Source: Clostridioides sp. (lineage in GTDB: Bacteria; Bacillota; Clostridia; Peptostreptococcales; Peptostreptococcaceae). Taken from it: a stretch of DNA of 64,000 nt. The position numbers and the translations under genes were made by a program. Position 1 is the stretch's first letter. Each line of letters begins with the position of its first letter. The notes below the pieces were generated by a model. The model worked only from the letters and a program-made list of their open reading frames with translations, searched no databases and was not told where the DNA came from. The stretch is from NCBI GenBank assembly GCA_031261505.1, contig JAISJN010000004.1:1-64000 (forward strand), given 5' to 3'. Shown piece after piece: positions 1 to 64,000 of this stretch.

Positions 1-1
1 T

Positions 2-751
2 GTAGATGAAGTAATTATATCTGGCGGACCAGATTCTGTTTCAGAAAAAGTCATCGAGCAATTGAAAGATCACAACGTAAGGAGAATTGCTGGAGTCGAT
101 AGATATGAAACAGCAGAAAAAATAGGTAAAGAAGTTAGAGCCTTATCTGGAAAACTAGACGAGGTAATGTTAGTAGACGGAACAAACTTCCCTGATATTA
201 TAACAATATCGACATTAGCATCACAAAAAAGAGTTCCAATACTTATAACTAAACCAAACAATCTAGTAGATGTCACAAAGAACTCTTTAAAAGATTGGTC
301 AATAAAGAACGTGACAATTGGAGGTAGTTATAATTCAGTATCTAAAGGTGTAGAAAATAGTTTAGGTGTCTCAAATATCAGTAGACTTGGTGGAGTTGAT
401 AGATACAAGACCGCAGAACTAATAGCTATAGAGACTAGAAAGTTGACTGGAAATGGTTCGGATATGATATTAGTAGATGGTACTGATTATCCAGATGGTA
501 TAACTATTAATAGTATAGCTGCAAAGACTAAATCGCCGATACTACTTACAACTCCAAATAAGCTGACTAAAATAACTGGAGATAAGATAGTTGAATGGCA
601 GATAAAGAACATATTGATAGGTGGAGGATATAATTCTGTATCTAAAGATATAGAGGATAAACTACAGGTATCAAACAAAGAGAGGGTTGCAGGTATAGAC
701 AGGTATGAAACAGCAGTTAAAATCTCTCAAAAATTATCTCAGATAAAGTAA
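2..751 (+). CDS. Cell wall-binding repeat 2 (CWB2, PF04122) surface protein, 5'-truncated by window edge
   Basis: Frame is open to the window start (VDEVIISGGPDSVSEKVIEQLKDHNVRRIAG...); repeated R(I/L)(A/G)G.(D)RY(E/K)TA...VDGTNFPD...PILIT motifs typical of CWB2. Confidence 0.9.
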   Translation, partial: VDEVIISGGPDSVSEKVIEQLKDHNVRRIAGVDRYETAEKIGKEVRALSGKLDEVMLVDGTNFPDIITISTLASQKRVPILITKPNNLVDVTKNSLKDWSIKNVTIGGSYNSVSKGVENSLGVSNISRLGGVDRYKTAELIAIETRKLTGNGSDMILVDGTDYPDGITINSIAAKTKSPILLTTPNKLTKITGDKIVEWQIKNILIGGGYNSVSKDIEDKLQVSNKERVAGIDRYETAVKISQKLSQIK

Positions 752-769
752 TCAAAGTCTGGAAATATA

Positions 770-812
770 AATACAACCTATTTTACAGTCTCTGAAATAG
801 GTTGTATTTGCA
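770..812. terminator. Hairpin (aaatacaacctatttt...aaataggttgtattt), possibly bidirectional
   Basis: Near-perfect inverted repeat just after the CWB2 stop codon and just beyond the 3' end of the minus-strand small ORF. Confidence 0.75.
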
Positions 813-816
813 TTAT

Positions 817-909
817 TTAATATGAAGAACTATTAGCAAAAATCATTTGTGAAATACCTAAAAACAATGTTCCTACCAGTAACATACTCAAAATCATATT
901 TTTTTTCAT
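817..909 (-). CDS. Putative 30-aa signal-peptide-like small protein (MKKNMILSMLLVGTLFLGISQMIFANSSSY)
   Basis: ATG at 907-909 (minus), upstream AAGGAAG, and promoter-like TTGACT (966-971) N17 GATAAT (943-948) on the minus strand; shorter than the ORF-track cutoff. Confidence 0.45.
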   Translation of the reverse strand: MKKNMILSMLLVGTLFLGISQMIFANSSSY

Positions 910-1151
910 TTGATCTTTCTTCCTTGTTTTTTTCTTAAGATTATTATCATATAAGCTTAGAGAAAAGTCAATATATTGTATATTTTGATACTTTTATGTC
1001 TTTACTTTATGTAGAAAAAATTGAATTTCCAATATAAAGGCAATAATACTCATATCTGACATTAAATTGGATTAAAAAGCTTTTTAGAGATAAAATAACA
1101 AAATAATCGACGTATTTACAATTAATTGTAAATATATTTAGAAAATGTAAG

Positions 1152-1181
1152 TTGACACCAGGTATCATAAGATGGTATTAT
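1152..1181 (+). promoter_or_regulatory. Predicted sigma-A-type promoter of WxL cassette 1
   Basis: TTGACA (1152-1157) N18 TATTAT (1176-1181); same architecture and flanks at 7991-8020 ahead of cassette 2. Confidence 0.6.
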
Positions 1182-1759
1182 CTTAAATAGTTACTTAATT
1201 GAAAGAATAAACATCTTCCAAAGAAGAACGACTAATTGCCACTCAAAATGTAATTAATAGGAAGTTGGAGATTCGTCTCAAGTTGTAAGGAGCTCGATTT
1301 GATAATTACAATGAATACAGTATACATAATACAAATATTACAACATTGAGATCTAGGTACATATTAATAAAAATCGAGCGACAATCAATAATAAACAGCA
1401 CTAACTAGAAAGCATTAGATAACACATATACATACAGTATGACGTGTAGATATTGTTACAATAATTCAAAAATATTGTAATTTCGAAAAACTGGAAAGTT
1501 AGCTCCAAATTTACAATAGAGTAATACGAGGATAGATTTAGGCTAGTTAAACGACTAGTCTGGATTTATATATAATTTGAGAAAGATGTACCGCATCCAT
1601 ACTGATTACGGTCATAATTCTCAAGTAGTGGTGAAGTCTGCCACATCATCATTTTAGTGAGCTAGCAATGGCAAACTAAACAGACCAATATCATGCATGT
1701 AGTATACGAAATCTATATTGTACATGTGCAACAAAATTTGACAGATGAGGGAGAGTTGT

Positions 1760-2887
1760 ATGAATAAGAAAGTACTTACAATCCTAACACTCACTTGTAT
1801 ATTGTTTACTTCAGTGTATATGAAAATTGCAGATGCATCAGGGGGAACAGCTAAATCAAAGATGGGAATAACATTTACCAATCCGTACAAGCCTGGAGAG
1901 GATCCATCCGGAGGAGACGATACAGACGTAGGGGGTTCGGTAAATCATGACAGTGGAGCTATAGTTCTTGCTAGTGGGGAGAAGTACACAGATGTATTGA
2001 CAGCATCAGTACTGGCAAATGAACTTGACACATCCTTGCTTTTGACTAAAAAAGATGCTATATCGCAAAATACGCTAGATGAAATCGACAGGCTTAGTGC
2101 AAAAATGGTAGTTGTAATAGGAGGTACGGATTCTGTATCTAATTCAGTTGTAAGTAAAATATCGAAGTACAAGGTAATTAGACTTGCTGGACATGATAGG
2201 TATGAGACATCGATTAGAATTGCAGAAGAAGTAAGGAGACTGACAGGTAACTTTTATGAGGCGACAATAGTATCGGGGATAAATTTCCCAGACATCATAA
2301 GTATATCTACATTTTCATCACTCAAAGGTCAGCCTATACTTATTACAGAACCAGAGAAACTCACTAAGACAACTGCAGATGCGATTTCTAACTGGAATAT
2401 ATCAGATATCACAATATGTGGAGGGTATGATTCAGTATCAAAGAGCATCCAAGGCAATTTAAAAGCGAAGAAAGTAAGTAGAATGGGTGGTGCAGACAGG
2501 TACGAGACCGCAAAAATCGTTGCAAAAAAGGTAAGACAACTGACAGGTAATGAAAAAGACATGATATTGGTCGATGGAACAAATTTTCCAGACGGTATTT
2601 GCATAAACAGCTTAGCTACTCTGTTTAAGTCACCAATCTTACTTACGACACCAGACTCGCTGCACAAGATTATAGCAGATGAGGTTAAGATTCTGAGTAT
2701 ACAGTATACTATGATAGGCGGAGGATACAAGTCAGTATCACAAAAGGTACAAAGCGAGTTAAAAGTTAAGAATATTGAAAGGGTCTTCGGCAGTGATAGG
2801 TATGAAACGGCAGTGAAGATATCTCAGAGACATTCTAATAAGATTCTTCCACTTGGAGTCAACTTTAGGGCTCAATGGAAGAATTAA
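1760..2887 (+). CDS. Secreted CWB2-repeat protein (cassette 1)
   Basis: Signal peptide MNKKVLTILTLTCILFTSVYMKIADA; three CWB2-like repeats; GAGGGAGAG SD before ATG 1760. Confidence 0.88.
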   Translation: MNKKVLTILTLTCILFTSVYMKIADASGGTAKSKMGITFTNPYKPGEDPSGGDDTDVGGSVNHDSGAIVLASGEKYTDVLTASVLANELDTSLLLTKKDAISQNTLDEIDRLSAKMVVVIGGTDSVSNSVVSKISKYKVIRLAGHDRYETSIRIAEEVRRLTGNFYEATIVSGINFPDIISISTFSSLKGQPILITEPEKLTKTTADAISNWNISDITICGGYDSVSKSIQGNLKAKKVSRMGGADRYETAKIVAKKVRQLTGNEKDMILVDGTNFPDGICINSLATLFKSPILLTTPDSLHKIIADEVKILSIQYTMIGGGYKSVSQKVQSELKVKNIERVFGSDRYETAVKISQRHSNKILPLGVNFRAQWKN

Positions 2888-2916
2888 CAATCACAAAATA
2901 TTGGGAGGACAGAATT

Positions 2917-3681
2917 ATGAAATTAAAAAAATTAGCTACACTTGTTGCGGTAGCGGGAATAACATTATCATTTGGAGGGGTTAATTCCTTTGCGGCAGAT
3001 AAAACATTAGGTTCTGATATTGATGTAATATTCACAGCACCAGATGACAGCGGTACAGATAAACCGATAGTAGACCCAGAGGATCCAGATAATCAACCTC
3101 CAGGTACACCAGATCCAATTCCAGGACCTGGTACAGGTGGCTTACTATCAATAGACTTTGCATCAAGCTTTAACTTTGGTTCAAATGTAATAACAAATGG
3201 AGCCAAAACATTATATGCAGCACCACAGGCTTGGATAGAAGACGGCGGTGCTCATACTACAAAACCAAACTTCGTCCAAGTAAACGACAACAGGATGTTG
3301 TACAGTGGATGGACTTTGAAAGTTGCACAGGCAGATCAATTAAAGACTAGTGACAATAAGGTATTAGATGGTGCAACTATAACATTAAACAATATATCAG
3401 TTGACGGAATAAAAGACGATGTTACTACTAATGGACCAGCAACTGCTCCAACTTCTCTAGTAATCACACCAGGAGCTGGAACTGCTAACGTTATGGCAGC
3501 TGCAGACGGTAAAGGTGGCGGAACTTTCGTAGCTAGATTCGGTGATGAAACTGAAAATACAAATGATGTCAGCAAGAACAAGGCTGTTAAGTTGAGTATA
3601 CCATCGACTACACAAGTGTACGCTAAAGCTTACTCTGGAACACTTACTTGGACATTGTCGGATACTCCAACTACTATATAG
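2917..3681 (+). CDS. WxL-domain surface protein (cassette 1)
   Basis: Signal peptide MKLKKLATLVAVAGITLSFGGVNSFAA; Pro-rich DPEDPDNQPPGTPDP; WxL motifs SGWTLKV and C-terminal LTWTLSDTP; SD GGGAGG. Confidence 0.88.
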   Translation: MKLKKLATLVAVAGITLSFGGVNSFAADKTLGSDIDVIFTAPDDSGTDKPIVDPEDPDNQPPGTPDPIPGPGTGGLLSIDFASSFNFGSNVITNGAKTLYAAPQAWIEDGGAHTTKPNFVQVNDNRMLYSGWTLKVAQADQLKTSDNKVLDGATITLNNISVDGIKDDVTTNGPATAPTSLVITPGAGTANVMAAADGKGGGTFVARFGDETENTNDVSKNKAVKLSIPSTTQVYAKAYSGTLTWTLSDTPTTI

Positions 3682-3774
3682 TGAAATATTGAAAGAGTGA
3701 AACAGTGGTATATTGAAAAACAATCAGGTGTAGGAGCACTTTAATTAGTGCTCCAAACTTGGTATCTATTAATT

Positions 3775-3911
3775 ATAACTTGAGATAAATCTCCCACACC
3801 TCTATAGGTGGCGGGCATAAATCTCAAACCACGTGCTCACCAGAACAAGTGCTCGCCAGCACAAGTACTTTACAGCACAAGTACTTTACAGCACTAGAAA
3901 TAACCATTTAA
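3775..3911 (+). repeat. Intergenic hairpin repeat family, copy A (contains 16-bp tandem units)
   Basis: ataacttgagataaatctcccacacctctataggtggcgggcataaatctc...taaccatttaa. Confidence 0.7.
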
Positions 3912-3951
3912 GATATAAATTACAATTACGGTACTTGGGGGTAATATAGAA

Positions 3952-5007
3952 ATGAACAAAAAAATAAAGATGCTCTTTATGACTGTTGTGACCTTGTTCA
4001 CGATGTCCGGAGTGGTATCGAATGCAGCTGAATTTAACTTCTCAGTTAATACAAATATTCCAACAAATCAAGTTGATAAACAGAAAACGTATTTCGATTT
4101 GAAGATGGATCCAGGTGCTAATCAGACAGTGAGTATGGTGTTAAAAAATACTACTGACAAAGATATAGTTGTACAAACTGAGATAAATTCAGCGAAGACT
4201 AATACGAATGGTGTAGTAGAGTATGGGCAGACAAATATCAAAAAAGACAAGTCTTTAATATACGATATGAGAGACTACATCACTACTCAACCAGAGGTGA
4301 AAATACCTAAACACGGGCAATATACGTTAAACATAGACATAAAAATGCCACAGGAAAAACTAGATGGAGTACTTGCAGGTGGAATTTCACTTATGCAAAA
4401 AGACAACGAGGATAAAAAAGACAGTAACTCTGGAGCGATGATACGCAATAAATTTGCCTATGTCGTGGGCATCGTACTAAGAGAAGATTTAAATCAAAAG
4501 ATACAGCCAGATTTATTGCTAAACAGCGTAAAGGCTACTCAGAGCAACTATAGAAATGTAATAGCATCTAATCTTCAAAACTATACACCTGCTTATGTTA
4601 ATTCTGTAGTAATAGATGCAAAAGCGTATAAAAAAGGCGATACTAGCAAAAAGACAGTATACGCTTCATCAGATAAGGGAATGCAGATGGCACCAAATTC
4701 CAACTTCGACTATCTAACTAGATTAAATGGAGGGAGAATAAAGGCTGGAAAGTATACAATGCACATGATTGTAACTTCCTCAACAGGTAGGTGGGAATTT
4801 GACAAAGATTTTGAAATAACCAAAACTATGGCTGGAGAATTAAACAAAAAAGACGTGGACATCAAAGACCATACAAGGATGTATATGATAATAGCTGTTG
4901 CCGTGCTAATTTTAGCGCTGATTGTATTCTTGATAATATTATTAGTAAAGAGAAAGAAGAAGAAAGATAAAGAAGAGGGTAAAGAAGTTGAATCATCAGT
5001 TAAATAA
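3952..5007 (+). CDS. DUF916/DUF3324 WxL-interacting protein, C-terminal TM and basic tail (cassette 1)
   Basis: Signal peptide; FDLKMDPGANQTVSMVLKNTTDKDI typical of DUF916; C-terminal MYMIIAVAVLILALIVFLIILLVKRKKKK. Confidence 0.88.
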   Translation: MNKKIKMLFMTVVTLFTMSGVVSNAAEFNFSVNTNIPTNQVDKQKTYFDLKMDPGANQTVSMVLKNTTDKDIVVQTEINSAKTNTNGVVEYGQTNIKKDKSLIYDMRDYITTQPEVKIPKHGQYTLNIDIKMPQEKLDGVLAGGISLMQKDNEDKKDSNSGAMIRNKFAYVVGIVLREDLNQKIQPDLLLNSVKATQSNYRNVIASNLQNYTPAYVNSVVIDAKAYKKGDTSKKTVYASSDKGMQMAPNSNFDYLTRLNGGRIKAGKYTMHMIVTSSTGRWEFDKDFEITKTMAGELNKKDVDIKDHTRMYMIIAVAVLILALIVFLIILLVKRKKKKDKEEGKEVESSVK

Positions 5008-5046
5008 TTTGATATATGTAGCGAATGATGAGTGGAGGTGATCTTC

Positions 5047-7788
5047 ATTAGAAAATTATATATATTACTGCCTAAATTTACGCTCAAGAGAGTAAGCAGT
5101 GCTCTTATAGCATCGATGTTGATAGCTCAGATAGGAATTAGCAGTGGATATGAAAATATATTTGCGGATGAACCAAGTGTGAAGATAGATTCGAGAAAAG
5201 TAGAAAAAAATGAATCAAGTCAACAGGGTGATCTACCTGAGGGATCGGATTACGACACAGAGGAAGTAGGTTCGAAAAAAGTAGATCCGGAAAAAGTAGA
5301 AAAAAATACGACGACATCTGAGACAGACAAAAATGAAATCGACAGTGAATCTTTGAAATTCAATACTGGACTGACTCCAGCGATTACACCTAGAGCATTG
5401 GAACCAGGTGAAGTAGATGTAAGTGATTGGGAGCAATTTAGAACTGCCTACAATAACGACAGCACTACAAAAATCAATTTAAAGGCCGATATAAAGACAA
5501 CACAATCGACAACTGGTACTACTGGAAATTATTATTTAAGACCTAGGAAAAAGAGTATAGAGATAAACGGATCAAGGGTCGACGGAACATACTATAGGCT
5601 ACAATTGTATGGAACGGCTGGACATGCTTATTTACCAGTAGATTCAGTAAATACCAGTGAAAATGCTGTATTCAATATCCATGATGTTTTGATTTCACAG
5701 ACAGTACATCCGTACATAGTAGAGGATTCAGCCTATGCGTTTATCGGTTCTAGTGGTTGGACAGATGGAGCAAACTGGAAATTTAGAATAGGAAACTTAG
5801 ATACGGACGATGCTGAAAATGGTAGTTCTGCAGCTGTATCAAGGGTGGTAATTGCAAAACGAAGCGAAATTACTTTTTACGGAAAGGTTCATGTGAAACC
5901 AAGAGCAGAAGCGGCGATAGTAGGAAGCGTTAAATTTGAACCTAATACAGAATTTACTTCAAAAGTTCAAAATGAGGATGTTTCTTGTTTTTGGTTTTGG
6001 AGTGAAGGTGCAGCGGGTACCGGAAGCAGCCACGAGTTCACTGTAGGTGATGGTGCAACTGTAAAATTAGACCCAGCTGACGGGAAGGGACTTTATCCTC
6101 CTATCTACTACGATTTTGCAACTATAACCGTTGGAAAGAATGCTATGCTTACCTGCCTAGCAGAGGGTAATGCCCTCAGATTCCAAAGGGATAGCTATAA
6201 TCAGAAGTTAAAAGTGGAAGAAGGCGGGATTCTTTTCCTAAAAAGCTATGGGCAATCAAATTACACTTATGGAAGCTATGTAATAAATATGCTCGCTGGA
6301 AATTATACTATGGATGCAGAGGCTGGTTCGAGGATATATCTGTATTCTACATCTAAGGATGCAGTAATTAGAATGGGCCCAGACAGCGCTACAACTTATA
6401 CAAATAAAATAACGATAAATAATCCAGCAGCCTTTGACATAGTATCTACGCAAAAGGGTAATGTATTCAACAATATGTCAAATGTAGACGAGTTTAATGT
6501 AAATGGAGTGAGTTTATTTGCTTGGAACAAGAGCGATAACATCCAAAACAACCCAAGTCAATGCTTTGACTATGCAAACTGGGTAAAAGTAAAAAGCAAT
6601 ACGAATGTTACATCAGATAATGCAAATGTAGTCTCGTATTTAAATCCAAATAATAGAAGTAGGATTGCAGGTGGAGATTTCGATCCAGTTATAGTATACG
6701 GAAGAGTTCCAGACTCATGTAACCACGACAATAAGTTGACAGATGCTGACAAGACTATAAGAGCAAGGGTTAGACTAGGTCAATTCCCTATGGTAGATGA
6801 GGAAGCTAGTGTAGGGAATACAACGGATACGCAAGATGTATGGTCGCCTGCAAACTTCTTTACAAATGGAGCTAAGATAGAAAATCCACTAGACAACTTG
6901 GGGGCAAGTCTTAACACAGATTCAGATGGTTACTTAAAATACACAGCAGGTAATTTCTATCCAGCGGGAACACATTTTAAGACAACTATAGACAGAGGTT
7001 ATATTAATGGGAAAGCGGATGTAGTAGCAGAAACAGACGTAATAGATATAACTCCACCAGATCCAGCAGTAGTTGTAACTACACCGATAAAACACTCTAC
7101 CAGATTAATCGAAGGTGAGGGAGGTGAAGTTGGTGCAACTGTAAAAGTAAAATACGATGGATCTTTTATGCAAAAGGATGGACAGGACGTACAGGCTACT
7201 GTTGGAGAAGACGGAAAATGGAGCCTCAATTTACCAAATGTAGAACTCGAAGTATCGAAATACGTGACTATTTACATGAGCGATGCAAATGGAAATACAA
7301 ATCCTGACGTAGATACTGTTAGACATGATACAACATTTACAAAAGCGACTTCTATAAAGGTATCAGGGGTGCTTGAATTTACGAATATTCCAGATAAAAT
7401 AAGCTTTGGGACTACACAGTTGGTAAAGGGGTCGCCAATAGCAAAATGGGGTAGTTACACAGGTACATTAGGAGTAATAGATACTAGGGAAGTAAAGAAA
7501 GAATGGCAGTTGAGTGCTAAAATGTCTAAGGAGTTGACAGACAATAGCAATAGTACTAGAGTCATGCCAGGCGTTATCTGTTACTATACAGGAGGGGTAA
7601 GGCATATATTATCAAGCTCTAGCAATACTATTATCAAGCAAAATACAAATACGAATTCAAGTGAGTATGTAGTTTCAAATCAGTGGAACAACAGTAATAC
7701 AGGAATTAAGCTAGAGGTGCCAGCGGACATGATTAGAGCGGGACAATACAGCGGAGAGATAGAATGGTCATTACAAGATACACCGTGA
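5047..7788 (+). CDS. Large WxL-domain protein (cassette 1); likely ATT start at 5047, ORF-track start is GTG 5032
   Basis: Hydrophobic N-terminus; pectate-lyase-like beta-rich middle; C-terminal WQLSAKMSKELTD and IEWSLQDTP WxL motifs. GGAGGTG SD at 5034-5040 lies inside the ORF-track start. Confidence 0.8.
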   Translation: MRKLYILLPKFTLKRVSSALIASMLIAQIGISSGYENIFADEPSVKIDSRKVEKNESSQQGDLPEGSDYDTEEVGSKKVDPEKVEKNTTTSETDKNEIDSESLKFNTGLTPAITPRALEPGEVDVSDWEQFRTAYNNDSTTKINLKADIKTTQSTTGTTGNYYLRPRKKSIEINGSRVDGTYYRLQLYGTAGHAYLPVDSVNTSENAVFNIHDVLISQTVHPYIVEDSAYAFIGSSGWTDGANWKFRIGNLDTDDAENGSSAAVSRVVIAKRSEITFYGKVHVKPRAEAAIVGSVKFEPNTEFTSKVQNEDVSCFWFWSEGAAGTGSSHEFTVGDGATVKLDPADGKGLYPPIYYDFATITVGKNAMLTCLAEGNALRFQRDSYNQKLKVEEGGILFLKSYGQSNYTYGSYVINMLAGNYTMDAEAGSRIYLYSTSKDAVIRMGPDSATTYTNKITINNPAAFDIVSTQKGNVFNNMSNVDEFNVNGVSLFAWNKSDNIQNNPSQCFDYANWVKVKSNTNVTSDNANVVSYLNPNNRSRIAGGDFDPVIVYGRVPDSCNHDNKLTDADKTIRARVRLGQFPMVDEEASVGNTTDTQDVWSPANFFTNGAKIENPLDNLGASLNTDSDGYLKYTAGNFYPAGTHFKTTIDRGYINGKADVVAETDVIDITPPDPAVVVTTPIKHSTRLIEGEGGEVGATVKVKYDGSFMQKDGQDVQATVGEDGKWSLNLPNVELEVSKYVTIYMSDANGNTNPDVDTVRHDTTFTKATSIKVSGVLEFTNIPDKISFGTTQLVKGSPIAKWGSYTGTLGVIDTREVKKEWQLSAKMSKELTDNSNSTRVMPGVICYYTGGVRHILSSSSNTIIKQNTNTNSSEYVVSNQWNNSNTGIKLEVPADMIRAGQYSGEIEWSLQDTP

Positions 7789-7990
7789 CATACCAAGATA
7801 CAGAATGATACAAAAAACACAAATGGATAAATTTATTAAAAAATATATTATTTTACAATAATACCTTATTTTAAAAATAGAAAACGTGTGAAATTACCAA
7901 AAAAATGAAGGCAAACGAATTTCCTTGGAAATAGACAAAAAAGTTTTGCTATCCTATAAAAAGTCGGTCATTTCGACGAATAATTTAATA

Positions 7991-8020
7991 TTGACACCTG
8001 GTACTAAGAGGTGATATCAT
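7991..8020 (+). promoter_or_regulatory. Predicted sigma-A-type promoter of WxL cassette 2
   Basis: TTGACA (7991-7996) N18 TATCAT (8015-8020); flanking sequence resembles 1152-1181. Confidence 0.6.
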
Positions 8021-8170
8021 CAGAAATAGTTATTTGCAAAATAACTTCAAGAGTATAAGTTAAGTTAAATTTGTTTTATGTATTAGGTTTATATGTATTC
8101 AATATCATGTATATTGCAGTTTGTATAATGCATAACATTTAACAAAATTTAACACATGAGGGAGGGTTAC

Positions 8171-9301
8171 ATGAAGTATAAGAAATTACTTACAATCCTG
8201 ACACTCACTTGTATATTGTTCACTTCAGTGTATGTGAAATGTGTAGATGCAGGGGGAGCAGTAGCTAAATCAAAGGTAGGAATAACGTTTAAAAATCCAT
8301 ATAGGCCTGGGGAGGATCCATCCGGAGGAGACGACACAGACGTAGGTGGATCTATAAACCACGAGAGTGGTGCAATAGTTCTTGCTAGTGGAGAAAAATA
8401 CACAGATGTATTGACAGCATCAGTGCTAGCGAATGAATTAGAAACTTCGTTACTTCTAACTAAAAAAAATGCTACACCTGGCAATACACTAGATGAAATC
8501 GACAGGCTCAAAGCTAAAATGGTTGTTGTCGTAGGAGGTACAGATTCTGTATCGAATTCGGTTGCGAGTAAGTTATCGAAGTACAAGGTAGTAAGACTTG
8601 CAGGACACGATAGATATGACACATCCATTAGAATAGCAGAAGAAGTCAGACGATTGACTGGTAATCTCACTGAGGCGACATTAGTATCGGGAGTAAATTT
8701 CCCAGACATCATAAGTATATCTACATTCTCGTCGCTTAAGGGCCAGCCTATTCTTATCACAGATCCAGAGAAAATCACTAAGACAACTGCAGATGCGATT
8801 TCTGACTGGAAAATATCAAACATCACTATAGGTGGAGGGTATAATTCAGTTTCAAAGAACATTGAGAACAATTTAAAGGCGAAGAAAGTAAATAGAATGG
8901 GTGGAGCAAACAGATACGAAACAGCAAAAATCATTTCAGAAAAAGTAACACAACTGACAGGAAATAAAAAAGACATGATATTAGTAGATGGGACTAACTT
9001 CCCAGATGGTATTTGCATAAACAGTTTAGCTACTCTATTTAAAGCACCAATTCTACTTACTACACCAGATTCGTTGCACAAGATTGTTGCAGAAGAAGTC
9101 AAAAAGAAGGATATACAGTATACTCTAATAGGCGGAGGATACAAGTCGGTATCACAGAAGGTACAAAGCGAGTTGAAAGTTAAGAATGTTGAAAGGGTAT
9201 TCGGAAGTGATAGATATGAAACAGCAGTGAAGATATCTCAGAGATATTCTAACAAGACTCTTCCACTCGGGGTCGATTTTAAGGCTTCGTGGAAGAATTA
9301 A
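8171..9301 (+). CDS. Secreted CWB2-repeat protein (cassette 2), paralog of 1760-2887
   Basis: MKYKKLLTILTLTCILFTSVYVKCVDAGG...; near-identical repeat layout to 1760-2887. Confidence 0.88.
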   Translation: MKYKKLLTILTLTCILFTSVYVKCVDAGGAVAKSKVGITFKNPYRPGEDPSGGDDTDVGGSINHESGAIVLASGEKYTDVLTASVLANELETSLLLTKKNATPGNTLDEIDRLKAKMVVVVGGTDSVSNSVASKLSKYKVVRLAGHDRYDTSIRIAEEVRRLTGNLTEATLVSGVNFPDIISISTFSSLKGQPILITDPEKITKTTADAISDWKISNITIGGGYNSVSKNIENNLKAKKVNRMGGANRYETAKIISEKVTQLTGNKKDMILVDGTNFPDGICINSLATLFKAPILLTTPDSLHKIVAEEVKKKDIQYTLIGGGYKSVSQKVQSELKVKNVERVFGSDRYETAVKISQRYSNKTLPLGVDFKASWKN

Positions 9302-9395
9302 TAATTAAAGCGCTTATCTTGAGTTGTGGAATTATTATGCAACTTCAAAGATTGGTTAGAAAATCAATAATTAAAACAATGTTGGAGGATGAAAT

Positions 9396-10136
9396 ATGAA
9401 ATTAAGAAAATTAGCTACACTTATGACGATAGCGGGAATAACACTATCATTTGCAGGGGTTAAGTCTTTTGCAGCAGATCAAGAACTAAAATCTCAAGCA
9501 AAGGTTGTATTTACAGCACCTATTGACCCTGACAAACCAATAATAGACCCAGCGGACCCAAATAACCAACCTCCAGGGAAACCAGATCCAGAGTCTCCAG
9601 GCACAGGAGGACTATTGTCAATAGACCACGTATCTAACTTTGATTTTGAAACACATGAAATAAAAATAGGACAGACTATGGACTTCTTCGCACTTCCACA
9701 AGCTTGGTTAGAAGATGATGGAACATCTTCTACTAAACCAAACTATGTACAAGTAAGCGATAATAGATTGACAGGTGAAGGATGGACATTGTCGGTAGCT
9801 CAAGATGGCGATCTAAAAACAGCAGATAATAAAATATTGACTGGAGCACAGATAACTGTAAGCAATATAGAAGGTGTTACAGCTCCATCTACATTAGTTC
9901 AATTGCCACTAGTCGCTTCTCAAAGAATAATAACTCCAGGAGTTGGATCTCAGATAATGATGTCAGCAGAAAAAGATAAGGGACAGGGAACTCACGTAGC
10001 TAGATTCGGTGATAATACTACTAAAGGTTCAAGCGTTAAGTTGACTATACCAAACACTACTACAGTATATGCTAAGACATATACTGCCAACCTTACTTGG
10101 ACATTATCAGATACTCCAGGAACTGGAACAATATAA
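9396..10136 (+). CDS. WxL-domain surface protein (cassette 2)
   Basis: Signal peptide; DPADPNNQPPGKPDPESPG; GWTLSV and LTWTLSDTP motifs. Confidence 0.88.
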   Translation: MKLRKLATLMTIAGITLSFAGVKSFAADQELKSQAKVVFTAPIDPDKPIIDPADPNNQPPGKPDPESPGTGGLLSIDHVSNFDFETHEIKIGQTMDFFALPQAWLEDDGTSSTKPNYVQVSDNRLTGEGWTLSVAQDGDLKTADNKILTGAQITVSNIEGVTAPSTLVQLPLVASQRIITPGVGSQIMMSAEKDKGQGTHVARFGDNTTKGSSVKLTIPNTTTVYAKTYTANLTWTLSDTPGTGTI

Positions 10137-10272
10137 CTTGAGATAATACCATGCCTTTTGAGGGGGCACAATCTAATTTCAGTGTAGGCTTAAATCCATG
10201 GTCACTCGATTGAAATTTGAGATAAATGCACATACCTCTTGAGGGGGGGAAAATCTAATTTTAGTGGAGGTG
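10134..10272 (+). repeat. Intergenic hairpin repeat family, copy B (two degenerate left halves in tandem)
   Basis: taacttgagataataccatgccttttgagggggcacaatctaatttcagtg and again tttgagataaatgcacatacctcttgagggggggaaaatctaattttagtgg. Confidence 0.55.
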
Positions 10273-10402
10273 GAGACTCACAGCCACGAAAAAGAGATTT
10301 AAAAGGAATGTAAATGTCTCAGGGCATTGAAAATTTATCGGTAGAGGAGTGCGTCTCAAGTACTCCTCTACTCGATTTATAGTACTTGGGGGTAGCATAG
10401 AA

Positions 10403-11440
10403 ATGAAGAGAAAATCAAGAATACTCATGATAGTATTTGTGACTTTGTTCACGATATTTGGAGGAGTGTCAAATGCAGCTGAGTTCAATTTTTCGGTAAA
10501 CACAAATACACCGGAAAACCAGATAGATAGAAATAAAACTTATTTCGATTTAAAGATGGAGCCAGGAGCAAATCAGACGGTGAGTATGGTTCTTAAAAAT
10601 ACCACTGACAATGACATAGTGGTAGAGACTGCTATAAATTCGGCAAAGACAAATACAAATGGAGTAGTTGAATATGGTGATTCAAACATTAAGAGAGATA
10701 AGTCGCTTAAATATGACATGAAAGACTACATCACCACTCAACCAGAGGTAAGAATACCTAAACACGGGGAGTACACATTAAATATTAATATAAATATGCC
10801 ACAGGAAAAACTAGATGGGATACTAGCAGGTGGAATTTCGCTTATGCAAAAAGATACTACAAAAAAGGAAGATGCGAATTCTGGAGCGGTTATAAGAAAT
10901 AAGTTTGCCTATGTAGTAGGTATTGTAATTAGGGAAGATTTGAATCAGAAAGTCCAACCAGATCTATTGCTAAACAATGTAAAAGCAACTCAAGTCAATT
11001 ATAGAAATGTAATATCCTCTAACATTCAGAACTACACCCCTACGTATGCAAATTCTGTAGCAGTAGACGCAAAGATATATAAAGAAGATGATACTAGTAA
11101 AAAAATAGTTTATTCCTCATCTGACAAGGGACTTCAGATAGCTCCTAATTCAAATTTTGACTATCTAACGAGGTTAAATGGACATAGATTAAAAGCTGGA
11201 AAGTATACAATGCATATGATCGTAACCTCATCAAAGGGCAGATGGGAATTTGATAAGAACTTTGAAATAACAGAGAAAATGGCTGGAGAATTGAACAAGA
11301 AGGACGTCGACATCAAGGATCACACTAGAATGTACATTATAATAGCTGTTGCTGTGTTAATATTAGCACTGATAATATTCTTTGTAAGAGTATTAGTCAA
11401 AAGAAAGAAGAAAAAGAACCGAGAAGAAGATATTAAATAA
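10403..11440 (+). CDS. DUF916/DUF3324 WxL-interacting protein (cassette 2)
   Basis: MKRKSRILMIVFVTLFTIFGGVSNAAEFNFSVNTN...; paralog of 3952-5007; SD ggggg. Confidence 0.88.
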   Translation: MKRKSRILMIVFVTLFTIFGGVSNAAEFNFSVNTNTPENQIDRNKTYFDLKMEPGANQTVSMVLKNTTDNDIVVETAINSAKTNTNGVVEYGDSNIKRDKSLKYDMKDYITTQPEVRIPKHGEYTLNININMPQEKLDGILAGGISLMQKDTTKKEDANSGAVIRNKFAYVVGIVIREDLNQKVQPDLLLNNVKATQVNYRNVISSNIQNYTPTYANSVAVDAKIYKEDDTSKKIVYSSSDKGLQIAPNSNFDYLTRLNGHRLKAGKYTMHMIVTSSKGRWEFDKNFEITEKMAGELNKKDVDIKDHTRMYIIIAVAVLILALIIFFVRVLVKRKKKKNREEDIK

Positions 11441-11498
11441 GAAGATATTAATAGAAGAAACTAATACATGTAATGAGTGATAGGTGGAGGTGGTCATT

Positions 11499-14246
11499 AT
11501 TAAATTATATAGATTACTGCCTAAAAAATTCGGAATGTGTGCTACCAAGTGTATATTTAGCAGTTTAGTAGCTTTGTTGATGATTATTCAGTTTGGATTT
11601 AGCAGTGGATATACCACTATATTTGCAGCCGATCAAAAGACAAAGCGTGACGTACCATCAGCACAGGGTGATACGACTGATGCAACAGGAAATGTTCCAG
11701 ATGCCTCGGATTACGATGTGGCAGAAATAGACAAAGATAAAATAGGAAAAGAGCAATCAAAAAAAGATGAAAATAAAAGGGAAAAAGATATATCGGGTAA
11801 TGAAGGTACACCCAAAATTGTAGAAAAAGACAATGAGGATACCGATGAAATACCTGAATCCAATATAAAACAAGCATCTGGCGAACCGTTGTTACCAGGT
11901 GAGGAAGAAGTCAAAGATTGGAATGAGTTTAAGTCAGCATATGAGGATCCAAGCGTGACAAAAATATATTTAACGGCTGATATCACAAGCCCTAAGTTAA
12001 CTATTAAGATGAATCTCAGGGATAGAAACTTGACGATTGACGGAAGATATCACAAGCTGACAATACTTGAAGTAGGTGCAGGGGATGATCACGCTTCTCT
12101 TCCAACCGGAGATAATAATACAGACCCAAATCCTGAATTCAAAATAGAAAATATGACAATAGCTCAAACTGTGTACGTCGCTGGAGAGGAACGTAGGAAC
12201 CGAGCTTTCATTAACAGTTCTGCAGAGGGTGCTAAGAAACTTTGGACGTATTACGCAAAGAATATAAAGACAGAGAAAATTAACGATCCTCAAAATCCAC
12301 CGATTTCTAGGCTGATAGATGCTGAAAAGAGTAGGCTCGTTATAGAGGGTGAAGTAGAGGTATACACTGCGTCAGAAGCAGCCGTTATAGGATCGGTTAC
12401 GGTCAAGAATGGTGCTAAATTTACATCTAAGATCGTAAAAAATGGCGATGCGAACATATATATGCTAAATGACGTGAGAGCAGACAATAAAGACAAACGT
12501 GACTTCACGATAGAAGAAGGAGCGACTGTAAGTCTAGAGCCAGCGGACGGTAAGGGTAGATACCCTCCAATATTCAACAACTTCAGTACTATAACCGTCG
12601 GAAAGAATGCAAAACTATCATGTTTAGCAGCTGGAAATGCAATGAGATTCGAAGCAGGATACGGGTCTGATTTGGAGGTAGAAGAAGGAGCGACACTTTT
12701 TTTAAAGAGTTACGGCAATGGAAGTAATGTAATATTCATGTCCGCTAACAGCTCTTCCATAACTACAGAGAAAGGATCTAAGATATACATCTACTCAGCA
12801 TCCAAAGAAGCAGTTATAAGAATGGGTAGCGATAATGGTACTTCAAACAAAAATACTATCACGATAAATAATCCAGCAGCTTTTGATATAGTATCAACTA
12901 AGGGTGGAGATGTGTTTAGCAATATATCCAGAACCGATAGTTTCGAGGTGAATGGTGTGAGTTTGTTTGCCTGGAACAAAAATGCGGATATCCAAAAGAA
13001 CCCAACTAAATGTTTTGACTACGCAAATAATGTCACAGTTCAAGTAAATACCACTGTAAAATCTGATAACCCAGATGTTACAGCGAATTTAAAACCGAAC
13101 AATAGAAGTAGGATATCTGGTGGAGATTTTACTCCAGAAATAGTCTACGGTAAAGTTCCTGATTCATGTGAACATAATAATAAGTTAACAGATGCGGACA
13201 AGACAATAAGGGCAAGGGTAAGACTAGGAAAATTTCCTAAGGTAGATGCCGACGAGAATATAAGCCTTGCAACAGATGTACAAGATGTATGGGCGACGAA
13301 GGACTTTTTCTCAAGAGATGCGAAGATCGAAAATTCAATCGACTCGCAGGGAGTAAATTTAAATACAGATGAAAACGGGTATTTGAAATACACAGCTAAT
13401 AATTTTTATCCATCGGGAACTCATTTCAAGGCAACTATAGACAGGTCGTATATATCTGGAAAATCAGATGTAGTTGCAGAAACCGATGTAATAGACATCA
13501 CACCGCCAAATCCATCAGTGCTTGTAACAACTCCAATTAAATACTCTACAAGAGTGATAGATGGTACAGCGGATGAAATCGGAGCAACTGTAAAAGTCAA
13601 ATACGATGGAGCGTTCATTCAAAAAAATGGACAGGACGTACAGACTACAGTGGGTGCCGATGGCAAATGGAAACTTGAGTTGCCGAATATAGAGTTAGAA
13701 GCAGGAAAGAGCGTAGCGATACACATGATTGATACAAGTGGAAATATAAATCCAGATGTAGATACAGTAGTTCACGACGCTACGTTTAAAAAAGCAACTG
13801 CTATAAAAGTATCAGGTGTGCTAGAACTAAGCAATATTCCAGACGAAATAAGTTTTGGAACAATGGAGTTAACCCCAGGGTCGTCACTGGAAAAATGGGG
13901 CAGCTACACAGGTACATTGGCAGTAGTGGACACAAGAGAAACAAAGAAAGAATGGCAGTTAAGCGCCAAGATGAGCAAAGAGTTGACGGATGACTACAAC
14001 AGCAGCAGAGTGATGCCGGGTGTAATTTCGTACTACTCAGGCGGAGTAAAAAATACGTTGACTGCGGTAGGTGATACGATAATCAAGCAAAATATGAACA
14101 CTAACTCAAGAGAGTATGTAGTTTCAAGTCAGTGGAACAACACGAACACAGGACTTAAGCTTGAAGTGCCGGCTAGCATGATTAGAGCGGGACAGTACAG
14201 TGGAGAAATTAAATGGTCTCTACAGGACGTTCCAATCAATCCTTGA
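11499..14246 (+). CDS. Large WxL-domain protein (cassette 2); likely ATT start at 11499, ORF-track start is GTG 11484
   Basis: Paralog of 5047-7788; C-terminal WQLSAKMSKELTD...IKWSLQDVP; SD GGAGGTG at 11486-11492. Confidence 0.8.
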   Translation: MKLYRLLPKKFGMCATKCIFSSLVALLMIIQFGFSSGYTTIFAADQKTKRDVPSAQGDTTDATGNVPDASDYDVAEIDKDKIGKEQSKKDENKREKDISGNEGTPKIVEKDNEDTDEIPESNIKQASGEPLLPGEEEVKDWNEFKSAYEDPSVTKIYLTADITSPKLTIKMNLRDRNLTIDGRYHKLTILEVGAGDDHASLPTGDNNTDPNPEFKIENMTIAQTVYVAGEERRNRAFINSSAEGAKKLWTYYAKNIKTEKINDPQNPPISRLIDAEKSRLVIEGEVEVYTASEAAVIGSVTVKNGAKFTSKIVKNGDANIYMLNDVRADNKDKRDFTIEEGATVSLEPADGKGRYPPIFNNFSTITVGKNAKLSCLAAGNAMRFEAGYGSDLEVEEGATLFLKSYGNGSNVIFMSANSSSITTEKGSKIYIYSASKEAVIRMGSDNGTSNKNTITINNPAAFDIVSTKGGDVFSNISRTDSFEVNGVSLFAWNKNADIQKNPTKCFDYANNVTVQVNTTVKSDNPDVTANLKPNNRSRISGGDFTPEIVYGKVPDSCEHNNKLTDADKTIRARVRLGKFPKVDADENISLATDVQDVWATKDFFSRDAKIENSIDSQGVNLNTDENGYLKYTANNFYPSGTHFKATIDRSYISGKSDVVAETDVIDITPPNPSVLVTTPIKYSTRVIDGTADEIGATVKVKYDGAFIQKNGQDVQTTVGADGKWKLELPNIELEAGKSVAIHMIDTSGNINPDVDTVVHDATFKKATAIKVSGVLELSNIPDEISFGTMELTPGSSLEKWGSYTGTLAVVDTRETKKEWQLSAKMSKELTDDYNSSRVMPGVISYYSGGVKNTLTAVGDTIIKQNMNTNSREYVVSSQWNNTNTGLKLEVPASMIRAGQYSGEIKWSLQDVPINP

Positions 14247-14307
14247 CGCAAACTACCAACCCTACACATAGTAATGAAAATTAAATACAGTAGGAAGAAA
14301 CAATTTT

Positions 14308-14344
14308 GACCCATAGCGACCCCTTCGCATGGGTCTCTTTTTTG
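14308..14344 (+). terminator. Rho-independent terminator after WxL cassette 2
   Basis: gaccca...tgggtc followed by tctttttt. Confidence 0.75.
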
Positions 14345-14499
14345 GTATAGTCAATGAATAAGTTCTAATGTAATATTTAATATATTTTACTGATTAAATT
14401 ATAACTTGAGGCAAAAATGCGATAGTATTTTAGATAGATTTGTGTAACTATGGTATAATTAAAATGTTAAATCAATGTGCGAAGGAAGGTAAGAGCCAA

Positions 14500-15447
14500 A
14501 TGAATGAATGGATTGAAATAGATATAGTAACAACCACAGAGGCGGTAGAAGCTATCACAAATATCCTCTATGAAACAGGAGCAAATGGAGCTATAATAGA
14601 AGATCCAAAAGACTTCATGTACCAAGAGAGGAAGCCACTGGACTGGGACTACGTTGAAGAAGATGTATTCCAGACAGATCCAGATGCCGACGTCATAATA
14701 ACTACGTATTTATCAGTAGAAAAAAATGTACCAGAGTTTATAGAAACTATTAAACAGAGAATTGATTCACTTAAGGATTTTGGTCTAGATATAGGAAAGG
14801 CAGATATTGATATCAAAAAAGTAGATGAGGCAGACTGGGCGAACAATTGGAAGGCATACTACAAACCTACCAAGATTGGCAAAAAAATAGTAGTAAAACC
14901 TACTTGGGAAGATTATAAAAAAGCTCCAGAGGATTTGATTATAGAGCTAGACCCAGGAATGGCGTTTGGAACAGGCACACATGAAACTACCAGCATGTGT
15001 ATAGTGGAACTCGAAAACTACGTACAGGAGGACTCAACTGTATTTGACATAGGTTGTGGAAGTGGAATCCTTGGTATTGCAGCTGCAAAATTAGGGGCAA
15101 AAAAAGTAGTTGAAGTGGATCTAGATGAGGTTGCTGTAAAGGTATCGAAAGAAAACGTGCTAAAAAACGAAGTTAAAAATACTGTAGAAGTGCTACACGG
15201 AGATCTAGTTGACATGGTTGACGGAAAAGCTGATGTAGTCGTAGCCAATATAATAGCAGATATCATAAAGATACTCGCAAAAGACATAGCGAATTTCATG
15301 AATGAAGATGCTGTATTTATTTCATCTGGTATAATCTTGGACAAGGTAGACGAGGTACAGGCAAGCTTGATCGAGAATGGATTTGAAATAATAAAGGTAA
15401 ACAGAAAAGGCGAATGGGCTGCAATCGTAAGCAAGGTAAAAAACTAA
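14500..15447 (+). CDS. prmA: Ribosomal protein L11 methyltransferase
   Basis: MNEWIEIDIVTTTEAVEAITNILYETGANGAIIEDP; DPGMAFGTGTHETT; VFDIGCGSGILGIAAAKLGAKKV. Confidence 0.95.
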   Translation: MNEWIEIDIVTTTEAVEAITNILYETGANGAIIEDPKDFMYQERKPLDWDYVEEDVFQTDPDADVIITTYLSVEKNVPEFIETIKQRIDSLKDFGLDIGKADIDIKKVDEADWANNWKAYYKPTKIGKKIVVKPTWEDYKKAPEDLIIELDPGMAFGTGTHETTSMCIVELENYVQEDSTVFDIGCGSGILGIAAAKLGAKKVVEVDLDEVAVKVSKENVLKNEVKNTVEVLHGDLVDMVDGKADVVVANIIADIIKILAKDIANFMNEDAVFISSGIILDKVDEVQASLIENGFEIIKVNRKGEWAAIVSKVKN

Positions 15448-15463
15448 ACACAGGAGATTATAA

Positions 15464-16300
15464 ATGGATAGATTCTTTGTCGATAAAGGCGACATCAACC
15501 TAGAAGAAGCTACCTGCGTCATGACTGGAGAGGATGTGAAACACATCTCAAAAGTCCTCAGGGCAAAGGTCGGCGAAAAAGTAGAGATATGCGATAAGAA
15601 CAACAATGAATACATCTGTGAAATAAGTGAAATAACAAAGACAGAGGTATTCTTAGACATATTGGAAAAGTCAAGAGTGAATAGAGAGTCAAACGTAGCC
15701 GTAAGAGTATACCAAGGTTTACCAAAGGCTACGAAAATGGACTATATCCTCCAAAAGCTTACAGAAGTTGGAGCCAGCGAGATTATCTTGGTGAAAAACA
15801 AGAGAAGCGTAGTGAAGTTCGACGATAAAAAAGAAGATAAAAAATTAGAGCGTTTTGAGAGAATAATATACGAGGCATCAAAACAAAGCAAGAGGGGAAT
15901 CATACCTAAATTAGTAGGAGTGATGTCATTCAAAGAAGCAGTAGCCGATATGAAGAGAAACGACCTAAATATCTGTCCTTACGAGAACGAGAGGACGGTG
16001 TCGGTGGGTGAGGCTCTAAAAGAATTCGGTTCTGAAATGAGAGGATGTGACTTTGAAAAAAAGGAATCTAGTTCTGAAAAAAAAGAGGGCGACTTTGAAA
16101 AAAAAGAATCTGATTTAGAAACAAAATACGTGAGTGTTGGAATATTTGTGGGACCAGAAGGCGGTTTTGACGAAGAAGAGGTAGAAGTACTCAGCACCAA
16201 AGGTGCTAAGGTGGTTTCACTCGGACCTAGAATACTTAGGACAGAAACTGCGTCTGTAGTTACGACAGCTATAGTTCAGTACGAATTAGGTGATATTTAA
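15464..16300 (+). CDS. rsmE: 16S rRNA (uracil-1498-N3)-methyltransferase with charged repeat insertion
   Basis: MDRFFVDKGDI...HISKVLRAKVGE; LPKATKMDYILQKLTEVGASEI; VGPEGGFDEEEVE; LGPRILRTETA. Confidence 0.93.
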   Translation: MDRFFVDKGDINLEEATCVMTGEDVKHISKVLRAKVGEKVEICDKNNNEYICEISEITKTEVFLDILEKSRVNRESNVAVRVYQGLPKATKMDYILQKLTEVGASEIILVKNKRSVVKFDDKKEDKKLERFERIIYEASKQSKRGIIPKLVGVMSFKEAVADMKRNDLNICPYENERTVSVGEALKEFGSEMRGCDFEKKESSSEKKEGDFEKKESDLETKYVSVGIFVGPEGGFDEEEVEVLSTKGAKVVSLGPRILRTETASVVTTAIVQYELGDI

Positions 16301-16402
16301 CTTGGGATAAATGTCCTCCTCTATAGGTGGTGGGCATAAATCTAATTTCAGTTGGGACAAATACCCCACCACATGCTCACCAGCACAAGCAATCACTATT
16401 TA
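16298..16402 (+). repeat. Intergenic hairpin repeat family, copy C
   Basis: taacttgggataaatgtcctcctctataggtggtgggcataaatctaatttcagttgggacaaataccccaccac...caatcactatttaa. Confidence 0.8.
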
Positions 16403-16594
16403 ATTTGTGAGAAATATATTTTTAGACTTAGGCATATATATTATAGATAGATGCGATTGATTTTTGTATCACCGTAGATTGCAGTCACCGGCATACACAG
16501 CTATGTTGGGAGTACTAGACGCTGAGTAGAATTAGATAGAAAAATAAGACATACAACTAGAAATTGACACATGGAAGTGGAAGGAGCAATAAAA

Positions 16595-17893
16595 TTGAAA
16601 AAAGTAGCATTTTACACCCTGGGATGTAAAGTCAACCAATACGAAACAGAAGCGATGATAGAGATATTTGAAAAGGACGGATACGAGCACGTGGACAGTC
16701 ATGAGTTCGCAGATGTATACGTCATCAACACCTGTACGGTGACGCATATGAGCGATAGAAAATCTCGCCAGTACATTAGAAGAATGAAAAAAGTAAATCC
16801 AGATGCAAGAATAGTTGTAGTCGGTTGCTATTCACAGGTATCACCAGAGGAAATACTAGACATTGAAGATGTAAACCTAGTAATGGGCACGAGTGATAGA
16901 AAAAATATCGTGGAAGCCTTAAAGAATATAGATTTAAATTCTAAACACAGTACAGTTGATGATATTATGAAGATAAAAGAATTTGAAGATATGGAAGTAA
17001 AACAGACAGACGACAAGACTAGAGCCTTTATGAAGATACAAGACGGTTGTGACAGGTACTGCACATACTGTATCATACCTTATGCTAGAGGCAGAGTCAG
17101 AAGCAGAGATATAGAAAGCATAGTCTCAGAGGCTGATACTCTATCAAAGGCAGGATATAAAGAAGTCGTCCTAACAGGAATACACGTGGCGTCTTATGGG
17201 AAGGATATCAGAGACGACAAACTAACATTATTAGATGTTATAAGAAGAGTTAGTGAGGTAGATGGAATCGAGAGAATAAGGCTTAGCTCAGTCGAACCAA
17301 TACTATTTACAGATGAATTTGTAGAGGAGATAAAGTCTAATAAAAAATTATGTCCTCATTACCACCTTTCACTCCAGAGTGGATGTGACGATACATTAAA
17401 GCGTATGAATAGAAGATATACTACAACAGAGTACAAAGAGATTGTTGAAAGGCTAAGAAGCACTATTCCAGACGTGGCTATAACCACTGATGTTATAGTC
17501 GGATTCCCAGGAGAAACAGAAGAGGAGTTCGAAAGCACATATAATTTCTTAAAAGATATAGAGCTTACGCAGATGCACGTGTTCAAGTATTCAGTGAGAA
17601 AGGGAACTCCAGCTGCTGCTATGGAGGATCAAATAGATCCACAGATCAAGCATGATAGAAGTGAAAAACTCATAAGCTTAAGCAAAGAAAACTTCGATGC
17701 TTTTAGAAGAAGATATATAGGTAGAGAGCTAGATGTTCTCTTTGAGAAAAACATTGAATCCAATAAATACGAGGGATTGACTTCTAACTATATAAGAGTG
17801 CTGGCAGAGAGCGATGAAGATATAGAAGGACAGATAAAAAAAGTTAAAATAATTGCTGTAAATCATGACAACTTGGAAGGAAATTTGGTATAA
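16595..17893 (+). CDS. mtaB: tRNA N6-threonylcarbamoyladenosine methylthiotransferase; probable TTG start after AAGGAG
   Basis: VAFYTLGCKVNQYETE; radical SAM CDRYCTYCIIPYARG; C-terminal TRAM-like region. Confidence 0.93.
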   Translation: MKKVAFYTLGCKVNQYETEAMIEIFEKDGYEHVDSHEFADVYVINTCTVTHMSDRKSRQYIRRMKKVNPDARIVVVGCYSQVSPEEILDIEDVNLVMGTSDRKNIVEALKNIDLNSKHSTVDDIMKIKEFEDMEVKQTDDKTRAFMKIQDGCDRYCTYCIIPYARGRVRSRDIESIVSEADTLSKAGYKEVVLTGIHVASYGKDIRDDKLTLLDVIRRVSEVDGIERIRLSSVEPILFTDEFVEEIKSNKKLCPHYHLSLQSGCDDTLKRMNRRYTTTEYKEIVERLRSTIPDVAITTDVIVGFPGETEEEFESTYNFLKDIELTQMHVFKYSVRKGTPAAAMEDQIDPQIKHDRSEKLISLSKENFDAFRRRYIGRELDVLFEKNIESNKYEGLTSNYIRVLAESDEDIEGQIKKVKIIAVNHDNLEGNLV

Positions 17894-18081
17894 TATGTAG
17901 AACTACTATGTAGAAATACATAATACATGACAAGTAAGGTACAAACAGTGAAATAAAAACGCTAAAAATTTCAAATAGGTGTATATTTACAGACGTTAAA
18001 GTTACAATACAGACTTAATTTAGTTGTTTAGTAACAAATTGTTTGTAATTGCATAGATTATGCTTGAGAGGAGGGATGCAC

Positions 18082-18432
18082 GTGAATTGTATATTTTGTA
18101 AGATAGCTGCAGGAGTTATTCCTTCAACAAAAGTGTATGAAGATGACAAAGTGTTAGCATTCAACGATTTAAATCCAGTTGCGCCTGTGCACATTCTAAT
18201 TATACCAAAAGAACATTTTGCCAGTATAGTAGATATTCCAGAAGAAAAAATGGAAATAGTTGCACATATCCACAATGTAATCAACAAAATTGCAGTTGAG
18301 CAAGGTTTCGACAAGACTGGATTCAGAGTTATAACAAACTGTGGAGATGACGGAGGTCAAGAGGTTAAACACCTACACTACCACGTACTAGCAGGTAAAA
18401 AGCTTCCAAATTACGAAGCTCAAGACAAATAA
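18082..18432 (+). CDS. HIT family (HinT-like) protein; probable GTG start
   Basis: NCIFCKIAAGVIPSTKVYEDD...; HLHYHVLAGKKLP HIT motif; SD gaggaggg. Confidence 0.93.
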   Translation: MNCIFCKIAAGVIPSTKVYEDDKVLAFNDLNPVAPVHILIIPKEHFASIVDIPEEKMEIVAHIHNVINKIAVEQGFDKTGFRVITNCGDDGGQEVKHLHYHVLAGKKLPNYEAQDK

Positions 18433-18608
18433 AAGTGTGAAGTTTGGCAACAATTAAGTCCGAAAAGAAAGAAAAAATGCGTTAGTGCTTGAAAAAAGCC
18501 CAATATTAGTTTATAATAGACAAGGTGTTAGATTGTAATGCGTGTACTATACATACTTACAAGGTTACAGTCCCAGCATAATTGCGCTATTGAGGGGGGG
18601 GAAAAAGA

Positions 18609-18788
18609 ATGTCAGAAATAAGAGTTAGAGAAAATGAATCACTTGACAGTGCTCTTAGAAGATTTAAACGTCAGTGTGCAATGTCTGGCATAATGTCAGA
18701 GGTTAGAAAAAGAGAACATTACGATAAACCTAGCGTTAAACGTAAAAAGAAAGCAGAAGCAGCTAGAAGAAAAAATAGCAAAAGATAG
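18609..18788 (+). CDS. rpsU: 30S ribosomal protein S21
   Basis: Translated by eye: [59 protein letters not shown]; below ORF-track length cutoff. Confidence 0.95.
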
Positions 18789-18815
18789 CAATATTATTAC
18801 AAAGAGGTGAGGGGC

Positions 18816-19259
18816 ATGTCCCTTAAACAAAAGTTACAAGATGATTTAAAAACTTCAATGAAGAATAAGGATGTAGTAAGAAAATCTGTTGTAACATTGG
18901 TGAGAGCCGCTATCAAGCAGATTGAAGTGGATAACCGTGTTGAGCTTGGCGATGATGAAGTTGTGGATGTAGTGTCTAAACAGATGAAACAACGCCGTGA
19001 TTCGCTAGTCGAATTCCAAAAAGCTGGAAGACAGGATCTTATTGATCAAACTGAAGCTGAGATTGAAGTTTTGAAAGAGTACCTACCTCAGCAATTAAGC
19101 GATGAAGAATTGCAAGAAATCGTAAAGACCACTATATCGGAAGTCGGAGCTACTTCGATGAAAGATATGGGAAAAATAATGTCAGCTATTCAACCCAAGG
19201 TAAAGGGAAGAGCAGATGGCAAGAGGGTCAACGAATTGGTTAGAACAAACCTAAAATAG
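18816..19259 (+). CDS. yqeY: GatB/YqeY domain protein
   Basis: MSLKQKLQDDLKTSMKNKDVVRKSVVTLVRAAIKQ...; EYLPQQLSDEEL; GKIMSAIQPKVKGRADGKRVNELV. Confidence 0.93.
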   Translation: MSLKQKLQDDLKTSMKNKDVVRKSVVTLVRAAIKQIEVDNRVELGDDEVVDVVSKQMKQRRDSLVEFQKAGRQDLIDQTEAEIEVLKEYLPQQLSDEELQEIVKTTISEVGATSMKDMGKIMSAIQPKVKGRADGKRVNELVRTNLK

Positions 19260-19266
19260 ACGATAT

Positions 19267-19308
19267 AGGGTGTCTTGAAATGGATTAGTCCGTTTCAAGA
19301 CACCTTTT
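19267..19308 (+). terminator. Rho-independent terminator after yqeY
   Basis: ggtgtcttgaaatgg...cgtttcaagacacctttttaa. Confidence 0.85.
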
Positions 19309-19464
19309 TAATATATAAATTTATAAAGTACTTACAAGCACAGGCATACATCATATAAATTTATTGTTTGAAATTAATTCATCATAACTTCATTGCCTTT
19401 ATTCGCATAGTTAAACGAGCAAGTGCATATTTATAAACAAAGTAGAATTAAAGGGGTGATAAAT

Positions 19465-19962
19465 GTGATAGTATCGCTAAAAGAGATAAGAAATTACATT
19501 ATAAACGTAGTAGTTCCGCTAGTAGTGGGTGCTGCTGGAGTGTTAGGTGTAAGGATGTGTAGCGGCATGAATATGGCAAATGTATACGAAGGTCTGACAA
19601 AACCTAGTTTTGCGCCACCAGTCTCAGTTTACCCGTTTGTATGGGTTGTGATTTACATATTGATAGGTACTTCGTCTTATATGATACGCAGAAATGACAA
19701 TAGGAGCAACAAGGTAAAGGACGCTATGTTTTACTATTCAGTTCAACTCGGGTTAAACTTTCTTTGGATAGTATTGTTCTTAGGATTCGGCTTGAGGTTT
19801 ACAGCCTTAGTGTGCCTATGTATAATGATTGCGGTTGTCGTATTTATGATAATGAGTTTTTCAAATGTCGATAGGAAGGCTGGATACATCAATCTGATAT
19901 ACCTAGTTTGGCTAGTGTATCTAGGATTTATGAATTATTTTTTGTGGTTGGTGAATTGCTAA
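19465..19962 (+). CDS. TspO/MBR family membrane protein
   Basis: LTKPSFAPPVSVYPFVWVVIYILIGTSSY; QLGLNFLWIVLFLGFG; GTG start after SD gggtgat. Confidence 0.88.
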   Translation: MIVSLKEIRNYIINVVVPLVVGAAGVLGVRMCSGMNMANVYEGLTKPSFAPPVSVYPFVWVVIYILIGTSSYMIRRNDNRSNKVKDAMFYYSVQLGLNFLWIVLFLGFGLRFTALVCLCIMIAVVVFMIMSFSNVDRKAGYINLIYLVWLVYLGFMNYFLWLVNC

Positions 19963-20143
19963 TTTCCGATTGAATATTTGACCCCTCATTCACATAATAT
20001 CATAAATATAAAAAAATAAATAGACTATTAGAATGGGAGTTTATAATGTATAATTAATGTAATTTAAGGGAATAAAAATTGTTAGAGAAAGTATCTCTTA
20101 AAGAAAAAATTAAAGATTGTAAGGCTCGAAGGGAGAGGTTTTT

Positions 20144-20713
20144 ATGAAATTAACAGTATCTGCATTGCAAATGAGAGTGACAGATGGTATCCGAGGATAC
20201 ATCGACGAGAAATTTGGTAAATTCGAAAAATACCTTGGTCCTGACACAGAAATAAAAGTCAAAGTCAGCGCTAAAAAAGACAGACATAAGGTTGAAGTAA
20301 CCGTGGGATCTGTCAATGGACGTATAGTGAGAGCGGAAGACGTTGAGGATGACTTGTACACAGCTATAGACATCGTAAGTGACAAATTGACTAGACAAAT
20401 TGTCAAATACAAAGGAAAATTCAAGACAAGACAGCCAGGAGCTGGAAGCATCAGGTTTGAGGCAAAAGATGTCGACGATGAGGTAGCCAGAGATTACGAG
20501 GAGTTAGAAGAGTTGGAAGATTTCGAAGATGAAATCGTTTCTATTGAGAGAAGAAAAAAATTCAATATGAAACCGATGAGTCCAGAGGAGGCAATACTGC
20601 AGATGGAGCTAGTTGGTCATAATTTCTTCATTTTTACAAATCAAGATACTTTTGAGACGAATGTTGTCTACAAGAGGCATGCTAACGGTTACGGACTGAT
20701 AGAACAGGAGTAG
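20144..20713 (+). CDS. hpf: Ribosome hibernation-promoting factor, long form
   Basis: MKLTVSALQMRVTDGIRGYIDEKFGKFEKYL...; C-terminal FNMKPMSPEEAILQMELVGHNFFIFTNQDT. Confidence 0.93.
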   Translation: MKLTVSALQMRVTDGIRGYIDEKFGKFEKYLGPDTEIKVKVSAKKDRHKVEVTVGSVNGRIVRAEDVEDDLYTAIDIVSDKLTRQIVKYKGKFKTRQPGAGSIRFEAKDVDDEVARDYEELEELEDFEDEIVSIERRKKFNMKPMSPEEAILQMELVGHNFFIFTNQDTFETNVVYKRHANGYGLIEQE

Positions 20714-20859
20714 ATAGTGTACGCAGGAGACTGTATACATTATATCGACACAGCGACTCTGTTATATAGATTAAGTGAAATACATTTAAAATAAAGAAGT
20801 ACAGTCATTTAACTGTACAATCATGATAATAGATAGATGTTCGTCAGCAAAAAGTCTAG

Positions 20860-20892
20860 ACGCCCTTGAACTTCAGGGGCGTTTTTAATTTT
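20860..20892 (+). terminator. Rho-independent terminator after hpf
   Basis: cgcccttgaacttcaggggcgtttttaatttt. Confidence 0.85.
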
Positions 20893-20943
20893 TTGTAATA
20901 TAGAAACCCGTCCAATCATAAAATGTAGGGAGGAGGGGTTGTC

Positions 20944-21177
20944 ATGGAAATTTCTGAAGAACTACAGGTCAATCAACCGACAATAACGATTGTGGGAAGT
21001 GATTTTTTGAGCGTAGCCAACTACATATCGGTGGTCGAGTTTGAGCAAGACTTGATAAAAATAAAGACAAAAGTAAAGACAGTGAAGATAACTGGAGATA
21101 AGTTGAGGATCAAGTATATAAATACGGACGAAATAGGTATAAAGGGCATTATCCTCGGAGTTGAGCTCATAGATTGA
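20944..21177 (+). CDS. yqfC: Sporulation protein YqfC (YabP/YqfC family)
   Basis: Small protein immediately upstream of yqfD-like gene; VKTVKITGDKLRIKYINTDEIGIKGII. Confidence 0.85.
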   Translation: MEISEELQVNQPTITIVGSDFLSVANYISVVEFEQDLIKIKTKVKTVKITGDKLRIKYINTDEIGIKGIILGVELID

Positions 21178-21192
21178 TAGGGGGTGGGGTAG

Positions 21193-22488
21193 ATGTTGAG
21201 CTACATAAGAGGATATTATACTATTAAGGTTGAAGGTTTAGGAATTGAGCGGTTTATAAATCAGCTGAGGTCAGAGGGGGTGTGCATATACAATGTCAGA
21301 AGGTCTAAGTCTACAGTTATAGAATTTGAAATAGACAGGAGAGACCTTAAAAACCTCAAGGATATATACAGGGATTCAAGTTACGATATATGCATCAAGC
21401 AAAATACGGGGATTCCATTTGTGGCAAAGAGAATATACAAACACAAGGCGCTATTTGTATGTGCACTAGCATCTCTTATTATTTTAATGGGGACTTCTCA
21501 GTTTGTGACTGATGTATACATACAAACTCCAGAGGGAATAAAACAGGAGGAGCTTAGAAAAGAATTTTACAAGGTAGGTGTAAAACCAGGCATCTACAAA
21601 AATAGTATAGACAGAAAAAAAGTTAGAGATTACATAATGTCCAAGTTTGACGATGTGGCGTACGTATCTATAAACGTCAAGGGAACGAATATATTTGCTA
21701 CAGTTACGAAGAAGGCAGAGTCCTTGAAGTCTACGGATGAATCAAATTATTGTAATATAATTGCAGAAAAAAATGGTATAATAGAAAAAGTAATACCTCG
21801 AAGCGGTAGAGCCGTTGTAAAGGCTGGAGATATAGTGAATAAATCGGATTTGCTGGTGACTGGAGCAAATAACAGGGCAATACCAGAAGTTTGGGCGACT
21901 ACGTTCTACGAAGCTAAGAAGAGTGCAAATTTTATGGATATAGAGAAACAAAGAACAGGTAAGAAAAAGAAGGTCAACACGTATTATCTTTACGATAGGA
22001 ATTTCACTTTGAGAAAAAAAATCAATTTTAACGAGTATATAGTGGAAAACAAAGAAAAAAAATTAAAACTAGGAAGTTATACATTTCCACTAAAGATAAA
22101 GACCAGCACATTTTACGAGGCTAGGGATATAAAGGTGACCAAGGATGTAGCTGAGCTAAAAAAAATACTGTCAAGACAGGTGCTTAAGGAACTTGACTAC
22201 ATGATTCCACCATCGTCCAGGATAAAGGACGTAAAACACAGCTATAAGGTGTTAGACAATATGTTGGTGTATATGGTTACAGTTCAGACAAGCGAAAATA
22301 TCGCAAAGCTGTACCCTCTCAAAAACGGAGAGACGGAGAGACTTATAAAGGAAGATCAAAAACCTAAGGAAGATGGAGAGGAGCCAGTTCCATCAAATCC
22401 TGAGAAGAGACCGATTGGAGATATAAGGAATAAGTACGAGGACAAGAAAAAGGACATAGATGAGAATAAAGATGGAGAACAGAATTAA
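21193..22488 (+). CDS. yqfD: Sporulation protein YqfD
   Basis: MLSYIRGYYTIKVEGLGIERFINQLRSEGVCIYNV...; position yqfC-yqfD-phoH-ybeY. Confidence 0.9.
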   Translation: MLSYIRGYYTIKVEGLGIERFINQLRSEGVCIYNVRRSKSTVIEFEIDRRDLKNLKDIYRDSSYDICIKQNTGIPFVAKRIYKHKALFVCALASLIILMGTSQFVTDVYIQTPEGIKQEELRKEFYKVGVKPGIYKNSIDRKKVRDYIMSKFDDVAYVSINVKGTNIFATVTKKAESLKSTDESNYCNIIAEKNGIIEKVIPRSGRAVVKAGDIVNKSDLLVTGANNRAIPEVWATTFYEAKKSANFMDIEKQRTGKKKKVNTYYLYDRNFTLRKKINFNEYIVENKEKKLKLGSYTFPLKIKTSTFYEARDIKVTKDVAELKKILSRQVLKELDYMIPPSSRIKDVKHSYKVLDNMLVYMVTVQTSENIAKLYPLKNGETERLIKEDQKPKEDGEEPVPSNPEKRPIGDIRNKYEDKKKDIDENKDGEQN

Positions 22489-22651
22489 AGTAGAAACAGA
22501 ATAGAGATAAATTGCAAAAACAAAACACAATACTGTATAATTAAAACTAACAGGATGAAAACTAAACAATAAACTAATGACTGATAATTTACGATAAATG
22601 CGATAAACTAAAGAAAAAGGTGGATTGTCACTCTGGAAGGGGATATGATTT

Positions 22652-23662
22652 TTGATAATACAGAAAAAATTTGAAATATCTGAACCAAAATTTGAAAGAG
22701 AACTATTTGGCGATTTTGATGAAAACGTAAAATTAATAGAGAAGACCCTGAATATAGATGTAATCCTCAGAGAAGGTAATGTAATTTTGATAGGCGAAGA
22801 AAGCAATGTGGATTCTGCGTCGAAGCTAATGATTGAACTTCAAAAGACTGTGTCAAATGGCAAGAAACTAGATAAACAGAGCATCAACTACTCTCTTTCA
22901 CTTCTGTTCGAGGGAAGTGAGGGCAAACTCAAAGAACTCGAGGACACCCTGGTGATAACTCACAGTGGAAAGTCCGTTCAACCGAAGACTTTGGGACAAA
23001 AAGAGTATATAAAACTGATAACTGACAACGACATCACCTTTGGTATCGGTCCAGCTGGTACTGGAAAGACGTATCTGGCTGTTGCCATGGCTGTTAGAGC
23101 CTTCAAAAGGGATGAGGTAAGCAGAATCATACTTACAAGACCAGCTGTCGAGGCTGGAGAGAGTCTAGGTTTTTTACCTGGAGATCTAAAGGAAAAGATA
23201 GACCCGTATCTAAGACCATTGTACGATGCCTTATTTGAGATGTTGGGATCTGAAAAGGTAGGTAAATACCTCGAAAGGGGTACAATAGAAGTTGCTCCGC
23301 TCGCATTTATGAGGGGGAGAACTCTAGACAACTCATTCATTATTTTAGATGAGGCACAAAATACAACTCCAGAGCAGATGAAGATGTTTCTCACAAGGCT
23401 TGGATTCGGTTCAAAGGCTGTCGTAACTGGGGATATAACACAGATAGATTTGCCTATTAAAAAATCAAGTGGACTGCTTCAGGCTACTGAGATTTTAAAA
23501 GGAATAAAGGGAATAGGAAATATAATGTTCACTGAAAAAGACGTCGTAAGGCATGAACTCGTTCAAAGGATAATAAAGGCATATGAGAAGTTCAACAGCC
23601 GAGAAGAAGCGAAGAGAGAAAAATCAAAGGGTAATAATAAAAATTCTAACAGAAGAAAATAG
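22652..23662 (+). CDS. PhoH family ATPase; TTG start likely
   Basis: TFGIGPAGTGKTYLAVAMAVRAF; ILTRPAVEAGESLGFLPGDLKEKIDPYLRPLYD; ILDEAQNTTPEQMKMFLTRLGFGSK. Confidence 0.95.
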   Translation: MIIQKKFEISEPKFERELFGDFDENVKLIEKTLNIDVILREGNVILIGEESNVDSASKLMIELQKTVSNGKKLDKQSINYSLSLLFEGSEGKLKELEDTLVITHSGKSVQPKTLGQKEYIKLITDNDITFGIGPAGTGKTYLAVAMAVRAFKRDEVSRIILTRPAVEAGESLGFLPGDLKEKIDPYLRPLYDALFEMLGSEKVGKYLERGTIEVAPLAFMRGRTLDNSFIILDEAQNTTPEQMKMFLTRLGFGSKAVVTGDITQIDLPIKKSSGLLQATEILKGIKGIGNIMFTEKDVVRHELVQRIIKAYEKFNSREEAKREKSKGNNKNSNRRK

Positions 23663-23670
23663 GTGTTAAA

Positions 23671-24147
23671 ATGCAAGTAATTTTTGAGAATAGACAAGAA
23701 AAAATAGAGCTTGGCGATGAAATAATGGATAAGATAAGCGACATAATCGTTGAATGCCTTCACTACGAAGGATATGAGGACGATTGCGAGCTCAGTCTAT
23801 CATTTGTAGACAATGAAGAAATAAGAGATTTAAACTGTGAATTCAGAGGTATAGACAAGGCGACAGACGTCCTTTCATTCCCGCTCTTCCATGAGGACGA
23901 ATTTGAAATTGAGCTAGATGGTGTAGAATTTGGCGAGGTGTCGCTGGGTGATATAGTAATATCGCTTGAGAGGGCATTTGAGCAGAGTTTGGAATACGGC
24001 CACAGCATAGAAAGAGAGGTCTGCTTCCTAGTTTGCCACAGTATGTTCCACCTTTTGGGCTACGACCACGATACAGAAGAAAATACGGCCGAAATGCGAA
24101 AGAGGGAAGAATATATACTAAACGAACTCGGAATCACAAGGGATTAG
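23671..24147 (+). CDS. ybeY: Endoribonuclease/rRNA maturation factor YbeY
   Basis: ELSLSFVDNEEIRDLNCEFRGIDKATDVLSFP; HSMFHLLGYDHD. Confidence 0.95.
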   Translation: MQVIFENRQEKIELGDEIMDKISDIIVECLHYEGYEDDCELSLSFVDNEEIRDLNCEFRGIDKATDVLSFPLFHEDEFEIELDGVEFGEVSLGDIVISLERAFEQSLEYGHSIEREVCFLVCHSMFHLLGYDHDTEENTAEMRKREEYILNELGITRD

Positions 24148-24150
24148 CCT

Positions 24151-24900
24151 ATGATACCAGACAACTCCAAGTTCGATAAAAAAGGCGGGAAAAAACGTAG
24201 AGGGCTTATAAATGCCTTTAACGATGCAATAGCGGGAATACTCTATACATTTAAGTCAGAGAGAAATATGAAGATACACTACCTAGGATCAGCTCTCGTG
24301 CTAGTTATAAGTTTATTTTTGAACCTATCTAAGTTAGAGATGATAATGCTGTTTATGTCTATAGCAATGGTAGTTGTCGCAGAAATGTTCAATACAGCTG
24401 TGGAAAAGGCAATAGATCTAATAACGGATGAGTACCATGCACTCGCTAAGATAGCAAAGGACGTATCTGCTGGAGCAGTGCTGGTATCTGCACTCAACTC
24501 TGTGGTAGTTGGATACATCCTATTCTACGATAAGCTTACAGAGCTATCTGTAACTCTTATACACAAGTTGAGACAGTCAGAGCTACATATTACCTTGATA
24601 TGTATTATACTGGTGCTTTTAGCAGTGGTTGTTGTGAAGGCATTGACATCGTCAGGTACTCCATTAAAAGGTGGTATGCCTAGTGGACACGCAGCCTTGG
24701 CGTTTGCAATAGCGACTGCGATTACGCTTATGACTGAGAGGGTTGTAGCCTCGACTTTGGCGTATATCATGGCTGTACTAGTTGCACAGAGCCGGATAGA
24801 GGGCAAGATACACAGCTTTTGGGAGACGTTCGCCGGGGCATTGCTCGGGACGCTTATAGCTGTACTGGTATTTCAGTATGGAATATTTTACAGTATATAA
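24151..24900 (+). CDS. dgkA: Diacylglycerol/undecaprenol kinase fused to PAP2 phosphatase domain
   Basis: N-terminal DgkA motif AEMFNTAVEKAIDL; C-terminal PAP2-like SGTPLKGGMPSGHAALAFA and AQSRIEGKIHSFWETFAGALLG. Confidence 0.9.
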   Translation: MIPDNSKFDKKGGKKRRGLINAFNDAIAGILYTFKSERNMKIHYLGSALVLVISLFLNLSKLEMIMLFMSIAMVVVAEMFNTAVEKAIDLITDEYHALAKIAKDVSAGAVLVSALNSVVVGYILFYDKLTELSVTLIHKLRQSELHITLICIILVLLAVVVVKALTSSGTPLKGGMPSGHAALAFAIATAITLMTERVVASTLAYIMAVLVAQSRIEGKIHSFWETFAGALLGTLIAVLVFQYGIFYSI

Positions 24901-24996
24901 CTTGAAATCTATGTACACCACCTCTAGAGGTAGTGGACATAGATTTCATTTAAGTGGGGACAAATCCCATGCTGAAATCGTTGAATAATCATTTAG
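24898..24996 (+). repeat. Intergenic hairpin repeat family, copy D
   Basis: taacttgaaatctatgtacaccacctctagaggtagtggacatagatttcatttaagtggggacaaatcccatgctgaaatcgttgaataatcatttag. Confidence 0.8.
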
Positions 24997-25032
24997 AAAT
25001 TTTGTAGTACAGAGAAATTCTCCACTGTATAT

Positions 25033-25082
25033 AATAAGAGCAATTGTCCAATCCTGTATAGGCGACGGACAACTGCTCTTAT
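25033..25082. terminator. Probable bidirectional terminator between convergent genes
   Basis: ataagagcaattgtcc...ggacaactgctcttat. Confidence 0.75.
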
Positions 25083-25159
25083 TTTGATTGGAGCTATTAT
25101 TATGTGGCGATACAAGGTTTCAAGTATGGAGATAACAGCAAATCGCAGTGCTCGTTTAT

Positions 25160-26596
25160 TTAAATTGAGGATTCACCTGTAAATATTTGAGTCCAGTAGA
25201 GCCTTCCACTTCTATTTGCAGCTATTCCGATTCCCAGACGCTCAAACTGAGGCATTAAAATATTATCCTTATGAGTTGGAGAGTTCATCCAATCTCTCAT
25301 GACCTGTTCAGGGCTCTTTTGTCCTACAGCTATGTTTTCTCCTGCCCAAGAGTAGGATATACCATTTGCCCTAAGCATATCAAACGCCGAGCCGTAAGTC
25401 GGTGAAATATGGTTGAAATATCCATTGTCCGCCATATCCTGTGATTTAAGTGAGGCGACCTCGCTTAAGCTTAAGTCAAAGACTACTGATTTCAAACCGG
25501 CTTTTCTTCTTTCTTGATTTACTAGTTTTAGAATTTCTTGATAGAACTTGGTGAATTCGTTTGTACCGGAGTTGTTTTCTTCGTCGCTATTCAACAGTAT
25601 CAAATTTATATCAGAGATTGCGTCTTCATTTCCGCTTCCACCTACCTGCAAAACTGTATTAAATCTCTTTGATTTTAAAAATGAAATCTGAGAATTTGAA
25701 AGAGTATCTCCGACCATCAAGATAGGAGAGTTTTCTTTGCTTGCCATAACGCCGACGGATAAGGCATCTGCCAAATCGGTAGACTTTTTGTTGCCGTCTT
25801 TCACTACTATAAGACTGTCTATATAAGGCTCCTTGTAAAAAGTATCGTTTATCTTTGCATTTATATCGTTTAGGGTTTCACCAGTGATATAATTAACCTT
25901 GTCTAGACTCGATATTTCACTAGGTAAATTCGACTTATCTCCCAAAACGTAGATGGTAGAGATATTATTTTTTTTGATATAGTCCTTAATTTTAGAGAAG
26001 TCGTCATTCCTATGTTGTAGAAAAATAGGCATATCGTATTTTGCTGATATAGGACCAAAACTAATTGCATCCAGTATACCTGATTCGGCGTTTGCAATCG
26101 CGATACTGTTTTGGAAAGCTAGATTGTTTAAATACGCCGCGAGTTTATAGGAAGTTTCACATCGGTCGGATCCAGCTATCCTTTCGGTGCGGTAACCGAG
26201 AGATTTAAGTAGCTTCTCTACGGAAGTTCCTATTGAGTTCGTGCCTCCGACAAGATACACCTTGCTCGGGTTAAGCCTTTGTATTTCAGTCAGAGTACTC
26301 TTACCTAGGACATCTTTATCAGATAAAAGTATTGGTGAATCTAGTTCTTCTGCGAGTGAAGTAGATGACACAGAATCTGGAATCGAGTCACTGCTGATTA
26401 GAAAAATGTTTTTTGCTCTAGCGAAGTTTCGCTGGCTTATCTTTACAGCAGTTTCGTAGCGGTCGATTCCAACTATGGATTCTTGAGCAGGTGTTCTAGA
26501 TTCAACAGTAAGACTAGAAGAATCTATTGATAACGATTGCACAGTCGAGAAAAAAACTGCACACATTGTAAGCACGACTGTTGTTTTCCTTAACAT
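25160..26596 (-). CDS. CWB2-repeat protein with C-terminal CAP/SCP domain
   Basis: Signal peptide MLRKTTVVLTMCAVFFSTVQSLS; CWB2 repeats IVGIDRYETAVKISQ; CAP motifs LVNQERRKAGLKSV, WAGENIAVGQKSPEQVMRDWMNSPTHKDNILMPQFERLGIGIA. Confidence 0.93.
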   Translation of the reverse strand: MLRKTTVVLTMCAVFFSTVQSLSIDSSSLTVESRTPAQESIVGIDRYETAVKISQRNFARAKNIFLISSDSIPDSVSSTSLAEELDSPILLSDKDVLGKSTLTEIQRLNPSKVYLVGGTNSIGTSVEKLLKSLGYRTERIAGSDRCETSYKLAAYLNNLAFQNSIAIANAESGILDAISFGPISAKYDMPIFLQHRNDDFSKIKDYIKKNNISTIYVLGDKSNLPSEISSLDKVNYITGETLNDINAKINDTFYKEPYIDSLIVVKDGNKKSTDLADALSVGVMASKENSPILMVGDTLSNSQISFLKSKRFNTVLQVGGSGNEDAISDINLILLNSDEENNSGTNEFTKFYQEILKLVNQERRKAGLKSVVFDLSLSEVASLKSQDMADNGYFNHISPTYGSAFDMLRANGISYSWAGENIAVGQKSPEQVMRDWMNSPTHKDNILMPQFERLGIGIAANRSGRLYWTQIFTGESSI

Positions 26597-26907
26597 ATAA
26601 AATACCCCCCTGCATAGAATGTGAAAAAGATTAATTAATAATATAGAGAATTATATCTAGTATCTGTAAATATACCCAGTCAAAAAAAGATTTAAACAAT
26701 TTTAGACATTATTTAAGATATGAATATGGGATTCACCCTGCCTTGAATTATCATTTAAATATGGATGCAACTTGCTAAATCAGACTTTCTGACAAGTGTG
26801 GACTGTGATTTGGCGGAATTTATATAGTCGATTACTGCGATTGAAAAATCAATGTAGATATGGTATAATTTAGTCCACTATAGAGAAAATTAAATGAGGA
26901 TGAAGCT

Positions 26908-27306
26908 ATGGATAATAGAGAATTACTTGAAATTGCGGAAAATGCAAGAAAATTTTCATACTCTCCGTATTCAAAATTTAGAGTTGGTGCTGCAGTGTTG
27001 ACTGAGGGTGGGAAAGTGTTCACCGGATGCAATATAGAGTGCGCCTCATTTGGAGGAACTAACTGCGCTGAGCGAGTTGCGGTGTTCAAGGCAGTATCAG
27101 AAGGACATAGGGATATTGCAAAGATTGCTATATCGAGTGATAATTCAGAAGAAGATAAACAGATATTTCCATGTGGAATATGTAGGCAGGTTATATTTGA
27201 ATTCGGAATGGACATCAAGATAGTCACCGGCTATTCAAAAGGAAAGGTGTTCGAGTACGGCATAGGAGAATTGCTGCCACATAGTTTTACAGGAGATGAT
27301 TTTTAA
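26908..27306 (+). CDS. cdd: Cytidine deaminase
   Basis: YSPYSKFRVGAAVLTEGGKVFTGCNIE; NCAERVAVFKA; PCGICRQVIFEF. Confidence 0.95.
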   Translation: MDNRELLEIAENARKFSYSPYSKFRVGAAVLTEGGKVFTGCNIECASFGGTNCAERVAVFKAVSEGHRDIAKIAISSDNSEEDKQIFPCGICRQVIFEFGMDIKIVTGYSKGKVFEYGIGELLPHSFTGDDF

Positions 27307-27375
27307 ATTACAAAAAATTTTAAAGACACTCTCTGGTCGCAGGTATCAGGGACAGTAGAAGGAGTAATACAATTT

Positions 27376-28272
27376 ATGTTTAAATCAGGATTTGTCAGTA
27401 TAGTAGGTAGGGCCAATGTAGGTAAATCTACTTTGATAAACAATATAATAGGTGAAAAGATAGCGATAATGAGCGACAAACCACAGACAACCAGAAATAC
27501 AATTCAAGCTGTGTACACCGATGAAGAATCACAGGTAGTTTTCTTGGATACTCCTGGAATACACAAGCCAAAGAACAAGCTTGGAGAGGCTATGGTGAAG
27601 GCTGCGACGGATGCAACTAAAAATGTCGAGGTAATACTGTTTGTAGTGGACGATTCAAAGCATATCGGACCTGGGGATAGAAAGATAATTGATGATTTAA
27701 AAAGACTTAAGACTCCAGTGCTTCTAGTTATAAATAAGATAGATAAGCTAGAGCAAAAAGATGAACTTTTCGACCTTATTAAGATGTACGACAAAGAGAA
27801 TTTATTCAAAGAGATAATACCTATATCAGCTCTTAAGGAGAAGAATGTAGACACACTCATGAAGGTAGTGAAGACTTATCTGGAAGAGGGACCAAAATAC
27901 TTCCCAGACGACATGATTACAGACCAGCCGGAGAGGGTATTGATATCTGAAATTATCAGAGAAAAAGTGCTCCACTATACAAACGAAGAGGTTCCACACG
28001 GAGTCGCAGTTGAGATAGAGAAACTCAAAGAGAGAAAAGACAAGGATTTAATAGACGTTTCAGCTGTAATCTACTGTGAGAGGGATTCACACAAGGGAAT
28101 AATAATAGGTAAAAATGGACGCAAACTTAAAGGAATCGGGAAGGCAGCTAGGGAAGACATAGAATTTTTATTTGGAGCAAAGGTAAATCTTCAGCTTTGG
28201 GTAAAGGTAAAAGAAAACTGGAGAAATCTTCAAAATTATATAAATGATTTTGGATATAATGATAAAAACTAA
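27376..28272 (+). CDS. era: GTPase Era
   Basis: FVSIVGRANVGKSTLINNIIGEKIAIMSDKPQTTRNTIQAVYT; DTPGIHKPKNKLGE; KH domain IIIGKNGRKLKGIGKAARED. Confidence 0.97.
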   Translation: MFKSGFVSIVGRANVGKSTLINNIIGEKIAIMSDKPQTTRNTIQAVYTDEESQVVFLDTPGIHKPKNKLGEAMVKAATDATKNVEVILFVVDDSKHIGPGDRKIIDDLKRLKTPVLLVINKIDKLEQKDELFDLIKMYDKENLFKEIIPISALKEKNVDTLMKVVKTYLEEGPKYFPDDMITDQPERVLISEIIREKVLHYTNEEVPHGVAVEIEKLKERKDKDLIDVSAVIYCERDSHKGIIIGKNGRKLKGIGKAAREDIEFLFGAKVNLQLWVKVKENWRNLQNYINDFGYNDKN

Positions 28273-28476
28273 TGGCCCATTGTCAAATATTTCATAGCTA
28301 AAATATGTATGAATTAACGCCTTCTTACTAAAAATATAGGTACATAGAATTGTGGATGTTGTTCTATCATTTGAAGTGTATCTAAACATCTAGTGACATG
28401 AATTTAATGAAATTGCATCCAAGATAACTTTTGGTTGAACTTAAATTATTGTGCAATTTAAGAAGGGGGTAAAGAC

Positions 28477-28647
28477 ATGGACGATTATTGTTGGGAAGTT
28501 TTTAAATTAACTGGTAGTATTGATGCATTTTTATATCACAATGAATATAATAGTATGTGTGGATATGATGCGAGCATGAGGGAGAGTAACTGCGATGATA
28601 GCGGGGATGAGTACAGAGGGGATAGTTCTACGAACTGTCAAATATAA
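28477..28647 (+). CDS. yqzL: YqzL-family small protein
   Basis: [27 protein letters not shown]...; located between era and recO as in other Firmicutes; SD agaaggggg; below ORF-track cutoff. Confidence 0.8.
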
Positions 28648-29431
28648 AGAAAATGACGTGATACTGACTATTTTTACTAGAAAGTTAGGCAAGGTATCAG
28701 CTATTGCAAAAGGTGCAAGGAGGGTCAAGAGTCCTCTATTGTCATCTTCTCAATTGTTCTCATACAGCAATTTCACTTTAAAACAACAGGGAAATATGTA
28801 CAGGGTTGCCCAGGCGGATACAATCAAGAATTTTTACAATATCTCGTATGATTTCGATGCATTTTCATATGCCTCGTACGTAGTGAGATTGGTAGAGAAT
28901 TCAATATTTGAAAATCAGACTAATCTAAGGCTGTTTATACTGCTAGCACAGGTACTGTACTTGTTTACGGCGAGCAAGGCAGACAAGAAGTATTTAACCT
29001 CGGTATTTGAACTTAAGTTTTTAGACTTCACAGGATTTAGACCAGTTGTAGACTCGTGTGTAGCCTGTGGGGCAAATAAATACGGAAGATACGTTTTCAA
29101 TGTAGAAGCGGGTGGCATAATATGTAGTGACTGCAGTGAAAATTTTGAACAAAATATGAAAGTTGATCCAACCACAGTCAAGCTCATGCAGTATATACTG
29201 GCAAGCGACATCTCTACATGTGCAAAGGCAAATGTGTCTAAGTATATAGCAGATGAGTTAGACAGAGTTTTGATGAGATACCTACAAGTTCACGTAGGTA
29301 ATATAAACATAAAATCGCTACAATTGTTGAAAAGTGCAAATGCTTACAACACGGACATCACCACGACTATAAATACAATGGATAATCACAATTCAGATGA
29401 TGAGAGTGTTGAAGACAATAGTATAACTTAA
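28595..29431 (+). CDS. recO: DNA repair protein RecO
   Basis: [39 protein letters not shown]; Cys motif CVACGAN...GGIICSDC. Confidence 0.95.
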
Positions 29432-29519
29432 GATAAATGAGCACCAATCGCAGGTGCGACATAAATCTTATTTCGGTGGTGGTTAAATCCCACACTGAAA
29501 ACGTTGAATCACCATTTAA
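29424..29519 (+). repeat. Intergenic hairpin repeat family, copy E
   Basis: ataacttaagataaatgagcaccaatcgcaggtgcgacataaatcttatttcggtggtggttaaatcccacactgaaaacgttgaatcaccatttaa. Confidence 0.8.
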
Positions 29520-29537
29520 ATAAAAATGAAGGGGTTG

Positions 29538-30230
29538 ATGGAAATGGAGAACGAAAAAATAACAATTGAAAAGATCGATGCTGTAATAGACAGGATACCA
29601 AATGTAAGTTATGCAGAGGCCAAAGAAGCGCTGCTTTTGAATGAGGGCGACGTGGTTGAGGCTATAATATACCTAGAGGTCACAAAGAGTGGGAAGGGTA
29701 AAAAAGCCAAGGAAGCTATAGGAGATATTTTCGGAAAAGATTTCGCTGAAGACGGAGAAAAGATAAAGAGCAATGTGAAAGAAACCTTTGAAGATGTATT
29801 TGGCAAAGACGGAGAAAATGTAAAGAGACAGCTTAAGAACTTACTAAAAAAGAGCAGTGTTGTTAGAATAATAATAGAAAAAGACAATAAGGTGATGATG
29901 AATATACCTTTGACAATAGGTGTTGTAGGAATGGCATTTGTGCCTATAGCTAGTTTAATAGGTATATCGGCTGCAGTCATCACAAAATACCGTATAAAGA
30001 TTCAAAATGAGGAAGACGGAGAGATAGTCGACCTAGGTGAACTAAACCAAGAAAAACTGAACATCTTAAAAAATATGATAGTAAACGCAGCCAAGGATGT
30101 AAAGGATGTAGTTGTGGACAAAGACCCAGACGAAGACCTTTACAAGGATAAAAAAGACGTAACTGAAGAAATAATGAAAGAATTTGGCGGCCAAGATAAT
30201 TCAAAAAATGATGAAGGCAAAGACAAGTAA
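29538..30230 (+). CDS. DUF4342 / UBA-like domain protein
   Basis: YAEAKEALLLNEGDVVEAIIYLE UBA/TS-N-like; VRIIIEKDNKVMMNIPLTIGVVGMAFVPIASLIGISAAVITK matches DUF4342-type layout. Confidence 0.75.
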   Translation: MEMENEKITIEKIDAVIDRIPNVSYAEAKEALLLNEGDVVEAIIYLEVTKSGKGKKAKEAIGDIFGKDFAEDGEKIKSNVKETFEDVFGKDGENVKRQLKNLLKKSSVVRIIIEKDNKVMMNIPLTIGVVGMAFVPIASLIGISAAVITKYRIKIQNEEDGEIVDLGELNQEKLNILKNMIVNAAKDVKDVVVDKDPDEDLYKDKKDVTEEIMKEFGGQDNSKNDEGKDK

Positions 30231-30308
30231 TTATCAGGCGCATATTGACAAATTTTTTGTCATTTGATAACCTAAAAAATAGACGAAGTACTTTTAGGAC
30301 AATTATGT

Positions 30309-30340
30309 GGCCTTTCGTGGATGCGAAAGGCTTTAATTTT
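30309..30340 (+). terminator. Rho-independent terminator
   Basis: gcctttcgtggatgcgaaaggctttaatttt. Confidence 0.75.
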
Positions 30341-30410
30341 CATAAAAACAAAGTTATAATAAGAAGATAGGACTATTTATAGACATTAATTTTACGTAGG
30401 AGGAATAATT

Positions 30411-31289
30411 ATGAATTTTCAAGATATGATACTTTCATTACAGAAGTATTGGTCAAGTAAGGGCTGTATCATGATGCAACCATACGATGTGGAGAAGGGT
30501 GCGGGTACTATGAATCCAAACACTTTCTTAAGATCGCTAGGACCAGAACCTTGGCAGGTGTGCTACGTTGAGCCTTCGAGAAGACCAGCTGACGGTAGAT
30601 ACGGTGAAAACCCTAATAGACTGTATCAACATCATCAATTTCAAGTTATACTAAAGCCATCACCAGATAATATACAAGAGCTTTATTTGGATAGTTTAAA
30701 AGAAATAGGAATAGACCCTAGAGAACACGATATAAGATTTGTAGAGGATAACTGGGAAGCTGCTACAGTCGGAGCGTGGGGACTAGGATGGGAAGTATGG
30801 CTAGACGGTATGGAAGTGACTCAGTTTACATATTTCCAACAAGTCGGAAACATAGAGTGTGAGCTTGAGACAGGTGAGATTACATACGGACTAGAGAGAC
30901 TTGCAATGTACATCCAAGGTGTGGACAATGTGTACGATATCAAATGGAACGACCACATCACTTACGGAGACGTGTTCAAGAAGGCAGAGTATGAAAACTC
31001 ATTATATGCATTTGAAGAATGTGATATAGATATGCTGTTTGGACTTTTCGACACATATGAAAAAGAATCACTTAGACTTATGGATTTAGGACTAGTCTTA
31101 CCTTCTTACGATTATGTATTAAAATGCTCTCACACATTCAATACCCTAGACGCAAGAGGAGCCATCGGTGTAAGCCAGAGGGCATCGTTCATAGGCAGGG
31201 TTAGAAATATGGCAAAGACAGTGGCATCAACATATATAAAACAGAGAGAAGAACTTGGATATCCTCTCTTAAAGGAAGGTGAGAGATAA
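30411..31289 (+). CDS. glyQ: Glycyl-tRNA synthetase alpha subunit
   Basis: [48 protein letters not shown]. Confidence 0.98.
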
Positions 31290-33355
31290 TGAGCAACTAC
31301 CTTTTATTTGAGATCGGCGTGGAAGAGATGCCGTCTAGATTCGTAGGAAAGACACTTGAAGAATTAAAGAAAAACCTAGGTAAATCTCTAGAAGAGAATA
31401 GAATAGGTTTTGATGAAATAAAGGCCCTAGGTACTCCTAGAAGACTTACGCTTATAGTGGAAGGAATATCTGAGTCACAGACAGACCTAGAAGAGGAAGT
31501 AAAGGGACCATCTAAAAAGATAGCGGTAGACGAGGGTGGAAACTTCACAAAACCAGCTCTAGGATTTATGAAGAGCAAAGGTTTGAGCCAGGATGACATC
31601 TACTTCAAACAGGTAGGAAAAGACGAGTATATGTTTGCTACAATGAAGGAAGCTGGAGTAGCGACAGGAGAACTTTTAAAAGACCTGCTTCCACAGGCTA
31701 TAAAATCAGTAGTATTCCCTAAATCAATGCGTTGGGGCGGAAAGAACCTAAGATTTGTCAGACCAATAAGATGGCTAGTGACTATCTTAAATGACGTGGT
31801 TTTAGAATACGAGCTAGAGGGAATAGTTTCTTCTAACAAGACAAAGGGACATAGATTCCTTGGAGAAAGTGATTTTGAAGTGAGTTCACTAGAAGACTAT
31901 CTGGAAGAATTAGATAAAAACTACGTAATACTAGACCAACATAAGAGAAAAGAAATAATAAGGGAACAGTGCCTAAAGATTGCTGAAGAACTAGGTGGGG
32001 AAGTGGACTTAGATCCAGAACTACTTGAAGAAGTTACATTTATAGTAGAGTACCCTACTGCGTTTTACGGAGAGTTTGACAAAGAATATCTAAAACTACC
32101 AAAAGAAGTCGTTATAACTCCAATGAAACAACATCAGAGGTATTTCCCAGTTCTTAAGGACGGGAAATTACTTCCTAACTTCATAGCCGTTAGAAATGGA
32201 GATTCATACAAGATAGAAAACGTAAAAGAGGGTAACGAAAAAGTACTAGAAGCTAGACTAGCAGATGCGCTGTTCTTCTACAATGAAGACGCGAAAAAGC
32301 CTCTTGACGTATATATAGAAAAACTAAAAACAGTTGTCTTCCAAGAAAAACTTGGAACAATTTACGATAAGACTTTGAGAATAGACAAGTTGAGCTGCGA
32401 CATACTAGACGTCTTAGATATGCCTGGACTAAAGGAAGACACATCTAGATCGGCTAGACTCTCTAAGGCTGACCTAGTAACTGGAATGGTCGGAGAGTTC
32501 GACGAACTTCAGGGATACATGGGTAAAGAGTACGCTAAGGCGGATGGAGAAAAAGAAGCGGTCTGTGAGGCTATATACGAACACTATCTACCTAGGTTCT
32601 CAGGAGACGTGCTTCCTCAGACTACAAACGGAGCAGTGCTTTCGATTTCAGATAAATTGGATTCGATATCAGGATTCTTCGCAGTTGGAATCAAACCTAC
32701 AGGCTCTCAAGACCCATATGCGCTTAGACGTCAAGCCCTTGGTATAATAAGCATACTTATGGACCAAAAAATAGATGTAGATTTTAAACACCTAGTAGAG
32801 CTAGCCTTAAATAACTACTCTGAACTAGACTTCGATAAGGACGAGGTAATCGTAAGTATTATGGACTTCTTTAGAGATAGAATAAGGGTTCAGTTTAAGG
32901 AAATGGGATTGAGATACGACGTAGTTGACGCTGTAATAAGTTCAGACGTTAACAGTATATACGACCTTTACCTAAGGGGAGTAGCCCTAAACGCATGGCT
33001 TGATAGAGATGAATTAATAGCTATGCTGACTGCATTCAACAGGGTATCTACATTAGCTGAAAAGGCGAAATCTAATTTGGTAGACGAGTACCTACTAAAA
33101 GAAGATGCAGAAATCAAGTTAAACAACGCATTCAAGGATGTAAAGACAAAGGTTGCAAACCATCTTGCACATAAAGAATACGCAGAGGCTCTTGAAATAT
33201 TCGCAGGCCTTAGACCAGTTGTAGACGAAATGTTCGAAAATGTAATGGTAATGGACAAGGATGAGGTAGTTAAAAATAATAGACTAGCTCTAATAAGAGA
33301 AATATATGAAACTATGCTAACAATCTGTGACCTGTCTAAGATAGTTTATAAATAG
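31289..33355 (+). CDS. glyS: Glycyl-tRNA synthetase beta subunit
   Basis: LLFEIGVEEMPSRFVGKTLEELKKNLGK; start overlaps glyQ stop (TAATG). Confidence 0.97.
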   Translation: MSNYLLFEIGVEEMPSRFVGKTLEELKKNLGKSLEENRIGFDEIKALGTPRRLTLIVEGISESQTDLEEEVKGPSKKIAVDEGGNFTKPALGFMKSKGLSQDDIYFKQVGKDEYMFATMKEAGVATGELLKDLLPQAIKSVVFPKSMRWGGKNLRFVRPIRWLVTILNDVVLEYELEGIVSSNKTKGHRFLGESDFEVSSLEDYLEELDKNYVILDQHKRKEIIREQCLKIAEELGGEVDLDPELLEEVTFIVEYPTAFYGEFDKEYLKLPKEVVITPMKQHQRYFPVLKDGKLLPNFIAVRNGDSYKIENVKEGNEKVLEARLADALFFYNEDAKKPLDVYIEKLKTVVFQEKLGTIYDKTLRIDKLSCDILDVLDMPGLKEDTSRSARLSKADLVTGMVGEFDELQGYMGKEYAKADGEKEAVCEAIYEHYLPRFSGDVLPQTTNGAVLSISDKLDSISGFFAVGIKPTGSQDPYALRRQALGIISILMDQKIDVDFKHLVELALNNYSELDFDKDEVIVSIMDFFRDRIRVQFKEMGLRYDVVDAVISSDVNSIYDLYLRGVALNAWLDRDELIAMLTAFNRVSTLAEKAKSNLVDEYLLKEDAEIKLNNAFKDVKTKVANHLAHKEYAEALEIFAGLRPVVDEMFENVMVMDKDEVVKNNRLALIREIYETMLTICDLSKIVYK

Positions 33356-33431
33356 AGATAGATTGATAAATTTAATGTCGATAAATATTTTTTTAAGAAT
33401 ATCGGCTAAAAAAATTAAATATGATGCATAA

Positions 33432-33474
33432 TAAGGGCTAACTACAGTAACTAAATGCAGTTAGCCCTTAATTT
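33432..33474 (+). terminator. Rho-independent terminator after glyS
   Basis: aagggctaactacagtaactaaatgcagttagcccttaatttt. Confidence 0.8.
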
Positions 33475-33597
33475 TACCTTAAATTACGTTTTTGTAAAAT
33501 TATACGAAATTAATTAAGTATTTACAGAACACATTATGAATTATATAATATACTATATTGGGAGTAAAGCTAATAAAGTATAGCACATTGAAAGAAG

Positions 33598-34236
33598 GTG
33601 GAGTTAATTCAACTTAATGAGAGGCAGCATAAGATAATAGAAATCGTAAAAGAAAATGAACCTATAACAAGTGAACATATAGCGGCAACCCTCAATGTTA
33701 CGAGGGCGACATTGAGATCCGACCTGGCTATACTTACTATGACAGGCATCTTGGATGCTAGGCCAAAGGTGGGGTATTTTTACACTGGGATAAGCAATGT
33801 AAACCTATTTGGCGATTCTCTCAGAGACAAGAAGGTCGAAGACGTGATGAGCATACCCTCGCTTGCAAGGAAAGACGAGAGCGTATACGATGTGATAGTG
33901 ACTATGTTTTTATCGGATGTAGGGAGCGTCGTGATAATCGATGAGAATGACTTGGTATGTGGTATAGTTTCTAGAAAGGATATGCTTAAGGCAACTATAG
34001 GAGGGCTCGACATCAATAAGATACCAATAGGTATGATAATGACGAGGACACCTAATGTAGTTACTGCTAGCAAGGACGATACTATACTCATGGCTACCAA
34101 AAAGATAATCGAACACGAGATAGACTCACTTCCAGTGGTTGAATACTGCGGTGAAGAAAATAAAGAGATGAAGCTTGTAGGTAGGCTTTCAAAAACGAGT
34201 ATCGCGAAACTATTTTTGGAAATCATAGATAATTAG
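33598..34236 (+). CDS. CcpN-like transcriptional regulator (HTH plus two CBS domains)
   Basis: QLNERQHKIIEIVKENEPITSEHIAATLNVTRATLRSDLAILTMTGILDARPKVGYFYTG; CBS repeats; next to PPDK regulator and ppdK. Confidence 0.9.
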   Translation: MELIQLNERQHKIIEIVKENEPITSEHIAATLNVTRATLRSDLAILTMTGILDARPKVGYFYTGISNVNLFGDSLRDKKVEDVMSIPSLARKDESVYDVIVTMFLSDVGSVVIIDENDLVCGIVSRKDMLKATIGGLDINKIPIGMIMTRTPNVVTASKDDTILMATKKIIEHEIDSLPVVEYCGEENKEMKLVGRLSKTSIAKLFLEIIDN

Positions 34237-34247
34237 GAGGAATTCCA

Positions 34248-35075
34248 ATGGAACACATAATCATATACGTCCTATCCGACTCAGTCGGAGAGACTGCTCA
34301 ACAGGTAGTAAGAGCTGCCATGTCGCAATTCAACATCTACGACACATACGAGATGAGAAGATTCCCTTATATATCGGATGAAACCATCTTGATGGATGCT
34401 TTAAATAGTGCAAAAACAGAGAATGCAATGGTCGTATACACCTTGGTAAATCAAAAGCTATGCTCTTTAACGAGGGAGTTTTGCGATACGCAAGAGCTGT
34501 GTAGCACGGACTTGTTGAGTAATCTATTAGAAGCTATAAGCGTAAAGACAAATAAAAAACCATCAGGGGAAGCTGGTATCATCAGAAAGATGGATGATTC
34601 TTACTTCCACAGAGTAGAGGCTATAGAGTTCTCTGTAAAATACGATGACGGTAAGGACCCTAGAGGAATACTACAGGCAGATTTAGTATTGGTTGGAGTA
34701 TCTAGAACATCTAAGACACCTCTTAGTATGTACTTGGCAAATATGAATATAAAGGTGGCAAATGTGCCTTTAGTTCCTGAGATACCAGTGCCAAAAGAAG
34801 TGTTTGAGGTTTCATCTAGAAAGGTGATAGGTCTTACAAACTCGCCAGATGTATTGAATTGCATAAGAACTGCTAGACTAAAGTCTATGGGGCTCTCTGG
34901 CGCCGCAAACTACGCCAATTACGAGAGAATCCTACAGGAGTTAGACTACTCTGACGAAATAATAAAAAAGATAGGCTGCCCAGTGATAAACGTTGCCAAC
35001 AGAGCAATTGAAGAAACAGCTGCCATTATAATAGATATAATGAAAGAAAATGGTATCAAAGTAAATAGGGATTAG
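34248..35075 (+). CDS. Pyruvate, phosphate dikinase regulatory protein (kinase/pyrophosphorylase)
   Basis: MEHIIIYVLSDSVGETAQQVVRAAMSQF; LVGVSRTSKTPLSMYLAN; directly upstream of ppdK. Confidence 0.95.
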   Translation: MEHIIIYVLSDSVGETAQQVVRAAMSQFNIYDTYEMRRFPYISDETILMDALNSAKTENAMVVYTLVNQKLCSLTREFCDTQELCSTDLLSNLLEAISVKTNKKPSGEAGIIRKMDDSYFHRVEAIEFSVKYDDGKDPRGILQADLVLVGVSRTSKTPLSMYLANMNIKVANVPLVPEIPVPKEVFEVSSRKVIGLTNSPDVLNCIRTARLKSMGLSGAANYANYERILQELDYSDEIIKKIGCPVINVANRAIEETAAIIIDIMKENGIKVNRD

Positions 35076-35128
35076 CAAGCAAACGAAATACAAAAACCAA
35101 AATTCAGATTACAAAATGGAGGGTTAAT

Positions 35129-37756
35129 ATGAGTACAAAATTTGTTTACGATTTTAAAGAGGGAAATAAGGAAATGAAATACCTTCTTGGAGGAAAGGGG
35201 TCAAACCTAGCAGAGATGACCAACATAGGTCTTCCAGTGCCTCCAGGATTCACTATTACAACAGAGGCGTGTAATGACTACTATGCGAGCGAAAAGAGCA
35301 TAAAGGCAGAAATTAGAGAAGAGATTAAATCACATCTAGAAACCCTAGAAAAAAATCTCGGAAAGACTTTGGGAAGCGATAAGAACCCACTACTGGTTTC
35401 AGTTCGATCTGGAGCAGTGTTTTCGATGCCTGGAATGATGGATACAATACTAAACCTAGGACTAAACGATATTAGCGTAATAGGTCTGACAGAAGCAACT
35501 AAAAACGAAAGATTCGCATACGATAGCTACAGAAGATTTATCCAAATGTTTTCAGATGTAGCCATGGAGGTGCCTAAATATAAATTCGAAAGCGTACTAG
35601 ATAGAATTAAGGAAGAAAAAGGCTATGCTCAAGATACTGATTTAACTACAGAAGATCTAAAGGCTATAGTAGAAGAATTTAAAGCTATATACAAAAAAGA
35701 AATAGGAAATCCATTCCCACAGGATCCAAAAGAGCAACTTCTCCTCGCTATAGAAGCGGTATTTAGATCTTGGAACAACAACCGTGCAATAGTTTACCGT
35801 AAATTAAACGATATAGACAACAACCTTGGAACAGCAGTAAATATCCAGTCTATGGTATTTGGAAACATGGGGGACACAAGTGGTACAGGGGTTGCATTTA
35901 CAAGGAATCCAGCTACTGGAGAAAATAAATTATTCGGTGAATACTTGATAAACGCTCAAGGTGAGGACGTCGTAGCGGGAATAAGAACCCCTCAAGATAT
36001 ATCTACACTTGGGACAGTAATGCCAGATGTATTCAAACAATTTGTAGAGATAACACACACCCTAGAAGGTCATTACAGGGATATGCAGGATATAGAGTTC
36101 ACAATAGAAAACGAAAGATTATTTATTCTACAGACTAGAAATGGTAAGAGAACGGCTCAAGCAGCTATAAACGTAGTAGTAGACCTAGTAGATGCAGGGA
36201 TAATAGATGAAAAAGAAGCTATAATGAGGATAGAACCAAATCAACTAGACCAGCTTCTACACCCTAAATTCGAAGATGCAGCTATAAACTCATCTGCAGC
36301 TATAGCAAAGGGACTTCCAGCCTCACCTGGTGCAGCCAGCGGTAAAATATACTTCAATGCAGACGATGCAGTAGAAGCAGCTGGTAGAGGAGAAAAGGTT
36401 ATACTAGTTAGACTTGAAACATCACCAGAAGATATAGAAGGTATGGTAAAAGCTGAAGGTATACTTACAGCAAGAGGTGGAATGACTTCACATGCGGCAG
36501 TTGTAGCGAGAGGTATGGGTAAATGCTGTGTCGCAGGTTGTGGAGAATTAAACGTAGACGAAATAAACAAAGAAGTATCAGCTAAAGGATTGGTATTAAA
36601 CGAAGGAGACTATATCTCGATAGACGGATCAACTGGAAAAGTATACGTAGGAGAAATCAAAAAGACAGAAGTGTCTCTATCAGGTAATTTTGGAAGATTG
36701 ATGGGATGGGTCGATAAATATAAACAAATGGCAGTTAGAACCAATGCAGATAACCCTAGGGACTCAAGGGCTGCAGTAGAATTCGGAGCTGAAGGAATAG
36801 GGCTTTGCAGAACTGAGCACATGTTCTTCGAGGAAGACAGGATAGAGGCAGTTAGAGAAATGATACTTTCCGACTCAGTAGAAGAAAGAGAAAAGGCATT
36901 GGAAAGAATAATACCTATGCAAAGACGTGATTTTGTAGAGATATTTGAAGTCATGGACGGAAAACCAGTGAACATAAGACTTCTAGATCCACCACTACAT
37001 GAATTCCTGCCACAGGACGACGAAACTATAAAAGAGTTGGCTAAAAACATGGGAAGAAGCGTAAGCGATATAAAGAAAAAAATTGTAGACCTACATGAAT
37101 TCAACCCAATGTTAGGGCACAGGGGTTGTAGACTTGCAGTTACATTCCCAGAAATCTGTGTTATGCAGGCTAAGGCAATAATGCAAGGTGCTATAGAAGC
37201 AACTAAAAAAGGAATAAAGGTAACGCCAGAAATAATGGTTCCTCTAGTAGGTGAAGTAAACGAACTCAAATTGCTAAGGGGAATAATAGTTGAAACAGTT
37301 GAAGAAGTTATAAAACAAGAAGGAGTAGCAGTAGACTATACAGTAGGTACTATGATTGAGATACCGAGAGCCTGCTTGACTTCTGACGAAATAGCAGAAG
37401 TTGCTGACTTCTACAGCTTCGGAACAAACGACCTTACACAGATGACTTACGGATACTCAAGAGACGATGCTGGTAAGTTCTTAGGGGAGTACGAGGATAA
37501 GGGAATCCTTGAAAAGGATCCGTTCCAAGTTCTTGATCAAACAGGTGTAGGTAAACTAGTTAAGATGGCTGCAGAACTAGGTAGGGGTGTTAAACCAGAT
37601 CTTAAATTGGGTATCTGCGGTGAACACGGTGGTGAACCATCTTCAGTTGAATTCTGCTACAACCTAGGACTAAACTACGTATCTTGTTCGCCATTTAGGG
37701 TGCCAATAGCTAGACTAGCGGCAGCACAAGCATCAATAAAAAATCCTAGAAAATAA
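35129..37756 (+). CDS. ppdK: Pyruvate, phosphate dikinase
   Basis: LLGGKGSNLAEMTNIGLPVPPGFTITTEACNDY; GGMTSHAAVVARGMGKCCVAGC; FGTNDLTQMTYGYSRDDAGKF. Confidence 0.98.
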   Translation: MSTKFVYDFKEGNKEMKYLLGGKGSNLAEMTNIGLPVPPGFTITTEACNDYYASEKSIKAEIREEIKSHLETLEKNLGKTLGSDKNPLLVSVRSGAVFSMPGMMDTILNLGLNDISVIGLTEATKNERFAYDSYRRFIQMFSDVAMEVPKYKFESVLDRIKEEKGYAQDTDLTTEDLKAIVEEFKAIYKKEIGNPFPQDPKEQLLLAIEAVFRSWNNNRAIVYRKLNDIDNNLGTAVNIQSMVFGNMGDTSGTGVAFTRNPATGENKLFGEYLINAQGEDVVAGIRTPQDISTLGTVMPDVFKQFVEITHTLEGHYRDMQDIEFTIENERLFILQTRNGKRTAQAAINVVVDLVDAGIIDEKEAIMRIEPNQLDQLLHPKFEDAAINSSAAIAKGLPASPGAASGKIYFNADDAVEAAGRGEKVILVRLETSPEDIEGMVKAEGILTARGGMTSHAAVVARGMGKCCVAGCGELNVDEINKEVSAKGLVLNEGDYISIDGSTGKVYVGEIKKTEVSLSGNFGRLMGWVDKYKQMAVRTNADNPRDSRAAVEFGAEGIGLCRTEHMFFEEDRIEAVREMILSDSVEEREKALERIIPMQRRDFVEIFEVMDGKPVNIRLLDPPLHEFLPQDDETIKELAKNMGRSVSDIKKKIVDLHEFNPMLGHRGCRLAVTFPEICVMQAKAIMQGAIEATKKGIKVTPEIMVPLVGEVNELKLLRGIIVETVEEVIKQEGVAVDYTVGTMIEIPRACLTSDEIAEVADFYSFGTNDLTQMTYGYSRDDAGKFLGEYEDKGILEKDPFQVLDQTGVGKLVKMAAELGRGVKPDLKLGICGEHGGEPSSVEFCYNLGLNYVSCSPFRVPIARLAAAQASIKNPRK

Positions 37757-37763
37757 CTAAAAT

Positions 37764-37803
37764 TGGAAAGATGTCCCCCGACTAAATGGGTGGGCATCTT
37801 TCT
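37764..37803 (+). terminator. Hairpin after ppdK
   Basis: gaaagatgtcccccgactaaatgggtgggcatctttctc. Confidence 0.65.
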
Positions 37804-37961
37804 CAATGTGTAGGTAAAAAATTTTGCGCTACAGACGTAGATGTAATAGATAAAAGATCCTAGAAAATAATTTGACAAATTTAGAGTTTAGCATTATTAT
37901 TTAAGGTAAGAAATCAATAAATAATTAATTGCTAAACAAAATTAAATATATTTGCGTATTA

Positions 37962-38112
37962 GGTTCTCAGATGAGAATAATAGGGAAAGAGGTTAAATTC
38001 CTCTACAGCCCTCGCTACTGTAATGCAGACGAAATTTATAATACCACTGTAATTTTTTTATGGGAAGGTAAATAGTAGGATGAAGCTAAGTCAGGAGACC
38101 TGCCTAGTATGG
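37962..38112 (+). promoter_or_regulatory. Cobalamin (B12) riboswitch
   Basis: gggaaagaggttaaattcctctacagccctcgctactgtaatgcagacgaaat...ccactg...tgggaaggtaaatagtaggatgaagctaagtcaggagacctgcct, including the B12-box-type AGTCAGGAGACCTGCC. Confidence 0.95.
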
Positions 38113-38213
38113 AATAAATTTTTTCGAGGAGAAGAAATTTGTTATTCTACTTATGGTGCGTCAATTTGTAGGTGTATTTGTTTGTATTCAAATTCACGAT
38201 ACTAATAATAGAT

Positions 38214-38247
38214 AAAAAGTCTAACTCTTCGGTTAGGCTTTTTTTTA
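38214..38247 (+). terminator. Intrinsic terminator downstream of the cobalamin riboswitch
   Basis: aaaaagtctaactcttcggttaggctttttttt: stem plus U-tract. Confidence 0.9.
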
Positions 38248-38287
38248 TTGCTTGATTTAAATTATTGATTGAGGAGGGAGTTTAGGA

Positions 38288-40057
38288 ATGAAGAAATTTA
38301 GAAATACTACAAAATTATTTATATCAATGTTTATCACATTAGTCGTGTTGATAGGAATAATGCCAAATAGTTTTGCGTACGAGGTAAATAACAGAACAGG
38401 TTCACCAGCTGGTCATGTGACGATGACAGTTGAAAAATTTACCTTAGGTCAAGGATATATCAGAGAGCCTATAAGGATGCACTTTAACACTGGGGATACT
38501 TATGAAGATCTAATCAAGAGATTCTTAGGCGAAGGAAATTACGATGGAAATGGATCAAAGGACGATGGTATGGGATATTATTTATCTGCTGTCAAAGATC
38601 CAGACACAAGCGCTATAAACGTGCCAGGGTACATAAAGAATAAAATAGAAGAGGGGGATTTAAACCTTCAAAGAAATGATCCAAAAGATTTCTTAAGCGA
38701 GATGGACTACACATTTATGTCTGGATGGATGTACTCAGTGAATAATCAATTCCTAGGTTATGGACTTAGCCGAGCTATACCTAAGGACGGAGATGTAGCG
38801 AGATTTCAATTCACCCTACATGGATATGGGAAAGATCTAGGAGATAATAGTTTTGAAACAGGAAATCCATATATCACAGTAGCTGATAAAACTAAACTTA
38901 CAGCAAAAGTAGGAGAGGTAAACAGCTCATCAGATAAGTCTAAGATGCTTACAAATTCAGGTGTAAAAGAAGCGTACAAGCATGCGCTGAAAGATGTTCT
39001 TCCAAATATGGAAGTAAGTCAGAAAGACGTAGACCAAGCTCTTAAAAATATTGAATCAGCCTTAGCTGAATACGATAAAAATGAACAGGGCAATGGACAA
39101 GGTGGAACAGGTGGAGGATCTGGAGGCGGATCAGTGACACCTAGCACGCCAAGTGTAAATGTAGAAAAACTTTCGGGCAGCAACAGATATGAAACAAGTG
39201 CGAAAATAAGCGAGAAAGGATTTGCAAATGCCGACAACATCGTAGTTGTAAACAGCTCGTCACTACCGGACGCACTTTCAGTAACACCATTTGCAAAATC
39301 AATAGACGCACCAGTTCTACTTACGGACAAGAACATATTGAATGAGAAAACTCTCAAGGAAATAAAGAGATTATGTGCAAAGAAGGTATATCTAATAGGT
39401 GGGGAAAACTCTATAAGCTCTGTTGTAGAAAATAACCTAAAGAGCGATAAATACGAAATAGAGAGAATAAAGGGTACAAACAGATATGATACATCATTAG
39501 AAATAGCTGATAAACTTGGAAAAACTTCAAAATCAACAGAAGCCATGGTGGTCAATGGTGAAAAAGGACTTGCAGATGCAGTGAGTGTAGGTGCTATATC
39601 GGCGACAAAGAATATGCCAGTAATTCTGACAAATGCTACAGATAATATGAAGGATGTAAATTCGTTTATCAAAGCAAAAGATATAAAGAAGGTGTACGCT
39701 GTAGGTGGAGAAAAATTATTCTCAAAAGAATCAGATAAACTACCTGGACTAGAGAGGATATATGGAAACGATAGAAACGAAACAAATAAGAAGGTAATAG
39801 AAAGATTCTACTCAGAAAAACAATTAAATAATCTTTATGTATGTAAAAATGGATCGCCAAAAACAATTGACTTAATAGATTCGCTTTCAGTAGGAGTACT
39901 TGCAAGCAAGACAGAAGCACCGATACTTTTGGTTGGAAGCTCGTTGAGCACAGGTCAGAAGGAATTGATAAAAGCTAAGAACTTTAAGACCTTGACTCAG
40001 GTCGGCGGAAACGGAAATGAAAAGGCATTTGAAGAGATAGTTGGTTTAGTGAAATAA
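38288..40057 (+). CDS. Secreted DUF4430 (transcobalamin beta-like) protein with C-terminal CWB2 repeats
   Basis: Signal peptide; MTVEKFTLGQGYIREPIRMHFNTGDTYEDLIKRFL...MSGWMYSVNNQFLGYGLSRAIPKDGDVARFQFTLHGYGKDLG; Gly linker GGTGGGSGGGS; CWB2 repeats LSGSNRYETSAKIS. Confidence 0.9.
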   Translation: MKKFRNTTKLFISMFITLVVLIGIMPNSFAYEVNNRTGSPAGHVTMTVEKFTLGQGYIREPIRMHFNTGDTYEDLIKRFLGEGNYDGNGSKDDGMGYYLSAVKDPDTSAINVPGYIKNKIEEGDLNLQRNDPKDFLSEMDYTFMSGWMYSVNNQFLGYGLSRAIPKDGDVARFQFTLHGYGKDLGDNSFETGNPYITVADKTKLTAKVGEVNSSSDKSKMLTNSGVKEAYKHALKDVLPNMEVSQKDVDQALKNIESALAEYDKNEQGNGQGGTGGGSGGGSVTPSTPSVNVEKLSGSNRYETSAKISEKGFANADNIVVVNSSSLPDALSVTPFAKSIDAPVLLTDKNILNEKTLKEIKRLCAKKVYLIGGENSISSVVENNLKSDKYEIERIKGTNRYDTSLEIADKLGKTSKSTEAMVVNGEKGLADAVSVGAISATKNMPVILTNATDNMKDVNSFIKAKDIKKVYAVGGEKLFSKESDKLPGLERIYGNDRNETNKKVIERFYSEKQLNNLYVCKNGSPKTIDLIDSLSVGVLASKTEAPILLVGSSLSTGQKELIKAKNFKTLTQVGGNGNEKAFEEIVGLVK

Positions 40058-40117
40058 ATAGCATAAGTGCATAAATAAAGTTAGTATAGATAAAGTTAGA
40101 AGACCTATAAATAAGTA

Positions 40118-40157
40118 ATGGAGATTATCCCCACCTAAGGTTGGGGGTATTCTCTTT
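40118..40157 (+). terminator. Hairpin between first and second B12-locus genes
   Basis: gagattatccccacctaaggttgggggtattctctttaaa. Confidence 0.6.
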
Positions 40158-40187
40158 AAAAATAAAAGAAGGTGAGGTGGAAAATTT

Positions 40188-42032
40188 GTGAAGATGACAA
40201 AAAGAGTTTTTGAATCATCCCTATGTCTGATATTAATAGTATCATTGTTTACATTAAACACTGGGAATATAGATGCACAAGAAGGTGGGGAAAATTATAT
40301 CTCTAGAAATCAGTCTAGTAAAAATACAGGAAAAGATTTAAAAAGGCAGGTGGATAGCTATATAAATGAATCCTGTAATTTTATGTACAAGCTCATACCA
40401 AACCCTTCAATAGGAACAATTGCTGGTGAGTGGACGGTGATGTCCATAGCAAGGTCTGGATTTAAGGTGCCAGACGAATACTACAGCAGATACTACGATA
40501 GAGTGGTAAAAGAATTGAAAGAGAAAAAAGGAATCCTAAGTACAGTGAAGTACACGGAGTATTCAAGGGTGATAATCGCTCTGACCGCTATTGGAAGAGA
40601 TCCGAGAAATGTTGTAGGATACAACCTAGTTGAAAAACTAAGCGATTTCAACAAAGTAAAGAAACAGGGGATAAATGGACCAATATTCGCTCTTATAGCC
40701 TTGGATACAAACGACTACGATATACCTAAGTCACAGAATGCTTCAACACAGACGACAAGGGATAAGTTAATAGGGTATATTTTGAGCAAGGAAATAACTC
40801 AGTCAGATAAAACGCAGGGTGGCTGGGCGTTGGAGGGAAATACTCCAGATCCTGATATTACTGCTATGGCACTTCAGTCATTAGCAAAATACAAGGATAA
40901 AACTATTGTAAATTCAAATGGTGAAACAGAAAATGTAGCCTCGTATATAGACAGGGGAATATCAATACTTTCGGATGCCCAATTGAGCAATGGCGCTTAT
41001 AAAAGTTGGGGGACCGAAAACATTGAATCTATTTCACAGGTGGTTTTAGCATTAACGGCTTTGGGAATAGACCCTAGGACAGATCCGAGATTCATCAAAG
41101 GCGATGGAAATTGGGCCTTGTCAGCAATGGAGGAATTTTACGTAGATGGAGGAGGATTCAAACATACTTTGGTTGGAGAGTTCGATGGAATGTCTACAGA
41201 CCAAGGAAGTTATGGACTAGTAGCATATCAGAGATTTGTGAGCGGTAAGAATAAGTTATACGATATGTCAGACGTGCCTAAAATATCGGATGCAGAAAAA
41301 GATGGAAACTCTGGAGAAAGCTCTGGAGCAAACCAAGATAGCAGTTCTGGAAACGGCTCGAAAAACGGATCTGGAAACGGATCAAATAGCAGTTCTAAAA
41401 ATAGCACGAAAAGCAACTCAAGTAGTAGTTTGAAAAAGAAGTCAACAACTGGTGAAAAAAATGAAAATCCAGAAGAAAAAAGTCCTGAGACTGTTTCTGG
41501 TACAGGAAAACTAGGTCAATCACCTAAGGATAAAAAGCCCAGATTACTAGATGTAAGGGAGTTATCCAAAGGCGATGACGGGGATTTATTCTTAAAAAAC
41601 AAGAGGGTAGTCGCTGTAAGTTTTGAAGCTAGACGTGGAGAACATGGAGAAGATGTAGTACAGAAGGTGTATTTTGATATGCGAGAACTAGTGTATTCCA
41701 GGGAACTCTCACAAAAATACAGTGTGGATACTTATATCGTATTATTAGATAAATCCATATCAGATGAAGAGCTAAGGGATATTGATAAATACTCATTTGA
41801 CAGTAAACTCAAGTCAGAGGAGATAATATTTGGAGATACTGATAATACAAAAATTATAAATGCACAGGACGCTGTGGATATATTATCGGTTTGCAAGAAA
41901 AAATCAGAGGCACCAGACAATAGGGGAAAAATAATTATGGATACGACGACAGATGGCAAGATAAACGCATTAGACGCGGTTGCAATCATGGATTACTATG
42001 TAGATGCCAAGCCATTTAGAATAGTCGAATAG
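40188..42032 (+). CDS. Secreted alpha/alpha-toroid (prenyltransferase/transcobalamin alpha-like) protein with C-terminal dockerin
   Basis: Toroid-like repeats GGWALEGNTPDPDITAMALQSLAKYK, NGAYKSWGTENIESISQVVLALTALGIDP, GGGFKHT..GEFDGMSTDQGSYGLVAYQRF; C-terminal FGDTDNTKIINAQDAVDIL...DTTTDGKINALDAVAIMDYYV dockerin motif pair. Confidence 0.85.
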   Translation: MKMTKRVFESSLCLILIVSLFTLNTGNIDAQEGGENYISRNQSSKNTGKDLKRQVDSYINESCNFMYKLIPNPSIGTIAGEWTVMSIARSGFKVPDEYYSRYYDRVVKELKEKKGILSTVKYTEYSRVIIALTAIGRDPRNVVGYNLVEKLSDFNKVKKQGINGPIFALIALDTNDYDIPKSQNASTQTTRDKLIGYILSKEITQSDKTQGGWALEGNTPDPDITAMALQSLAKYKDKTIVNSNGETENVASYIDRGISILSDAQLSNGAYKSWGTENIESISQVVLALTALGIDPRTDPRFIKGDGNWALSAMEEFYVDGGGFKHTLVGEFDGMSTDQGSYGLVAYQRFVSGKNKLYDMSDVPKISDAEKDGNSGESSGANQDSSSGNGSKNGSGNGSNSSSKNSTKSNSSSSLKKKSTTGEKNENPEEKSPETVSGTGKLGQSPKDKKPRLLDVRELSKGDDGDLFLKNKRVVAVSFEARRGEHGEDVVQKVYFDMRELVYSRELSQKYSVDTYIVLLDKSISDEELRDIDKYSFDSKLKSEEIIFGDTDNTKIINAQDAVDILSVCKKKSEAPDNRGKIIMDTTTDGKINALDAVAIMDYYVDAKPFRIVE

Positions 42033-42046
42033 GAGGTAGGGGAGTG

Positions 42047-42643
42047 ATGAAAAGAATAGCATTTATAGCTTCAATCTCTGGAGTGATAGCATTAAGTACA
42101 ATTGTAGTTTTTTCGCTTAAGGAAGAATCTAGTGTGATAGATCCAACAATCTACCTAGATCCACCAGCTCCTATTTCCGCAAATTCCGATAAAGAGTTTG
42201 AAGTAGCACTTAAGATGTCTGATCTGCCAGATGAAGTGTATCCAGGTGCGAGCATTTCAATCGGATTTGACAATTCAAAATTGGAATTCGTCGGTTTAAA
42301 ACCAGGGACAATGCAGACATCTGCGGATAAGCTACAGAGTGGTAGCGAATATGAGGTACCTACTTGGAATTGTAACATCGACGTATCAAATAAAAATGGA
42401 CAGATCAATGCGATGTATCTAGATATGAGCGATGGAAATCTAGCTTATAATAGGGATGGATTTAAAAAGGATAAGAGAGACGTAGTTTTGAAACTTGTGT
42501 TTAAGTTAAATGTAGTACAACGAGGTGATACATTGGATTTAAATATAGATGATGCAGTATTTGCAACGGTAGACAGGAGTAAAAGCCTAGCTATCGCCAA
42601 TAAAAAGCTAGAGTATAAGGACTGCAAGATAGTTGTGATGTAG
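42047..42643 (+). CDS. Membrane-anchored cohesin-like protein
   Basis: N-terminal TM MKRIAFIASISGVIALSTIVVF; FEVALKMSDLPDEVYPGASISIGFDNSKLEFVGLKPG...NGQINAMYLDMSD...VVLKLVFKLNV resembles the cohesin fold pattern. Confidence 0.72.
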   Translation: MKRIAFIASISGVIALSTIVVFSLKEESSVIDPTIYLDPPAPISANSDKEFEVALKMSDLPDEVYPGASISIGFDNSKLEFVGLKPGTMQTSADKLQSGSEYEVPTWNCNIDVSNKNGQINAMYLDMSDGNLAYNRDGFKKDKRDVVLKLVFKLNVVQRGDTLDLNIDDAVFATVDRSKSLAIANKKLEYKDCKIVVM

Positions 42644-42685
42644 TTACAATAGAGTTGAAAAAAGTGAAAGGAGGTTGGTGGCTAG

Positions 42686-43993
42686 ATGAGAGATATAGTT
42701 AAGAAGAAGGAGAAATTCTTTAAGAAGCTAATACCACTCATATTTATAGTATTGGTATTAATATCATTAGTCGGTTGTGGTATAAAGACAAATATATCTA
42801 GGACAAATGATATACCAAAGGATGGAATAGTAAGGGCTGAGACATTTAAGGCTATAAAGGAAGCAAAGGATATGGCAATGTTTGATGGTGATGATGGAAA
42901 TATAAAATATCAATGGATGTTTGTAGGTAGCGATATAGATAAACCAGAGGATATAAATCTATTGATTAGAGAAAATACATCGAATATCGAAACCGTAAAA
43001 AAACAACTTAAATCAGATGTAGTTCAGGGAATTTCATTTGCGGAAACGAAGTCTATAGATTCAAATCCTGCAGTGTCTATTACTTTAGATAATAAGTACG
43101 ATATAACAGGTGCAGAGATTTACAGGATGGATAGCGGCGATAGTAAAGATAGTAGTGATAGCAGCGATAATAAAGATAGAAAAGTTTCGAAAGCTGTAAA
43201 GGTAGCAAACGCAACGGTTAATACATCGAATAGGACAGTAGTAAACTTTTCAATAAAAGATAGAGAAGGCGTGTTTTATATAGTAGGAAGTCAGCCTAAG
43301 AAAGACGCTATAGAGGTAAATAAGGCAAATACGTCGGATAAGGGTGAAACCGGAAAATCAAGTAATAATCAAAATAAAGATAAAAGTTTAGCTGAAGGTA
43401 AAGATTCATCGAAAGAAGGAGATTCAAAAGCAGGAGTCACACAGGGGCAAAATGGATCGAGTAAAGGCTCCAATGTAAATAAGGATAAGTATCTCACAGA
43501 ACCGACTCCAGCAGGTAAGCCAAAGCCAGTTGAGCCAGGTGACAGCACAGTGAATAAGAGCAAGAAGATGTACGCTACCTTATCTGTAAGATGTGATGTC
43601 CTATTGAAATCAGAAAATCTCAAAACTGTCACAGATAATGGAAAGGGCGATATGGTACCATCGAATGGGGTGATCTACCAATCTAAGAGAGTCGAATTTT
43701 CACAAGGAGAATCCGTATTCGACGTGCTTATAAGGGAGATGAAGGCTTCAAATACACAGATGGAGCATGTATTTACTCCAATGTACAATAGTGCCTATAT
43801 AGAAGGAATACATAACTTGTATGAATTTGATGGAGGTGAACTAAGTGGATGGATGTACAAGGTGAATGGGTGGTTTCCAAACTACGGTTGTAGCCGATAT
43901 CAACTCAAGGAAAACGACAGCATAGAATGGGTGTATACCTGTGATTTAGGTAGAGATGTCGGCTGTGATTGGTTGGAGGGACAACAGAAATGA
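42686..43993 (+). CDS. DUF4430 lipoprotein (putative cobalamin-binding component)
   Basis: Lipobox LVGC; C-terminal DUF4430-like MYATLSVRCDVLLKSENLKTV...GESVFDVLIREMKASN...LSGWMYKVNGWFPNYGCSRYQLKENDSIEWVYTCDLGRDVG. Confidence 0.88.
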   Translation: MRDIVKKKEKFFKKLIPLIFIVLVLISLVGCGIKTNISRTNDIPKDGIVRAETFKAIKEAKDMAMFDGDDGNIKYQWMFVGSDIDKPEDINLLIRENTSNIETVKKQLKSDVVQGISFAETKSIDSNPAVSITLDNKYDITGAEIYRMDSGDSKDSSDSSDNKDRKVSKAVKVANATVNTSNRTVVNFSIKDREGVFYIVGSQPKKDAIEVNKANTSDKGETGKSSNNQNKDKSLAEGKDSSKEGDSKAGVTQGQNGSSKGSNVNKDKYLTEPTPAGKPKPVEPGDSTVNKSKKMYATLSVRCDVLLKSENLKTVTDNGKGDMVPSNGVIYQSKRVEFSQGESVFDVLIREMKASNTQMEHVFTPMYNSAYIEGIHNLYEFDGGELSGWMYKVNGWFPNYGCSRYQLKENDSIEWVYTCDLGRDVGCDWLEGQQK

Positions 43994-44904
43994 CGAAAAA
44001 CACTAGTAGTGTGATAAATTCTTTTGAATCATTTCATCCACTTGTAAACTTCTACTACTTCGCTGGAGTAATTGCATGCACAATGTTTTTTATGCATCCA
44101 GTGTTTTTAGTGATTTCGTTTCTCCTATCCTTTGCATATTCAGTTATGCTTAACGGGAAGAAAGCAGTTAGATTTAATTTACTTTATATGTTGCCTATTT
44201 TAGTTATAACGGCAGTAATCAATCCAGCGTTTAGCCATCAGGGGGTTACGATACTAGGATATTTAAGAAGTGGAAATCCACTTACCTTGGAATCTATAGT
44301 ATTTGGAATATGTTCAGCCTTCATGTTCGTATCGGTTATTCTATGGTTCTCGTGCTATAATGCAGTGATGAGTTCGGATAAATTTATTTATCTATTCGGG
44401 AGGATAATTCCATCGCTATCACTTATATTTTCCATGGTTTTGAGATTTGTTCCAAGGTATAAAAATCAGATCAAGGAGATATCTAATTCGCAAAAATGTA
44501 TAGGTAAGGATGTAAGTGATGGGAATCTCATTCAGAGGGCTAAAAATGGGATGAAGATAATTTCAATCATGGTTACCTGGGCGCTTGAGAATGGTATAGA
44601 GACAGCGGATTCTATGAAGTCCAGAGGTTACGGATTAAAGGGAAGAACCAGTTTCTCGAATTTTAGATTTGATTCTAGGGATAAAAAAGTTTTATCCCTT
44701 ATGATTGTTTTTACGATAGTTATATTATTTGGAGCCTATATGGGTGAAAATACCATGGTATTTTTCCCGAGCATGTACATTTCTGATTTTACGCCATTGA
44801 GCGCCCTTGTATACTTATCCTATTTTGGATTATGCTCAACGCCGTTGTGTATAGAGGTAATAGAAAACAAAAGATGGGCGAGAATTAAGGGGGAAATTAG
44901 ATGA
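43990..44904 (+). CDS. ECF transporter T component
   Basis: Multi-TM; LRFVPRYKNQIKEISNSQKCIGKD; SMKSRGYGLKGRTSF (A-R-G-like coupling helix); ATGA overlaps preceding stop. Confidence 0.9.
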   Translation: MTKNTSSVINSFESFHPLVNFYYFAGVIACTMFFMHPVFLVISFLLSFAYSVMLNGKKAVRFNLLYMLPILVITAVINPAFSHQGVTILGYLRSGNPLTLESIVFGICSAFMFVSVILWFSCYNAVMSSDKFIYLFGRIIPSLSLIFSMVLRFVPRYKNQIKEISNSQKCIGKDVSDGNLIQRAKNGMKIISIMVTWALENGIETADSMKSRGYGLKGRTSFSNFRFDSRDKKVLSLMIVFTIVILFGAYMGENTMVFFPSMYISDFTPLSALVYLSYFGLCSTPLCIEVIENKRWARIKGEIR

Positions 44905-46868
44905 GTGTATTCTCAGTTAAGAATTTAAACTTTACATATCCTCAGAGGAAGATTCCAGCATTAAGGGATATAAATATAGAAATAGATAAGGGAAAGTTTG
45001 TCCTTATCTGTGGAAAATCTGGATGTGGGAAGAGCACGCTCTTAAGGCATTTAAAACCGGTTTTGACACCACATGGGGAAAAAAGTGGAGAGATAAAATT
45101 TGGATCTAAAAATATAGATGAGGTAGATGCTAGAGAGCAGGCGTCTAAAATAGGCTACGTGCTTCAGAGCCCAGACAATCAAATAGTTACTGACAAGGTA
45201 TGGCACGAGTTAGCCTTTGGTCTAGAGAACCTAGGGTATGACAACAAGAGTATAAGGCTTAGAGTGGCTGAAATGGCTAGCTTCTTTGGAATTCAGACAT
45301 GGTTTCTAAAGAATGTATCAGAGCTATCTGGTGGACAAAAGCAACTTTTAAATCTAGCAGCAATCATGACTATGCAGCCAGAGGTCTTGATATTTGACGA
45401 ACCGACTTCACAACTAGATCCTATAGCAAAGGGAGAGTTTCTACAGACGATAAAAAAAATCAACACAGAGCTCGGCACGACTATAGTGATGTCAGAACAT
45501 AATTTAGAGGACGCGTTCAATATGGCTGATGAAGTTATAGTAATGGATGACGGTAGGATAATCGCTAGGGGTGAACCAAAGGCTGTAGGTCAGAGACTGC
45601 ACGAGATTGGCAGCGATATGTTTTCTGCAGTTCCAACACCTATGAAGATAGCCATAGAGGTCGAAAAAGACCTAGCTAGATTATCGACTATGGATGTAGA
45701 TACAAGAGAGTTTGATCACCATGGGGCGAGTCGAAACCGTGAAAGCCAAGAAAGTGAAAGTAAGAAATGCGAAAACAAGAAATATAAAAGTGAGAAATGC
45801 GAAAGTAAGGACTGCGAAATCCGAAACTTGAGCGAGATACCGATAAATGTGAAAGAAGGTCGCTTTTGGCTTGAGAAGATGTTTAGGAATAGAGAAATAA
45901 CTTGCAAGATAAATGATTTGGATTATAGAGAGAAAAATAATTTTACTGTATCAAATAGACATAGCATGCTTAAACTTAGCAGAAATAGAAAACCTAGTAA
46001 AAACGAGAAATTCAGCAAAAATAAGAAAATTAGATTATCAAGGCATGAGAACAAATCAAATTTAGCGATTTCAGTGAAAGGAGCCTGGTTTAGATACGAA
46101 AAAAACGAAGATGACGTGGTGAGGGATCTGTCAATAGATATAGAGACGGGAAAATTCCACTGCATAGTCGGTGGAAATGGAACGGGGAAGACGACGTCAC
46201 TCTACCTGATGAGTGGGATGAATAAGGTTCGCAGAGGCAGTGTAGAGATCTTTGGCAAAAATATAAATAAATACAGCAAGAAGGAGCTCTACTCCTGCGG
46301 TATCGCAGTACTTCCACAAAATCCTCAGACTCTTTTTACAAAGAAAAACGTAGAGCTAGACCTACTCGAGATGCTATCTGATAAAAAAATAGATAAAGAT
46401 AATAAGAGAGATATAATACAGAGCATATCAGACCTTGTGGGCATTGGAGAATTGATGAACTCTCATCCCTACGATTTAAGTGGAGGAGAGCAACAGAAGT
46501 TAGCACTTGCCAAGGTCTTATTGCTAGAGCCTAGGATTTTACTCCTAGACGAGCCTACTAAGGGATTTGATAGCGAATTCAACGATAGGTTTGCAGAGAT
46601 AATAGAAAAGTTAAAAGATAGGGGTGTAACCGTAGTCATGGTGACTCACGATATAGAATTCTGTGCTAGATATGCAGATAAATGTTCTTTGTTTTTCAAC
46701 GGAAATATCGTGACTACAGATAGGCCGAGAGAGTTTTTCTCGGGCAATAGTTTTTATACAACAGTGGCAAATAGGATGAGCAGAGGTTATTTTGAAGAAG
46801 CTATAACAAGTGAGGACGTGATAGATTTATGCAAGAAAAATCTAGATTTAGAAAAAGAACTATCCTAG
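44901..46868 (+). CDS. ECF transporter ATPase, two ABC domains fused
   Basis: Two Walker A (GKSGCGKSTLL, GGNGTGKTTSLY), two signature motifs (ELSGGQKQLLN, DLSGGEQQKLA), two Walker B (LIFDEPTSQLD, LLLDEPTKGFD). Confidence 0.95.
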   Translation: MSVFSVKNLNFTYPQRKIPALRDINIEIDKGKFVLICGKSGCGKSTLLRHLKPVLTPHGEKSGEIKFGSKNIDEVDAREQASKIGYVLQSPDNQIVTDKVWHELAFGLENLGYDNKSIRLRVAEMASFFGIQTWFLKNVSELSGGQKQLLNLAAIMTMQPEVLIFDEPTSQLDPIAKGEFLQTIKKINTELGTTIVMSEHNLEDAFNMADEVIVMDDGRIIARGEPKAVGQRLHEIGSDMFSAVPTPMKIAIEVEKDLARLSTMDVDTREFDHHGASRNRESQESESKKCENKKYKSEKCESKDCEIRNLSEIPINVKEGRFWLEKMFRNREITCKINDLDYREKNNFTVSNRHSMLKLSRNRKPSKNEKFSKNKKIRLSRHENKSNLAISVKGAWFRYEKNEDDVVRDLSIDIETGKFHCIVGGNGTGKTTSLYLMSGMNKVRRGSVEIFGKNINKYSKKELYSCGIAVLPQNPQTLFTKKNVELDLLEMLSDKKIDKDNKRDIIQSISDLVGIGELMNSHPYDLSGGEQQKLALAKVLLLEPRILLLDEPTKGFDSEFNDRFAEIIEKLKDRGVTVVMVTHDIEFCARYADKCSLFFNGNIVTTDRPREFFSGNSFYTTVANRMSRGYFEEAITSEDVIDLCKKNLDLEKELS

Positions 46869-47542
46869 CGAGTATATTGATTTTGATTGTAATACCGCTC
46901 ACTATCTTGGCGGGAGTGTTCTATATGGACGATAGGAAGTACTATGTCATAAGCATGGCTATACTAGCGTACTCGTTTTTGCCATTCATACTGGTTTTTG
47001 AAAATAGAAAGCCTCAGGCGAGGGAACTGATTGTTATAGCCGTATTATCTGCAATAGCTGTAGCGGGTAGAGGGGCGTTTTTTATGATTCCCCAGTTTAA
47101 GCCAGTGGTCGCCATAGTCATAGTATCAGGAGTCTGCTTCGGAGCTGAGTCTGGATTTTTCGTCGGAGCTATGTCTGGATTCGTCTCGAACTTTTTCTTT
47201 GGACAGGGTCCCTGGACGCCATGGCAGATGTTTTGTTTCGGAGTAATTGGATTCTTAGCTGGAATCATGTTTCAGAGGGGATTACTTAAGAAGAATGTAG
47301 TGCCATTATGTATTTTTGGAGGCATATCTACGTTTTTTATCTACGGTGGAATAATAAATATCTGGTCTCTGTTGATGTTCACCTCGGAGATAACCAAGGC
47401 ATCGGTCATAGCAATATATACGTCAGCGATTCCGTTTGACATGATTCACGCTGCATCTACTGTTGTATTTCTAGCACTTATAGCAAATCCTATGATTGAA
47501 AAATTAGATAGGATTAAGGTCAAGTATGGCTTGATAGAATAA
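46829..47542 (+). CDS. ECF transporter S component (putative cobalamin specificity)
   Basis: Multi-TM; ARELIVIAVLSAIAVAGRGAFFMIPQFKPVVAIVIVSGVCFGAESGFFVGAMSGFVSNFFFGQGPWTPWQM; overlaps ecfA by 40 nt. Confidence 0.85.
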   Translation: MQEKSRFRKRTILASILILIVIPLTILAGVFYMDDRKYYVISMAILAYSFLPFILVFENRKPQARELIVIAVLSAIAVAGRGAFFMIPQFKPVVAIVIVSGVCFGAESGFFVGAMSGFVSNFFFGQGPWTPWQMFCFGVIGFLAGIMFQRGLLKKNVVPLCIFGGISTFFIYGGIINIWSLLMFTSEITKASVIAIYTSAIPFDMIHAASTVVFLALIANPMIEKLDRIKVKYGLIE

Positions 47543-47597
47543 AAATGGAGGAAGTTGATTTTGGATTTGACATAATCAACTTCCTCCATTTTTATTT
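47543..47597 (+). terminator. Rho-independent terminator of ECF operon
   Basis: aaaaatggaggaagttgatt...aatcaacttcctccatttttattt. Confidence 0.9.
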
Positions 47598-47621
47598 AAC
47601 GATCTATATTTTTAGATTTTT

Positions 47622-47675
47622 ATAACTTGAGATAAATGTCACCCACCAAAGTAGGTGGGGGACATCTTTCTTAGA
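47622..47675 (+). repeat. Intergenic hairpin repeat family, copy F (left hairpin only)
   Basis: ataacttgagataaatgtcacccaccaaagtaggtgggggacatctttctta. Confidence 0.65.
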
Positions 47676-48870
47676 TGTATTTTTAGCGTCGTTGTCTCTA
47701 TTTTTAACCCAGCTATTTTGTGATGCCTGGATTTTATTCTTATCAGAAGATGATAGGTTGGCGTTTAATGTTCCTCTCACGCTATCTAGGAAATAACCCC
47801 ATATTTCAATCATCTCAGTTTGAGCAGCTACTTTGTCAGCACCAGTGTAACCGTCATCTATCTCATCTATAAATTCTTTGTTGGCGTTGAATAATTCTAG
47901 GTATTCACTGTATAGATAAGGTCAAAATTTAACATCGATACCCTTCATTAGGTACTTCATCTGATGTATTGATCTTTCATTACCATTTCAACCTACCTTG
48001 GTGATAGTTGCAAAGTTTTTAGACTTAATTAGGTCTTTTTGACTAGCGGTAAGTGAAATATTTGGAACTAACATCACAGGTGATTGTTTCATACTGGCTA
48101 GGACTCCTACTGATAAGGCATCTATCAAGTCATTTGACTTAGTTGCACCGTTAAAGGTTTTGGATATCGTTAGCTGAATAGAAATTATTTATAATTTTCG
48201 TGTTAGTTTCGTTTCTGTTATTTCCGAAAAGTCTTGTAGAGCCTGGAAGCGCTAAAACTTCCTTTGAGAAATGTACATCTCAGCCGATTACATATTCCTT
48301 TTTGATTGAGTTATCTGCTATGTAAGATTCAAACTCTAATATTGAACCGTTTTTGTTCGTAAGAATTACCGGCATTGTATTCTGTGCTGAAATAGGAGCG
48401 ATACTTACTGCATCTGCAAGTCCTTTATCGCCGTTTACAATTGAAATTTCTGATACTGTAGTTAAATCTTTTAGCTTGTTCGCTATGTTGAAAGAAGTAG
48501 CGTATCTAGTTTCACCTTGGATTCTTTCCCTTCGTATCCAGATGTAACAAAAGCTTCTTCTGTAGATTTACTTATTGAATTTTCTCCACCGATTATATAA
48601 ATCTTTTTAGCCTGCAATTCAGAAAGTCTAGTTTTGGTTTCTGAAGATAGGCCGTCTTTGTTTGTAAGTAGTATAGGTGCATTTAGCGCCTTAGCTAATG
48701 GTGTGACAGATAAAGCATCTGGAATTGACGAGCTGTTTAGCAAGACGACATTTTCTGCATGTTCAAATTCTGCCTTTGATATCTTGATACTAGTATCGAA
48801 TCTGTCCTTTCCAACTAGTTCGGCAAATGTAGCCGTCTTAGTATCACCACGCCTCGGTAAATTATAACAT
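47640..48870 (-). pseudogene. Decayed CWB2-repeat protein gene with C-terminal LprI/DUF1311-like segment
   Basis: Minus-strand fragments FAELVGKDRFDTSIKIS...LNSSSIPDALSVTPLAKALNAPILLTNKDG / GADKVAAQTEMIEIWGYFLDSVRGTLNANLSSSDKNKIQASQNSWVKNRDNDAKN; frameshifts near 48530 and 48150-48200; in-frame TGA at 48280, 47988, 47922; no start or signal peptide. Confidence 0.85.
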
Positions 48871-48981
48871 AACTTCTAGACCTGTACATAAATTATACAA
48901 TCAAAGGAATAAGAAGTGTTTATGGAAGTAAGCACAATAACAAGCAATCGCACTCAACGAATATACTTCATTGGCATTAGC

Positions 48982-51195
48982 TTATTTTGTGCGTGGGTTT
49001 AATATTTTCCAGCTAAACCATTCAGTGTTTGGATTGAGCTCGTATTTTAAGGTGGCGTCGAACTTATTTCCGTTCTTGTCGACTATACCCTTTATATCTG
49101 ACTCGCCCTTTTTAAGTATATTTTTGACCATGGTCTTCGTGGGTTTTTTCTTGTACTTAGCTAAATATTTATCGTCCTTAAAAACTCCAAACTTACATTC
49201 GCTGTACCCTTCACAGAAGTACCCTTTTTTTGACTCGTAGACATCTTTCTTACACACTGGACATTTCCCGAGTGAAACCCTCTCAGAATCGGTGTTTGCA
49301 GCACTACTTGAATCTAATGTCGATTTAGAGTATGAAGACTTTGAGTACTTAGTTGAACCCTCTTTCGTGTATCTCTTTGTTTTTGGGTTGTACACGTATT
49401 TCTCAGTGCTTATATTCTTTGGCTCGTCCATCTTTATCCTGCCGACGTTCTCATAGATGAAGTTTATTATATTGTAGAGGTATTCCTTTTTTGTAAACTT
49501 ACCTTTTTGAATGTCACTGAGGCTTTTTTCTAGTTTGCCCGTGTAGTCGACGTCAAATAGATCTTTCACTGGAAATATTTCTACTAGGTTCTTGCCGAGA
49601 GCGGTGATAGAATAGGATTTTCCCTTTTTCTGCACGTATCCAACTGTACCGATTTTCTTGAGCACCTCGGCTCTAGTACTTGAAGTACCGATTGAATAAC
49701 CTGATAGTACGGTTGTGTCCTCGTCAGGAACGTTTTTACCACAGTTTTTCATGGCTTTTAATAGCGTGTCTTCGGTGTAGGGTTTCGGTGGAGTAGTCTG
49801 TTTTTCAACAGGCTGAACTCCGAGAACATCAACCTCCTCGCCCTTAGTGACCATTGGGAGCAGGTTGTCCTTTTCTTCTTTTCCGAATAACTCGAGGTAG
49901 CCTTTGCTCTTTAGCACCTTGCCCTTGGTTACAAATACGTTTGAATCAAGGTCTGTCTTTATCTCAGTGTTTTCATACTCTGCAGGAGGCATGAAGTTTG
50001 CGATAAATCTATCCTTTATTATATTGTAGACTATAGTCTCATCTGGAGTAAGCTTGCCAGGTAAGATATAAGTAGGAATAATCGCACTATGAGAGTCGAC
50101 TTTCGAGGAATCAAAGACCCTCTTGCTCTTTGTAAAGTTGACTAGATTTTCATAGGGAAGACCAGTTTTCAACTTGTTTAAAGTCTGTTCAACCTTTCCG
50201 ACCAGACTCTCCTCTAGGTACATAGAGTCGGTTCTAGGGTAGGTGATGTATCCACCGTGACCCTTTCCTTCGTAAAGTGATTGGCAGACGTTTAGAACCT
50301 TCTCAGAGGTGAAGCTTGCGTACTTAGAGGTAACAAATCCCTGAAGCGAGGTTAAACTGAATAATTTCGGGGAGTATTCCTTAGAAGTAGTGACCTTCTT
50401 GTCTGAGATGACAGCCTTGTCTGATCTTATCTCACTTATTATCTTATTTGCCTCATCTATGGTATCAAATTTTGTTTCCTTCTTTAATGTCAATTTTCCT
50501 TTGTAATTCCCGGCTTTTGCCATGAAGCTTCCCTCTATTTCATAGTATATCTTCGGTATGAAATTCTGTATTTCCATATCTCTATCATATACTAGTTTTA
50601 CGGTAGGGAGGATGACCCTTCCTATATTTAGAAGTTTGCCGTTTCCGTATTTCAGAGTAGCAGCAGAGGTGAAGTTTATCCCAATCAACCAATCGGTTAT
50701 GAGCCTAGTGTATCCAGCTGCTTGGAGATTTCTCATCTCTACCTCGTCCTTTAAATTAGACATTCCTCGAGTAATATCTTCTGGGGTCCATTCGTTTACC
50801 AAAATTCTCTTCACAGGTTTCTTGTTTTTAGCCATGAGGAAAATCAGAAAGGCTATGAGTTCCCCCTCTCTGTCGTTGTCGGTAGCGTTGATTACAAATT
50901 CAATATCGTCGCGTTTCAAGAGTCCTTTAACTACATTGAATTGTTTTTTCTTACTGCTATCTATTTTAAATTTGAATTTATCTTGTGGAACAAAGGGAAA
51001 ATTATTCATCTTCCAAGAACCAGAGTATCTTTCTTTGTCGTAGTCCTTCATATCGTATAACGACACCAAATGGCCTACAGCATATGTAACTATATAATTA
51101 TTTCCCTGAAAATAACCGTCGTTTCTTGTAGTAGCACCCAAGAAGGATGCAATAGTTTTGGCTACTGACGGTTTTTCTGCTAAAATAAGTTTCAT
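48982..51195 (-). CDS. topB: DNA topoisomerase III (type IA)
   Basis: MKLILAEKPSVAKTIASFLGA...; NATDNDREGELIAF; GKGHGGYITYPRTDSMYLEE; C-terminal zinc-ribbon-like CPVCKKDVYESKKGYFCEGYSEC. Confidence 0.95.
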   Translation of the reverse strand: MKLILAEKPSVAKTIASFLGATTRNDGYFQGNNYIVTYAVGHLVSLYDMKDYDKERYSGSWKMNNFPFVPQDKFKFKIDSSKKKQFNVVKGLLKRDDIEFVINATDNDREGELIAFLIFLMAKNKKPVKRILVNEWTPEDITRGMSNLKDEVEMRNLQAAGYTRLITDWLIGINFTSAATLKYGNGKLLNIGRVILPTVKLVYDRDMEIQNFIPKIYYEIEGSFMAKAGNYKGKLTLKKETKFDTIDEANKIISEIRSDKAVISDKKVTTSKEYSPKLFSLTSLQGFVTSKYASFTSEKVLNVCQSLYEGKGHGGYITYPRTDSMYLEESLVGKVEQTLNKLKTGLPYENLVNFTKSKRVFDSSKVDSHSAIIPTYILPGKLTPDETIVYNIIKDRFIANFMPPAEYENTEIKTDLDSNVFVTKGKVLKSKGYLELFGKEEKDNLLPMVTKGEEVDVLGVQPVEKQTTPPKPYTEDTLLKAMKNCGKNVPDEDTTVLSGYSIGTSSTRAEVLKKIGTVGYVQKKGKSYSITALGKNLVEIFPVKDLFDVDYTGKLEKSLSDIQKGKFTKKEYLYNIINFIYENVGRIKMDEPKNISTEKYVYNPKTKRYTKEGSTKYSKSSYSKSTLDSSSAANTDSERVSLGKCPVCKKDVYESKKGYFCEGYSECKFGVFKDDKYLAKYKKKPTKTMVKNILKKGESDIKGIVDKNGNKFDATLKYELNPNTEWFSWKILNPRTK

Positions 51196-51210
51196 TAATA
51201 TCCTCCTATA

Positions 51211-51308
51211 TAACTTGAGATAAATGTCCCCCACCTCTTCAAGTGGTGGGCATTTATCTCATTTCAGTTGGGTTAAATTACCCACTGAAAGCGTTGAATC
51301 ACCATTTA
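51211..51308 (+). repeat. Intergenic hairpin repeat family, copy G
   Basis: taacttgagataaatgtcccccacctcttcaagtggtgggcatttatctcatttcagttgggttaaattacccactgaaagcgttgaatcaccatttaa. Confidence 0.85.
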
Positions 51309-51563
51309 ACTTGAGAGCTATTCCGCAATTTTATATTTAGTGGAACCTCTCGTTTCAGCACATATGGATTTTAAACCATGTATATTATAACATTTATGCT
51401 AGAATATTTCTATCTGTGCAAATAGATTGGATTCAATTTAAAGACTGAGTATTTTTTAAGATAGTTTTACTGGTATTTAATTCGCTGTAGATTAGTAGCG
51501 AAAATTTGTTATACTATAAAAGAGAGAATATACGAAGGAATTGAGAAAATGGAGGTAATAAAA

Positions 51564-51998
51564 ATGTACAATTTAAAAATAAAAAGACTAAACGGAGAGG
51601 CGAAGTTGCCTAGTTTTGCACATATCGGAGACGCTGGGATGGACTTATACTCGGTAGAAGAGATTGTGATCGAAAGCGGTGAGACTGCACTTGTGAGCAC
51701 TGGTATAGCTATAGAGCTTCCTAAAAATACAGAAGCTCAGGTAAGACCTAGGAGTGGACTTGCGCTAAAACATTCGGTGACTGTATTGAACACTCCAGGT
51801 ACGATAGATGAGGGTTATAGAGGAGAGTTAAGAGTTATTTTGATAAACCACGGAAAAGAAGCATTCAAGGTTGAAAAACATATGAAGATAGCACAGATGC
51901 TTGTAAAACCGACATATGCAGTGAATATAGAGGAAGTGGAAGAATTATCTGATTCAGAAAGAGGAGAAGGTGGATTTGGTTCTACTGGATTAAAATAA
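51564..51998 (+). CDS. dut: dUTP diphosphatase
   Basis: [45 protein letters not shown]-terminal [10 protein letters not shown]. Confidence 0.97.
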
Positions 51999-52067
51999 CT
52001 TGAGGTAAATCGATTAAAAAACACGTAGTGTGAATAAATAGCAAATTAATGATCTAAGAGGTGAAAA

Positions 52068-52958
52068 ATGAGTAATTTATCTGGAAATGGCTGTGACATT
52101 CTAGTTCCATTCAACGAGAGGATTCCGTTGAGAGATATAGAAAAGAGCCTAATAAAGAAAAAAAATAGAAAAAATTTATGGTCGAAATTTATAAAGGCGA
52201 TAAAAGATTACTCTTTGGTAGAAGAGGGTGATAAGATAGCAGTCGCCGTATCTGGTGGCAAGGACAGTTTGGTGATGTCGAAATTATTCCAAGAGCTTAA
52301 GAGACATGGACAGGTTGATTTTGAATTGGAGTTTATAGCCATGGACCCAGGATACCACGAGAGCATAAGAGAACTGTTGATAGACAACTGCCAATATCTA
52401 GACATCCCTATCCACCTATTCGAATCCAAAATATTCGAGATAGCAGACGAGATAGCGAAGGACTACCCCTGTTATATGTGTGCTAGGATGAGAAGGGGAG
52501 CGCTGTACTCAAAGGCGAAGGAATTAGGGTGCAACAAGCTTGCATTAGGTCATCACTACGATGACGTAATTGAGACTACGATGTTAAATCTCCTATGCTC
52601 GGGTAATTTCAAAACCATGCTTCCAAAACTAGATTCGACAAACTTCGAGGGAATTCAAATAATTAGACCTCTTTACTACATCAGGGAGGAATATATAAGT
52701 AAATTTATACAAAACGCAGGTATATGGCCTCTAAACTGCGCCTGTATGGTCGCTGCGAAAAAGACCGGAAATAAGAGGTATGAGATAAAAGAATTGATTA
52801 AAAATCTAGAAAAGACATTCGTGAATGTAGAGAAGTCGATATTTAGGGCAGCTGAGAACGTAAATGTGGACTCGGTGCTAGGATGGCAGATGGACGGAGA
52901 AAAACACTCGTTTTTAGAGAGATTCGAAAGTGAATCTAAGGACGATGAACTAGATTAG
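52068..52958 (+). CDS. TtcA-like tRNA 2-thiolation ATPase
   Basis: PP-loop IAVAVSGGKDSLVMSKL; PCYMCARMRRGALYSKAKELGCNKLALGHHYDDVIETTMLNL. Confidence 0.9.
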   Translation: MSNLSGNGCDILVPFNERIPLRDIEKSLIKKKNRKNLWSKFIKAIKDYSLVEEGDKIAVAVSGGKDSLVMSKLFQELKRHGQVDFELEFIAMDPGYHESIRELLIDNCQYLDIPIHLFESKIFEIADEIAKDYPCYMCARMRRGALYSKAKELGCNKLALGHHYDDVIETTMLNLLCSGNFKTMLPKLDSTNFEGIQIIRPLYYIREEYISKFIQNAGIWPLNCACMVAAKKTGNKRYEIKELIKNLEKTFVNVEKSIFRAAENVNVDSVLGWQMDGEKHSFLERFESESKDDELD

Positions 52959-53009
52959 TAAATAGATTAATAAAATCGAACCGATAAGAATATAGATAAT
53001 ATAGAAAGA

Positions 53010-53093
53010 ACTCGAGAAATATGTCCCCCACCCTCTAGATGCGGTGGGCATATTATGATTTCAGTGTTGGGATATCAAACCAATAACCATTTA
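53010..53093 (+). repeat. Intergenic hairpin repeat family, copy H
   Basis: ctcgagaaatatgtcccccaccctctagatgcggtgggcatattatgatttcagtgttgggatatcaaaccaataaccatttaa. Confidence 0.7.
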
Positions 53094-53116
53094 ATTATTT
53101 AATAAAAGGAGAGATT

Positions 53117-53857
53117 ATGTTTATTTTAGATTATCTAGCAACAATAATTTTCGTTTTTATCGGTTCAACTTTCTTATATATACTGATTTTAACGGCTAGG
53201 TACAAACTAGCTAATAGGAGGAATTCAAAACGCGTCAGACAAGATAAAAATAGGGTAAGAGAAGGTGTATACGACGCAAAATCGTGTATAGAAATAAACA
53301 AACCCTGTATGGAAATAACTAAAGTCTGTGCGGAAGAAAAACCAATAGAACAATCAGAAGAAAAGTTAGACTTGGAGTGCGAAATAGAAGTAGAACTAGA
53401 ACTCGTGGAAGGATCGGATCAAGAGAGTAAAATAGACTCAGGCGTAGAAGAATCAAATCCTACAGAGGATTTGTATAAGGGCGAGATGAGAAACGGCATG
53501 AGAAATGGATACGGGGTCTGTGTATTTGCAAACGGAGACCGATATGAAGGTCTGTGGAAGGACGATGAAATGCACGGAATCGGGAAGTACATATACGAGG
53601 ACAAGAGCGTGTACATAGGAGAATTCAAATCTGGGAAAAAAGAAGGAATGGGTCAACTTGTATTGACTGACGGCGAAATTCACAAGGGAAATTTCGAAAA
53701 TGATAACAGGAGCGGTAAAATAGTCATATATACAAAACAAGGCTCAAAAAAGCTTGTATTTTATAAAGAAGACGAAGAAATTGGCGAAATAACTCCAGAT
53801 GAATTTGACAAAATCTCAAAAACCAATAAAATAGATAGTAACAAAGTAAACATTTAG
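53117..53857 (+). CDS. Membrane-anchored MORN-repeat protein
   Basis: N-terminal TM; MORN repeats YKGEMRNGMRNGYGVCVFANGDRYEGLWKDDEMHGIGKYIYEDKSVYIGEFKSGKKEGMGQLVLTDGEIHKGNF. Confidence 0.9.
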   Translation: MFILDYLATIIFVFIGSTFLYILILTARYKLANRRNSKRVRQDKNRVREGVYDAKSCIEINKPCMEITKVCAEEKPIEQSEEKLDLECEIEVELELVEGSDQESKIDSGVEESNPTEDLYKGEMRNGMRNGYGVCVFANGDRYEGLWKDDEMHGIGKYIYEDKSVYIGEFKSGKKEGMGQLVLTDGEIHKGNFENDNRSGKIVIYTKQGSKKLVFYKEDEEIGEITPDEFDKISKTNKIDSNKVNI

Positions 53858-53901
53858 TCGAAAACGGACATAGGTCTGATGACATAGTTGAGGAGATTTT
53901 T

Positions 53902-54450
53902 ATGGAAGAATATATAGTTGTCGATTTAGAAACTACGGGACTCGACCCTATAAGAGGCGACGAGATTATTGAGATAGGGGTAACCGAGATAAAAGATGGA
54001 AAAATAACCAGAAACTATTCGAGAATGGTTAAACCAAATGGTAGGATTTCTTCATTTATTACGAGCTTGACCAGCATTACAAATGAGATGGTAGAAAAAG
54101 AGGAACCTATAGAGAAAGTGCTTCCAAGGTTTAGAAAATACGTGGGAGATAAGACTGTAATAGCCCATAATGCTAAGTTCGACCTAAAGTTTTTGAACCA
54201 TTATTTGAGGAAACTGAATCTACCAACGATTCACAACCACATTTGCACCTTGGAAATGCTGAAGAAAAACAAGGAGTACAAGGGAAAAAACAAAAAACTA
54301 GAGACAGCGTGCGAATACTACAATATCGAAAACTCTCATGCTCATAGGGCAGACAGCGACACTATGGCTACAGCTGAACTATTTTTAATAGTTAGAGATG
54401 AGATTGGCGAGATAGATGAAAAGAATAGGCAGACAAACGACAGTATTTAG
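53902..54450 (+). CDS. 3'-5' exonuclease, DnaQ/PolC epsilon-type
   Basis: YIVVDLETTGLDPIRGDEIIEIGVTEI; HNAKFDLKFLNHYL; HRADSDTMATAELFL. Confidence 0.93.
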   Translation: MEEYIVVDLETTGLDPIRGDEIIEIGVTEIKDGKITRNYSRMVKPNGRISSFITSLTSITNEMVEKEEPIEKVLPRFRKYVGDKTVIAHNAKFDLKFLNHYLRKLNLPTIHNHICTLEMLKKNKEYKGKNKKLETACEYYNIENSHAHRADSDTMATAELFLIVRDEIGEIDEKNRQTNDSI

Positions 54451-54615
54451 ATTTTCCAAATACGTGATAAGCATCACAAGCAATCATTGTTTAGCGTCGA
54501 GTGTGGATTAAACACAAGGCGAATTGAATGACAATTGACGTATGTATATACTGCTGTAACTAGGGGAATAATCATACTGAGGAAGTACATATCTTAATTG
54601 AGAAAGGGGAAACAT

Positions 54616-55614
54616 ATGGGTTTTGATAGTGATGATAATAAGATCAGGCGAAAAAAAGTAAGCAGATCAAAGCCTGAATCCGAGGGGATGACTAAGAAAG
54701 TAAATAGACCCGAGAGTTCTCTCAAAAGAAATAAAGATAAATCGACTCGCACAAGCGGAAAGAAACCGCAAACGAGCAGTAAGCAACCGCAAACACTCAG
54801 CAAACCGCAGCATGTGAGGAGCAAACAAGATGATATGGTTAGCAGACCCAATAGATCAAGTACTGCGGCTATAAGGGCTAGTAAAAAAAAGAGAAGAAAA
54901 AAACAACTTAGAAATAAAATAATAAAATGGACATTGGGATCAGTACTGGCTGTAGCTCTAATATTTTCATTGATAGGCGTAGGTTATACCATGTACGCTA
55001 TCCATGGAACTCCTAAGGTCACAAAGGAGCTAGTTCACTCTAGGTATTTAAGCAGTGAAGAAGTGAGTATAGACAGTATGCCAAATGACTTGAAAAACGC
55101 CATAGTCTCGATTGAAGACGAGCGGTTCTACAAACACGGTGGGGTCGATATGAAATCATTATTAAGATCTGCTGTGTACACCTTGACTTCGGACAAGACT
55201 CAGGGTGGAAGCACAATAGACATGCAGGTATCGAAAAACTTGCTCACTGATGAAGAGAAGACTATGAAGAGGAAAGTAAGGGACATATACAATTCTATTC
55301 AATTAAACAAGGTGATGACAAAGTCAGAGATATTAGAGACCTATTTAAATAATATCTATCTTGGGCAGAGCACGTACGGTGTAGCGAAGGGAGCGAATGT
55401 CTACTTCGGAAAAAATGTGAAGGATTTATCTCTTGCGGAATGCGCCATGCTCGCTGGAATCACCAACAATCCGTATAGATATGGAATTTACAGCGAGGGC
55501 AAGAAAAGACAGGAACTCGTGCTCTATAAGATGAGAGAACTAGGATATATAAACGAAGAACAGTATTTATCTGCAAAGAGGGCAGACATACATTATAAGT
55601 CGGAAATAGATTAG
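54616..55614 (+). CDS. Monofunctional peptidoglycan glycosyltransferase (GT51)
   Basis: DLKNAIVSIEDERFYKHGGVDMKSLLRS; QGGSTIDMQVSKNLL; KSEILETYLNNIYLGQSTYGVAKGANVYFGKNVKDLSLAECAMLAGI; basic low-complexity N-terminus, one TM, no transpeptidase domain. Confidence 0.93.
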   Translation: MGFDSDDNKIRRKKVSRSKPESEGMTKKVNRPESSLKRNKDKSTRTSGKKPQTSSKQPQTLSKPQHVRSKQDDMVSRPNRSSTAAIRASKKKRRKKQLRNKIIKWTLGSVLAVALIFSLIGVGYTMYAIHGTPKVTKELVHSRYLSSEEVSIDSMPNDLKNAIVSIEDERFYKHGGVDMKSLLRSAVYTLTSDKTQGGSTIDMQVSKNLLTDEEKTMKRKVRDIYNSIQLNKVMTKSEILETYLNNIYLGQSTYGVAKGANVYFGKNVKDLSLAECAMLAGITNNPYRYGIYSEGKKRQELVLYKMRELGYINEEQYLSAKRADIHYKSEID

Positions 55615-55672
55615 GGTTGAAGCGTCTCCTAAAAGAAATTTTCATTTTAGGAAACAATTCAACCCTTTACCA
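55614..55672 (+). terminator. Hairpin after GT51 gene
   Basis: agggttgaagcgtctcctaaaa...ttttaggaaacaattcaaccct. Confidence 0.65.
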
Positions 55673-55813
55673 TATAATATACTCTAATCGTTAATCCAAT
55701 CAAATGATGATTGCGTGGTTTAGATTTCAACCATAGTGAGCCAGGTTCACAACATCTGGATGAGTGGAACCATAACAACTTGAATCTGATTGCGTGTTGT
55801 GGGCTGACTCAAC

Positions 55814-56551
55814 CTATATCCAAAAAAATGTCGCGATTACTAATGCCAAGAGGCAAGCTATGAACAGGTATTCAGCGATATTTCCAAATCTACTCCCGAC
55901 TTTTAGAAAACCAAAGGATATTTTTTTTTCGCTAATTGGGTAAAATAGTGGTACGCCCTGTTTTGTAAATATATCTCCTAGAAATATATGGCTTGCATAT
56001 CCTATGCTTCCGTATATTGCGAGACATTTGAAACCGGACACGAGCTCTATCTGTTTTAATGCGAAGTAGATTAAAATAACAGCGAACACGCTGTGAGATA
56101 GACTTCTATGTTTAAGCCATGGAAAAACAGCGAGGAGTCCACTGAATCCGATGAAGTAAATCGGAGCAGAAACTAGGTGCAAAGCGAGCGTCAACAGCAT
56201 GAACATAAAAGATAGAAGTATCCTTCGTAAAAACAAGTGGGTAATCTTCGACTCTACAATTATAATGACGACAAAGGTTATAATGGCGCTCATATAAAAG
56301 TTTTCATTTATTTTAATTGAGACAAAGAAAATAAATACATTGATTAAATATATAAAGATCTTGTAAATATATTTTGAAATATCATTTTTAACTATAATTT
56401 TAGAAATCACAGAATTAGGCTGGTCTAAATCCGGCAGCAACGAAAAAAAAGTTGCGACCGCAATACTTGCTATGGAAATAGGTAATTTAAACAGTAAAGA
56501 AGTTTGAATTGCTGCAAGCAACCCGATTGAACCATGCGATTTTCCTCTCAT
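55814..56551 (-). CDS. YdjM-like membrane-bound metal-dependent hydrolase (DUF457 type)
   Basis: MRGKSHGSIGLLAAIQ; FSLLPDLDQPNSVIS; HRSLSHSVFAVILIYFAL; GYASHIFLGDIFTKQGVPLFYPIS. Confidence 0.9.
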   Translation of the reverse strand: MRGKSHGSIGLLAAIQTSLLFKLPISIASIAVATFFSLLPDLDQPNSVISKIIVKNDISKYIYKIFIYLINVFIFFVSIKINENFYMSAIITFVVIIIVESKITHLFLRRILLSFMFMLLTLALHLVSAPIYFIGFSGLLAVFPWLKHRSLSHSVFAVILIYFALKQIELVSGFKCLAIYGSIGYASHIFLGDIFTKQGVPLFYPISEKKISFGFLKVGSRFGNIAEYLFIACLLALVIATFFWI

Positions 56552-56982
56552 ACGCCCTCCTAATCAAAGTCATTTAATAAGTAGAGAATAGCAGAATTAC
56601 TTTTTTTTGTCAAAACTACACGGGATATGTATATTAAAATTACTTAAAATATATATCAAACTATGTTACAATGTAATTGACTGGTAAAGATCGTGTGATT
56701 AATTTTATTTTACGAAATCGCTGTTTTACGTGCGAAGTGGCGAAAATTTTTTGTTGATTGGCTAAAAGAGGCTACGTGAATAGTTAAAAAATTAAGACTA
56801 TGACATGATATGCACCTTAGCTATGCGTGGACTCAGTTGGCGTTTAGATAGGTGTAAGCTTTTGATAGTATGTGTTTAAAGGTATGTGTTAGAAGTAAGT
56901 GTTAACAAAATTAGAATTTTAAAATTTCAGGATGGAATTTAAAAATAATAGAAATTTGATAATTGAATAAGGACAGAAGGAG

Positions 56983-58677
56983 ATGATGCAATTGATCAAA
57001 AAGAACTCAAGCAAGATCAAGGTTATGGCTTTGGGCGGACTTGGTGAGATCGGTAAAAATATGACTGTTATTGAATATAAAGATGAAATAATTGTGATAG
57101 ATGCTGGACTTAGCTTCCCAGAAGACGAAATGTTAGGGGTGGATATAGTTATACCAGATATAGCGTATCTGATCAAGAACAAAGATAAGGTAAAGGGGAT
57201 ATTCATCACCCATGGTCACGAGGACCATATAGGGGCGCTTCCGTACGTGCTGAAGAAGATGGATGTACCAGTATACGGGTCTAGACTTACAGTCGGACTG
57301 ATTAACGTAAAATTAAAAGAGCATAAATTAAACAATGTGAAAATTCAAACAGTTAATCCTAGAGAGGTAATCGACGTTGGTCAAATGCAGGTTGAGTTTA
57401 TTAAAAACAACCATAGTATACCGGACGCGTGCTCTATAGCAGTACACACAGACCAAGGTATAATTTACCATACAGGAGACTTCAAAGTAGACTTCACACC
57501 TATGGACGGGGATGTGATGGATCTACACAGAATCAGTGAATTAGGCGAAGAAGGGGTTCTCTTAATGCTTGCAGATAGCACAAATGTTGAGAAACCTGGA
57601 TTTACTATGTCAGAAAAAACAGTTGGAGTTGGACTTGACGATATATTTACAAAATCCAACGGAAACAGAATAATAGTTGCTACATTTGCTTCTAATATCC
57701 ACAGACTTCAGCAGATAATAAATACTGCTGAGAAATTTGGCAGAAAAGTCGCCATGTCAGGGCGATCTATGTTAAATGTATATGCAGTGGCTAAGGAATT
57801 GAGTACAGATGAGTTTAAGTATATAGATGTAAACGAAGATACAATGATAGAACTAAACGATATATCTAAATACGACGATAGTGAATTGGTTATAATCACG
57901 ACTGGATCACAGGGAGAGCCGATGTCAGCTCTAGCTAGAATGGCGTTCTCTGAGCATAAGAAGGTAGTGATAAAAGAAGGCGACCTAGTTATAATGTCCG
58001 CCCATCCAATTCCAGGTAACGAAAAACTTATAAATAAGGTAATAAACCTGCTTCTTGAAAAAGGTGCTGATGTTGTACACAGTGATATCGCCGATATCCA
58101 CGTATCAGGTCATGCCTGCCAAGAAGAGATAAAATTGATACACAGATTGGCAAAACCTAAGTACTTTATGCCAGCACACGGCGAGTACAGGATGTTGAAA
58201 AAACACGCACAGTTGGCGTCGGAGTTGGGAATGTCAGAAGATAATATATTCATCATGCAGACAGGTGATATATTAGAGATAAACAAAACCACAGCTCACG
58301 TCACAGGTAAGGTGCAGACAGGCAATGTGCTTGTAGACGGACTAGGAGTAGGCGATGTCGGAAATATAGTATTAAGAGATAGAAAACACCTTTCAGAAGA
58401 TGGACTTATGATAGTAGTAGTGACTATATCTAGGGCAGAGGGAAAAGTGTTGGCAGGGCCGGATATAATATCTAGAGGATTTGTCTACGTTAGAGAATCT
58501 GAAGATCTAATTGATGGAGCAAAGGAAACTGTCAAGAAAGTGCTTTGCGACTGCGAAGAAAAGAACATCAAAGAATGGGCTTATTTGAAAAATAATATTA
58601 AAGAAGAATTAAAAGAGTATCTATACCATAGAACAAAGAGAAATCCAATGATACTTCCTATAATAATGGAAGTTTAA
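56983..58677 (+). CDS. rnj: Ribonuclease J; true start may be TTG 56992
   Basis: IKVMALGGLGEIGKNMTVIEY; GIFITHGHEDHIGALPYVL; HVSGHACQEEIKLIHRLAKPKYFMPAHGEYRML. Confidence 0.96.
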   Translation: MMQLIKKNSSKIKVMALGGLGEIGKNMTVIEYKDEIIVIDAGLSFPEDEMLGVDIVIPDIAYLIKNKDKVKGIFITHGHEDHIGALPYVLKKMDVPVYGSRLTVGLINVKLKEHKLNNVKIQTVNPREVIDVGQMQVEFIKNNHSIPDACSIAVHTDQGIIYHTGDFKVDFTPMDGDVMDLHRISELGEEGVLLMLADSTNVEKPGFTMSEKTVGVGLDDIFTKSNGNRIIVATFASNIHRLQQIINTAEKFGRKVAMSGRSMLNVYAVAKELSTDEFKYIDVNEDTMIELNDISKYDDSELVIITTGSQGEPMSALARMAFSEHKKVVIKEGDLVIMSAHPIPGNEKLINKVINLLLEKGADVVHSDIADIHVSGHACQEEIKLIHRLAKPKYFMPAHGEYRMLKKHAQLASELGMSEDNIFIMQTGDILEINKTTAHVTGKVQTGNVLVDGLGVGDVGNIVLRDRKHLSEDGLMIVVVTISRAEGKVLAGPDIISRGFVYVRESEDLIDGAKETVKKVLCDCEEKNIKEWAYLKNNIKEELKEYLYHRTKRNPMILPIIMEV

Positions 58678-58682
58678 TAGAA

Positions 58683-58712
58683 ATGCCTCGGAGAAATCTG
58701 GGGCTTTTTTTA
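58683..58712 (+). terminator. Rho-independent terminator after RNase J gene
   Basis: tgcctcggagaaatctggggctttttttac. Confidence 0.65.
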
Positions 58713-58740
58713 CTTAACAAGGAAAACGTTTTGAGATGAG

Positions 58741-58850
58741 GTTAAATAGTGATTTAAAGTTTTCAGTGGGGCTAGATGTTCGTAAAATCTATATATAGTG
58801 GCATGAATCTCATTTCGGGAGGTACCCAATCACAATCAATGAGCATTTAG
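58741..58850. repeat. Intergenic hairpin repeat family, copy I (compound: inverted right end plus forward half)
   Basis: ttaaatagtgatttaaagttttcagtgggg is the reverse complement of the family right end; followed by forward ...catgaatctcatttcgggaggtacccaatcacaatcaatgagcatttag. Confidence 0.6.
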
Positions 58851-58926
58851 ATGTAATTAGCAGCAGAGTAAGGGGGATTTACAATGGGGAAAAACATAAA
58901 AAAATTATGTCGAAGCTAGTTAATAT

Positions 58927-59023
58927 GTCTTGAGATAAATATCCCCCACCTCTATAGGCGGAGGGTATAAATCTCATTTTAGCGGGAGAAAATCACCCAT
59001 TAAAAACGTTGAATCAAGATTTA
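58927..59023 (+). repeat. Intergenic hairpin repeat family, copy J
   Basis: tgtcttgagataaatatcccccacctctataggcggagggtataaatctcattttagcgggagaaaatcacccattaaaaacgttgaatcaagatttaa. Confidence 0.85.
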
Positions 59024-59118
59024 ATATAAGTTTTAGAGCAATTCTAATTTCAAATTTTAACTATGAGTATAAAAATTTACAAATGACATAAAATAATTAT
59101 AAATATTTATACGATGAG

Positions 59119-60294
59119 GTGAAATTCTTGAAAAAAATTACTTGCTTATTACTAGCGATATTGGTTTCGCTTACTCCTATGCATTTTTCTTATGCAAATG
59201 AGGGTGATTCTAATAAGGTAAATGGAAAACTTGACTTGGTTTCTAAGTCTGCAATATTGATGGATAAGGGAACTGGCAAGGTATTATACGAAAAGAACGC
59301 AAATGAAAAACTGCCACCAGCCAGCGTTACCAAGGTGATGACAATGCTTTTGATATCAGAAGCGATAGATGGCGGCAAGTTGAAGCTTACAGACAAGGTA
59401 CAGGTAAGCGAAAAGGCAGCGAGCATGGGCGGAAGTCAGATATTCTTAGAGGCAGGGGAAATCCAGACAGTGGATTCAATGTTAAAGGGGATAGCGGTCT
59501 CGTCTGCTAATGATGCCTGCGTTGCAATGGCTGAACAGATAGGAGGAAGCGTTGACGGTTTTGTGGAGATGATGAATGCAAGGGCAAAAGAATTAGGTAT
59601 GAAAAACACTAATTTCGTCAATACAAATGGTCTCCCCGTAGAAAATCACTACACTTCAGCAAACGACATAGCTCTTATGTCCAGGGAACTTCTAAAACAC
59701 GATGTCATCCACAAGTACCTAACCACTTGGATGGATAAGGTAGTTGTAGGAAAGAAGAAGGCAGAAGTAGGACTTGCGAATACAAATAAATTAATAAGGC
59801 ATTATCAAGGTGCGACAGGTGTTAAGACCGGATTTACCTCAGAGGCAAAGTACTGCGTCTCCGCTTCTGCTAAGAGAGGAAATACAGAATTGATAGCAGT
59901 TGTATTAGCAGCTCCTTCGTCTACTGAAAGAAATAAGGATGCAGCCTCTCTTCTAGACTACGGGTTTGCAAATTACGAAAGTATCAAGATAGCGGACAAG
60001 GGTTCAAACGTAGGCAAGGTAAACGTTGATAAGGCCGATACAGAGGCTGTAAAATTAGTTGTTAAGGACGATTTGACAGCTCTTATCAAGAAGGGTGAAA
60101 GCAAAAACTTCAAAAAATACATTGCAGTTAAGAAAAAACCAGCCCTACCGATTAAAGCTGGCACAGTCTTGGGCAAATTAGTTATCAAAAAAGGAAATGA
60201 AGTAGTAGGAAATGTTGATTTAATCAACGTAAAAGATGTAAATAAAGCAAGTTATGTTCAAATGTTACAAAGAGTTATAGAAAATATGATATAA
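59119..60294 (+). CDS. dacA: D-alanyl-D-alanine carboxypeptidase (PBP5 family); start may be TTG 59128
   Basis: KLPPASVTKVMTMLL (SxxK); SSANDACVAMAEQIGG (SxN); GVKTGFTSEAKYC (KTG). Confidence 0.95.
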   Translation: MKFLKKITCLLLAILVSLTPMHFSYANEGDSNKVNGKLDLVSKSAILMDKGTGKVLYEKNANEKLPPASVTKVMTMLLISEAIDGGKLKLTDKVQVSEKAASMGGSQIFLEAGEIQTVDSMLKGIAVSSANDACVAMAEQIGGSVDGFVEMMNARAKELGMKNTNFVNTNGLPVENHYTSANDIALMSRELLKHDVIHKYLTTWMDKVVVGKKKAEVGLANTNKLIRHYQGATGVKTGFTSEAKYCVSASAKRGNTELIAVVLAAPSSTERNKDAASLLDYGFANYESIKIADKGSNVGKVNVDKADTEAVKLVVKDDLTALIKKGESKNFKKYIAVKKKPALPIKAGTVLGKLVIKKGNEVVGNVDLINVKDVNKASYVQMLQRVIENMI

Positions 60295-60305
60295 TAGTAT
60301 TTAGA

Positions 60306-60334
60306 TGGGGCTAGTGATAGCCCCACTATTTTTT
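60306..60334 (+). terminator. Rho-independent terminator after dacA
   Basis: tggggctagtgatagccccactatttttt. Confidence 0.85.
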
Positions 60335-60354
60335 AGGATGTCAGGAGAGATACA

Positions 60355-60966
60355 ATGAATTTTACGGACCTTTTTAATATGAATGTAGGTGACGTGATCG
60401 CAGGGATCATGGCAATAGCAATAGCAATATCAGTACACGAATTCGGACATGCGTACTCAGCTCATCTACTCGGAGACGATACAGCCAAGGACTATGGTAG
60501 GATGAGTTTAAATCCACTTAAACACGTGGATCCAATAGGTGCAATCTGCCTGTTTTTATTCAGATTTGGTTGGGCAAAGCCAGTGCCAGTAGATCCAAAC
60601 AATTTCAAAAACTATAGATTTGGGAATTTCATAGTTTCAATTGCGGGAATAATATGTAATATATTGACAGCAATTATCTGTGTAATTATAAACAAGTACG
60701 TAGATTTTTACGCAATCAACCTAGTATCTCAGTGGACTACGATATACTGTATAGGACTTGGAGCCTTCAACCTATTACCAGTACCACCGCTCGACGGATG
60801 GGGAATAGTGTCTTCGTTTTTACCGGCTAAGTACTATAGAAATGTTGCAAACTACGAGAGATGGGGATTTTTCATACTGATGGCGTTACTTCTTACAAAT
60901 ATATACCAGGTGATACTAAATCCTATATACAATGTAATTTTTAATATTGTTCTGTTTTTCAGATAG
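60355..60966 (+). CDS. Site-2 protease family (M50) membrane metalloprotease
   Basis: IAISVHEFGHAYSAHLLGDDTAKDYGRMSLNPLKHVDPIG; FNLLPVPPLDGWGI. Confidence 0.93.
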   Translation: MNFTDLFNMNVGDVIAGIMAIAIAISVHEFGHAYSAHLLGDDTAKDYGRMSLNPLKHVDPIGAICLFLFRFGWAKPVPVDPNNFKNYRFGNFIVSIAGIICNILTAIICVIINKYVDFYAINLVSQWTTIYCIGLGAFNLLPVPPLDGWGIVSSFLPAKYYRNVANYERWGFFILMALLLTNIYQVILNPIYNVIFNIVLFFR

Positions 60967-60972
60967 GAGGAT

Positions 60973-61743
60973 GTGCAGATGGATTATAAGATTCAACTTC
61001 AAGTCTACGAAGGGCCTTTGGACCTTCTGTACGACCTGATAGCAAAGAATAAAATCGATATAAGCGATATCTCAATAGTAGAGATAACAAATCAGTACAT
61101 AGAGTATTTGAGCGCTATGGAGCAGATGGATCTGGAAATAACCAGCGAATTTATAGCTATGGCGTCAAAATTACTTGAAATAAAGTCGAAGTACCTCTTG
61201 TACAAGAAAAAAGACGATGAAGAGGACCCTAGGATTGACCTCGTAGTCCAACTTGAGGAGTATAAAAAGTATAAGGACGCTTCAATCGAATTAAATAAAA
61301 ACATCAGCTATATCAGCGATAGATTTTACAGAAACAAACAGGAGATAGTAGAGGATACAGAGGTATCCCTAGATGAGATCACGCTAGAGTCAATGATAAA
61401 AGTAATTTCATCTATGCTCAGCTCAAACAAGCAGAAGGAAGAAGACAAAAAGCCTGATGAAAAGCTGAACAGACTGATAAACCACAGGGTTGTGCCTATA
61501 GAGGACAGAACTAGGTATATAAGAAGTGAACTTAAGAATAAAAGCAGAATAAATTTTTCGGAACTAGTGGAAAAGAGCGAAAACGACGAAATAATAGCTA
61601 CATTCTTATCTCTCCTCGAGCTTATCAAGATGAGGGAAGTAAGAGTAGAGCAGGAATTTATTTTAAACGATATAACTATAATAAAGTTAGAAGATTGCAA
61701 TAACAGGGATATGGAGTGTTTAGATGAAAAGAGAAGAAATTAA
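60973..61743 (+). CDS. scpA: Segregation and condensation protein A
   Basis: YKIQLQVYEGPLDLLYDLIAKNKIDISDISIVEITNQYIEYL. Confidence 0.95.
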   Translation: MQMDYKIQLQVYEGPLDLLYDLIAKNKIDISDISIVEITNQYIEYLSAMEQMDLEITSEFIAMASKLLEIKSKYLLYKKKDDEEDPRIDLVVQLEEYKKYKDASIELNKNISYISDRFYRNKQEIVEDTEVSLDEITLESMIKVISSMLSSNKQKEEDKKPDEKLNRLINHRVVPIEDRTRYIRSELKNKSRINFSELVEKSENDEIIATFLSLLELIKMREVRVEQEFILNDITIIKLEDCNNRDMECLDEKRRN

Positions 61744-62275
61744 ATACATAATCGAAGCTATAATGTTCGCCTATGGTGAACCTATAACTATAAAAGAGCT
61801 AAATACGATAATAAACGAGGAACTTTCGCCAAAGGAAATCGAAAAGATGCTATCTAGTCTTGTAGATGAGTATGCACAAAACGATAGGGGTATTCAAATA
61901 ATTAAACTACAGGATAGATACCAGATGTGTACAAACGAGAAGTACGCACAATTCATAGGCAAGATAGTAGAGCCAGATAAGAAAAAAAATCTAAGCCAGG
62001 CTACTATGGAAACCTTGACTATAATCGCTTATAAACAACCTATCACAAAGGTTGAAGTTGAAAATATAAGGGGCGTAAAATGCGATAAGGCGATTTCGAC
62101 ATTGGCGGAAAATAATTTAATAGAAGAGGCTGGTAGGCTTGAAAAGATAGGAAGACCTATAATCTACAAGACTACAGATGAATTTTTAAAAGTATTAAAT
62201 ATAACCTCGCTCGAAGACCTTCCATCAATAGACGAGATGTTTGGTGCAGAGGTTGCAGTGAGTCAAACAGTCTAA
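61724..62275 (+). CDS. scpB: Segregation and condensation protein B
   Basis: IKYIIEAIMFAYGEPITIKELNTII; LSQATMETLTIIAYKQPITKVEVENIRGVKCDKAISTLAENNLIEEAGR. Confidence 0.95.
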   Translation: MKREEIKYIIEAIMFAYGEPITIKELNTIINEELSPKEIEKMLSSLVDEYAQNDRGIQIIKLQDRYQMCTNEKYAQFIGKIVEPDKKKNLSQATMETLTIIAYKQPITKVEVENIRGVKCDKAISTLAENNLIEEAGRLEKIGRPIIYKTTDEFLKVLNITSLEDLPSIDEMFGAEVAVSQTV

Positions 62276-62410
62276 CTCGAGAATTATTTCTATATTTGTA
62301 TAAAAAATATATAGACGAAGAAAGTTGTTTAAAACCAACCAGGTTTAAAGCAACTTTCTTTTTTTACAAAAAAATGTATACATCCAGATAAATTTGATGA
62401 TAATAACAGC

Positions 62411-63034
62411 ATGAAACTATTTGGAATATTTAGTATAACAAGTGTAATTTTAGTATTACTCTGTACGCTAGGAATAGTGTTTTTAATTCTTAGGTCGGCT
62501 GTGGATATATATATCGACGGATCAATAGACGAGGATGATAAAAGGCTAGACGTAAAAGTTGGATTACTACACAATCTAATAAAGGTAAAAAGACAGTTAT
62601 ACCCACCAAAAAATGAGGAAAATAAGGATGGTGAGAAAGATAAATTTGATAGGAGTATTCTAGTAGTCGAGGATGTATTGACTGCATTTGAGTTGTTAGA
62701 AGAAGTGGATATCAAAGAAATATACTCGGATATAGAATTTGGAAGCACCAATATGTATTTGACATCAGGTGTCTTCTTACTCGCCAACACCGTATATGCG
62801 AGTTTTGCTGGAATTTTAGATCCTGAGAACTTTTACCTAAAAATAACTCCAGACTATACGAGAGATTATATAATCGGTAAAGCTAGGATACATTTTAGAA
62901 TTACTGTAGGTTATTTAGTATATTTATTGAGGGTAATACACAAAATATATTCAAAAAACAAAGGTAAAAATAGGGATGGTGATAGTTGTGAGAGCGACGG
63001 ATTCAATAAGGAGTCTTATGGAAACAACCCTTGA
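62411..63034 (+). CDS. DUF2953 protein (YtfI-like)
   Basis: Membrane-anchored; position between scpB and ytfJ; RIHFRITVGYLVYLLRVI. Confidence 0.7.
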   Translation: MKLFGIFSITSVILVLLCTLGIVFLILRSAVDIYIDGSIDEDDKRLDVKVGLLHNLIKVKRQLYPPKNEENKDGEKDKFDRSILVVEDVLTAFELLEEVDIKEIYSDIEFGSTNMYLTSGVFLLANTVYASFAGILDPENFYLKITPDYTRDYIIGKARIHFRITVGYLVYLLRVIHKIYSKNKGKNRDGDSCESDGFNKESYGNNP

Positions 63035-63473
63035 GACGATTAAGGGCTCGATAGATGCAAATACAATAGTGGGGGATCCAATCCACACAGAGGATACCGT
63101 AATAGTACCTATATCAAAGGTTACAATAGGCTTTGGTATCGGAGGAGGAGAATATTCTAGGGGAAGTAAAGCCAGATGTAAGGGCAGGGACAGGCGCGAA
63201 GAACCTAGGGTTGAAATAGGTGAGTCTGAGAGGTCTGAGGCGGATAGAAACGATTCGAACTTCGGAGGTGGTAGCTGTGGAGCTATAACAGTCCAACCAG
63301 TCGCCTTCGTAGTAGTTGAAAACGGTGAAACAAGGCTTATGTCAGCGGATGACAATATGAATCTCGTGGATAATATTTTGACCGTAACTCCGAAGTTGAT
63401 AGAGAAGATCCAAGATATATCGAAGAAAAAAGAAAAGAAAGATAGAGAAAAAGAGAAAAGAAAAAGGATGTAA
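62976..63473 (+). CDS. ytfJ: GerW family sporulation protein YtfJ
   Basis: IRSLMETTLETIKGSIDANTIVGDPIHTEDTVIVPISKVTIGFGIGGGEY; GGGSCGAITVQPVAFVVVENGETRLM. Confidence 0.9.
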   Translation: MVIVVRATDSIRSLMETTLETIKGSIDANTIVGDPIHTEDTVIVPISKVTIGFGIGGGEYSRGSKARCKGRDRREEPRVEIGESERSEADRNDSNFGGGSCGAITVQPVAFVVVENGETRLMSADDNMNLVDNILTVTPKLIEKIQDISKKKEKKDREKEKRKRM

Positions 63474-63577
63474 ATCCGTATAGAATCCCCTGCCTCTAGA
63501 GGTGGGGGAATATTGTGATTCAGGGCATAATCACATTTCATCTGTGATCAAAATCCACCACTAGCAACCACTATTAA
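63474..63577 (+). repeat. Intergenic hairpin repeat family, copy K (diverged)
   Basis: atagaatcccctgcctctagaggtgggggaatattgtgattcagggcataatcacatttcat...caaccactatt. Confidence 0.55.
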
Positions 63578-63726
63578 AAAAATTAACAAATTTAACTATA
63601 TTCAAACCACTCTAAATTAGGATATAATATTATTACAAAAAGACTGCCATAAAGCTTTACACATTTATGTATATGGATGAATGGCACAACTGGTGCCCAG
63701 ATGGCTTAGAGAAGGGGGACTACAAA

Positions 63727-64000
63727 TTGATAATCAGAAAAGCTACTTACGAAGATCTTGACAAGATAATGAAGATCGTCGATGAAAACAGGGCAGCGAT
63801 GTTGAAAGAAGAAAACACGCAGTGGGACGACGGGTATCCTGCTGTAGAACATTTCACATCAGATATCGACAATGGAGTGCTATATGCAGCTGAAGACGAG
63901 GGAGAACTTCTAGGTGTTATATGTCTAAATGAAGTTGGTTCAGAAGGGTATAGCCATGTGCATTGGAGAAAACGAGGATCAGCGATAGTAATTCACAGGA
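63727..64000 (+). CDS. GNAT-family N-acetyltransferase, 3'-truncated by window edge
   Basis: TTG start after gagaaggggg; IIRKATYEDLDKIMKIVDENRAAMLKEENTQWDDGYPAVEHFTSDIDNGVLYAAEDEGELLGVICLNE. Confidence 0.8.
   Translation, partial: MIIRKATYEDLDKIMKIVDENRAAMLKEENTQWDDGYPAVEHFTSDIDNGVLYAAEDEGELLGVICLNEVGSEGYSHVHWRKRGSAIVIHR

Follow-up and report, generated by a model that had tools for sequence, protein, structure and literature searches.

A dedicated cohesin-dockerin pair as a probable surface anchor in a predicted cobalamin-uptake operon of Clostridioides

Cohesin-dockerin pairs are best known from cellulosomes, and the question raised by this locus is what a dockerin gene and a cohesin-like gene, placed side by side, would do in a vitamin locus. 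The two genes lie in a 64,000-nucleotide stretch from Clostridioides sp., a gut-type clostridium; the whole stretch is referred to here as the window. A first-pass annotation had proposed that the pair tethers a soluble 'B12-barrel' protein to the membrane, next to a DUF4430 lipoprotein and a transporter, and that no cellulosome is involved. The predicted features of the operon, all on the forward strand (+), are as follows.

37872..37900, +, promoter-like site TTGACA-17-TATTAT (11/12) from a consensus scan; such sites are not more numerous in the region than in shuffles
37944..38121, +, cobalamin riboswitch aptamer (RF00174; 121.8 bits, E 4.9e-30), ahead of the operon
38214..38243, +, terminator-like hairpin and T run between the aptamer and the first gene, probably the riboswitch expression platform (role inferred)
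38288..40057, +, secreted cell-wall protein with DUF4430 and three CWB2 repeats (Pfam PF14478, PF04122)
40188..42032, +, secreted toroid-dockerin protein, 614 aa
residues ~70-360 of that protein, +, alpha/alpha toroid (from the model)
residues 369-447 of that protein, +, Ser/Asn-rich low-complexity linker
41544..41822, +, beta domain ahead of the dockerin (residues about 453-545; strands in the model), kept in dockerin-bearing toroid proteins
41823..42005, +, dockerin (residues 546-606), with calcium loop 1 at 41835-41870 and loop 2 at 41940-41975
42047..42643, +, membrane-anchored single cohesin with an N-terminal transmembrane (TM) segment; cohesin domain 42143-42637
42686..43993, +, DUF4430 lipoprotein with a lipobox-like SLVGC (Pfam PF14478, 62.7 bits; alignment)
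43987..44904, +, EcfT (CbiQ family, PF02361); mechanical ORF start 43969 (TTG)
44901..46868, +, fused EcfA-EcfA' ATPase with two ABC_tran stretches (TIGR04520/TIGR04521)
46829..47542, +, CbrT-like ECF S component (PDB match 6FNP_A)

The vitamin assignment of the first-pass annotation was borne out, and the riboswitch together with the CbrT-type S component identifies the operon, at the level of sequence, as a B12 locus. 6FNP_A was the sole PDB match of the S component (E 2.7e-10), and 6FNP is ECF-CbrT, for which cobalamin transport has been demonstrated (PMC5997447). The ECF module of the operon is thus predicted to be of the CbrT type, its transport of cobalamin being inferred, and control of the operon by B12 is likewise a prediction from the upstream RF00174 match, there being no regulation data. 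Tandem pairs of cobalamin riboswitches were seen at two other loci, L054 (661-855 and 1044-1224) and L061 (2544-3003, ahead of the dockerin gene). The DUF4430 domain, which occurs at the C terminus of transcobalamins (PMC4350170), is absent from the 40188-42032 chain and present in the proteins starting at 38288 and 42686; in relatives such as L051 it lies within the dockerin protein itself. Elsewhere in the window, CWB2 proteins were found in a tandemly duplicated four-gene surface cluster at 1745-14246 (CWB2 protein, WxL protein, WxL-interacting protein and large pectate-lyase-like adhesin) and, combined with a CAP domain, at 25160-26596 (-).

Both dockerin-type segments that had been placed at the C terminus of the toroid protein are present, calcium loop 1 at residues 550-561 (DTDNTKIINAQD) and loop 2 at residues 585-596 (DTTTDGKINALD). 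The comparison with PF00404 that had been proposed for them gave a mixed outcome: the window copy scored 15.2-17.6 bits, under the cut-off of 22.9, whereas PF00404 matched 30/30 aligned dockerin copies at E<=0.05 (best E 2e-9). The calcium-ligand positions 1, 3, 5, 9 and 12 of both loops were conserved as D, N or T (one E) in all 30 copies, and a profile of the alignment retrieved solved dockerins from the PDB at E about 1e-5. The window copy carries Thr at position 5 of loop 1 and at position 3 of loop 2; the former, with the score below the Pfam cut-off, counts against an account of the pair as an anchor. Since a whole-genome scan with PF00404 alone returned nothing at E<=0.001, a lineage dockerin profile was used. 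HMMs for dockerin and cohesin were also built from the remaining relatives with the window's family left out, and of 190 window ORFs the held-out dockerin HMM matched the 40188-42032 protein alone (E 1.2e-17), while the held-out cohesin HMM matched its neighbour 42047-42643 alone (E 6.9e-64). That the two HMMs singled out two adjacent ORFs places the pairing far above chance. By these profiles the C-terminal segment is a predicted dockerin with two F-hand calcium loops, and its calcium-dependent binding of a cohesin is inferred.

The neighbouring gene starts at ATG 42047 or GTG 42044, encodes an N-terminal hydrophobic anchor with one TM segment, and has a GGAGG ribosome-binding-like site that overlaps the stop codon of the toroid-dockerin gene. 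Its product, the genome's sole cohesin match, reached 25.6 bits against PF00963, above the cut-off of 24.1, and the same family matched 32/32 aligned cohesin copies at E<=0.05. A PDB sequence search with a larger cohesin alignment gave two weak matches only, both of them cohesin chains. The evidence that we regard as decisive for cohesin identity, although it is drawn from a predicted structure, is the fold search: the AF2 model (mean pLDDT 75) had cohesins for all of its best 50 PDB matches, with E from 2e-9 and target-normalised TM scores up to 0.77. An unrelated fold, which would have refuted the first-pass annotation, did not appear among them. The product is accordingly modelled as a membrane-anchored cohesin, and its binding of the dockerin is inferred.

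The dockerin-bearing protein has a signal sequence and no anchor of its own. Its core is an alpha/alpha toroid instead of a 'B12-barrel'. A fold search with the full-length toroid model (8ixt and 3kq4 among the top matches) returned transcobalamin and intrinsic factor, but also prenyltransferase subunits at similar scores, and its TM scores were modest. Because these fold matches are shared with prenyltransferases, B12 binding by the toroid rests on context, and from that context we infer that the protein is probably B12-handling. We do not assign the protein to the transcobalamin family, because aligned toroid sequences, searched against the sequences of the PDB, matched squalene-hopene cyclases and not transcobalamin. 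Between toroid and dockerin lies the beta domain, which was missing from the first-pass annotation and is conserved alongside the dockerin across the survey. A sequence search of the PDB gave no relative for it, and no structural relative was identified. In type II systems an X module sits ahead of the dockerin, and the beta domain is X-module-like in position only, kinship to X modules not being established. Among other toroid proteins, that of L104 (780-2399) is a 539-aa fusion of toroid and DUF4430, a transcobalamin-like arrangement in a bacterium, and L091-L121 (Paenibacillus, Cohnella) encode giant proteins of ~1450-2500 aa upstream of the lipoprotein, with two or three toroids, DUF4430 and SLH segments.

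A survey of DUF4430/ECF loci for co-occurrence, as the first-pass annotation had suggested, was carried out from a search with the lipoprotein, which gave 80 loci among the matches listed, with 243 further lipoprotein relatives lying outside the sample. An upstream toroid gene could be read in 74 loci, the window and L042 included; among these, 30 had both dockerin and cohesin, 44 had neither and none was discordant. The order of dockerin then cohesin was kept and the gap between the genes was 0-79 nt, a single locus excepted. Carriers among the listed loci comprised Romboutsia, Terrisporobacter, Clostridium, Oscillospiraceae, Christensenellaceae and one Bacillus record. Five other genomes of the window's family held cohesin relatives, each with the toroid-dockerin gene adjacent, and the pair was missing from four further genomes of the genus to which the window belongs. 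The pair is rare and patchy, since another 398 genomes from the phylum gave no match to either part at E<=1e-10. The lipoprotein has a long N-terminal region that was considered as a companion of the cohesin and rejected as such; it is also present in the cohesin-less L056, L067 and L073, and is therefore a clade marker and not a pair marker. The record titled Bacillus sp. REN16 (L054, 1393-6151) carries a clostridial-type dockerin/cohesin B12 operon, by horizontal transfer or contamination.

The 42047 product could nevertheless be a cohesin-like beta-sandwich that does not bind the dockerin and instead partners the lipoprotein or the transporter structurally, while the dockerin-like tail binds calcium for stability only. 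Similarity to cellulosomal cohesins is indeed low, at 10-18% in fold alignments, and there are no interaction data for the pair. We consider this unlikely, as a protein with only such a role at the transporter would be expected in dockerin-less loci too, and cohesin and dockerin are instead strictly present or absent together. The table nonetheless overstates the statistics: in a tree of the toroid domain the dockerin bearers require three changes, at least two of them forced by supported branches, so that the co-occurrence represents only 2-3 independent evolutionary changes and the 74 loci are not 74 independent trials. More telling is L083, which lies inside a supported dockerin clade and yet lacks dockerin and cohesin alike; the toroid protein there ends in a TM helix. 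No other single observation argues as strongly for a functional link as the absence of both parts at this locus, although L083 is one metagenome-assembled contig and calls for caution.

The numbers of genes per genome bear on a further possibility, namely that dockerin and cohesin belong to, or are left over from, a cellulosome or adhesin system and merely happen to be located in a B12 operon. Beyond the familiar cellulosomal setting of both domains, this could draw on L066, where a further dockerin-like segment (residues 792-854) occurs in a second protein, which has a C-terminal sortase-like signal and is encoded upstream of the operon (2-3565). Each of the six genomes checked, however, had a single dockerin and a single cohesin of this type, and therefore no cellulosome, as had been supposed at the outset. 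Both hallmarks of a cellulosome are lacking: the genome has one cohesin domain in place of a scaffoldin with several, and a single dockerin of the present type (PF00404 finds none at E<=0.001) in place of several dockerin-bearing enzymes. The pair also keeps the same operon slot across several families among the listed loci, and a cobalamin riboswitch lay 5' of the dockerin gene in 7/7 cohesin loci tested. We regard a cellulosomal or adhesin origin of this kind as scarcely credible.

What the pair is for is best judged from the loci that lack it. The toroid proteins of the 44 pair-less loci mostly carry another surface anchor: a C-terminal SLH segment in 19, an internal SLH segment in 13, a sortase-like signal in five and a C-terminal TM segment in four, with a DUF4430 fusion, a Cu-amine-oxidase N-domain and no recognised anchor in one each (anchor types were assigned by script, with a Pfam check on a sample only). 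Since the same slot is otherwise filled by proteins with built-in anchors, surface retention is indicated as the purpose, and tethering of the toroid protein to the membrane is the best inference, in the absence of binding data. The anchors seem to be interchangeable, the pair being one of several that can keep a B12-capture protein next to the transporter. What the analysis itself shows is the gene content, the riboswitch, the domain identities, the strict co-occurrence and the other anchors found in this slot. On these we judge it very probable that a dedicated 1:1 cohesin-dockerin pair serves as surface anchor in this cobalamin-uptake operon, where binding, its calcium dependence, B12 binding and hand-off are inferred.

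In animals, toroid and DUF4430 domains jointly make up transcobalamin and intrinsic factor, and it is established that these proteins work by diffusing and returning to a receptor. The toroid-dockerin protein, which carries a signal peptide but lacks a built-in anchor, might similarly be released in part as a diffusible corrinoid scavenger with the cohesin as its return receptor, the contacts between cohesin and dockerin being non-covalent. The other anchors in the same slot are permanent, which speaks for retention and not release, and such partial release seems to us improbable. Its fuller form, a releasable bacterial counterpart of transcobalamin that binds corrinoid outside and returns to the cohesin receptor, with calcium or ligand controlling docking, is no less speculative.

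Under the anchor account, low B12 would relieve the riboswitch, and the operon would then yield the toroid protein without its own anchor, the single-TM cohesin, the DUF4430 lipoprotein, the DUF4430 wall protein and the ECF-CbrT-type transporter. The calcium-loaded dockerin would plug into the cohesin on the outer side of the membrane, so that the docked toroid is held beside the DUF4430 lipoprotein and the S component. Toroid and DUF4430 domains may together capture corrinoid, which would be passed to the S component. If true, this would carry the cohesin-dockerin plug beyond fibre degradation into vitamin capture, and would show how some Gram-positive bacteria hold an intrinsic-factor-like protein at the membrane. 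It also provides a swap series around one cargo (dockerin/cohesin, SLH, sortase-like, TM and fusion) and a small dedicated binding pair that is directly testable. Many carriers are hindgut and rumen clostridia, from habitats where corrinoid competition matters.

Cohesin-dockerin pairs outside cellulosomes are already known, and the link to a vitamin-uptake operon is new within the literature searched, no connection of either domain with B12 or vitamin uptake having been found in open-licence PMC papers. The best fold and sequence matches of the window pair are the type I cellulosomal pairs (PDB 1ohz, 5lxv, 6kgf), which share the two domain families, the F-hand calcium loops and the cohesin beta-sandwich. 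In contrast to these, the window system has one cohesin and one dockerin per genome, a toroid cargo, a B12 operon and no scaffoldin, and at positions 10-11 dockerins of this kind have A-Q in loop 1 but mostly T-F in loop 2. The non-cellulosomal cohesins of C. perfringens (2jh2/2w1n) and Archaeoglobus (2xdh), also among the fold matches, resemble the window pair in being used outside plant-fibre degradation. The known cases of this kind are nevertheless secreted glycoside hydrolases or putative adhesins, the latter including proteins of ANME partner bacteria in methane-oxidising consortia (PMC10553843), whereas here the pair belongs to a vitamin-uptake operon. With ECF-CbrT (6FNP) the window shares the CbrT-matching S component and EcfA/EcfA'/EcfT, but Lactobacillus delbrueckii CbrT uses a common shared module, while the window has its own dedicated one in one operon with extracellular capture proteins. 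The combination of toroid and DUF4430 recalls transcobalamin and intrinsic factor, although in the window they are on separate proteins and there are no B12 binding data. Closest in setting are toroid proteins that are anchored by SLH or sortase-like signals in related B12 operons, such as those of L084, L101 and L042, which occupy the same slot with the same toroid core; there the anchor is built in, whereas the window toroid would have it supplied by its partner.
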